DNA of 36,317 nucleotides, taken from a virus. Shown piece after piece: positions 1-36,317 of this stretch. Both the position numbers and the translations under genes were made by a program. Every line of letters begins with the position of its first letter. Position 1 is the stretch's first letter. The notes below the pieces were generated by a model. That model was given only the letters and a program-made list of their open reading frames with translations, did not search any database and was not told the DNA's origin. The stretch covers positions 1-36,317 of IMG/VR virus record IMGVR_UViG_3300025466_000097, one strand, 5' to 3'.

Positions 1-208
1 TAGCCGATTGATACGCAGACAACATACTAGCAGTATCACTGTACTTCACTCGTGAAAGAATACTCGATGTATTGCCATTGATAGCCGATTGATACGCAGA
101 CAACATACTAGCAGTATCACTGTACTTCACTCGTGAAAGAATACTCGATGTATTGCCATTGATAGCCGATTGATACGCAGACAACATACTAGCAGTATCA
201 CTGTACTT
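1..208. repeat. 81-bp perfect tandem repeat (2 full copies plus 46 bp)
   Basis: Copies start at 1, 82 and 163. Each unit begins TAGCCGATTGATACGCAGAC. The third copy is identical through 208 and then diverges. The period is 81 bp, or 27 codons, so copy number can change without breaking the reading frame of the tail-fibre gene. The window starts exactly at a repeat boundary, so the true number of copies is unknown. Confidence 0.95.
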
Positions 209-484
209 TATTCTTAAATTAATCCTGTTACTTAAACTGGATGTATCAGTACTTCCGCCCATTCCGCCACCACCATTATGTAAAACGTAGGTTTTAATGG
301 CTTTTTGTGTAACCAATTCTTTGTCGCTATTGTCGGCGAGGGTACTATCTGTGCTTATTTTACCAATGGCGGTACCCGAAACCTTTATGGTATCGTTTGC
401 GATAATTTTATCAGCCCTTGTAGTGGTTTGGCAAAAAGAACCAATCGAAACAAAGACAAGTAATATCAATAATAGCTTTTTCAT
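1..484 (-). CDS. Tail fibre-like protein with signal peptide and 27-residue repeats (partial, C-terminus off window)
   Basis: The frame opens at an ATG on the minus strand at 484 and is still open at base 1, so only the first 161 residues are visible. The N-terminus (MKKLLLILLVFVSIGSFCQ) is a textbook Sec signal peptide: two lysines, a leucine/valine core, then a Cys-Gln cleavage region of the style common in Bacteroidota. Next comes a stretch containing DNSDKELVTQKAIKTYV, a pattern I associate with phage tail-fibre shaft proteins, a glycine-rich turn, and then perfect 27-residue repeats containing KYSDTASMLSAYQSAIN. Its start codon overlaps the stop of the upstream 389-aa gene by one base (TAATG), so translation is probably coupled. 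Role inferred: host-recognition or tail-fibre shaft protein at the end of the late operon. The signal peptide on a virion-type protein is unusual. Confidence 0.75.
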   Translation of the reverse strand, partial: MKKLLLILLVFVSIGSFCQTTTRADKIIANDTIKVSGTAIGKISTDSTLADNSDKELVTQKAIKTYVLHNGGGGMGGSTDTSSLSNRINLRIKYSDTASMLSAYQSAINGNTSSILSRVKYSDTASMLSAYQSAINGNTSSILSRVKYSDTASMLSAYQSA

Positions 485-1653
485 TACTTTTTAAATATTG
501 TTATTTGAGTATCTTCCAATACGCCACCGAAGTATATTGTATTCCCTATGGTATATGGTCTATCTACGCTAATTGTATAGAATCCACCACTATCTATCGT
601 TTGGGCATCGGATATTTCGGTTCCGCCAGGTGTTGTTCCTATTGTCACGGTAGTACCCGTTGGTGCAACCATATAAATAGTGTCAATAAGCATAAATGAA
701 GGCACAGCCCAAGATGTACTACCATTGGCTAACTGTATAGACGTTGTAGTGCTGGACGTTGTAGTCCAAGTATAGGCAGGGATAGCGACGTTTGTATGTA
801 CCCTGTTTAAGCTATACCCAGCAAGCATATTCTCCAGTTGTATAACGTACTCTTGCAGCCCAACGGTATTGCCAGCTTGCCCTTGTGCAACAAGTTGGTC
901 GTAAATGGATACTGCTTTTAAATACCTTCCCCAATTGCTGCCATAGCTTTCTTTTTTCAGTTTGTCCAATCCCGTCAAAAGCTCAGATAGGGTAGAAGGG
1001 GTAAAAGCATCGAATATCAATGCTGTTTTATTGGCTAAGCTTAATTTAATGGCATCTTTTACTATCAATCCATCTAATGTTGTATTTTGAAAAGTTCCAG
1101 TAAAGCCTACTATATACTGCGCATCGTAATAACTGCCACTATAAACCAAGTCTATTATTTGGGTAGTGGCCGTAATTGTTTCGCTTGTCCCACCAACACT
1201 ATTGATTATTGCAGAATAGGCTCTTGTAAGTGAATTGAATACCATTCCTACAACTTTATAGTTGGTATTGTCAATAGCTTTGATGTTTGGCGTAAATACG
1301 TCAATCAGGGGAAGTATGTTTTGCTTTGGCTTACAATACGACAACTTGAATAGATAGTTTTTGATTGTATTGTCGTAATCGCTCGCAACAACGGTCGCAT
1401 TCGCTACATAAGTTCCGTTCTGTAAGTTACCGTCATTTGCTAACCTTAGTTCTATGCTTTTGGTTACGATAGACCCACCCGAAAATAAATTGGTAGTAAC
1501 CGCTACACCATCTGGTTGTATGATAATAACGGCGTATGAAGTGACGGTTGTTCCCCCCGGAAAAGAAGAAGTGTCTTGGATAGTCACTACAGGCGTATCG
1601 CCCGAATTATCCAATGTTACAGTGTAACTAACATACGCCGATAAATCTGCCAT
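484..1653 (-). CDS. Beta-rich structural protein, probable tail/baseplate or fibre-associated (389 aa)
   Basis: I do not recognise a named family. The protein is rich in Thr, Ser, Val and Ile, with alternating hydrophobic residues suggesting mostly beta structure, for example SSTTTSIQLANGSTSW near residue 300. The C-terminal 90 residues look like a small beta-sandwich. A short helical segment (about 220-285, containing LTGLDKLKKESYGSNWGRYL) interrupts it. There is no signal peptide. It lies 11 bases after the 297-aa gene and its stop overlaps the start of the tail fibre by one base, which places it in the late virion operon. A fibre-anchor or head/tail decoration role fits position and composition, but this is inference. 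Confidence 0.6.
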   Translation of the reverse strand: MADLSAYVSYTVTLDNSGDTPVVTIQDTSSFPGGTTVTSYAVIIIQPDGVAVTTNLFSGGSIVTKSIELRLANDGNLQNGTYVANATVVASDYDNTIKNYLFKLSYCKPKQNILPLIDVFTPNIKAIDNTNYKVVGMVFNSLTRAYSAIINSVGGTSETITATTQIIDLVYSGSYYDAQYIVGFTGTFQNTTLDGLIVKDAIKLSLANKTALIFDAFTPSTLSELLTGLDKLKKESYGSNWGRYLKAVSIYDQLVAQGQAGNTVGLQEYVIQLENMLAGYSLNRVHTNVAIPAYTWTTTSSTTTSIQLANGSTSWAVPSFMLIDTIYMVAPTGTTVTIGTTPGGTEISDAQTIDSGGFYTISVDRPYTIGNTIYFGGVLEDTQITIFKK

Positions 1654-1664
1654 TTAAATTTGTT

Positions 1665-2558
1665 TTATTCAGACACACTTTGCTTTTCAAGTTCCTTCTT
1701 TACAAGTTCATTCACTTGTTTGGTGAGGGAGTTTTTGACCTTAGTGCCGTCTGCGTGTGTTTCCAACCAATTGGTAAATAGATTAACGATAGGCTCTTTT
1801 GAGTTTTTGTCAAAAGAAGCTATCGGCTGGTTTAGTGTAACCCAAGAAACGGTATTATTTGACTTGTCGTGTGACAATACCTGATACTTGAATGCCCTGC
1901 CAACCAATGATTTTATTTTAAGCGAACTGTCGCCCCATATCTTCAAGAAAGCATCAGGGTTGTTATCCGCAAATTCCTCTATTTTTTCTGTTAGAATATC
2001 AAGATTCGCCTCTACGCCCCAATTTAAGGCACTGGCAAAGTCTCTTTTTTCTGTTGGGGTAAACCCGTCAACAATATTTAATGCCCTTAACCTTGTTGAC
2101 CTTGTTTTGCTTTTTTCTTTACTTAATTCCTCAAAATAAAGCGGCTCAAACAAAATAGGCTTTGTAGTATCCCTGTTAGGATTTTTACCGTTAGCATTGC
2201 CAAGCATAAACATATAGTAAAACTCTACATCGTCAAGGGAATTACTATCCAAGCAGAACCTGCCACTAAACAAGGACTGTCCTTGTCCTGCCACATAATG
2301 CTTGAATGATACCACCTCCCCTTTTTCGACTTCTTTTATTACGCCGATGTTTACTACCTTGTTTTTATTAAAAGGGTCTCTTATAGTATCTTTAGTTGGC
2401 AACTGTGTTTTACCAAACCTCAACACCTTTTCTTTGGTATCCATGTCAATTTCGCTTACGCCGTTTAACATTTGAAACCATTGTACCCCTTCTAATTTTG
2501 GTACTGAATCAATTAATTCTTGTGATAAGTCATTAAAACTTCCTACTTTTTGTAACAT
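1665..2558 (-). CDS. Unknown virion-operon protein after major capsid (297 aa from preferred start)
   Basis: The open frame extends up to 2600, but I prefer the ATG at 2558 (MLQKVGSFNDLSQEL). It is preceded by a long A-rich leader typical of Bacteroidota starts, while the upstream extension would be translated through the strong hairpin at 2587-2618. The protein is mixed alpha/beta. A central part carries YYMFMLGNANGKNPNRD around residues 114-130 and the C-terminus is a Lys/Glu-rich helix that probably forms a coiled coil. No family is recognised. It sits directly after the major capsid gene and before the fibre genes, so a head-completion, decoration or tail role is possible. Confidence 0.6.
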   Translation of the reverse strand: MLQKVGSFNDLSQELIDSVPKLEGVQWFQMLNGVSEIDMDTKEKVLRFGKTQLPTKDTIRDPFNKNKVVNIGVIKEVEKGEVVSFKHYVAGQGQSLFSGRFCLDSNSLDDVEFYYMFMLGNANGKNPNRDTTKPILFEPLYFEELSKEKSKTRSTRLRALNIVDGFTPTEKRDFASALNWGVEANLDILTEKIEEFADNNPDAFLKIWGDSSLKIKSLVGRAFKYQVLSHDKSNNTVSWVTLNQPIASFDKNSKEPIVNLFTNWLETHADGTKVKNSLTKQVNELVKKELEKQSVSE

Positions 2559-2586
2559 TCTTTTTGTTTTTTGTTTATTAAATAAA

Positions 2587-2618
2587 ATGATGCAAGGCAT
2601 TTCTACCTTGCATCATTC
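2587..2618 (-). terminator. Perfect 12-bp hairpin after the major capsid gene
   Basis: AATGATGCAAGG (2587-2598) and CCTTGCATCATT (2607-2618) are exact inverted repeats around an 8-base loop. It begins 7 bases past the capsid stop in the direction of transcription. On the minus strand the stem is followed by TTATTTAATAAAC, a T-rich but interrupted tract. It is probably a partial terminator or a 3'-end stabiliser that keeps capsid mRNA in excess over the downstream genes. Confidence 0.7.
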
Positions 2619-2625
2619 GTAATTA

Positions 2626-4041
2626 CTATGCTAAAATTCTATGCGAAGCCATGAATTGCGCACCAAGAACTTCAAGCCCTTGTTGTGTACTCATATCTAA
2701 TCCCCACACCTGTTCCCTTCCAGAAGGAGTACGAGGTGCAAGTGAGCCAAACTCTGATTCTCCAATCAACTGATTAGTAGTCAATTTGCTTTGAGAAGGA
2801 GTGTAACGTAATTTGATAGCAGGTTGGTATTGCTCATCTAGCGTCTTTACCATTTTATCCAAAGGAATCCAATGGGTAGATTTACCAATAGGTGTACCTC
2901 CTAATAGTCCAGGATTATCAAGCAATGGCATAAACATATACTTCAAGTTGTAACCACCATAAGTTACATCTGTTGTAGTGTAATCAATAGTTTTGCCATT
3001 AACTTCAAACCTTGCGGATGATATTGCACCTGAACTACCCAACGCCTTGAACAAGTTGTCATGCGCCCTTAAAGTGGCTTTATTGGCAACTACCAAGAAA
3101 TCTGTTGGAGCACGGTTAGCTGTTAAAGCGTCCATTACAACTGCTAAATCAGCAAGAGTTACTGTGCCATTTGCTGTACCACTGTTAGCTGTAGCTGTTA
3201 CACCATAAGATTTAATGTAAGAATACAATCCACGAGTAGTTTGTACCGCATAGTTATTGGTGCTATCTGTTAAAGCGTAACCTGTACCATTTGGATCTTG
3301 TAAGAATGGTGCAGAATCACCGTAGTTGGTAGTACTCATTTCACCAGCAATTAATTGAGTGTTAACCAACCCTTTAAGGCGTAGCTTTTGCTCAATGTGT
3401 GTTTTTGTAGTGTAATAAATAGAACCATTAAACTCTGCTTCAACAGTAGATACTAACTGAGTATTTGTAATCTTTGAAGGCTCTACGAAGTATTGCAACT
3501 TATTATAGAACTTAGTTAGACCAAACGTAACAGATTGTGGCCCTACTGAACCTTGTCCTGATGCGTAAGATATAATCCTCACATTATCGCTAGTGGTAAA
3601 CTTGCTTGTCAAAGCAACACCATCTGGAGAGTATGCAATAATTGTATCGTTGGCATTAGTGGTAGTAGTAACGGAATGTACATAAGCTGTTTTACCAGTT
3701 GTATCACTCATAATTACATCACCAGGGCGAACTATACCACCTGCGTTAGCTGCGGTAAGCACAATAGTAACCTGACCGTTAGTAACGGTATTTCCACTTA
3801 CAGTAACGTTAGCCACTGTAATAGTAGAACCGCTTAAACTGATTGTTTTGAACAAACTTTCGTTTACCCAATTGTAGTACACAGGCTGAGTTGCAACTTC
3901 TTGCCTGTCAGCTAATCCAAGAATATCTGTAAGGAATCCTTCGTTAGCAATGTCTGTAACCTTTTTATTTATTTCCCGTGTATCTAACATCGGGTCTAGT
4001 GCCGAAACGTATTGTTTCGAAACTGTTTGTAAAGCTGCCAT
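2626..4041 (-). CDS. Major capsid protein, HK97-fold type (471 aa)
   Basis: The call rests on size, position (scaffold-like gene upstream, portal and terminase further upstream) and sequence character. The N-terminal helix region (residues 1-60, with DITDILGL-type segments) is followed by a Thr/Val-rich insertion (about 70-160) that would project from the shell. The rest is a long alpha/beta body containing FYNKLQYFVEPSKITNTQLV and a region reading LVVANKATLRAHDNLFKALG, reminiscent of the helix spine and P-domain of HK97-type capsids. The C-terminal part mentions a long run of conserved-looking residues, such as TTNQLIGESEFGS. It most resembles capsids of crAss-like and related Bacteroidota podoviruses. 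A strong hairpin lies right after the stop. Experimental proof would come from virion proteomics. Confidence 0.82.
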   Translation of the reverse strand: MAALQTVSKQYVSALDPMLDTREINKKVTDIANEGFLTDILGLADRQEVATQPVYYNWVNESLFKTISLSGSTITVANVTVSGNTVTNGQVTIVLTAANAGGIVRPGDVIMSDTTGKTAYVHSVTTTTNANDTIIAYSPDGVALTSKFTTSDNVRIISYASGQGSVGPQSVTFGLTKFYNKLQYFVEPSKITNTQLVSTVEAEFNGSIYYTTKTHIEQKLRLKGLVNTQLIAGEMSTTNYGDSAPFLQDPNGTGYALTDSTNNYAVQTTRGLYSYIKSYGVTATANSGTANGTVTLADLAVVMDALTANRAPTDFLVVANKATLRAHDNLFKALGSSGAISSARFEVNGKTIDYTTTDVTYGGYNLKYMFMPLLDNPGLLGGTPIGKSTHWIPLDKMVKTLDEQYQPAIKLRYTPSQSKLTTNQLIGESEFGSLAPRTPSGREQVWGLDMSTQQGLEVLGAQFMASHRILA

Positions 4042-4074
4042 TTTAAATAATTTTAAATGTTTTTAATAATTGTT

Positions 4075-5148
4075 TTAAATACCCTTACCGTCTCGTGCGT
4101 TTTTAAATGCCTCAGCCATTGTTAATACGTGTTGGTCTCCTGTTGGCGGGTGCTGTATTCCGGCATTCCGGTTAGTAGCAATCACCTCTTTTAAACCAAG
4201 CGACTTACCATAATTAACCAAGTCCTTTTCATAGTTAGGGTTTAGCCTCATTGCGATTACCTTGTGCATAAATTTGACATCAGGAACTCCCTTATCGTCA
4301 CTTACTAATTTCTGCCAAGTTTCACCGTCAAGGATAGCTTTTGTAAAAATTCCCGTGTCGTCAAATTGAAACTTGAATGGGTCTATACCTTCGCCAAAAT
4401 CAATAACAACACTTTTGTTTTGATTAAGGGATTTGGTACTTTCATGTGATTCAAGAAACTGCTTTTGCTGCTCTAATAAAGCGGCGAATTGCGCTTGAGC
4501 TTGTTCGTCAACTTGCGCATTTGGTGTATTCTTCGATTCGGGAAGTTTAAAATTTTGTTGCTGCTCAATAAGCCTCTGCCTTTGCTTTGCAGCATCTGCC
4601 TTCATATAAACACTACCCCTTGCTTTTTCCTCATCAGTAGCGTACTCATCTTGCTTGTATTTGTCATTATACAATACAGCAATATCCTCATCAGAGAGTG
4701 TAGGATATTCCGCTTTCAACGCTTCTTTAGCAAGAATAGTATCAGGCACTTTCGTGTAATCAACTGCCTTTGCTATCAAATAATCCTCAGCACTACCACC
4801 TTTTTTAATATGCTCATTCAACTGTACTGCAAAAGGGTCTAATCCTAACTCTTTAAGCAAGTCCTCTTTGGGTGCAGTTTTCAATAACTCTTTCCAATCA
4901 GTAACGGGTGACTGCTGTTGAGTATTATCATTTGCAGGTGCAGGGGCTGCGCTTTTAAACCTGTCAGAAACAACTATTGTAGATTGATTAGCAGGTGTTT
5001 CTACTGTTTCTGCCGCTTGCTGTGTTTGTTCAGTTGCAGTAGGGGCAGGTGCAGCAGGTGTTTGTTCTACTACTTCCCTTTCTACGGGCTTCATACTTTC
5101 GCCTAATGTGCTTTCCGTGATTACCATTTTATTTTCTTGTCCTTCCAT
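4075..5148 (-). CDS. Scaffold-like / head assembly protein (357 aa)
   Basis: The first 75 residues are low complexity (Pro, Ala, Thr, Gln) and the middle is charged and helical, with many Lys, Glu and Gln residues. The C-terminal third is more ordered (for example SVVIDFGEGIDPFKFQFDD near 250). Phage scaffolding proteins are typically acidic, helical, of this length, and encoded just upstream of the capsid gene, exactly as here (33 bases apart). The start at 5148 has an A-rich leader; a second in-frame ATG seven codons later (5127) is an alternative. A possible host-type -7 box lies about 18 bases upstream. The role is inferred from context, since scaffolds are poorly conserved. Confidence 0.65.
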   Translation of the reverse strand: MEGQENKMVITESTLGESMKPVEREVVEQTPAAPAPTATEQTQQAAETVETPANQSTIVVSDRFKSAAPAPANDNTQQQSPVTDWKELLKTAPKEDLLKELGLDPFAVQLNEHIKKGGSAEDYLIAKAVDYTKVPDTILAKEALKAEYPTLSDEDIAVLYNDKYKQDEYATDEEKARGSVYMKADAAKQRQRLIEQQQNFKLPESKNTPNAQVDEQAQAQFAALLEQQKQFLESHESTKSLNQNKSVVIDFGEGIDPFKFQFDDTGIFTKAILDGETWQKLVSDDKGVPDVKFMHKVIAMRLNPNYEKDLVNYGKSLGLKEVIATNRNAGIQHPPTGDQHVLTMAEAFKNARDGKGI

Positions 5149-5165
5149 CTTATTGTTTGTTTTTT

Positions 5166-5173
5166 CAAAACTA
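5166..5173 (-). promoter_or_regulatory. Possible -7 promoter box upstream of scaffold-capsid genes
   Basis: On the minus strand this reads TAGTTTTG, matching the Bacteroidota -7 consensus TAnnTTTG. No TTTG is found at the usual -33 distance. It would give the scaffold and capsid genes their own start behind a leader of roughly 10 bases. Confidence 0.35.
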
Positions 5174-5202
5174 TTTATTTGTATTGAGCCTGTTGTTTAT
5201 TT

Positions 5203-5229
5203 TACCATTTAACAAGCAGATTGCTTGTT
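5203..5229. promoter_or_regulatory. Hairpin with a partial copy of the TACCATTTAAACAA motif after the portal gene
   Basis: TACCATTTAACAA (5203-5215) is a one-base-shorter version of the motif conserved at 7724 and 27575. It runs into an exact inverted repeat, AACAAGCA (5211-5218) and TGCTTGTT (5222-5229), with a three-base loop. The hairpin abuts the portal stop codon. No T-run follows on the minus strand, so a simple terminator is doubtful. Confidence 0.5.
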
Positions 5230-7664
5230 TATTGCTGCTGCTCTTGCGCTTCGTTAGGCATTTCGCCACCTGTGTCTGTAGCCTGTTCTTGCGGCGAACC
5301 TTCTGGCATACCCGTTTGTGGTGGCGGCTGTTGTGGCATTGGTGGCGGTGAAACTTGTATCGGATTGATAGAAGGAATATTGCCACTGCCTGAATCAAAA
5401 TGGTTTAGTATATCCCCATGCTTTTTAGCTTCTGCTGCTATCGTGGCTGCAATAGTTTTCGCTTGCCCCGCCACTTGTGCCGCATTGACAACCTTGGCTG
5501 CATCGACTTCCGCAACTACATAGTTCCATTGGCCGATAACATTCTGCTTTTCCATTTCACATTTATGAAGCAGTAGGGCAGTCTGTTGTTTACCTTGTTC
5601 GGCTTGCTGCGCAGATTGAACTTGTATCTGTCCGTTCATTTGCTGCTGCTGCAATGCTTGTTGTTGTTTTAAGGCTACTTTATTTTTAATCAAATATGCC
5701 AACCTTGCTTGCGCCTCTTTCAAGTCCCTTATTCCCTGTATCAGCAATACATCTGACGGGTCAACCAATCCTTCCTGATTGTATTGGGCTAGTTGTGCCA
5801 TTAGCCCCTCTCTTTGTTGGTCGGTAGGCATATCTTCTAAGAATACACCAAGCTCGCTGTTTGCGATTTTTGGGTCTATTTGAAAGAATTTTATGGCATT
5901 TGTCCCCAATGCTTTTGCATAGCCTTCTACCTTGCCAAGCGTAACGGCTATCTGTGTTTTTTGTACTATGGAATCGCACAACTGCAATAGCAGGTATTTT
6001 TCTGCATCGCTCAATAGGTAGAGGCTGTTGTTAGTGCCACTCTCCTGCATGGAAGCCACACCATTAAGCATTTTAGGATTTACGCTAGTGCCATCGGTAA
6101 GCGCATTGAAGCCGCTTATATTCTGTATTTCCTGTAATGTATTTTGAAGGTCGGCGTATAGTTGCGCAAAGGCTTGTAGTTGACCGCTAGGTACAATGTC
6201 GGCAGGACTGTAATTAGGATTGCCAGTCACAAGGTCTTTTGAGTTCCATAGTATAACACCCTTTTGGAACATAAATTCAACTAACTCGATAGGCTTCATA
6301 TTGGCACTACCCTTACCCAGTGCCACATTTTCAAATCCTGATACATCTAGTTTGATTAGGTATGGTATCAAATCCATTTTAAGGTTATCCAACCTCATCT
6401 TGGTTAATTGGTAACTATCGGCGCAAGGCATCAACCTTTCTGTGATACCCGTAAAATTCATACGGTCGAAATTCCAAGCGTATAAATGATAGTCCAATGT
6501 AGTACTCCACCAATTACTTTTCTTCCTGTTTTGGTTTTTCTTTAACCCGTATTCATAGCAAAAGCTAGTACCAATAATCCACTTGCATTGATAAACTACT
6601 TGTACGGTGTTATTTATAAATTTAGCCGTTCCGTCAGATTGTTGAGCAGGCTGTGGTTGTGTGCTTTTGATATTTGAAAAATTAGTTTTCACAAACCGCT
6701 TATTTCCCCGTTTATCAATTTTGTCCTCATAAACAGTTGTGTTCCAACTGTAAAACTGTATGTCTAGCACCTGGCACTTAAACCTAAAATAATTACCAAC
6801 ACCATTTACCGAATCAATAGTCATCGGATTTCCTAGTTGCCCGAAATTAGCTTTGCAGATAGCCGACATTTCATCATTGGTAAAGTATGGTGCTAGGTCA
6901 GCTACCCTTACCTCTATCACTTCTCCGCAATGAACCATATCTGAAAAGTCTGGCTGATTACAGTAGGAAGTAATTAATACTTTCGGGTCAACAGAACGAA
7001 AACGTACCATTCCGTATTCGTCTATCCAATCTTTATATCCCGCTAATCCGAAGTCATATAGGTTTTCAGCTATCTTTTTTCTTTCCCTATCAATTTTATT
7101 GTTTTGTAGCGAAAGATTTATTGCATTTTCAGATTGTATGGCAAGGTTGTGTTTGTAGCCAAATTGCGCTTGTATTTCTAATTCTTCTAGGTCGTCAGGT
7201 TCTCCCGTTGCTTTTTGCAATACGGGCGATTGCGCTAGTTTAGGTGATGCTTGCATTGCAGCGTCACGCATAATTATTTTAGTTCTTATTTTGGCGTAAT
7301 AAGCATCTTCCTCGGACTTAGCACTTTCGTCTATGGCAAAAGCATTTATATTAAAAAGTCTTTGTATGATTTTGGAAACTGAAATCTCTCTGTACTTAGG
7401 GATGATGGCATAAACATTCCAATTGTTTGACAAAACTGACGTGTCAGGAATGTCATCGCCAAATATTGCTTTTTTGTACTTGTCAATAGATTGCTTTCCT
7501 AAAGCGTACTGCCTAATTTCATTATACCTATCCCTGCCCCTATAAAGAGAAGTCAATGGTAGGTTAGTACCAGCATCCTGCCAAGCTGCTTTACAATATT
7601 GTAAAATCCAATCTTTACCCTTTTTTCTAGGGTCAATTTGATGGTCGGGATATGATCCGTTCAT
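5229..7664 (-). CDS. Portal protein (811 aa)
   Basis: A long, mixed alpha/beta protein starting MNGSYPDHQIDPRKKGKDW. The N-terminal segment around residues 20-70 (ILQYCKAAWQDAGT, then a YNEIRQYALGKQS motif) looks like the start of portal proteins in crAss-like phages. The central wing/stem region contains LYDFGLAGYKDWIDEYG near residue 205. The last ~130 residues are a Gln/Ala-rich helix and Pro/Gln-rich tail, as expected for a barrel helix and a flexible end. It forms the dodecameric DNA gate at the head vertex. It lies between TerL and scaffold in the late order, but is separated from TerL by a plus-strand cassette. The start codon is 20 bases below the 66-bp regulatory element. Confidence 0.85.
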   Translation of the reverse strand: MNGSYPDHQIDPRKKGKDWILQYCKAAWQDAGTNLPLTSLYRGRDRYNEIRQYALGKQSIDKYKKAIFGDDIPDTSVLSNNWNVYAIIPKYREISVSKIIQRLFNINAFAIDESAKSEEDAYYAKIRTKIIMRDAAMQASPKLAQSPVLQKATGEPDDLEELEIQAQFGYKHNLAIQSENAINLSLQNNKIDRERKKIAENLYDFGLAGYKDWIDEYGMVRFRSVDPKVLITSYCNQPDFSDMVHCGEVIEVRVADLAPYFTNDEMSAICKANFGQLGNPMTIDSVNGVGNYFRFKCQVLDIQFYSWNTTVYEDKIDKRGNKRFVKTNFSNIKSTQPQPAQQSDGTAKFINNTVQVVYQCKWIIGTSFCYEYGLKKNQNRKKSNWWSTTLDYHLYAWNFDRMNFTGITERLMPCADSYQLTKMRLDNLKMDLIPYLIKLDVSGFENVALGKGSANMKPIELVEFMFQKGVILWNSKDLVTGNPNYSPADIVPSGQLQAFAQLYADLQNTLQEIQNISGFNALTDGTSVNPKMLNGVASMQESGTNNSLYLLSDAEKYLLLQLCDSIVQKTQIAVTLGKVEGYAKALGTNAIKFFQIDPKIANSELGVFLEDMPTDQQREGLMAQLAQYNQEGLVDPSDVLLIQGIRDLKEAQARLAYLIKNKVALKQQQALQQQQMNGQIQVQSAQQAEQGKQQTALLLHKCEMEKQNVIGQWNYVVAEVDAAKVVNAAQVAGQAKTIAATIAAEAKKHGDILNHFDSGSGNIPSINPIQVSPPPMPQQPPPQTGMPEGSPQEQATDTGGEMPNEAQEQQQ

Positions 7665-7684
7665 TATATCAGTGATAGTATAAT

Positions 7685-7750
7685 GCGAACCTATTTTTAT
7701 TATTTGTATTTATTTGTATAAAATACCATTTAAACAAATAAATGTTTGTA
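7685..7750. promoter_or_regulatory. 66-bp divergent regulatory element, copy 1
   Basis: On the plus strand, in order: GCGAACCTA (7685), TTTGTA (7713), TACCATTTAAACAA (7724), TTTGTA (7745). The same four blocks with exactly the same spacing occur at 27536-27601. Both copies sit between a late minus-strand gene and a plus-strand gene. Neither copy shows the host TAnnTTTG box towards the minus-strand gene, so a phage-specific late promoter or activator site is a reasonable inference. Confidence 0.7.
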
Positions 7751-7787
7751 ATTTTATGCTTTATTAATTATTAAAAACAGACAAACA

Positions 7788-8246
7788 ATGGACGTAGATG
7801 TAAAAATTGCACACATAGCTAAAGTGTGCCACCAAGCTAATAAAGCTTTTTGTGAAACAAATGGTGATGAATCTCAAAAAGATTGGCATAAGGCTGAACA
7901 ATGGCAGAGAGAAAGTGCCATAAAAGGTGTTCAGTTTAGAATTGATAACCCAGAAGCAGGTCACGATGCGCAACACAACTCATGGATGAAAGAGAAAGTT
8001 GATGCAGGGTGGGTTTACGGAGAAGTAAAAGATGCAGAAAACAAAACGCATCCTTGCATTGTTCCGTTTAATGAACTTCCTGAGTTCCAACAAAAGAAAG
8101 ATGCCCTTTTTTGCGCAATCGTAGACGCCTTAAAGCCAGTAGTAGAAACTGACCCACAAGCAGGTATTGAAAGTACGACTGTTGATAATAAACCCCCAAC
8201 CGAACAGAACGGTGAAATTGAACCGACAAAAGATGTTGTAGAGTAA
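7788..8246 (+). CDS. RyR-domain protein (152 aa)
   Basis: Residues 5-115 read as a RyR domain, the small helical-pair module named after ryanodine receptors and also found in bacteria and phages. Diagnostic stretches are IAKVCHQANKAFCE (9-22), EQWQRESAIKGVQF (37-50), WMKEKVDAGWVYGEVKD (66-82) and KTHPCIVPFNELPEFQQKKD (86-105). The last 35 residues are a Pro/Glu/Thr-rich disordered tail. In prokaryotes the domain's role is not settled; ligand sensing has been proposed for homologues. It heads a two-gene plus-strand cassette inserted between portal and terminase, with the Hc1-like gene following 50 bases later. Domain identity is strong; function in the phage is unknown. Confidence 0.85.
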   Translation: MDVDVKIAHIAKVCHQANKAFCETNGDESQKDWHKAEQWQRESAIKGVQFRIDNPEAGHDAQHNSWMKEKVDAGWVYGEVKDAENKTHPCIVPFNELPEFQQKKDALFCAIVDALKPVVETDPQAGIESTTVDNKPPTEQNGEIEPTKDVVE

Positions 8247-8296
8247 TTAACAAACAATCATTTTTTATAACCGCCGAAAGGCACAAACTACAAACA

Positions 8297-8479
8297 ATGG
8301 ATTTTTTAAAAAAACTAGAAGCATTGAATAAAGATGCTCAAAAAGAAGCGAAACTTTTTTACGAAAAGGAAAACAAAGCTGCTGGCACACGCCTGAGAAA
8401 GATTATGCAAGAGATTAAAGCTGTTGCACAAGAAATCAGAGAGGATGTAAGCAAAAAGAAAAGCGTAGAACAAGTTTAA
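8297..8479 (+). CDS. Hc1-like (histone H1-like) DNA-binding protein (60 aa)
   Basis: A small basic helical protein. The stretch FYEKENKAAGTRLRKIMQEI (21-40) continuing into AVAQEIREDV matches the small 'histone H1-like' proteins of Bacteroidota, related to the N-terminal helices of chlamydial Hc1. Such proteins bind and compact DNA without much sequence preference. Here it has no Lys/Ala-rich tail, just SKKKSVEQV at the end. It is co-directional with the RyR gene and followed by a strong terminator. It could help compact phage DNA, shield it or disturb the host nucleoid; which of these is unknown. Confidence 0.8.
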   Translation: MDFLKKLEALNKDAQKEAKLFYEKENKAAGTRLRKIMQEIKAVAQEIREDVSKKKSVEQV

Positions 8480-8571
8480 AAATGCTATCACTAACGGATA
8501 GGCTACCATGTTGCTATTTGTAACTTGTACGTGTTTAAAGCTTTATAAAAATACTACCTTGGTGATTTCGT

Positions 8572-8606
8572 AAAAAGGCTACCTATTAAATTAGGTAGCC
8601 TTTTTT
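8572..8606. terminator. Bidirectional rho-independent terminator
   Basis: A 14-bp exact stem (8572-8585 with 8592-8605, GC-rich core GGCTACC) around the loop TTAAAT, with T-runs on both strands (TTTTTT on plus, TTTTTA on minus). It ends the RyR/Hc1 transcript and can also stop the late minus-strand transcript after TerL. Confidence 0.9.
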
Positions 8607-8648
8607 ATTTAACTAAATGGTAAAATAAAAACTACCGCTAATATCCAT

Positions 8649-8667
8649 AAGTATTATTGCAATACTT
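8649..8667. repeat. 7-bp inverted repeat
   Basis: AAGTATT and AATACTT around a five-base loop, between the two terminators in the convergent gap. Possibly an operator or a structural hairpin; nothing further can be said. Confidence 0.5.
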
Positions 8668-8686
8668 CTTGTTGTTTGTGCGTTTT

Positions 8687-8713
8687 CCCCTGTCAGCAAT
8701 GGCAGGGGTTTTT
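8687..8713 (+). terminator. Second terminator, plus-oriented, overlapping the TerL stop
   Basis: CCCCTGTC (8687-8694) pairs with GGCAGGGG (8701-8708), with one G-T pair, around the loop AGCAAT, followed by five T. It would catch plus-strand read-through before it enters TerL as antisense RNA. The T-run overlaps the TerL stop codon. Confidence 0.75.
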
Positions 8714-10760
8714 AATTGGTAGAACGCATCCTAAACCAATCGGATAAGTTCAATGTTTCAGTAGCTTTCTTTTTGATAATCGTGTGCATATCTCCTATTA
8801 AAGCATACCCTGCACCCATAGCGGCATCAAACTTTTGCGTATTTTTTAAGTCAAATAACAACCAGTCGTTAATCAACTCGCTGAAATAAACGTTTTCTAT
8901 GTAGTTTTCAATATAGTCCTCGGTAAGTTCTGCCATAGTCTGTTTATTAGCAGGTGTAGAAGGAATACCATATTCAGAAGCATCAGGCAGTTTAATTAAA
9001 AACTTCTCATAGCCTCTGTCACAGAAATATCGCTTAATGCCTATCTTTTGACTTTCAAACAGCATCTTACAACCAAAGAATACACACATAAGTATCATAT
9101 CTTCATACATAATAGCAGCCGTTGGTGGACGGTGTAAATATTGGCATACAAACGCTTTATTAAAGTTTGAGTTATCTAGCGGGTCATTCTTTTTCAATAC
9201 ATATCCTGCCGCATCTGAACGCCTGTTATCTTCTACTGTATCGTGGTCAAAAGGATCTAGCCCAACAATATGATTCAAGTTTTTAGGCACGCATACATTA
9301 CCAACACGTTCAACCTGATTAGATTGTACTGTATCAAGATAATCTTTTACTACTTTGAATTTTCCGTTTTTACTAGCTTTAAATACTACTTTGCTGTCTT
9401 TAGTGCCATTATCCCATAAGAAATTACCCTGTATGATAATGTCTTTAGTTGCATAGCTTAGGTAATCTAACCTGTCATTTAGCTTGATAGAATTGTATAG
9501 GCATTTATTATTATCAACGTAAAATGCCTCACGGATACTGTTTGGGTTTTTTCTTATGTAAGATGCAAGGGCAGACGGATTGTTCCTTAGTGAATTTCTT
9601 CTTTGTGCATCGTATTCCTTTGCATATTCAATATCGGCGAAACCAAACTTATCCAGCTTGTATTCTTTGCGATACATTGCTTCGTTTGCAGGTAAGAAGT
9701 GAGTATATAATCCCGTTGCGGTACGCCCTAAACTATTCTTATCTTTAGGGTCACTCATTTTAACAAGGTTCTTAAACGCTGCACCACCTGCTTCCATTTC
9801 TTCCACCGTTGTTATATACAGATGCTTACCTACATAAACGCCATCTTCCTCACTACAAAACATTACTGTATTGTGTCTTTCAACAATATCAATATCCTTT
9901 AACTTGCCACACTCGTCAGATACATAGCGGTGCAAGGGTTGTCCATCATAGTGTTCAATCTTCCTAGTTCCGTAGTCGATATAACTCTCCAAACTATTTT
10001 CATCTTCATCATCAAACTTTATCTGATTAGCTTTTTTACCTCTTTGTGAAGGTTTGAAGAATTTAAGTGTTTCGCTAGGCGTATCCCCACCGCTTGTATC
10101 CCAATGTTTAGGTCGGAAGAAGTCAGGTAGTTTTTTCCAAGGTTGTACTACTGCTTTTGAGAAAACTATTTTACCGTCTTGGTCGGTCTTAGATTGAATA
10201 CCACCGTGAGCATTGGCAGAACGTGAAATGTATTCGTATAGCACTATTCCTGCTTTCGCTGTTTTTCCTTGCCTACGTTTGGTAAAACTGATAAGTCCTA
10301 AACAGTTCGGGTCGTTCTCGCAATAGTTCCAGATGTAAAAAAATTTACGGTCAGTATCTCTGTAGTCCATAAAGCTACCTTGGAATTTCCACCAATTGAT
10401 ATACATATAGTGAAGCCCCGTTATGTAGGTAGGTTCTCCATTATTGTAAAACCAATATCCGCAAAGCCTATACTTCCATTGCTGCTCCTCAAAACTTAGC
10501 AATGTGTTATCGTAAAAGTTGGGGTCTGTTAATTGCTTTTGTGTTTCATTGTACCTACGTTTAATCCAGTCGGTAGGAAGCAGGGTTCGGTTAAAATATT
10601 GCTTTGATTCTGTTGCCGAATTTTTAACGATGCCTATATGTTCAAGCTCACCATTCCATACGTTTATACCATAGCCTACTGGTGGTAATTGGCAGTTATA
10701 AAAATAACCGTCACCGTTGTCAATTTTTTCTACACTACCACCTTTTATGCTTTTGTACAT
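8712..10760 (-). CDS. terL: Terminase large subunit (682 aa)
   Basis: ATPase-nuclease motor that cuts and packages phage DNA into the prohead through the portal. Visible motifs: a Walker A-like loop TKRRQGKTA (about 160-168), a Walker B strand LHRYVSDE (276-283) with the acidic pair, a coupling-type motif ITTVEE (316-321), and the RNase H-like nuclease acids in IVGLDPFDHD (498-507) and MLFESQ (566-571), with a third candidate Asp in the FDAAMGAG stretch near the C-terminus. The length fits the crAss-like terminase group, which has an extended N-terminal region. It follows the 187-aa gene by 3 bases. Its 3' end runs into paired terminators that separate it from the counter-oriented RyR/Hc1 cassette. 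Confidence 0.92.
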   Translation of the reverse strand: MYKSIKGGSVEKIDNGDGYFYNCQLPPVGYGINVWNGELEHIGIVKNSATESKQYFNRTLLPTDWIKRRYNETQKQLTDPNFYDNTLLSFEEQQWKYRLCGYWFYNNGEPTYITGLHYMYINWWKFQGSFMDYRDTDRKFFYIWNYCENDPNCLGLISFTKRRQGKTAKAGIVLYEYISRSANAHGGIQSKTDQDGKIVFSKAVVQPWKKLPDFFRPKHWDTSGGDTPSETLKFFKPSQRGKKANQIKFDDEDENSLESYIDYGTRKIEHYDGQPLHRYVSDECGKLKDIDIVERHNTVMFCSEEDGVYVGKHLYITTVEEMEAGGAAFKNLVKMSDPKDKNSLGRTATGLYTHFLPANEAMYRKEYKLDKFGFADIEYAKEYDAQRRNSLRNNPSALASYIRKNPNSIREAFYVDNNKCLYNSIKLNDRLDYLSYATKDIIIQGNFLWDNGTKDSKVVFKASKNGKFKVVKDYLDTVQSNQVERVGNVCVPKNLNHIVGLDPFDHDTVEDNRRSDAAGYVLKKNDPLDNSNFNKAFVCQYLHRPPTAAIMYEDMILMCVFFGCKMLFESQKIGIKRYFCDRGYEKFLIKLPDASEYGIPSTPANKQTMAELTEDYIENYIENVYFSELINDWLLFDLKNTQKFDAAMGAGYALIGDMHTIIKKKATETLNLSDWFRMRSTN

Positions 10761-10763
10761 AGA

Positions 10764-11327
10764 TTACTTTCTAGCGAAGTTTTCTGGTCTGAATGATTGT
10801 TTCCTTACTTGGGTGCTGATAGCATCATCATCTCCGAAAAAGTCCTTGTAATAGCGGTTTAATTTAGCGATGTCACTATCTATCTCCTGAGATATTACAG
10901 CCTTTTTTTGAGCAGCTTCTAAGCGTTCCTTGTTACTTTCTCCGACTATCGGCGACATCAGTTCAGATATATTTTCCCAAAACTTGTATTCTAGTGCTAC
11001 TATTGCTGCGAACTCACGGCTTTTAACCTGTGTTTTCAGATACCATATAACCAAGGTCATTAACGTTTCATCAGAAAGCGTGAAGTAATCCTCCATTTCT
11101 TTCAGATTAGCTAATTCTGCGGCAGTTCTTTTTCGTTGGTCTATTTCCCTTTCCCTTACTATAAGAATGCTTCTTGGGTCATACATAAGCATCGTATAAG
11201 ACACTAGTCCGTGTATGTGTGTATGGCTTTTAAATTCATCAGGAATAGTTGCAATGAATTTATCCAAGTCTTTTTTGACAAGAGGATTATATTGGAATAC
11301 AGAGAAGTCTTTTTCGGTGTAAGTCAT
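10764..11327 (-). CDS. Terminase-adjacent protein, candidate small terminase subunit (187 aa)
   Basis: An all-helical, charged protein starting MTYTEKDFSVFQYNPLVKKD. Its middle has a long charged helix (REREIDQRKRTAAELANLKE, 58-77) and then FTLSDETLMTLVIWYLKTQV. The C-terminal part reads as another helix pair ending in a basic tail. Lying 3 bases upstream of TerL, in the usual slot of the small terminase subunit, it may recognise DNA or oligomerise at the motor. I see no clear helix-turn-helix, so the assignment rests on position. A possible -7 box TAATTTTG lies just upstream. Confidence 0.55.
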   Translation of the reverse strand: MTYTEKDFSVFQYNPLVKKDLDKFIATIPDEFKSHTHIHGLVSYTMLMYDPRSILIVREREIDQRKRTAAELANLKEMEDYFTLSDETLMTLVIWYLKTQVKSREFAAIVALEYKFWENISELMSPIVGESNKERLEAAQKKAVISQEIDSDIAKLNRYYKDFFGDDDAISTQVRKQSFRPENFARK

Positions 11328-11347
11328 TTTTGCTTGTTGTGTTTCAA

Positions 11348-11355
11348 CAAAATTA
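11348..11355 (-). promoter_or_regulatory. Possible -7 promoter box upstream of the terminase genes
   Basis: The minus strand reads TAATTTTG, matching TAnnTTTG, with a weak TTTA near the -33 position. The leader to the 187-aa gene would be about 16 bases. Just upstream, ACAAACATTTATCTGT resembles part of the 66-bp element. Confidence 0.4.
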
Positions 11356-11444
11356 CAGGTAAATTACAGATAAATGTTTGTTATTTACAAGATAGCATTA
11401 CTTTTGTTGTGGGTTAGATTTTTACTCATAAAATGAAATAGCGC

Positions 11445-11475
11445 ACCTCCTGTATTTTTATACGGGAGGTTTTTT
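11445..11475 (+). terminator. Plus-oriented terminator hairpin at the end of the giant gene
   Basis: ACCTCCTGTA (11445-11454) pairs with TACGGGAGGT (11461-11470), with one G-T pair, around a six-base loop, followed by TTTTT. The T-run is on the plus strand although genes on both sides are on the minus strand. For minus-strand mRNA it is a hairpin without a U-tract, right after the giant gene's stop, so it might mark an mRNA 3' end or block antisense transcription. Confidence 0.65.
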
Positions 11476-14400
11476 ATTTAGTATGGTTGTTATTCTCGTA
11501 GGCCTTGAACCCTGTTGTACCACTTAGTAATCCATACCCTGCACCTTTCCATATATTTTCGTACATTTTATTGCTTACCCCGTTGTCGTGCGCACTTTCA
11601 TAAGTAATTTTTGCTGCTTCAGCAACGGGTAAAGGGGCTTTACTCCATAAGTATTCGGGGTAAGTCAGTTTGTGGCTAAACTTATTATCGGGCTTCTCGC
11701 TGTAAAAAGGAAGCGTATTACCCATGTAATCATGCTTAGTCGCCAAATCAGTCATTAAAGAATACCCTGGTGCCAACTTGCCTCTTACATAATGAAATAC
11801 TTCGTTACCATACGCCTGCGCTTCTGTATCACCATGCCTTTCTTTACTTGTACTATTAGCTACTTGCGCTAATTTTCCAATAAAATGTACAGGAGAAAGC
11901 ATGCCGGAAGAAACATCTGCAATTGCCTTATCGCCAAACTTGTATTTTAACCAATCTGCTTTTTTCCAATCCGTAAAATTTACTTTATTATTAGGGTTTA
12001 ATTGGCTTTGTATTGCTGCATTTACGCCCAATGCTGCTGCATATAATCCTAACTGCCATCCAACCCTACTACTCCACACCTTTAAAAATACTTTATCTGC
12101 AACGGTTGCCTTACTAGGGTTAAGTAGTATCTTATAAGCAGAATTTGCAGCCTTAGCGGGATTTTCTAGTAGCTTTTGCCATCTAGCTACTTCCATTCCA
12201 CCTGCGAATGTGATTTCGTTTACAGCATCAGGAAGTTTTACAGTTGTTGCCCCCGTTGCAAGGTTTATTTCTCTAGCTATTTCTTTTGCAGCCAAAGGGA
12301 TACCGTCTTTGCCAACTACTGCTTTGTCTGCTGCTGATAAGTCATTCCAATGAGCATCAAACAACGCCTGTCTTAAAATCTTGATAGAATTAAAGCCCCT
12401 GGCGCCCGATTCGGATAACCTGCCAAACATCGGTTTATGGATTTCACTATCCGAATTTATTTGGTCAGGATTGTTTTTAAGCCCTGCCCTTTGTGCCATC
12501 ACATAGTTATTTTCATTTTTAAGTTCAGTCATCATTCTTTCGTAAGTGGCAGTTTTGCCATACGCTAGTTTGTAAGCATTGAAGAAAGCTTTTATGGTGT
12601 GTATTGACCTTGTAGGATTATCAAACAATGTCATACCTGCGTGAGTGCCTACAAATACCCCACCGTGACCAAATACGGCAGCTTCTCTTATGCTATTGGT
12701 AATGCGCTTAAAGTTTTTAAACAATGGGTTTTGTGTTTGCTCGTCAATATACCTTTGAGTGGCAGCCCTATGTTTTGCTAAATCGCCTCTGTTTTTCCAA
12801 ACAGCATCGGCAATAGGCTTTAATTTAGGTGTTACAATAGCATGACTAACCTGATTAAAAGTCAACCCCAAATCATTTCCCACCATTTTAATGGCATCTA
12901 CATACTTAAGCCCCTTGTTTAGGTAGTTTTCTTTCATGTAGTTCCAGATGTCTTTGGATTGCTCGGGAGTAAACTTATTATCCTGCTTGTCTGCAAATTG
13001 GGCTTGAAGGGATTTTAAAGTATTGTCACCCTTTATTTTGGCAATTTGCGCTTTTAATTCCTCTATCCTGTCAGATGTAATTTTATCTGTGCTTTTATTT
13101 TTAACCACACCATTTTGCAAATCTTCTAATTGCGCTTGCAACTGATTAGCCCTTCTTTGTTCTTTTTCTTCAGGCGTAAGTTCTTTATCAGTGCCAAACA
13201 TTTTATCATACTGGCTTCTAAGTTCTTTGCGCTTTTCTCTTAACTTATTGGCTTCCTCATCATATTTGATACCACTTTCACGCTTAGGAAGCTTTTCATT
13301 ATTATCAATAGCTCTAGTTAAATCATCAATAGAGTTCTGCATACGTTTTTTAGCAGCATCAAGCAATGACTTCATGTGTCTTTCGCCATCAATAGCATTT
13401 ATCTGATTTTTTTTGATAGCATCATTAAGCTGTTTGCGCAAATCTCTTAAATCCTGCGAAGGTTCTGGTCTTTGAAAACCACTTTTTAATGGTGGCTTAC
13501 CTTCGTTAGCATCTTCAATAGCAGATAATAAACGCATGGTAGCCTTAGCTTCTGCAAAATTTTTATCATCCGGATGTTCGCTAGGTTTAGTTGTTTGACC
13601 GTACTTACTGATAGCATCTCTTACATCCCTTGCAGTCGCATCACCTAAATCTTCCTTTAATTCATGATAAATGGTATCAACAATATCAGCAGCTTTAATT
13701 ACACCTTTAGCAACTAAATCTTTGGCAATGTTTACCAAATCAGGGACAATTTCAACAGGAATAGGATTAGCGTTAAATTGACTTCTTTGTGCTTTTAATT
13801 TATCCCTTACGGATTGAAATTTATCTTTTAACCGCTTGTCAATCTTTTCTATAAGTTCTTTCCTAACCTCTTTCCTTTCTTCAAACTTACCCTTAGCAGG
13901 AGTAGTTTCTTCTTTTGGCTTATTGTTTTGCTCTTTTAGCTTTTCAAGTTCAGCTTTTATTGCATCGTGTTCTTTTTGTAGGTTATTGAATTTATCCTCA
14001 GCATCTTTTAACGCTTTGGCATTATCAACAGTATCAGGATTGTTATGTACAGCATCAGCCGCATCATTAAACCTATTTTCGGCTTGCTCTAGCCTTGTTT
14101 TTAAGTCTTTGATTGCGTTAGTTAGCTTTTCAATATCTGCGGTTTGCTTAGGGGTTAAATCTGTGCCACTATTATCCTGCACTTGGCGACTAACAGAAGT
14201 GAAACTATCTGTATCAATATTTCTATCTCCTTGCAATGATGTACCTATTGCAGCAAACTTTGTTCCTAATGGCTTTACAACATCTTTAGAGTAGTTATAA
14301 AGTTCCTTTGCAGCATCTTTATACTCTTGGCTATTCTTATCCTTGATAGCATCGGCTTTTTTGGCAAGCATCTCCTCGTGCGCCCTGGCAATAGAAATCT

Positions 14401-17400
14401 TATCTTCTATTTCGCCTTTATATTCGTCAAGACTGTACGGGTCTGCCCCTGCATTTAATAAAGCCCTACCTCTATCGGCATATTGCTCTGGAGTTAATAT
14501 AGTTCCCCTTTCTATTGGTGGAAATCCTAATCTTTCTGCTAAATCATTAAGAGAAGCATGGTTTACGCCAACAGTATTTTCCCCACCACCTTCTTCCTCG
14601 CTTCCATCTTCTTCACTAGGAGGAATACCATTACCTACCTTATCTTTAAACTCATTGTTTAAATGGTCAGTATATTTCTGCTCAAAGTTCTTTTTATCAG
14701 ATAGGTTTTTGTACCAATCTGATTCACGGAATTGTTTTAATCCTGCTTCAATCGCATCAGCAATACTAGCCCCTGCTTCCAATGTTTTAGCAACTGTTTC
14801 AAGTGAAGCGTCCCATAGTAGGTCAAAGCCTGTGGAAGTATGAAAACCGCCTAGTTTACTAATCTTCCCACTGCGGATAATTTCAGCCGCTTTACGGGCT
14901 ATATCACCTGCTTTTTCTACGGATTCACGTCCTGATTGTCCTCGCTGCTGCCCATCGCCCGTTCCGTTGGTGCTTGTTGCATCATTGGTGGTGGTGCCTG
15001 CATCGTCATGTCGGATGCTGCTGGTGTTCCTGCCTGATTGCCCATTTTCACCTTGGGCATCTTCGGCAGTCTTTCCTTCGGTAGTGCTTCGTGTGGTAGT
15101 TTCTCCTTCGGTGGTTTCGGAAGGTGAGGGAATTTGCTTGTGTTCGGGTTCGGAGGTGGTGCTATCCCTTTGTCTTGCGCCACTTTCATTATCGCCAATC
15201 TCTTTATTACCTTCTCCTTCACTTGCGGAGGAAGGTTGTTTATCCTGTTTACCGTATTCTGATTCATAAGTATCTATTAAGTGATTGATATATCCATCGC
15301 TATTCCTTAAATTAAAATCTTTTTCTCCTTCGGATATTAAGTAATCGTTTAATTCCTTTTCTTGCTTTTTCGCTTCCTCTTCGTATTGTTTTCCTAACTC
15401 TTCGTAGTGTCTATCAAGTATCTTTTTGTAATCGTAAGTATCTGAATAATCTTTTGCTGCTGCAAACCTACTATTATGCTTTGAAATAGCATCTTGTAAA
15501 GCTTCTTTTATATCTTGCGTAGAAACAGCGTTTTGGTGTTCTTCGGTTAAATTATCCCATAGTTTATGTGCAATATAATCTACCGACAAAGGTTTATTGC
15601 CACTTTTATCCGCTTTTGCCTTTGCAATATCTTTAGGAGTAGCAGCATAATCTCTGGCTTTTACTTCGCCTGACTTAACCTTTCTTCTATCTGTATTTAA
15701 ACTTGCTCTTTCGGTTGTACCAACTACATCATTTATACTTTCAGGATGTACCTTTCCACCTGTTGCCAAGTAGTCCAATGCTATTTGATGTGCAGATTCA
15801 GGTGGTGTTTCACTGGTTATTTCATTGTGTCGGTCATACAAATTCCTTGCATCAATGGCATTTAGCTGGGATTGTTTTAATCCATTGCTTTCCTCACTTG
15901 ATGCCAACTTAGTGCTTAATTGTGGCTGAGGTTCTTGTGCTTTCTTGTATTTGCCTAATCCTAATTGTTTATCTAGTGCATCCCTGTCACTTTCAAAATA
16001 ATCTCCCTCTTTTTTTATACGGTCAACAATTCCCTTTTCGTCTAATCCATAGGTAATACCATTCGGAAACTCCTTATGCAGTATTTCGGCGACTTGCACA
16101 GCTTCTTTTGGGCTGTCAAATTCAATAGGCGTACTATTCCATCCATCATTAGGCCTATTGTCGTGTACAATCAATAGTGTCTTACCATTACTGCCATCAT
16201 TTACCCTAATCTTAGGTGTTTCATAGTAAACATTACCACCCGTTGCGTTTAATTGTCTGATAGGTTGCGGCTGTTCATCACTAGACTTCAAAACAGGTGC
16301 AGCATTTTCAGCCGCACCTTCATTGCCCGTTTGCGCTTGATTACCTAATACCCCTTGTTGCCCTTCGTTGGCTTGGGTTTCGGCATCGGCTTCGTTGCTT
16401 TTGCCATCTTCGCTATTTTGAGGTGAGGAAATACTTGTTGCAAATCTTGGAATTAATAAAGGTTCTTTCTTTTCATCGACATTCCCATCTTCATATAGCT
16501 TTTGTAATAAGCCATCATAAGCCTTAGCTTTTTCGTTCCAAATTTTTTTAATGCCACTATCGCCAGACGCTTCTCCTTTAGCAACCGCTTCTGTCTTTAG
16601 TTGCAATATATGCAATGCTTTATCCTTTGCAGCATCACTCATATCATCAGGAAGATTAGTATAATAATCCCTAAAGGTTTGTATCTTTTCTTTCGCATTA
16701 GCAGCATTATTATCAGGACTTTTATCCAAACTTGATATTGCTTGTTGGTATATTGGTTCAGGTGCTTTAACAAGTGTATTTAATGCGTCTTGAGTATCTT
16801 TACTATACGAATTATACCAATCAGGGTTTGTTTTATCGTACCCGTTTTTCTTAGCTTCTGCTAGAGTATTATAAGCACTTGACAATACTTGTGGCGCTTT
16901 CATTATTAAATCAAAAGCAGCCATTTGTAAAGCACTTTCAGGAACATCGGAAAAGTCAACTTTTATACCAGCTTTGTTTTTATTTAAGTCGTTTAATACA
17001 GCAGTTCCACCGCCAATAGCAGCAGCTTTAGCTACATCGGAAGGTGCTGTTTTAGCCAAATTGCTAAAATTGTCGTAAAGGCTTTGTGTAAATGATTTTT
17101 TTAAAGCAGCCGTAGGTGCATAATTGTCTAATAGTTGAGCAGCCGTTTTCCCTTCATCTCCAAACCCGTGCATCCCGTGAAACATTGCCCCTTGCATACC
17201 ATTAATCATAAAAGCATCAGTACCCGTTTCGTTTACTGCTTTCACTTTTTGGTCATCTGTAAGTGTGGGGTCGGTAGCTATTGCAGCGTGATTTTCTCCC
17301 ATGCCATTTAATCCCATCAATGGAATATCCATATATGGATTAATCAACGTACTAGCTGCATAAGGAAGTACGCCGCCAACTATTTTGCCCGCATATCCCA

Positions 17401-18274
17401 AAGGATCTGTTGATGTCGTTTCTCTCTCATTCTTTTTATCATTGGCATATTGGTTTAGCACATACTTTACTTCATTTGGATTATTCCTAGATTGCGCTGC
17501 GCCTACCTTTATAGCTAACCCTAAATTATTTACAAAATCTCTTACAACTTGGGCGAAATTGTCACCAAACCCTCCCACTTCTTTTACCTTACCTGCATCT
17601 ACTACATATTTACCATTTTGTATGTTTTGTGCAACACTTTCGGGCGTTTCGTTATTTGCAGCAGAGAAGTCATCAATAGCTTGTTTTTGTATTTGCGCTT
17701 GAGTTGGTTGATTTTGCAATCCAGAAGGTAACCAATCAGAATCTTTTATATTGGCTGCTACATTAGCTTTTTCTTGAGTAAATATAGGGTTACCATCAAT
17801 AGCATTTGCCCCCAATCCCTTTTGCATAAGATTGTGTATAGCAATGTTATTTACTTGCTTTGCTTTTATTGAAGGTAACGCAGCTATTAGCTTTTCCCTT
17901 TGTATTACAGGGCTAGGCGCAACTACAGTATTTTCAGACGTAGGTTTATTATCAACCGCTTTTGGAAACGCTTTTTCAAAGTCAAAATTATTTCCCGAAT
18001 TTGATTGAGAAGTAGAACTTGACGGTAATTGGCCACTTTGACCGCCACCTACCGAAGAAGGTTGCGAAACGTCTTTTTTTTTTAATCCTAGCGTGTTTGC
18101 AAAACTGTCGTATGTATCAGGCGCATCAAAGTTATTTTTCTTTAAATAGCCATAATACTGTTTTGCGGAATTTTCATCGCTAAGTGTATTTTGAAACGAT
18201 TGTAAAGTAGGAGGTACGTCGGCACCGTTCTTTTTTAAATAATCGTAGTATTGTTCTATTTGTCCGTTTGGCAT
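11474..18274 (-). CDS. Giant virion-associated protein with N-terminal repeats, probable ejected internal protein (2266 aa)
   Basis: The largest gene here. Two 31-residue N-terminal repeats (YYDYLKKNGADVPPTLQSF from 9 and YYGYLKKNNFDAPDTYDSF from 40) begin it, followed by a Ser/Gln-rich linker. Residues ~130-600 are helical. About 1000-1120 is a Ser/Thr/Glu/Gly linker, and 1340-1900 contains long charged helices likely to be coiled coils. The last ~370 residues are more ordered, with Gly/Ala-rich segments (AVFGHGGVFVGTHAG) and a hydrophobic helix near 2070-2090 (VGWQLGLYAAALGVNAA) that could enter a membrane. I saw no DxDxD motif of the RNA polymerases carried by some crAss-like phages. Size, composition and neighbours suggest a polyvalent internal protein released with the DNA. 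Function is unproven. Confidence 0.75.
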   Translation of the reverse strand: MPNGQIEQYYDYLKKNGADVPPTLQSFQNTLSDENSAKQYYGYLKKNNFDAPDTYDSFANTLGLKKKDVSQPSSVGGGQSGQLPSSSTSQSNSGNNFDFEKAFPKAVDNKPTSENTVVAPSPVIQREKLIAALPSIKAKQVNNIAIHNLMQKGLGANAIDGNPIFTQEKANVAANIKDSDWLPSGLQNQPTQAQIQKQAIDDFSAANNETPESVAQNIQNGKYVVDAGKVKEVGGFGDNFAQVVRDFVNNLGLAIKVGAAQSRNNPNEVKYVLNQYANDKKNERETTSTDPLGYAGKIVGGVLPYAASTLINPYMDIPLMGLNGMGENHAAIATDPTLTDDQKVKAVNETGTDAFMINGMQGAMFHGMHGFGDEGKTAAQLLDNYAPTAALKKSFTQSLYDNFSNLAKTAPSDVAKAAAIGGGTAVLNDLNKNKAGIKVDFSDVPESALQMAAFDLIMKAPQVLSSAYNTLAEAKKNGYDKTNPDWYNSYSKDTQDALNTLVKAPEPIYQQAISSLDKSPDNNAANAKEKIQTFRDYYTNLPDDMSDAAKDKALHILQLKTEAVAKGEASGDSGIKKIWNEKAKAYDGLLQKLYEDGNVDEKKEPLLIPRFATSISSPQNSEDGKSNEADAETQANEGQQGVLGNQAQTGNEGAAENAAPVLKSSDEQPQPIRQLNATGGNVYYETPKIRVNDGSNGKTLLIVHDNRPNDGWNSTPIEFDSPKEAVQVAEILHKEFPNGITYGLDEKGIVDRIKKEGDYFESDRDALDKQLGLGKYKKAQEPQPQLSTKLASSEESNGLKQSQLNAIDARNLYDRHNEITSETPPESAHQIALDYLATGGKVHPESINDVVGTTERASLNTDRRKVKSGEVKARDYAATPKDIAKAKADKSGNKPLSVDYIAHKLWDNLTEEHQNAVSTQDIKEALQDAISKHNSRFAAAKDYSDTYDYKKILDRHYEELGKQYEEEAKKQEKELNDYLISEGEKDFNLRNSDGYINHLIDTYESEYGKQDKQPSSASEGEGNKEIGDNESGARQRDSTTSEPEHKQIPSPSETTEGETTTRSTTEGKTAEDAQGENGQSGRNTSSIRHDDAGTTTNDATSTNGTGDGQQRGQSGRESVEKAGDIARKAAEIIRSGKISKLGGFHTSTGFDLLWDASLETVAKTLEAGASIADAIEAGLKQFRESDWYKNLSDKKNFEQKYTDHLNNEFKDKVGNGIPPSEEDGSEEEGGGENTVGVNHASLNDLAERLGFPPIERGTILTPEQYADRGRALLNAGADPYSLDEYKGEIEDKISIARAHEEMLAKKADAIKDKNSQEYKDAAKELYNYSKDVVKPLGTKFAAIGTSLQGDRNIDTDSFTSVSRQVQDNSGTDLTPKQTADIEKLTNAIKDLKTRLEQAENRFNDAADAVHNNPDTVDNAKALKDAEDKFNNLQKEHDAIKAELEKLKEQNNKPKEETTPAKGKFEERKEVRKELIEKIDKRLKDKFQSVRDKLKAQRSQFNANPIPVEIVPDLVNIAKDLVAKGVIKAADIVDTIYHELKEDLGDATARDVRDAISKYGQTTKPSEHPDDKNFAEAKATMRLLSAIEDANEGKPPLKSGFQRPEPSQDLRDLRKQLNDAIKKNQINAIDGERHMKSLLDAAKKRMQNSIDDLTRAIDNNEKLPKRESGIKYDEEANKLREKRKELRSQYDKMFGTDKELTPEEKEQRRANQLQAQLEDLQNGVVKNKSTDKITSDRIEELKAQIAKIKGDNTLKSLQAQFADKQDNKFTPEQSKDIWNYMKENYLNKGLKYVDAIKMVGNDLGLTFNQVSHAIVTPKLKPIADAVWKNRGDLAKHRAATQRYIDEQTQNPLFKNFKRITNSIREAAVFGHGGVFVGTHAGMTLFDNPTRSIHTIKAFFNAYKLAYGKTATYERMMTELKNENNYVMAQRAGLKNNPDQINSDSEIHKPMFGRLSESGARGFNSIKILRQALFDAHWNDLSAADKAVVGKDGIPLAAKEIAREINLATGATTVKLPDAVNEITFAGGMEVARWQKLLENPAKAANSAYKILLNPSKATVADKVFLKVWSSRVGWQLGLYAAALGVNAAIQSQLNPNNKVNFTDWKKADWLKYKFGDKAIADVSSGMLSPVHFIGKLAQVANSTSKERHGDTEAQAYGNEVFHYVRGKLAPGYSLMTDLATKHDYMGNTLPFYSEKPDNKFSHKLTYPEYLWSKAPLPVAEAAKITYESAHDNGVSNKMYENIWKGAGYGLLSGTTGFKAYENNNHTK
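14917..15267 (-). CDS. Possible nested out-of-frame gene inside the giant gene (116 aa)
   Basis: Same strand as the giant gene but another frame. It opens with MNQNTVNRINNLPPQVKEKV and a helical stretch (to about residue 34), then a Pro/Lys-rich segment (for example KFPHLPKPPKEKLPHE) and a Met/Pro/Gln-rich tail. In the giant frame this same DNA encodes a Ser/Thr/Glu/Gly linker with little constraint, which is where overlapping genes are most easily tolerated. Against it: the DNA here is GC-rich and stop-poor, and a 100-codon plus-strand frame is open over the same bases, so chance is a real alternative. Confidence 0.25.
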   Translation of the reverse strand: MNQNTVNRINNLPPQVKEKVIKRLAIMKVAQDKGIAPPPNPNTSKFPHLPKPPKEKLPHEALPKERLPKMPKVKMGNQAGTPAASDMTMQAPPPMMQQAPTERAMGSSEDNQDVNP

Positions 18275-18284
18275 AATAATTTAA

Positions 18285-20288
18285 TTATTTCCATTTAATA
18301 CCCGAAACCGCTTTAGCTTGCGCTTGCGGCTTTTGTTGTGGCGCAGGGGATGATTGTTGGGGGGGTGCAGAAACAGGCTTAACCACCCTTGGCTTAACAA
18401 TATCAGCATTCAAGGTGTGCATCAACTGATTATCTTTTTCGCTTTGAACATCGTTAATCCTATCTTGTACTGCATTTCTAAACTCATTAGAACCTGGAAG
18501 CAAGAAAACTGTTTTTTGTACAGTTTGCATAACTGGCTTACCATCACTGCTTACAGATGGCTGCATAACTTTATTTCCATTGTTATCCAATATAGGGTTA
18601 TTGTCATTATCAAGCTTCGGTGTCATTACAGGTACACTTTGATTAAATGTCCTCATAACGGGTACAGCTTCTTTAATGTCAGCAGGGGTAAATGTTTCAC
18701 TTATGCCATTGGCTTTATTATGCTGATTCATTAGCGTTGAGTACAACTCAGCAGCAGCATCTTTATCGCCCGTTTTTGCCTTAGCTATCAATGAGTTAAA
18801 CGCAGCCTTTTCTTCACCTGTCTTTAACGAATTGAAATAATCCTGTCTGTCTTGTTCAGTTGTAGTATTGAAATCATCAATGCTTTTACTGATTAATTTA
18901 TTGGTCTCAGGTGCTAAATTTTTACTATTGACAAATAATGGAACAGGCATCATTGATTCGCCCTTATCTTTTGATGCTGCATTCATTACTGCAAAATGGT
19001 CAAAAGACTGTTGTATAGCAGAATTATTTGGATTTTCCTTATCATTGCTAGTTACCGAATAGGTCGGATGCGTCAATAAATTAGTCAAGCTATTTGGACT
19101 AGCAAACGGCTGTGGATTTTTACCACCTTCGCCTAAATTAATAGTGAAATTATTTTTAGTAACAGGAGCTTTTTGCGCTTCGTTTGTTTTATACATTGTT
19201 GACATTAACCCGTTTGACGTAACCTGCCCATTTTCATCCAGTTTATTATTACCAGATATATAGTCATGCAATACGTTTGCGTGTATCAATGATGGGTCTG
19301 CAGTCGGGTATTGCTTTTGTAAATCAGCTTGCTTTTCTTTAGCTAGTTGTAACAAATCAAACCGCATTTTAGGGTCTGTTGCAATAGTTTGTTGCAATTC
19401 AGGTGGCACAACTTGTAAAGTCTGCTTTTGAGGTATTTGCTGATATTGCAAATTATTTGCTAAGAAATTACTACTTAAAGGGTTATTTGACTGAGTATTA
19501 TCAACGGGTGCTACATCTTGCGCATTAGGCAACTCAACTTGTGATGATGGAACGGCTAATCCCATAGGTCTGCCATTTTCATCATAATTCACATTCATAA
19601 ACGCATTAGTCTTAGCATTAAAATTCTTCTTTGTTACATTACCTGCTTTATCCCTAACCTCATAATCTTTCGTAATGTCTGAAGTTGGCAATGATTTTAA
19701 GTGCGCATCAATAGCTTTGTTTCTATTATTAAAGCTATTTTGAAGGAAATCATCAGTTTCCGTTCCTTGAAATGGATTAAAATTAGTGGGGTCAACTTCG
19801 GAAGCAGGTTTTGGCGCAATGGGTTTTCCTGTATCATCTTTTTGAAAAAAAGCATCATGAAAATTATCAATAGCTTTATTCAGGAATGGAACGTTATTAT
19901 CTGTGCCATAAGTTTGTTGTAACACTTTAGACTGAGCAGGTAAAGCAGAGTACATTTTATCTAAATTATCAAAATTCGATACCCTATCTTTAAAATCATT
20001 ATCAGCTAAAATATGATTTTTAAGGTCAGCCTCAGATGCTTTGTTTTGTACAGCCCAATCTTGATATTCTTTAGCTTTTTTAGCTAAGTAATCATTGTAA
20101 ATATTTTGAACAGTATTGTCGTTATACTTATTGGGTGTCAACGGTACAGCAGGCGTTTGATACGGCTTTACCTTTGGCTGCTTTGCTGCCATCTGTTGTT
20201 GAAACATATCCGCTTGCGCAGGTGACATTCCGTAAGAAGGAAGTACCACCGCCATATCTGCATTATTACTACCAAAAGCTGCTCCCAT
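18285..20288 (-). CDS. Ejection-type internal virion protein (667 aa)
   Basis: A Gln/Asn/Pro-rich, mostly helical and disordered protein with no hydrophobic core domain that I recognise. The N-terminal part is MGAAFGSNNADMAVVLPSYG followed by AQADMFQQQMAAKQPKVKPY. A more ordered helical section spans about 60-150, and another spans 420-560, with EEKAAFNSLIAKAKTGDKDA. The C-terminus is Pro/Gln-rich and ends KAVSGIKWK. It lies between the 222-aa glycine-rich protein and the giant protein, with gaps of 10-13 bases. This three-gene run mirrors the internal ejection-protein blocks of T7- and P22-like podoviruses, so the role is inferred by context. Confidence 0.6.
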   Translation of the reverse strand: MGAAFGSNNADMAVVLPSYGMSPAQADMFQQQMAAKQPKVKPYQTPAVPLTPNKYNDNTVQNIYNDYLAKKAKEYQDWAVQNKASEADLKNHILADNDFKDRVSNFDNLDKMYSALPAQSKVLQQTYGTDNNVPFLNKAIDNFHDAFFQKDDTGKPIAPKPASEVDPTNFNPFQGTETDDFLQNSFNNRNKAIDAHLKSLPTSDITKDYEVRDKAGNVTKKNFNAKTNAFMNVNYDENGRPMGLAVPSSQVELPNAQDVAPVDNTQSNNPLSSNFLANNLQYQQIPQKQTLQVVPPELQQTIATDPKMRFDLLQLAKEKQADLQKQYPTADPSLIHANVLHDYISGNNKLDENGQVTSNGLMSTMYKTNEAQKAPVTKNNFTINLGEGGKNPQPFASPNSLTNLLTHPTYSVTSNDKENPNNSAIQQSFDHFAVMNAASKDKGESMMPVPLFVNSKNLAPETNKLISKSIDDFNTTTEQDRQDYFNSLKTGEEKAAFNSLIAKAKTGDKDAAAELYSTLMNQHNKANGISETFTPADIKEAVPVMRTFNQSVPVMTPKLDNDNNPILDNNGNKVMQPSVSSDGKPVMQTVQKTVFLLPGSNEFRNAVQDRINDVQSEKDNQLMHTLNADIVKPRVVKPVSAPPQQSSPAPQQKPQAQAKAVSGIKWK

Positions 20289-20301
20289 AATTAATTAATT
20301 T

Positions 20302-20970
20302 TTAAACATCCCAATCAGAATCTTGATTTACAGAATTTTCCCATGTTGCAGTATTGCCCATTCCACTACCGCCTAATAAACCACCTAACGGTGTATTCCT
20401 GAAATCCCCCATCTTATTCGCACTATACAGTCCTTGTAAGGCATTTACGCCATTGGTAAGCCCTGCACTTGTCAACGCCGCCTTTTGTTGTTGCTGTATT
20501 TGGTATTGGTTTAACTTATCCTGATAAACCTTATATTCTTCGGCAGTCATGTTATCCAATGCCCCGTTAAGGTTTTGCGCTTGCTGCATTTTGTTTTGTG
20601 CTTCTTGTGCGCCTAAATCAGCATAAGCCTTATTGCTTTGCCCTTGCAATCCACCGCCTAACGCTAATAGTTGCGCACCGTTACTAGCACCTCTGGAAGC
20701 AGCAGCCATTGTATTAGCCTGATTGTTTGCAATGTTCTGTTCCTGGCTAGCCGCTCCTGCCATACGCCCGTTATATAATTGTTGCGCTAGTCCTAAACGC
20801 ATCTTTGCCTCTGGACTAATTTCATACGGTTGGTACTGAGGATTGATTTTATTGGAATCGAACAACTGCTCGACACCGCTACCCAATCCTGCCCCCAACG
20901 ATGCGCCCAATGGTCCACCTAAAGCGAACCCTGCAACACCTCCTAATAAACTTCCTATTCCTGACGGCAT
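20302..20970 (-). CDS. Small ejection-type internal virion protein with glycine zipper (222 aa)
   Basis: Residues 4-32 form a Gly/Ala/Leu-rich glycine-zipper stretch (GIGSLLGGVAGFALGGPLGA) able to insert in a membrane. The rest is a long Ala/Gln/Asn-rich helix (about 65-170), with AANNQ-type repeats and QKMQQAQNLNGALDNM, and a glycine-rich C-terminal segment ending DSDWDV. This layout, a short Gly-rich membrane-active start then an Ala/Gln helix, is typical of small pilot or ejection proteins that line the channel formed during DNA delivery. It follows the 1202-aa gene by 11 bases and precedes the 667-aa gene by 13. Confidence 0.65.
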   Translation of the reverse strand: MPSGIGSLLGGVAGFALGGPLGASLGAGLGSGVEQLFDSNKINPQYQPYEISPEAKMRLGLAQQLYNGRMAGAASQEQNIANNQANTMAAASRGASNGAQLLALGGGLQGQSNKAYADLGAQEAQNKMQQAQNLNGALDNMTAEEYKVYQDKLNQYQIQQQQKAALTSAGLTNGVNALQGLYSANKMGDFRNTPLGGLLGGSGMGNTATWENSVNQDSDWDV

Positions 20971-20981
20971 AACCTAAAGTT

Positions 20982-23900
20982 TTACTTTTTTAAAATATTA
21001 TTATGTCCTCTGCTTACTGCATATCCTGCATCTACAAAGTTTACCTCTAACTCTTCGTCATATACTTGAAATTCAACCCAAACAAACGGCGTAGCAGACT
21101 TGATAGGGTCTCCCTGCAATAAGCACACATTCGGGTCACTACTGCCTGTATTTGGGCTTAATCTATCCCTGAGTACACTTGCATACCATACACCTTCTTT
21201 TAATGTAAAATCAGTATTAATGAGGTCTGTAATCTGCTCGTTAGGGTAATCAGTATAGATAAAAGCACAAGAAGGGGTTTGCTTACCTTCTACTGCTATT
21301 GTCAGCAAGTCTTTAATATCAAACGGATTATCATTTACAGAGAACATGACCCTTTGGGCTTTATTACTTCCATAGAAACTATTAAAATTACTGTTATCCG
21401 CATTGTGCTTCCATAGTTGCCCATTCTGAAAACCGTAAAGTGTTGTATCTATAAACTCCATCCACTCAGGGGTAAACTCATAAGCAGAACCCCACTTATT
21501 TTCGGCAGGTCTGAACGCTAAAGTTTTATTGTTACCATTGTAAGGACTAAATCTGTTTTGAATAGTTGTTGCATAGTCAGGCGTAGTGTCCGAATAACTA
21601 GGAAGGTTAGAGCTTACACCGCTAATCGCTGGCATAACGTATAAAACTTCTTTGGCAATCGGATCATACGCAGATACTATCCGTGTGCCTGTATTCAAGT
21701 ATTTACTTAACGCTTTCAAGAAATATGAAGCCATTTTATAACTACTGATAGGGAATAAGCCGTTAGTACTATACTGCACCATTACTCCGTTGTAATTATC
21801 TACCCAATATACTTCTCCAAGATAGGTAAACACACTTTCAGGGTTTTCTGTACCAAAACTTCCTTTTAAGTCGTTCATTGTACCTATTACTCCGCTTGAT
21901 TGACCTAAGAAAGCGTTACCTGTTTGGCTAACTAACTGTGTTTCGCCAAGATATATGCTGATAGTACCACCGAAACATATTGCAAGTAACACCGCCCCAT
22001 CTTCTTGTTTTTGCTTGTTAGCTAGTTGTAGTTTTTGTATTGCCCCATCCTCGATGTATGTATCCGCTACGTTTAAAGCATCAAAAGAAGATAGCCCATT
22101 CGTAAGCGTACCTGCTAGATAGGTGTTAGAGAATGATATACGATTAGGCAAAGCCTTTTGACCGATTGTATCAATATAATTCGCCCTTCCTGCATCTGTG
22201 TACCAATTTTGCCAATAAAGGTCGTTGGGCGATATCGCTTTATATAATTGCGCAAACCCAATCGTCTGTTGTTTGACATTGGTTGAATCATACTTTATGT
22301 TGTTTATCCTGTCGATAACATACGCATCCCCGTTTATAAAGCCGCTTGTAGTGCTATACTGCCTTGATGATAGGGTAGGATTCGTTACGGGGTATATATC
22401 AGCTACTTCATAATTAGGCTCGTTTGTACTGGCTTTATAAGGGGTAAAAATCTCAAAAGTGAATATCCCCCTTTGCATCAGTGTGTTCGATGCGATTGCC
22501 CCTAGGTTAGAACCGAACTTGTTGATAAGTATGTAATTGCCGCTGACCCCCTCAATCTCGAAGGTTTCCCATACCGAGGCATCCTGCAATATCCCCGTAT
22601 AATACCAAAACGAATGGATAAGTGTTACCTCGTCGCCTTTATTGAACGTGTACCCCAACCCAAATACGGAAAGCTCAGAAATATCTATCGCCACCCCCGT
22701 ATTGTTATCGGTGTACAGGATACTATCGGTATTCGTGTTTGTGCCTGTCCTGAAAGTATAAGTGCCATCCCCGTTTTTGAGGTAGAAAACAACATTTCTT
22801 GAAAAACCTTGTATCAGGGATTTCTTTGTTTGGTTGGCTGACCTGTTTACCGAATAATAGTACGCCCAATCCGGTATCTCGTTTACGGCATTGGTGTTGT
22901 CCAATTTCCAAAGGGCGTTGATATAGAATTGGTCGTTGCTGGTCACATTGGTTGAATCGTAAAACGGCGTTTTGAACGTAAGTGCGTTCGATATGCCCCC
23001 TTTCCTTTGGTACTTGTCATAAAAAGTAACGGAAGCCAAATAAGAACTTTCGTTGCAGAACGACCTGTTTGCCGTGTTTGGTAAAGGGGGTACACTCTGG
23101 ATGATACAGCCTGTTGTCATAGCCGTTATCGTGGGTGTGCTGCCACTTGTAGTATTCGTGTTGCCCACCATCAATAACTTCAGATAAAAAGCCGTAACAG
23201 CATTCACGTCACTCGTATTTGCGTATATAAGTTCTGTGTAGTTGTGCGTGGTATTCATCGTTATGTGGTAGGTGTAGTTATTACCTACCAAAAAAGCAGA
23301 CGGCACTTTCCTTAGCAGGTAGTACCCTTGCTTCAAACCATACGCCGCAAAAGAATTGTCAACATAGTAGCAATTGTATGTAAGCGTTACTGTAAAGTCA
23401 CTAGGAAGCCCTGTCGTTGTCACGCTTTGCGTGAGGGTGTATCTTATAGCGTTCGTATAGCTTAACGCACTGATAAGCCCGTTCGAATAAATAGAGCTGC
23501 CGTCATAATAGGATTGTGTCGTGAACGTATTCACATACAGTTGCAAGGACGAGATTTTAGGGACGTCATACCCATAAGTGCCATTCCCCAAAAAAGCCCT
23601 GTTTCTTGCAAGTTCTAATGTCTTTACATTGGTAGGTATTACCTCGAAATATTTAGCAGCATAAGCACTATCCAACGCCTCCCCTATCTGATTGTTATAG
23701 AAAGAGTAAGTCAACGCTGTGCCACTATTATGATTGGCAATAGCTGTAGCATCCGCACTCACACCTTTATCCCAAGTCTTGACAATGTAGTAAACGCTTG
23801 TGCTTGAATAGATAACTACCAAGTCAACCTTTTGAACCGTCTGCCATATTGTTTGCGCCGTGGGTAAAGTAATTGCAACATTGTTGTAATTATCGTTAGC

Positions 23901-24590
23901 ACCATTTAACGGCGCAAGTAAGCTATATGGACTTAAAACAGAAGTTTCATTGTCAATGTAAGTAAACCTCCAACAGAACTTAAATCCTTCATTATAGATG
24001 AAATTGCCCACAAAACCGCTATCATAAGACTTTAGTATTGTCGGTGGATAGGCAGGTGCTTTCTTTATCAGCTTAAGCAAATCAGAATCAATAGGCGAAC
24101 TGTAATAAGGGAATGTAGTAAGCCCTGCTTGCATATTCAATGCTGCCTGAATATTAATACTCCAGACATCACCAACACCATTCGTCCAATAAAGCAAGTT
24201 ATCAATAACCTTTGCGTTACGGTCTATACAATTAGTTAAACTAAATCCTAAACCGCCAGTAACATCGCTATTCATTAATAGCTTAGAAACAGTACCTGCA
24301 ATAGTATCATACAAGAAAATGCCATGGTTGCCCGCATCGTTGTAGATAAAATAAACAAGCCTTCGCCTTTCTTCGTCAATAGCTGTTCCTATGCAAGTGT
24401 TATTGCCACTAGGAAGATATGAGTTTGTGATTTGTATGGTTCCGGGTATATTCTCAATTCTTGTAGTCTTTCCGTTCTTACTGATACCCACACGGCAGTT
24501 CTCCATATTCAAATAGTCGTGTTCGCCTATGAATCGTGGGTCTGTATCAGCATCGATGCCACCTGTGAATATTTTCTTCTGATTTATCAT
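20982..24590 (-). CDS. Muzzle / tail-tube (gp12-like) protein (1202 aa)
   Basis: The N-terminus MINQKKIFTGGIDADTDPRF followed by YLNMENCRVG is a typical opening for tail-tube (T7 gp12-like) or 'muzzle' proteins of crAss-like and related podoviruses. These proteins form beta-propeller-like nozzles at the tail end. The remainder is almost entirely beta-rich (Tyr, Thr, Ser, Asn), with many short strands. Near the C-terminus LYGFQNGQLWKHN is followed by a segment that probably forms a final beta-domain. It closes the tail and is shed or opened at DNA release. The middle of the gene (about 22.45-23.65 kb) looks slightly more GC-rich with more C/G third positions, a hint of mosaicism. The start overlaps the stop of the 256-aa gene by one base. 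Confidence 0.8.
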   Translation of the reverse strand: MINQKKIFTGGIDADTDPRFIGEHDYLNMENCRVGISKNGKTTRIENIPGTIQITNSYLPSGNNTCIGTAIDEERRRLVYFIYNDAGNHGIFLYDTIAGTVSKLLMNSDVTGGLGFSLTNCIDRNAKVIDNLLYWTNGVGDVWSINIQAALNMQAGLTTFPYYSSPIDSDLLKLIKKAPAYPPTILKSYDSGFVGNFIYNEGFKFCWRFTYIDNETSVLSPYSLLAPLNGANDNYNNVAITLPTAQTIWQTVQKVDLVVIYSSTSVYYIVKTWDKGVSADATAIANHNSGTALTYSFYNNQIGEALDSAYAAKYFEVIPTNVKTLELARNRAFLGNGTYGYDVPKISSLQLYVNTFTTQSYYDGSSIYSNGLISALSYTNAIRYTLTQSVTTTGLPSDFTVTLTYNCYYVDNSFAAYGLKQGYYLLRKVPSAFLVGNNYTYHITMNTTHNYTELIYANTSDVNAVTAFYLKLLMVGNTNTTSGSTPTITAMTTGCIIQSVPPLPNTANRSFCNESSYLASVTFYDKYQRKGGISNALTFKTPFYDSTNVTSNDQFYINALWKLDNTNAVNEIPDWAYYYSVNRSANQTKKSLIQGFSRNVVFYLKNGDGTYTFRTGTNTNTDSILYTDNNTGVAIDISELSVFGLGYTFNKGDEVTLIHSFWYYTGILQDASVWETFEIEGVSGNYILINKFGSNLGAIASNTLMQRGIFTFEIFTPYKASTNEPNYEVADIYPVTNPTLSSRQYSTTSGFINGDAYVIDRINNIKYDSTNVKQQTIGFAQLYKAISPNDLYWQNWYTDAGRANYIDTIGQKALPNRISFSNTYLAGTLTNGLSSFDALNVADTYIEDGAIQKLQLANKQKQEDGAVLLAICFGGTISIYLGETQLVSQTGNAFLGQSSGVIGTMNDLKGSFGTENPESVFTYLGEVYWVDNYNGVMVQYSTNGLFPISSYKMASYFLKALSKYLNTGTRIVSAYDPIAKEVLYVMPAISGVSSNLPSYSDTTPDYATTIQNRFSPYNGNNKTLAFRPAENKWGSAYEFTPEWMEFIDTTLYGFQNGQLWKHNADNSNFNSFYGSNKAQRVMFSVNDNPFDIKDLLTIAVEGKQTPSCAFIYTDYPNEQITDLINTDFTLKEGVWYASVLRDRLSPNTGSSDPNVCLLQGDPIKSATPFVWVEFQVYDEELEVNFVDAGYAVSRGHNNILKK

Positions 24591-25360
24591 TACCTAATAG
24601 ATAAAACGTGGTGCTTTTGAATCAACCTCTTAATATCGGAAACTGTCCAATCGTTCTTACGCCCTTTCAATATCCTTAACTGCATTTCAAACTGTTGCTT
24701 CAGATATTGCTTGTCGCCAATATTGCTTGTCCTGTTTTGTTCCGCAAACTGCCATAAGCAATAAGCCTCGATACAAGCCTGAGCGTAAGGATCAACTTGC
24801 GTGGCACTATCACAACTGCTACCATCCCCGATATACTCTAGTATTATTTGGCTACCAGCGTTTATTGAACGGTTAAACAATATTTTATTCTGCTCTCTTA
24901 AAACCCTGAAAGTATCAGGTTGTGTTCCTGCACCATACCCGAAAACTCTACCCGTAACCTCTCCGTAACTATTTGTCAGCATCGTTCCCCAAGTCAAGCC
25001 CGAAGCCATAGGGAAACCATAAACAATAGAATTAGACTTGTTATCTGTGTTGTCGCCTGTTTCAGCGACGCCTACCTGTGTGTTATCTTGCGCAATCAGG
25101 CTATCCATTTGAAGAAGCGGACGTATATTTTGCCCCACCTGTACACCTATTCTTGTATAATCTACATAGTCATCGGGCAAATCAGCCGTATTATCTGTGC
25201 CAACAGTTAATTTAGTAGAATTTATACACCTAAGCACATCAAAATGAAGCTCACGAAGTATATCTTTAGCATTGACAAGTGTTTGAAAATACCAATGGAT
25301 AGGGTACTGTTTTCTTTGCAACACATTTCTAACAATATTATCTAAGGTTGTATAAGTCAT
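24590..25360 (-). CDS. Ring/adaptor protein, tail-completion type (256 aa)
   Basis: Begins MTYTTLDNIVRNVLQRKQYP, a helical start with HWYFQTLVNAKDILRELHFD. The middle has TADLPDDYVDYTRIGV, a strand pattern I associate with gp11-like head-tail connectors and the ring proteins of crAss-like phages. The C-terminal third is helical (CIEAYCLWQFAEQNRTSN, then QQFEMQLRILKGRKND). Such proteins stack beneath the portal as a ring. Its stop is shared by one base with the start of the muzzle gene and its start with the stop of the 220-aa gene (both TAATG), so these ring and muzzle proteins are probably made by coupled translation. Confidence 0.7.
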   Translation of the reverse strand: MTYTTLDNIVRNVLQRKQYPIHWYFQTLVNAKDILRELHFDVLRCINSTKLTVGTDNTADLPDDYVDYTRIGVQVGQNIRPLLQMDSLIAQDNTQVGVAETGDNTDNKSNSIVYGFPMASGLTWGTMLTNSYGEVTGRVFGYGAGTQPDTFRVLREQNKILFNRSINAGSQIILEYIGDGSSCDSATQVDPYAQACIEAYCLWQFAEQNRTSNIGDKQYLKQQFEMQLRILKGRKNDWTVSDIKRLIQKHHVLSIR

Positions 25361-26022
25361 TAGTTACCTCCTTGTTTTTGACCGTTAGAAAAATTATCAC
25401 TCGCTTTATCAGCTTCGGGTGCAGGAGCAAACTGCTTTATCAAATCTTCTACTATCTGCATTTCCATGTCGGTGCTGATAGGCAGCGTATCGTATTCGCC
25501 GTAAATACCAATGTCAGCTAGTATCAACCTCATATTGACCTCGCCAATACCATCAATAGTAATATCCTTATGAAATACTACTTCACTACCCCTTACTTCA
25601 TAGCCAACATGCCCTAATAGTTCAGACAATATTTTTTGTCCTGCTATCAGGCTTATTTGACCTCCTTGTAGTGGTATGAAAAGAATAGTTGTATTGGTAT
25701 CGGGTGCAGAAAACGGAATATTTATCTCAAACACACCCATATTTCGAGGTAACCTCACGGGCATTGCAGGTAAAACAGCTTTACTCTTACTGCCGTAAGG
25801 CACAACTGCAATATTTTCATAAGTAGCAGTCATCAACCCCTCTGGTATCGTATCGCCACTAGCAAGCGTAACAGAGAACACCTCCGCTTTAATCAAAGCA
25901 TTAACCTTCTGATTAATCGCTTCGTACACATCCTCTATCTGCACTGGTGATGACGATGTATGTACGCCACCATAGATGCGATAAAGTACTTGTTCCGCTA
26001 ATTTTTTTTTGCTAGTAGGCAT
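25360..26022 (-). CDS. Ring/adaptor protein (220 aa)
   Basis: Starts MPTSKKKLAEQVLYRIYGGV, with VQIEDVYEAINQKVNALIKA next (26-45), a helix pair. The middle has the pattern YENIAVVPYGSKSKAVLPAM followed by PVRLPRNMGVFEI, which I recognise from ring proteins in crAss-like phages, and AGEVRGSEVVFH-type beta segments follow. The C-terminus is short, charged and disordered. It is expected in a ring under the portal, between head and tail tube. It is linked by one-base TAATG overlaps to both neighbours. Exact ring position cannot be told from sequence alone. Confidence 0.7.
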   Translation of the reverse strand: MPTSKKKLAEQVLYRIYGGVHTSSSPVQIEDVYEAINQKVNALIKAEVFSVTLASGDTIPEGLMTATYENIAVVPYGSKSKAVLPAMPVRLPRNMGVFEINIPFSAPDTNTTILFIPLQGGQISLIAGQKILSELLGHVGYEVRGSEVVFHKDITIDGIGEVNMRLILADIGIYGEYDTLPISTDMEMQIVEDLIKQFAPAPEADKASDNFSNGQKQGGN

Positions 26023-26705
26023 TACGTTGTTTTATTTGCTTCTATTGCACCAAACTGTATAAAATCCTTTTCGTCCATATTTAACCCCAAGTACATCATT
26101 GCCTTTCCGATAATCTTTGAAACATAAGTATTCGTCCACTCTAGCTGAACGCTCGTTGTTGGATTATAAGTTATCGTCCTTCCGCTTTGTGTAAACCCAT
26201 ATTTGGGTTTTGCAGGCTTCCTCAAATAAATCATTTCACCTGCGTAAGCCACTTTAGGATAAAGCTGTGTGTAAATCTCATAGTTGCCAAGCGCATCACT
26301 AGAGCCTTTATCTACGCCAATAGGAGAGGTAATAGTAGGCTTCCTTAATTCGCTTTTCAAGGCATTTGCCAACTGGTTTTCATTCATATACCTAACCTCA
26401 TTGTAGGTTTGACCTAAAACATTGTCATATCCAATTACAGATAAGCCTAACAAATGCGTATATCCATCCGGGTAATTCAATAATCCATTGGGGCAATCTG
26501 CGTAACTGAAAGGCCATGTAACTTTGAATATCGTAAGCGCATCATGTACTACCTGCGTCTTTCCGTACTCTTTGAAATAGTCAGTAAAGCACTCCATCTG
26601 CGCCCTCTCTAGGTACATATCAATTTCGGCGTCAGAGGTAAAACCCCCACGTTCCTTTCTTTCGATAAGGTGTATGAAATCGTGTATGTCGTTTATTTCC
26701 GCCAT
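26022..26705 (-). CDS. Ring/head-completion protein (227 aa)
   Basis: Starts MAEINDIHDFIHLIERKERG, and TSDAEIDMYLERAQMECFTD (23-42) is followed by YFKEYGKTQVVHDALTIFKV, a helical/strand pattern seen in structural proteins of Bacteroidota phages. The middle contains NYPDGYTHLLGLSVIGYDNV and the end has YVSKIIGKAMMYLGLNMDEK. It probably forms part of the connector between portal and tail. It overlaps the upstream GroES-like gene by 13 bases and shares one base with the 220-aa gene downstream. No enzyme motifs are seen. Confidence 0.65.
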   Translation of the reverse strand: MAEINDIHDFIHLIERKERGGFTSDAEIDMYLERAQMECFTDYFKEYGKTQVVHDALTIFKVTWPFSYADCPNGLLNYPDGYTHLLGLSVIGYDNVLGQTYNEVRYMNENQLANALKSELRKPTITSPIGVDKGSSDALGNYEIYTQLYPKVAYAGEMIYLRKPAKPKYGFTQSGRTITYNPTTSVQLEWTNTYVSKIIGKAMMYLGLNMDEKDFIQFGAIEANKTT

Positions 26706-27532
26706 GTGCCTAGTACATTTCTTTTATGTATTAACCAATATTCTTCGCCCCATAAATCATATTTATTGACAAAACGTGGCTCAAAGCCAACTATTTCCCC
26801 CTTTTTAATATTAAGCTCAGGGTAATCCTCAATAGTTACTCCCCTATCAGCAGCCGTTGCTAGTATGCTCATAGGAGGCAATGACAACCCATTTTCTAAA
26901 TTATAGTAAGTAGTATGGTCTGTATTGATACTTTTAGTTATGATGAAATCAGATGCGGAAATTATTTGTCCATTCTTTTTGGTAGCAAGTAGTAACAATG
27001 GGTCAACTTTCCAATAGTCTTTACCATCAATATCAAGCAGGTTCTTAAAAGTAAAATCCTGTACGCCACCAAAATTGAATTGTGCTAACCACCTACCTAT
27101 CTCTGATTCGGTAACCAAATCCCGTCCATCAATAGGAAATCCCTCTTTGCCTATTAGCATTCCTGTCCACCTGACAGATATTTTTCCTGGCACCGCAAAA
27201 ACTTTTATCTGCTCCCCTTTGCTGTTAATCCACCACTTCATAAAATCAGAACCATCTAAAGCAGGCGCAAATGAATCTGAGTTGTTCCTGAAACGCATAT
27301 CGCTGATAACAGAATAACTGAAAGCAACATCATCACCTATACTAAGGCTTGAAACACCTTTTTTATTCAGCCCTTTGGGAATTTTAGGAAGCGATGAAAC
27401 AATACCCGTTACCGTTGCATTCCACTCTGGTCTATACGAGGGGTCTAAGTATAATTTTAGCCCACCATTAAGCAATATCTCATCATTCATTGCTTTTTTT
27501 ACCGTAACAAAAATGTGATTAGGTGATACCAT
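26693..27532 (-). CDS. Tandem GroES-like (Cpn10) protein at the head of the late operon (279 aa)
   Basis: The N-terminal domain (about 1-75) reads like a Cpn10 barrel: NHIFVTVKKAMNDEILLNGG (5-24) matches the 'PLxDRVxVK...GGI' opening, NATVTGIVSSLP the 'GxVxxVG' strand, and LSIGDDVAFSYSV the 'vGDxVxF' strand. A second Cpn10-like unit covers about 190-279: ASDFIITKSINTD, NGLSLPP, NIKKGEIVGFEP and EYWLIHKRNVLG. The middle of the protein is an insertion. This differs from the ordinary 98-residue GroES at 28.5 kb. A role in folding capsid or tail proteins with the host GroEL is plausible but not shown. Its start is three bases below the 66-bp regulatory element, so the mRNA may be nearly leaderless. 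Confidence 0.6.
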   Translation of the reverse strand: MVSPNHIFVTVKKAMNDEILLNGGLKLYLDPSYRPEWNATVTGIVSSLPKIPKGLNKKGVSSLSIGDDVAFSYSVISDMRFRNNSDSFAPALDGSDFMKWWINSKGEQIKVFAVPGKISVRWTGMLIGKEGFPIDGRDLVTESEIGRWLAQFNFGGVQDFTFKNLLDIDGKDYWKVDPLLLLATKKNGQIISASDFIITKSINTDHTTYYNLENGLSLPPMSILATAADRGVTIEDYPELNIKKGEIVGFEPRFVNKYDLWGEEYWLIHKRNVLGTWRK

Positions 27533-27535
27533 ATA

Positions 27536-27601
27536 GCGAACCTAACACCTCATTTAATAGTTGTTTGTAATTTTTACCATTTAAACAAGTATTTGTTTGT
27601 A
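27536..27601. promoter_or_regulatory. 66-bp divergent regulatory element, copy 2
   Basis: GCGAACCTA (27536), TTTGTA (27564), TACCATTTAAACAA (27575), TTTGTA (27596), with exactly the same internal spacing as copy 1 at 7685-7750. It lies between the first gene of the late operon (minus) and a three-gene plus operon, in the position of a late promoter/operator. Confidence 0.7.
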
Positions 27602-27607
27602 TTTTTG
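27600..27607 (+). promoter_or_regulatory. Possible -7 box for the plus-strand three-gene operon
   Basis: TATTTTTG fits TAnnTTTG and ends 16 bases before the preferred ATG at 27624. No good TTTG lies at the expected -33 spacing. Confidence 0.35.
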
Positions 27608-27623
27608 TCTAAACGAATCGTGG

Positions 27624-27893
27624 ATGTACTGCATAAAGACAAGTAGAAATACTGATTTTATTAATAACACTTTCACATCTTACTCACGACTGTTTGACTT
27701 AGACGACATAAGAGCATTTATCCTAAAAAAAAGAAAAGAAGTTTGCTTGCAACACAAGATAGGTTCTCATTACAAGAAAGGAATACTGGTCATAGTGTAC
27801 GACTGGGATGCGATATTCTCAAACAAACAAGTTGTAGAGCTGCTCAATTGGAAAGTATTTAAAGAAAATGGCATTAAACAAATCAAACAATAA
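27624..27893 (+). CDS. Small protein of unknown function (89 aa)
   Basis: I do not recognise a family. The frame can be extended to a TTG at 27597, but that would overlap the putative promoter, so the ATG at 27624 (MYCIKTSRNTDFINNTFTSY) is preferred. The protein is basic, with FILKKRKEVCLQHKIGSHYK in the middle, and ILVIVYDWDAIFSNKQVVEL suggests a strand then a helix. It is first in a three-gene plus-strand operon. Its stop overlaps the next start by one base (TAATG). The operon lies between late and early regions and could serve in early takeover or regulation, an inference from place only. Confidence 0.5.
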   Translation: MYCIKTSRNTDFINNTFTSYSRLFDLDDIRAFILKKRKEVCLQHKIGSHYKKGILVIVYDWDAIFSNKQVVELLNWKVFKENGIKQIKQ

Positions 27894-28165
27894 TGAAGAA
27901 GATTTTAAACAAGATTAAATTAGTAAAACAAATACTATCTACCCAGAAAGAAATAACTGAAATAGCATTAAGGCTATTAAAAGCAAAGCATTTTATCATA
28001 CATACCTGTGATGATAATTTAAAAGTTACTACTGACATGAACTGTCCAGAAATAATGGTACATAACTTCCTGCCAAAACACCTTCACGACCAATACAAAC
28101 AAGAGATATTTCCAAGCACAACAAGGCCTGAAAGACGTGCTATAGAAAAACTAAGAAAAGTATAA
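27893..28165 (+). CDS. Small basic helical protein of unknown function (90 aa)
   Basis: Starts MKKILNKIKLVKQILSTQKE, then a predicted helix to about residue 33 (EITEIALRLLKAKHF), a strand-rich middle (IIHTCDDNLKVTTDMN) and a basic C-terminal helix (RPERRAIEKLRKV). No family is recognised. Its start overlaps the previous stop by one base, so translation is likely coupled. The next gene follows after 3 bases. Confidence 0.5.
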   Translation: MKKILNKIKLVKQILSTQKEITEIALRLLKAKHFIIHTCDDNLKVTTDMNCPEIMVHNFLPKHLHDQYKQEIFPSTTRPERRAIEKLRKV

Positions 28166-28168
28166 CCA

Positions 28169-28561
28169 ATGACACTACCGCAACTAGAAGAAATAGTACG
28201 TCCTCAGTTCCTATGGGACAAGCAGGACGGACGGCAATGGTTTACAATAGAAAAGTTTGGCAACAACCTTAGTGGTGCAAAAATGGGCATACAGGTATTT
28301 TCTGGCGTTGCTTTGATGTTTGATTTTTCGGAAGATGAAATCGCAAAGCATTGTGGTGTAGAAAAACGCTTGCTTGCAACCTACAAAGCAAATTTCATTA
28401 AGGCCTACAACGAATGCTTTATGGCATCCGTAAGTAGTCTTTACCAAGAAGGTTCATTTACGTCAAAAAGAATGATGGCAAAGACTAGGTTAGTAATCAA
28501 TGCCATCAAGGTAACTTACAATCTTAATCCGGTTTACGATAATACTAATCCCCTCCTTTAA
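28169..28561 (+). CDS. Possible helix-turn-helix protein (130 aa)
   Basis: Residues ~50-75 (MFDFSEDEIAKHCGVEKRLL) have the spacing of a helix-turn-helix: an acidic first helix, then a short turn at HCGV and a recognition-type helix. The rest is helical and basic, with YKANFIKAYNECFMASVSSL and a C-terminal stretch of Lys/Arg. A small terminase subunit or a transcription regulator would both fit. No family match is claimed. It is last in the plus-strand operon and converges with the GroES gene, their 3' ends overlapping by 17 bases. Confidence 0.5.
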   Translation: MTLPQLEEIVRPQFLWDKQDGRQWFTIEKFGNNLSGAKMGIQVFSGVALMFDFSEDEIAKHCGVEKRLLATYKANFIKAYNECFMASVSSLYQEGSFTSKRMMAKTRLVINAIKVTYNLNPVYDNTNPLL

Positions 28562-28841
28562 TTACCCCAAGTATCGTTCCGTTCTCACTTGCATCAAGCA
28601 GCGTATAGTCTTTTTCATTAAGGACTATCCCTATTCCTGTGCCATGGGAATACATTACGGTATCGTCCACTTTTACCACTCCAGCAGCTTCTGCCAAATG
28701 ACCTAACGAAACTACTTTTGCCATGGTAGGTTCTGCTACATCTGCCGCTACCTTGATGATACCAGCCTTTGTCTTGTTGTCTTTTACTATTGGGCTAACT
28801 AATATCAGGTTACCAATAGGTTTAAAATCCAATTCACTCAT
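28545..28841 (-). CDS. GroES-like co-chaperonin (98 aa)
   Basis: Length and motif order match Cpn10. LDFKPIGNLILVSPIVKDNK (4-23) is the start of the barrel, then KTKAGIIKVAADVAEPTMAK lies at the mobile-loop site, AKVVSLG is the 'GxVxxVG' strand, VKVDDTVMYSHGTGIGIVLN the 'VxxGDxVxY' strand and YTLLDASENGTILGVI the 'Y..v.E.dILaii' end. It would cap the host GroEL ring to fold phage proteins. Bacteriophage T4 gp31 is the known precedent of a phage co-chaperonin. It is last in the minus-strand early operon, 3 bases after the 115-aa gene. Confidence 0.85.
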   Translation of the reverse strand: MSELDFKPIGNLILVSPIVKDNKTKAGIIKVAADVAEPTMAKVVSLGHLAEAAGVVKVDDTVMYSHGTGIGIVLNEKDYTLLDASENGTILGVIKGGD

Positions 28842-28843
28842 AT

Positions 28844-29191
28844 TTATTGTTTTAATTGTTGCTCATCTAAAAAAGTTATTTCTTCACCTGCTAGTTTTGC
28901 ATCTATAATACTTTCCAATATCTCCCTAAAAGATGGGTCAAGCAATGCAATCTTTTTATTGATGGCAGGAACGGCAAAGACATCGCTATTCCATTCGTTT
29001 CGTATCCCATCCTTTACCTCATTGGGAAACAACGGTATCGTGATAAAATCCTGATAAATCCAATCTATCTTATTCTCGTACTTCTTTCCCATCCGTGACC
29101 CTAAGCTATCGGGCATTTCCCTCTGTAAATCCTGCAAATGCTCTTTGGCCATGCGCAAATGGTGAAAGGCTGATATAATGTTGCTTCTCAT
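28844..29191 (-). CDS. Unknown helical protein (115 aa)
   Basis: Begins MRSNIISAFHHLRMAKEHLQ, a basic helix, then DLQREMPDSLGSRMGKKYEN. The middle has IYQDFITIPLFPNEVKDGIR, and the end is an acidic helix (AKLAGEEITFLDEQQLKQ). The four-base overlap of its start with the stop of the 65-aa gene suggests coupled translation. No family is recognised. It shares the early operon with SSB and GroES. Confidence 0.55.
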   Translation of the reverse strand: MRSNIISAFHHLRMAKEHLQDLQREMPDSLGSRMGKKYENKIDWIYQDFITIPLFPNEVKDGIRNEWNSDVFAVPAINKKIALLDPSFREILESIIDAKLAGEEITFLDEQQLKQ

Positions 29192-29385
29192 AAAATAGTC
29201 TCGACTAAATTTTGCTCTGTTGTAAATTCAAACTCATAATGCCATGACATTTGAGTACCGTGCATTAGTGCATAAATTACCTGACCAGGGTTTACCTTTA
29301 ATTCGCATATCAGACGCTTGTTTTGATCTTTGTCTGTCTTTAGGTAAACAATGTCGCCAAATGAATAAGAAATATCTATAATCAT
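29188..29385 (-). CDS. Small beta-rich protein of unknown function (65 aa)
   Basis: Reads MIIDISYSFGDIVYLKTDKD, then CELKVNPGQVIYALMHGTQM and SWHYEFEFTTEQN. It has the look of a small beta-barrel, a kind I have seen among short proteins of Bacteroidota phages and mobile elements ('FGDIVYLKTD'). Function is unknown. It follows SSB by 3 bases in the early operon. Confidence 0.6.
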   Translation of the reverse strand: MIIDISYSFGDIVYLKTDKDQNKRLICELKVNPGQVIYALMHGTQMSWHYEFEFTTEQNLVETIL

Positions 29386-29388
29386 AAA

Positions 29389-29826
29389 TCAAAAAGGGAG
29401 ATCATCGGTTAATTCACTAGGTATACTCGATTGCTGTGCAGTGGCAGCAGCAGTAGGTTGATACGTTGGGCTTGTAGGATTAGGCACATTACTTTGCCCG
29501 CTACTATCTTCTTTACTACCTAGTAACTGCACACTAGAAACACGCAATGCCAACTTAACACCTGTACGCCCATCATTCGTTTGATAACTTTGTGCTTCGG
29601 GTTGTCCTTCAACATATACCTGAGTGCCTTTTTTTAGATATGGAACGATAGCTGTCTTGTCAGTCCACCAAGAACATTCCAACCAAGTCGTTTTGGTTTG
29701 CTGCACACCTTGCGCATCTTTATACTTCTCAGTATGGGCTACGGAAAAGTTGATAACATTCTTACTATTTACCGTGTTGGCGGTAGCATCTTTACCCAAA
29801 TGTCCGATTGCAATCAATTTAATCAT
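29389..29826 (-). CDS. ssb: Single-stranded DNA-binding protein (145 aa)
   Basis: Coats single-stranded DNA during phage replication and recruits partners through its tail. The OB-fold spans about 1-103: IKLIAIGHLGKDATANTV (2-19), INFSVAHTEKYKDAQG (25-40), TTWLECSWWTDKTA (46-59), LKKGTQVYVEGQPEAQSYQT (64-83) and GVKLALRVSSVQLLG. A disordered Ser/Pro/Gln-rich linker follows, and the last five residues are DDLPF, the acidic interaction tip typical of bacterial SSB. It lies between the RepL-like gene and a small unknown in the probable early operon. Confidence 0.95.
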   Translation of the reverse strand: MIKLIAIGHLGKDATANTVNSKNVINFSVAHTEKYKDAQGVQQTKTTWLECSWWTDKTAIVPYLKKGTQVYVEGQPEAQSYQTNDGRTGVKLALRVSSVQLLGSKEDSSGQSNVPNPTSPTYQPTAAATAQQSSIPSELTDDLPF

Positions 29827-29831
29827 TGTTT

Positions 29832-30392
29832 TTATTTTAATTCATCATTCAAATACTTGCTTTTAATCTCTTCCGTGTTCACCGCAACAACGTGGATATT
29901 GTCAGGGTACTTCGTAATCGTGTTGCCCGAAAAGAAATAAGCCGGATTGATCCAAAACACATTGGGATGACGGTGCCTGATAATAAAGCCCAACCCCGTC
30001 AAATCATCCACTGCCCTGCAATAACTACTATGGCTAACAGACGACCTATTCTTGAAATCTGCTATGTCCACCACGATATAATCATTGCCGTTCTCCACCT
30101 TTACTATTATCCACAACAACAATTTCAAAGAAGCCCCTGGTAACTGTATCAACTCCTTCAAGTGCGCCTGTATCTTGTACAGCCTTGCATAAGGCGTTAC
30201 TTCAACATAGTATCGGTTGTTAATCGTACCCGTGGCCGTAATATCCGTAATGATGCCTTCGTCACGCTTTACCGTGTTCAGCTCCTTGCTGTTATTTACT
30301 TCCATCACCTTCAATGAGTAATCCCTCAAGAAAGGATTCGAACCCATCTTCTTAGCCTTGAAAGTCTTGTTTGTTATCGGACTACGACCCAT
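29832..30392 (-). CDS. Winged-helix protein resembling RepL-type plasmid replication initiators (186 aa)
   Basis: The N-terminus is basic (FKAKKMGSNPFLRDYSLKV). Residues ~85-155 look like a winged helix-turn-helix, with LLLWIIVKVE, SSVSHSSYCRAVDDLTGLGF (117-136) as the recognition region, IIRHRHPNVFWINPAYFFSG (137-156) as the wing and following strand, and a 'WINPxxFFxGN' ending that I associate with RepL and similar initiators or phage regulators. It probably initiates replication or regulates transcription. It sits directly upstream of SSB and downstream of a 61-aa gene, close to the origin-like control region, which supports a replication role. A GGGTTCGAATCC stretch in this gene resembles a tRNA T-arm but is coding. 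Confidence 0.6.
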   Translation of the reverse strand: MGRSPITNKTFKAKKMGSNPFLRDYSLKVMEVNNSKELNTVKRDEGIITDITATGTINNRYYVEVTPYARLYKIQAHLKELIQLPGASLKLLLWIIVKVENGNDYIVVDIADFKNRSSVSHSSYCRAVDDLTGLGFIIRHRHPNVFWINPAYFFSGNTITKYPDNIHVVAVNTEEIKSKYLNDELK

Positions 30393-30578
30393 TTACTTCA
30401 CTTTAATTGTCACCCCGTAAGGATACTTAATCACCCAATGCCTAGACGACACCCTGAACACTTCGTCCTTGCTATCAATATTCAAAATAATCTCATCGCC
30501 TATATTGGGCAATGCCATCACGTTCCAAGCCTCAATCTCGTGCTTGAACCCATTGGGTAGTTGAAAAGTTACTTGCAT
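30393..30578 (-). CDS. Small beta-rich protein of unknown function (61 aa)
   Basis: Reads MQVTFQLPNGFKHEIEAWNV, then ALPNIGDEIILNIDSKDEVF and HWVIKYPYGVTIKVK. The pattern suggests a small beta-barrel with 'xxGDEI' typical of SH3-like folds. It overlaps the 438-aa gene by 10 bases upstream and abuts the RepL-like gene. No family is recognised, and the overlap supports it being a real translated gene. Confidence 0.5.
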   Translation of the reverse strand: MQVTFQLPNGFKHEIEAWNVMALPNIGDEIILNIDSKDEVFRVSSRHWVIKYPYGVTIKVK

Positions 30579-31885
30579 AGTTTTACAATTTCTTTTAAAG
30601 AATCGTTTTCGGATTTTAGTTTTACTATTTCCAAACGCTGATCATTATTCTCTTTCAACACTTTCTCCAACTCGGCGTTCAACATGGCAGAAGTGTTGGC
30701 ATAAGCAAGATTATCCGCAATTTCAAGTTTTCTTCTTTCTGCAATAGCTTCGTATCTTTTCTTCCAGTCATCTACATCTATATCAAGGTTCTTCTTAGTT
30801 TGTTCGGGGGATGATGGCTTTAATAATTCTGAAATACCCACAAGTGATTCATCCCACTTGTCTAACATTTTTTGATACTTATCATCCTGTTCTTCTAACT
30901 TGGTAATACGGGCAGCAAGCAACTCAATATCTGTTGGTATTTTTGGTAACTCACTATGTATTGAAGGGGATGATTCTTTTGCAAACTTTTTTAAATAGTC
31001 GATATTGACACCGCAAGAAAAGCATCTTGTGTCCTTTAAAGAAAACTCACTTATTATCCATTTATACTTATCGCTAACAGTGACACATTCGTCAACTAAA
31101 TCTCCAATAGAAAACACTTCCCCATCTGAAAGTCTTTTAACGGAAGATATATGCCGTTCTTTGCCATCATAGTGCCACATCAGTATTTCGTAATCTTTCG
31201 GCTTTTCAACGTGGATGAGTGGTTCGGTTTCGGTTTCTTTAGGCATTTCACTATGTACAGAAGGGGTTTGTTCTACGTCTTTTAAAGCATCAATGTTATT
31301 ATAAACAAATTCTCCAAAATCAGTATTAACTGTTACTTGTTTTATTGGGGTTTCTTCTTTTACTTCTATCCAAGTACCGTCTTTAAAGTACATATCAACT
31401 TCTTGTTGTGAATAATAGTTGCCATCAACAACATAATCAGTAGGGCAAACAAAATATTTAGTTATTGTAAAACAAAAACCGTTACCGTTTTTACTCCTAA
31501 ACCTTACCCCCGTATAATCCCTTTCTTTTGGTTGTGGCCTAGCGTTGTCCTCATCCAAAGCAGACACATAAGCAGCATTGACATCCGACAAGCCGTACTT
31601 AGATAAATGCTCAACCTTGGCTTTAATAAATACCCAATCACTAACTTTTACAAAACAACAATCGTCCTTAATTGAATCGATAATACCCACAAACTCTCTA
31701 TCAACCCCATTGTAAACAACCTTTTCCCCTACAACAGGATACCAGCCGTCCTTTTTTACACCTTCACCCTCGAATACTTTACCGTTAAACTTATCCAAAA
31801 CTTCACTAACCTTACCAATACTCTTACCCAACATACCCTGAGAAATATGCTGAATAAACTCCTTACTGAATTTCCTGTTTGACAT
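30569..31885 (-). CDS. Modular coiled-coil protein of unknown function (438 aa)
   Basis: First gene of the probable early operon, directly below the strong promoter at 31907-31936. Residues 1-35 are helical; 45-100 form a beta module (WYPVVGEKVVYNG, then FVGIIDSIKDDCCFVK). A similar beta module at 245-300 reads RLSDGEVFSIGDLV. Two near-identical linkers, PSVHSEMPK (208-216) and PSIHSELPK (307-315), bracket the second module, pointing to an internal duplication. Residues 316-438 are heptad-like and likely a coiled coil, ending LKSENDSLKEIVKLCK. The function is unknown. Its place suggests an early-expressed factor. Confidence 0.6.
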   Translation of the reverse strand: MSNRKFSKEFIQHISQGMLGKSIGKVSEVLDKFNGKVFEGEGVKKDGWYPVVGEKVVYNGVDREFVGIIDSIKDDCCFVKVSDWVFIKAKVEHLSKYGLSDVNAAYVSALDEDNARPQPKERDYTGVRFRSKNGNGFCFTITKYFVCPTDYVVDGNYYSQQEVDMYFKDGTWIEVKEETPIKQVTVNTDFGEFVYNNIDALKDVEQTPSVHSEMPKETETEPLIHVEKPKDYEILMWHYDGKERHISSVKRLSDGEVFSIGDLVDECVTVSDKYKWIISEFSLKDTRCFSCGVNIDYLKKFAKESSPSIHSELPKIPTDIELLAARITKLEEQDDKYQKMLDKWDESLVGISELLKPSSPEQTKKNLDIDVDDWKKRYEAIAERRKLEIADNLAYANTSAMLNAELEKVLKENNDQRLEIVKLKSENDSLKEIVKLCK

Positions 31886-31906
31886 AACTATTTATTTGTA
31901 AAAAAA

Positions 31907-31936
31907 CAAAGATACAACAATTCTATACTTGTCAAA
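31907..31936 (-). promoter_or_regulatory. Strong Bacteroidota-type promoter for the early operon
   Basis: On the minus strand: TTTG (31936-31933), 18 bases, then TATCTTTG (31914-31907). This matches TTTG-N(17-23)-TAnnTTTG. The predicted start is about 16 bases before the 438-aa gene's ATG. The first copy of the 23-bp direct repeat covers the -33 region and extends into the spacer, so it may be an operator. Confidence 0.75.
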
Positions 31937-32151
31937 ATATTAAATAATTCGCAAAACATTAAATAATTCAATAAAATGCTAAAGTTCTCATATATGCTAA
32001 TTAATTATTTTCATCATACGATAAGCCCAGTAAGGGTTTCAAGCCAAAATTTACATTTCGAAAAACGTATATTATATATATATACATAAAAAAATTCAAT
32101 TTTCATTCCCTTGAAACCCAATACCAGTAAGGCTTTCAGAGGAATTTTAAT

Positions 32152-32174
32152 CAATTCTATACTTGTCAAAATAT
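32152..32174. repeat. Second copy of the 23-bp direct repeat of the early promoter
   Basis: Identical to 31918-31940, including CTATACTTGTCAAAATAT. On the minus strand it contains the TTTG of a -33 element, but no matching TAnnTTTG follows, so it looks like a bound site rather than a promoter. Confidence 0.8.
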
Positions 32175-32260
32175 GCAATAATTCTTTTGCAACATTGTTG
32201 CATTTGTATTTTATTTACCAAAATCGGATTCCAACCCGCACGATAGATAAAACATATAAC

Positions 32261-32297
32261 TTTTGGTTATAACAATAGGCATTACCTATAACCAAAA
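32261..32297. repeat. 11-bp inverted repeat upstream of the plus-strand promoter
   Basis: TTTTGGTTATA (32261-32271) and TATAACCAAAA (32287-32297) are exact complements with a 15-base spacer. They end about 22 bases before the -33 element of the promoter at 32320, a position suitable for a regulator. Confidence 0.7.
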
Positions 32298-32319
32298 ACA
32301 AGGTTGAAACAAATATTTC

Positions 32320-32348
32320 TTTGTTTGTATTTTTCCCTTATATCTTTG
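32320..32348 (+). promoter_or_regulatory. Strong Bacteroidota-type promoter reading into a gene-poor stretch
   Basis: TTTG (32320-32323), 17 bases, TATCTTTG (32341-32348). It fires rightwards, but the first convincing gene in that direction starts at 32906. Transcripts would begin near 32355. Confidence 0.7.
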
Positions 32349-32349
32349 C

Positions 32350-32682
32350 ACCAGTTCTTTAAGCGACAACCGGATGGATTTCTAAGGATTGATTAGTAAA
32401 AATGCTGTTTAGGTATGGTAGCGTGGTAACGTCTTATTTGGGCGGGGTGGCATCGGAAAGGGGAAACGGCAAACGGATGACTGGGTGGCTGTCCAAATGT
32501 CAAATTTAGATTTAGGGAGAGGGTCAAAGGTCACAAAGCCCACAAGATGCAGCCCGAAAAAGCAAAATAATTGTGTTACAATTCACGCCGGTTAACTTAA
32601 CTAATTGATTATTAAGCACTTAGGAGAAATTAAGTGGAAATTACAGAACTATTACAGAACTTTATATACAATATAGTTTTTG
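32350..32682 (+). ncRNA. Probably transcribed noncoding stretch, candidate RNA
   Basis: Lies directly downstream of a strong promoter. The first half (about 32410-32530) is visibly more G-rich than the surrounding AT-rich DNA and contains no convincing gene; only a 34-codon frame (32402-32506) was found. A small AATTGT/ACAATT hairpin (32569-32583) and a tandem 11-bp repeat ATTACAGAACT (32640-32650, 32651-32661) follow. A phage regulatory RNA, an anti-host RNA or a long leader of the 32906 gene are all possible. No known RNA family is recognised. Confidence 0.35.
32640..32661. repeat. 11-bp tandem direct repeat
   Basis: ATTACAGAACT occurs twice without a gap. The 11-base period equals about one helical turn, as in iterons or a stacked protein-binding site. 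Confidence 0.75.
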
Positions 32683-32838
32683 ATGATTAAAAGTGATAAA
32701 TTGATAGGAAAAAACTATGAAGCAAATACAGGCGATTTAAGCCCGCCTTTTGGCTTAGGTAAGGGTTTTATATTACTCGTTGGGTTAAAATCGAAATTTG
32801 AGCCATTTATGTTGCGTATAGGCGCAAAGTTGGTGTAA
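32683..32838 (+). CDS. Possible small protein (51 aa)
   Basis: An open frame starting MIKSDKLIGKNYEANTGDLS and continuing PPFGLGKGFILLVGLKSKFE, ending FMLRIGAKLV. Its 51 codons make it shorter than usual gene-finder limits. It lies downstream of the 32320 promoter. The leader is AT-rich and there is no family resemblance, so chance cannot be excluded. Confidence 0.25.
   Translation: MIKSDKLIGKNYEANTGDLSPPFGLGKGFILLVGLKSKFEPFMLRIGAKLV
32738..32757. repeat. Short inverted repeat
   Basis: TAAGCC (32738-32743) and GGCTTA (32752-32757) with an eight-base loop, inside the possible 51-codon frame. Weak; no T-run follows. Confidence 0.35.
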
Positions 32839-32864
32839 CCCCTCCCATTAAGAATTTATATTTG
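32830..32864 (+). promoter_or_regulatory. Possible promoter of the winged-helix gene
   Basis: TATATTTG (32857-32864) matches the -7 consensus. The best -33 candidate is a weak TTGG (32830-32833) at 23 bases. The ATG of the regulator is 41 bases after the box. Confidence 0.35.
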
Positions 32865-32905
32865 CTTTTCAATAAATTATTCACTTTGCTTTAATTTGTT
32901 AAAAT

Positions 32906-33274
32906 ATGCGGTTACAGAATCTACATAAAATAGCGACTGTCAGCCGTTCGATTAAAATACTTAACAAAGAAAAGCATTGTAATTTAAACCAAACATCCTT
33001 AAACATACTTCTTACGCTTACTATTTTACCTGCTGACATATCTACAAGTAAAATCAATCTTTTATTAAAACATTGGGGCAAAGTATTGAACCATCCAGAC
33101 GTATTAAAATATCTTGATAGGTTTTTGAAGTGTAAGTATGTCACAAAAAAAATAGTTGCTGCAAGTCATTTTAATAACCCTCAGTTTTTGTGGTCCATCA
33201 CCCCTGAAGGCTTAGAGATACTCAATCAATTTGAGCTAATAGTAAGAAGAACACGGCACGATTTGGGGCATTAA
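32906..33274 (+). CDS. Winged-helix DNA-binding regulator (122 aa)
   Basis: Residues ~30-105 have the shape of a MarR-like winged helix: LNQTSLNILLTLTILPADIS (27-46) as the first helix and strand, INLLLKHWGKVLNHPDVLKY (50-69) as a helix pair with recognition function, FLKCKYVTKKIVAA, then FLWSITPEGLEILNQFEL at the wing and last helix ('xxLTPxGxxxL', a hallmark of such domains). The N-terminus is basic. It probably represses or activates phage promoters, including those in the repeat-rich region just upstream, but no target is proved. It is first on the plus-strand right arm. Confidence 0.6.
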   Translation: MRLQNLHKIATVSRSIKILNKEKHCNLNQTSLNILLTLTILPADISTSKINLLLKHWGKVLNHPDVLKYLDRFLKCKYVTKKIVAASHFNNPQFLWSITPEGLEILNQFELIVRRTRHDLGH

Positions 33275-33446
33275 TACCAGGGATCAATATGTTTGTTTTT
33301 TGCTTGTTGTTTACATTGCTTTTACTATTTCCTTTTTGTTTTGGTTGATATTTCCATTCAATAAAAAGCCACTTTCTTTAGATTTTATTCAATTTAATGT
33401 CATTTTATTAGACGTTTTCTATATTTTTTCAGATTACAAATATTTA

Positions 33447-33479
33447 TTTGTTTTATTAAAATGCACCATTGTATATTTG
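33447..33479 (+). promoter_or_regulatory. Bacteroidota-type promoter of the RadC operon
   Basis: TTTG (33447-33450), 21 bases, TATATTTG (33472-33479). The transcript would start near 33485, about 77 bases before the RadC-like gene. Confidence 0.7.
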
Positions 33480-33492
33480 CACTGTCGAAGCA

Positions 33493-33540
33493 ATGAAACG
33501 ACAAAGATTTATTTAACAATTAACCCCTTGCGGCGGCAAG
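33493..33540 (+). promoter_or_regulatory. Structured leader of the RadC operon
   Basis: A seven-codon frame (MKRQRFI, 33493-33516) is followed by a hairpin, CTTGC (33527-33531), loop GGCG, GCAAG (33536-33540). The short frame plus hairpin between promoter and gene might regulate translation, or may be incidental. Confidence 0.35.
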
Positions 33541-33561
33541 AATAAATAAACGTAAATTAAA

Positions 33562-34017
33562 ATGGCAAATAAATACAGTTTACCACAGTTTGAGATTAGC
33601 TTGAAAAATAAAGTAAAAGCAAGCGAAAGGATTAGTATTAAAAACAGTCTTGATTGTGCCGCCGTTTGTCGTGAATGCTTCGATGCTGACACGATAGAAT
33701 GGACTGAAAGCGCAATAGTTATCGGGCTGAACAATGCAAATAAGGTGCTAGGGTTTTATAAGGTTTCTAGTGGTGGCACTGGTGGCACAGTGGTGGATCC
33801 TAAAGTTATATTGCAATTTGCTTTATTAAGCAATTCAACTTCTATAATATTAGCTCATAACCACCCATCGGGCAGCCTTACCCCTTCCGAGGCTGATATT
33901 AAAGCAACGAGAAAAATTAAAGAGGGTGCAAAGTTGTTAGATATTACACTGTTCGACCATTTGATAATAACAAGTGAAGGACACGTTTCAATGGCAGAAG
34001 AAGGACTAATTTATTAA
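33562..34017 (+). CDS. RadC-like JAB-domain protein (151 aa)
   Basis: The metal-binding JAB/RadC motif is complete: H99-N-H101-P-S-G, with S109 and D112 at the H-x-H-x7-S-x2-D spacing (AHNHPSGSLTPSEAD, 98-112). The C-terminal part, ITLFDHLIITSEGHVSMAEE, is typical of RadC proteins. The N-terminal helix-hairpin-helix part of long RadC is absent, as in the short forms common on Bacteroidota mobile elements. The biochemical role of this family is not settled; links with DNA repair, recombination or anti-restriction have been suggested. Directly follows its own promoter and a structured leader. Confidence 0.9.
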   Translation: MANKYSLPQFEISLKNKVKASERISIKNSLDCAAVCRECFDADTIEWTESAIVIGLNNANKVLGFYKVSSGGTGGTVVDPKVILQFALLSNSTSIILAHNHPSGSLTPSEADIKATRKIKEGAKLLDITLFDHLIITSEGHVSMAEEGLIY

Positions 34018-34058
34018 TAATTAAAAACGTTAGGCATAACGCTAAAGATGCAAATTTT

Positions 34059-34469
34059 ATGACTATACACGAATTAAAAGAGTTACATCAAAGTAAAGTA
34101 GATGCTTTATTGGTTGAATGTAATGTGTTCTTTGCGTTCTCGAATGAACAGTTTGAAGAAGGTAAGAAATTGAACCCAGTCGGCGAGGGTGAGAAATACA
34201 CACGCATCCCGGGCGGTGGTTTCCTTCCTTCCGCAAAATCAATGGACTTCAAAAAAGGAATTGATGAAATCCAAAACTGGTACACAGAACAACTAAAGCA
34301 ACCCGAATTAAGAAAGGCTAACATAGCCTATGAACTAGCCAATCACGAGGCATACTACACGGGCGAAATTGACCAAACAATGGACGCACTAGACGAGAGC
34401 CACACAGAGGAAGAAGTTTGGGCGGTCTATAAAGAAGAGCGCAAAAAAATAAATTGGGATAACTATTAA
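34059..34469 (+). CDS. Mobile-element protein of the DUF7659-like type (136 aa)
   Basis: The N-terminal half reads ECNVFFAFSNEQFEEGKKLN (20-39), then EKYTRIPGGGFLPSAKSMDF (44-63) and a helix. This 'FFAFSxEQFxEG...GEKY...GGGxxP' pattern I recall from short proteins widespread on Bacteroidota mobile elements (I believe DUF7659; confirm by search). The C-terminal part is helical and acidic, with EEEVWAVYKEERKKINWDNY at the end. Function is unknown. It follows RadC by 41 bases. Confidence 0.65.
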   Translation: MTIHELKELHQSKVDALLVECNVFFAFSNEQFEEGKKLNPVGEGEKYTRIPGGGFLPSAKSMDFKKGIDEIQNWYTEQLKQPELRKANIAYELANHEAYYTGEIDQTMDALDESHTEEEVWAVYKEERKKINWDNY

Positions 34470-34480
34470 CTAACCAAGTT

Positions 34481-34508
34481 GGCAGACCTTCAAAACTGCC
34501 TATTTTTT
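34481..34508 (+). terminator. Weak terminator or attenuator
   Basis: GGCAG (34481-34485) and CTGCC (34496-34500) around a ten-base loop, followed by TATTTTTT. The stem is only 5 bp, so it may partly stop transcription between the DUF7659-like gene and the next small gene. Confidence 0.4.
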
Positions 34509-34528
34509 AACAGTAAAAAAGTAATAAA

Positions 34529-34723
34529 ATGACAGTAGATGAAAAAATAAACCTAAGAGATAACCTAATATTTATAGCACCGCCTTTGGTATATTTCCAA
34601 TTAGTAGAACTAAACAGGCTAGCACTTGCACCCTACTATAATGAAAGATTAAAAAGACAACGTGAATATCTAGCATATAGGGAAACTGTACCCGAATATG
34701 TAAAGCAAATGGAACAACATTAA
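34529..34723 (+). CDS. Small helical protein of unknown function (64 aa)
   Basis: Starts MTVDEKINLRDNLIFIAPPL, then VYFQLVELNRLALAPYYNER and a basic C-terminal half (KRQREYLAYRETV). It looks amphipathic and helical. No family is recognised. It follows a weak terminator in the right-arm operon. Confidence 0.5.
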   Translation: MTVDEKINLRDNLIFIAPPLVYFQLVELNRLALAPYYNERLKRQREYLAYRETVPEYVKQMEQH

Positions 34724-34751
34724 ATTAATCAAATTTTAAAACTTAGTACAG

Positions 34752-35000
34752 ATGGCAAAGAATAACGCCCAAATAAAAGCAACTGTTTTATCAAACTTGA
34801 AAATAGAACTAAACAGCATTATCGAGAGGGAAATAGAACGGGCGAAGATTAACGTAAAGTATGAAAGTCCAGAACTTAGTGAAGAATACTTTGCGACAAA
34901 TGCAAGATTGACTATGCAGAAACTTCTTTTAGAATTTAGTACTCAAATGATAAGCAATATAGATCACACAAATAAATTGTATTACACACCTTTAAATTAA
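34752..35000 (+). CDS. Helical protein of unknown function (82 aa)
   Basis: Starts MAKNNAQIKATVLSNLKIEL, then NSIIEREIERAKINVKYESP, an acidic/basic heptad-like stretch. The last third (LLLEFSTQMISNIDHTNKLY) is also helical. No family is recognised. It could be a DNA-associated or partner-binding helical protein. It follows the 64-aa gene by 28 bases and precedes the zinc protein by 6. Confidence 0.5.
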   Translation: MAKNNAQIKATVLSNLKIELNSIIEREIERAKINVKYESPELSEEYFATNARLTMQKLLLEFSTQMISNIDHTNKLYYTPLN

Positions 35001-35006
35001 ACTACA

Positions 35007-35507
35007 ATGACAACAAACTTACCCGCCTCAATAAACACAATCGAAGAGGCAAAAGCATTTTTGACAGAGTTACACAAGAACGGCGAGAGTTATCATCCCG
35101 AGGACGATGCAAACGAATTAATAGGAAGTAGCGAGCTATGGACTAGGGAAGAGGGAGAGCAATTAAATAAGCTCATGGAAGATATTTATAATTTAGAGGG
35201 TAACAACGGTAACCATGCTAACCCAGTATTTGACCCTTGCGAGTTTCTGTTAGAACTAGACCCCGAATATAGGGCAATGGTAGAGGCAGACGAAGAAACG
35301 GTCAATGTTTGCCACTGTAACAATTGCGGCGGCGTGTTCTATGATGACAACCCATCGGACGAAAGTATAGACTATCCACTTAGCGAAGTAAAAGACAAAG
35401 TATCGGGGAGTTTAGAACTATTAGAGGACGAAGGTGGATTTTTTAAAGGTTGCCCAAGTTGTAAAACAGACGGCTGCCTGATGGATAACTTACACGATAA
35501 CAAATAA
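35007..35507 (+). CDS. Zinc-ribbon-like protein (166 aa)
   Basis: Cysteines C102, C104 and C107 (CHCNNC) and C149, C152 and C157 (CPSCKTDGC) suggest a zinc ribbon split by a 41-residue acidic insert. The N-terminal half is an acidic helical domain. Related small 'NCGGxFYDDNP' proteins are frequent on Bacteroidota mobile elements, by recollection. Function is unknown; a DNA-, RNA- or protein-binding adaptor is possible. Confidence 0.6.
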   Translation: MTTNLPASINTIEEAKAFLTELHKNGESYHPEDDANELIGSSELWTREEGEQLNKLMEDIYNLEGNNGNHANPVFDPCEFLLELDPEYRAMVEADEETVNVCHCNNCGGVFYDDNPSDESIDYPLSEVKDKVSGSLELLEDEGGFFKGCPSCKTDGCLMDNLHDNK

Positions 35508-35532
35508 CATTCACTCACTAAAACACACAGCA

Positions 35533-35721
35533 ATGAAAGCAACAGCAAACAGCCTATTAGCGTCACAAATTGAGTTGAATAGGCAAACGGTAACGAACTT
35601 AGAAAAGGTGGTAAAAAGCCCGAGTAAGTACCGCAAACTACTAGCGGGCAGATTCACTCTTGAAGATGTGAAAGCCCAGTTAACTTTAGCTAAAGACTTT
35701 TTGAGAAGTTGCGCTATCTGA
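35533..35721 (+). CDS. Small basic helical protein (62 aa)
   Basis: Starts MKATANSLLASQIELNRQTV, then TNLEKVVKSPSKYRKLLAGR. It is basic and helical, with FTLEDVKAQLTLAKDFL at the end. No family is recognised. It follows the zinc protein by 25 bases in the same operon. Confidence 0.45.
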   Translation: MKATANSLLASQIELNRQTVTNLEKVVKSPSKYRKLLAGRFTLEDVKAQLTLAKDFLRSCAI

Positions 35722-35771
35722 TTTCAGCCCTAACCCTTAAAATTATTTAATCACATCAAAAACGGCAGTTT

Positions 35772-36176
35772 ATGCAAAAGCAACAAAAAAGAATTAAGGT
35801 AGAAGATTTGATTTTAGGTAACTACTACCAAAGCCCGAACACGGGAGAGATTAGTAAAATAGTAAAATTTGAAAGTGAAGACGGTAAAATTTACGCTATT
35901 GACGAAAACGGAAGCACCTACTGTACAAGGTACTTTTACGAAGTGGAGCAGAATTTTACGCCCATTGCAGCAAGTCTTATAGGCACGCTTAGGAATAGTT
36001 TTAAAAATTCACGTTACCAACTCGACTTATCCGTCTCTAGCTTTATTGGTAACAAAGATCTAACGAAAGAAATAGTAAGGCAGATAGTAGGCGAGGAAGT
36101 ACCGTTTAATAAGTACACGTTAAGCAACGTCAGTAATTTACTTGCGGCACATTTTCAACAGTATTCATTATTTTAA
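35772..36176 (+). CDS. Unknown beta/helical protein (134 aa)
   Basis: Starts MQKQQKRIKVEDLILGNYYQ, then SPNTGEISKIVKFESEDGKI and a beta-rich section ('LILGNYYQSPNTGE' resembles short modules on mobile elements). The second half is helical (DLTKEIVRQIVGEEVPFN, TLSNVSNLLAAHFQQYSLF). No family is recognised. The start has an A-rich leader. It belongs to the right-arm accessory operon. Confidence 0.5.
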   Translation: MQKQQKRIKVEDLILGNYYQSPNTGEISKIVKFESEDGKIYAIDENGSTYCTRYFYEVEQNFTPIAASLIGTLRNSFKNSRYQLDLSVSSFIGNKDLTKEIVRQIVGEEVPFNKYTLSNVSNLLAAHFQQYSLF

Positions 36177-36186
36177 ATTAATTAAG

Positions 36187-36317
36187 ATGAAAGCGAAAAG
36201 AAAAAAGTTATGGAAAGATATAACCAACTGTACCGATACTATAAAGTCTATGCGTTTAGGCGATGCGATTAAAAGTTGGTATGCCGAAAATGATAGTAAA
36301 GTGTTCAAGGGTAACAA
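36187..36317 (+). CDS. Partial gene at the right edge (N-terminal 43 residues)
   Basis: Starts at an ATG 10 bases after the previous stop and stays open to the window end. Residues seen are MKAKRKKLWKDITNCTDTIK, then SMRLGDAIKSWYAENDSKVF. It is basic at the start. The rest is outside the window, so no function can be given. Confidence 0.55.
   Translation, partial: MKAKRKKLWKDITNCTDTIKSMRLGDAIKSWYAENDSKVFKGN

Follow-up and report, generated by a model that had tools for sequence, protein, structure and literature searches.

What is the role of a 66-base element that stands at two divergent gene borders of the same phage, with its parts held at equal distances? The window, that is, the whole 36-kb stretch of DNA analyzed here, is a phage fragment from IMG/VR. 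Its portal and terminase match proteins of Flavobacterium and Cellulophaga podoviruses at 20 to 30% identity, and one further protein has a weak match to the crAss-phage muzzle domain. The late genes, including the terminase (8712-10760), the portal (5229-7664) and the structural genes, occupy the minus strand from 27532 toward lower coordinates, and small plus-strand cassettes are found at 7788-8479 and 27597-28561. The SSB and GroES-like genes (minus strand, 28545-31885), together with the plus-strand genes from 32906, look like the early part. The very end of the record (positions 1 to 208) consists of an 81-bp tandem repeat in 2.6 perfect copies, which may be either real or an assembly end artifact.

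Two copies of an element with constrained spacing

Direct reading of both copies (7685-7750 and 27536-27601) revealed four blocks each at equal spacing, all where the initial annotation had placed them. In an ungapped alignment, 45 of the 66 positions are identical. Uninterrupted matches of 9, 6, 14 and 8 bases alternate with spacers that are no more alike than chance predicts (only ca. 10 of 31 positions). Directly after block 1 there are nine consecutive mismatches, as between unrelated AT-rich DNA, and the likeness also continues past block 4 (TAnnTTT). The two copies are the best non-tandem pair of 66-mers in the window, and the pair begins exactly at the block borders; the sole better pair is the tandem repeat at the left end, and the best pair in each of three shuffled windows had no more than 41 matching positions. 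The 38-base core (TTTGTA-N5-TACCATTTAAACAA-N7-TTTGTA), with up to three mismatches permitted, occurs exactly twice, both times with none, and was absent from 100 dinucleotide shuffles; individual blocks taken singly were not significant. A search of viral_contigs with the exact 27-base core retrieved no further contig. The similarity of the two copies is real rather than due to chance, and the element is one of constrained spacing and not a fresh duplication, as had been argued initially. Equal spacing combined with free spacers points to a site read by a protein. Outside the blocks, both copies carry the hexamer GTGATA 13 bases ahead of block 1 (7672-7677 and 27523-27528, plus strand).

Putative promoter parts and further sites

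Bacteroidota promoters are characterized by TTTG at -33 and TAnnTTTG at -7, the latter being TAHHTTTG in F. johnsoniae, 4 to 5 bases from the start, with T-8, T-7 and T-6 nearly invariant and G virtually absent at -10/-9 (PMC6847099). Block 1 (GCGAACCTA) is a putative degenerate -7 box of this host type, belonging to a minus-strand late promoter (TAGGTTCG versus TAnnTTTG). The minus-strand side had been described as devoid of the host box, which was an error, as block 1 reversed (TAGGTTCGC) is -7-like. The octamer is in the same frame as that of the host but has GG at -10/-9 and C at -6, and is anti-consensus at three positions compared to the F. johnsoniae -7 (host consensus from PMC6847099). 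Block 2 reads TACAAA on the minus strand; it lies 19 bases upstream of the octamer, at -33, and block 3 reversed is TTGTTTAAATGGTA, a putative phage-specific box a little upstream of TACAAA. Block 4 belongs to the plus strand, where its TA opens a separate host-type -7 (TATTTTTG in copy 2 and TAATTTTA in copy 1) located 25 bases from the box start in both copies and in L003, a relative described below. The element is composed of two divergent putative promoters with one common box (Table 1).

If the start lies 4 bases past the octamer, copy 1 would have a leader of ca. 17 nt; in copy 2, the messenger would start at, or at most 1 base from, ATG 27532. The octamer is very near this annotated ATG (27530-27544, minus strand), and the messenger of the structural operon would be leaderless. 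This start codon is supported by the first protein of the operon (gene 26693-27532), whose weak GroES-like match begins at residue 1; the other in-frame ATG is at 27490.

The element had been presented as a two-copy feature; both copies are genuine, but the set comprises five sites (W1 and W2, the two copies, and W3 to W5). The partial matches previously pointed out at 5203 and near 8616 are further members (W3 and W4), with a -7-like octamer 31 to 32 bases after ATGG. The pattern AATGG[TG]-N28-33-TAnn[TA]T[TC]G has exactly four matches in 2 x 36 kb (W1 to W4). All fall in intergenic DNA, which makes up 6.4% of the window; a late minus-strand gene follows closely in three cases, and in the fourth a conserved terminator lies downstream. 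Shuffling gave 0.46 matches for the whole window and 0.035 for intergenic DNA, figures that are descriptive and not tests, as the box and octamer patterns were drawn after the sites had been seen. A non-host box at a fixed distance from the -7 is found at W1 to W4 and partially at W5, and none of the five sites has a -33 TTG 17 to 21 bases upstream of the -7. At -7, W5 conforms to TAHHTTTG, and TAGGTTCG of copies 1 and 2 and AAGATTTG of L003 do not. Unlike W1 to W5, all three early-region promoters found are canonical (TTG-N-TAHHTTTG). A match to GACCATTTAAACAA at 14655-14668 was discarded, since it is inside a gene and lacks a -7 octamer at the right distance.

Table 1. Features of the putative late and early promoters in the window and of the L003 counterparts (positions refer to the window unless L003 is named).
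Feature	Positions	Strand	Basis or counterpart
W1 -7 octamer TAGGTTCG (block 1 reversed), predicted promoter of portal gene 5229-7664	7686-7693	-	Orthologous AAGATTTG in L003 at 3980
W1 TACAAA at -33, 19 bases from -7 octamer (block 2 reversed)	7713-7718	-	AACAAA-19 in L003
W1 late box TTGTTTAAATGGTA (block 3 reversed)	7724-7737	-	Motif search
Divergent -7-like octamer TAATTTTA, overlaps block 4, upstream of plus gene 7788-8246 (RyR domain)	7749-7756	+	L003 counterpart TATTTTTG (L003 3925, minus)
W2 -7 octamer TAGGTTCG, predicted promoter of structural operon, first gene 26693-27532	27537-27544	-	Sequence
W2 TACAAA at -33, 19 bases from -7 octamer	27564-27569	-	Sequence
W2 late box TTGTTTAAATGGTA	27575-27588	-	Motif search
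Divergent -7 box TATTTTTG, upstream of plus cassette 27597-28561	27600-27607	+	Sequence
W3 -7 octamer TAGTTTTG, predicted promoter of gene 4075-5148	5166-5173	-	L003 counterpart TATTTTTG at 6461
W3 late box CTTGTTAAATGGTA (earlier partial match)	5203-5216	-	Motif search; TAGTTTTG 31 bases after ATGG
W4 late box TTAACTAAATGGTA (earlier reversed partial match)	8609-8622	+	L003 counterpart GGGTTAAA (L003 3171, minus)
W4 -7-like octamer TATTATTG, 31 bases after ATGG	8652-8659	+	Identical in L003 (3135, minus)
Intrinsic terminator CCCCTGTCAGCAATGGCAGGGG-TTTTT, would end ca. 50-nt RNA from W4	8687-8713	+	Sequence/fold
W5 -7 box TAATTTTG, predicted promoter of gene 10764-11327 and terminase	11348-11355	-	89% identical in L003
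W5 divergent box and -33 GTAAATAACAAA, 21 bases from -7 box	11377-11388	-	Sequence
Early-region promoter, host-type TTG-17-TATCTTTG	32321-32348	+	Sequence
Early-region promoter, host-type TTG-21-TATATTTG	33448-33479	+	Sequence
Early-region promoter of SSB operon 28545-31885, host-type TTG-18-TATCTTTG	31907-31935	-	Sequence
L003 portal site, GGGTTAAAATAACAAA-N19-AAGATTTG
L003 next-gene site (W3 counterpart), GGGTTAAATAACAAA-N21-TATTTTTG
L003 plus-oriented site (W4 counterpart), GGGTTAAACAACAAA-N21-TATTATTG
L003 terminase-operon site (W5 counterpart), GTAAATAACAAA-N21-TAATTTTG

Counterparts in a related phage

L003 (IMGVR_UViG_3300003793_000009, 11.8 kb) has 66 to 89% nucleotide identity to the window in the aligned pieces, with amino acid identities of 92% for the terminase and 64 to 65% for the portal. 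It covers four of the five borders (sites LA to LD), without the copy 2 region, and presents ACAAA and a -7-like octamer at each of the four. Its version of the box, GGGTTAAA, appears three times in 11.8 kb (shuffle mean of 0.49), at orthologous borders and nowhere else, with ACAAA and a -7 octamer after it each time. Within each phage the box hardly varies, and between the two it differs by one inserted base and a few changes (ATGGTAAAA versus ATGGGTTAAA), the trace that would be expected of a trans-acting protein drifting between two lineages. Slow drift acting on the sites one by one, a simpler process, might also have produced it. The plus-strand -7 at the portal border is kept in L003 (TATTTTTG); GTGATA is not retained at the portal site. 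W5 and its -7 box are highly similar in L003 although a different gene sits right behind. An extra gene of ca. 105 amino acids (L003 125-443) is inserted directly behind this conserved W5-type promoter.

Conservation of the blocks in relatives had been set beforehand as a test of the element. At orthologous late operons the box, ACAAA and the -7 octamer do stand at the same borders, but the box sequence has shifted and the comparison is with L003 only. More relatives were sought in viral_contigs with the portal, the terminase, a 256-amino-acid structural protein and a 187-amino-acid protein, and in genome_contigs with the portal and terminase, and only L003 was close. The distant relatives L004 to L011, with terminases ca. 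30% identical, have no AACAAA-N-TAnnTTTG site.

Three other conserved or repeated stretches were observed around these promoters. W4 (8652-8713, plus strand; 3135-3072, minus strand, in L003) would drive an RNA of ca. 50 nt without an ORF, ending in a perfect terminator. Conservation between the window and L003 is much higher here than in the flanks, the stretch gives a better fold than shuffled sequence (z = -3.05), and it has no Rfam match; its product is a possible late small RNA. A second short putative RNA unit, of ca. 60 nt (11378-11470, plus strand; 61-1, minus strand, in L003, where it is conserved), has a host-type plus-strand promoter, TTG-18-TACTTTTG, that overlaps the W5 -33 region, followed by a strong terminator (stem at 11445-11470, fold z = -4.33). 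In the early region, CAATTCTATACTTGTCAAAATAT is found twice (31918-31950 and 32152-32184, 94% over 33 nt), the first on the -33 side of the SSB operon promoter; it could possibly be an early operator or a decoy in this 1-kb noncoding stretch.

Late-promoter model, rival readings and known systems

From what the DNA shows directly (blocks, spacing, -7-like octamers, the five-site set, the L003 counterparts and the contrast between early and late promoters), we infer transcription starts at the octamers, binding of a phage factor and which way this factor acts on the plus-strand side. The element probably comprises two divergent promoters, of which the one on the minus strand is a late promoter specific to the phage and needs a phage factor, and the format that would best explain the sites is [TTGTT(T)AAATGGTA]-N5/6-[ACAAA at -33]-N18-21-[TAnnTTTG-like -7]. 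The initial annotation had suggested a phage-specific late promoter or activator site, which was right in kind and is the best-supported reading, only that the element would be an entire minus-strand promoter, -7 box included. Host RNA polymerase carrying the primary sigma would depend here on a phage-made DNA-binding factor seated on the box and ACAAA, because the -33 TTG is absent and TAGGTTCG carries bases that the host consensus avoids; this factor is best read as an activator or a sigma-remodeling protein. It would be made from early genes with ordinary host promoters, so that the late genes would be switched on after the early ones, and would bring host polymerase to a start that is otherwise ignored. 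Because in both copies the box covers the -33 region of the weak divergent plus-strand promoter, factor bound there would shut that promoter down or hand it over; repression appears at least as likely as activation, and blocking may be likelier than helping. Dependence on the factor might be strongest at copies 1 and 2, because their -7 is poor; they serve the portal gene and the main structural operon, for which leakage in the early phase would presumably be most costly.

No activator was identified among the window proteins, and the proteins scanned included neither a sigma-like protein nor a match to MotA or AsiA relatives, the record being a fragment. A protein of 2,266 amino acids was rejected as a crAss-like phage RNA polymerase, as it has no RNAP domain and no DxDGD motif. 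Two activator candidates of 122 (32906-33274) and 130 (28169-28561) amino acids gave low-confidence models (pLDDT of 51.5 and 53.6, respectively). A 186-amino-acid protein of the SSB operon (29832-30392) showed weak winged-helix matches (MarR_2, E = 0.06; HTH_36, E = 0.18) and is our best guess for the activator, no more.

Some observations weigh against a factor-dependent late promoter. There is one close relative in the collections and copy 2 is outside its coverage, the box sequence differs between the two phages and is only partial at W5, and the good -7 boxes of W3 and W5 could work without a factor. Besides, the -33 motif is weak in F. johnsoniae host promoters (PMC6847099), so its absence here is not decisive. 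Instead of an activator aiding the host sigma, a phage sigma factor or sigma-remodeling protein might read the whole promoter including the altered -7, as both -33 and -7 are off the host consensus in copies 1 and 2 and in the L003 portal site; we consider this unlikely, given that W3, W5 and their L003 counterparts retain a host-type TAnnTTTG and that no sigma-like protein was detected among the proteins scanned from this fragment. A related and tentative proposal, to which we give somewhat more room although it is still doubtful, is a class of late promoters with both -33 and -7 altered (box-ACAAA-N19-TAGGTTCG), which would imply a phage protein re-aiming or replacing the unusual Bacteroidota primary sigma, and a two-way switch at divergent late/plus-strand borders.

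The site could also be an operator only, at which a repressor silences the divergent plus-strand promoters while the late genes are transcribed from elsewhere. The position of the box over the -33 region of the plus-strand -7 boxes would fit, and in copy 1 the box forms a 14/15 inverted repeat (ATTTATTTGTATAAA/TTTAAACAAATAAAT). However, this repeat is not retained in copy 2, W3, W4 or the L003 sites, and the dyad was set aside for not being common to the other sites; moreover, at W3 and W4 no divergent gene accompanies the box, and there is a -7-like octamer on the side to which it points, making an operator alone very unlikely. Least credible, to the point of being nearly negligible, is a functionless leftover of duplication or recombination between the two borders. 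It would account for the GTGATA common to both copies outside the blocks, but a neutral duplicate would show even divergence rather than perfect blocks alternating with chance-level spacers, and further diverged members are found at other promoters and in L003.

The transcription programs of Bacteroidota phages are little described, and a search for their late promoters in the literature library used here found nothing on point. The five-site promoter model and its L003 counterparts make late timing directly testable and offer a bait for finding the activator; they would also supply late-inducible promoters for a phylum in which E. coli parts do not work. Compared with the Bacteroidota primary promoter (PMC6847099), the -7 of W3, W5, the L003 sites and the plus-strand sides fits or nearly does, whereas the element is without a -33 TTG and copies 1 and 2 have the GG and C deviations at -7. 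As in the T4 middle promoters (MotA box plus AsiA, sigma appropriation; PMC2988021, PMC6755090), a host -10/-7-type element is kept, a phage box replaces the host -35/-33 at a nearly fixed distance and the phage early promoters are host-like. Here, however, the box is longer and further upstream (about -56 to -43), with ACAAA at -33 in addition, and the -7 of copies 1 and 2 is poor, while the -10 of a T4 middle promoter must be very good. The late promoter A3 of phi29 (PMC3100819) also has a poor -35 and, as the model would have it here, is helped by an adjoining protein, p4, which is bound between the late and early promoters and shuts the early ones off, but the p4 sites of phi29 are curved inverted repeats and p6 is needed as well, in contrast to the asymmetric box at several separate operons. 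In Mu (PMC4461284), the phage transactivator C is required at a few late promoters over several late operons, as would be the case here, although no relationship in sequence, host sigma or activator was seen as far as tested. As far as tested, the set is not homologous to the T4 middle, phi29 A3 or Mu late systems, but its logic resembles theirs and, by this analogy, it would be a fresh example of a known principle.
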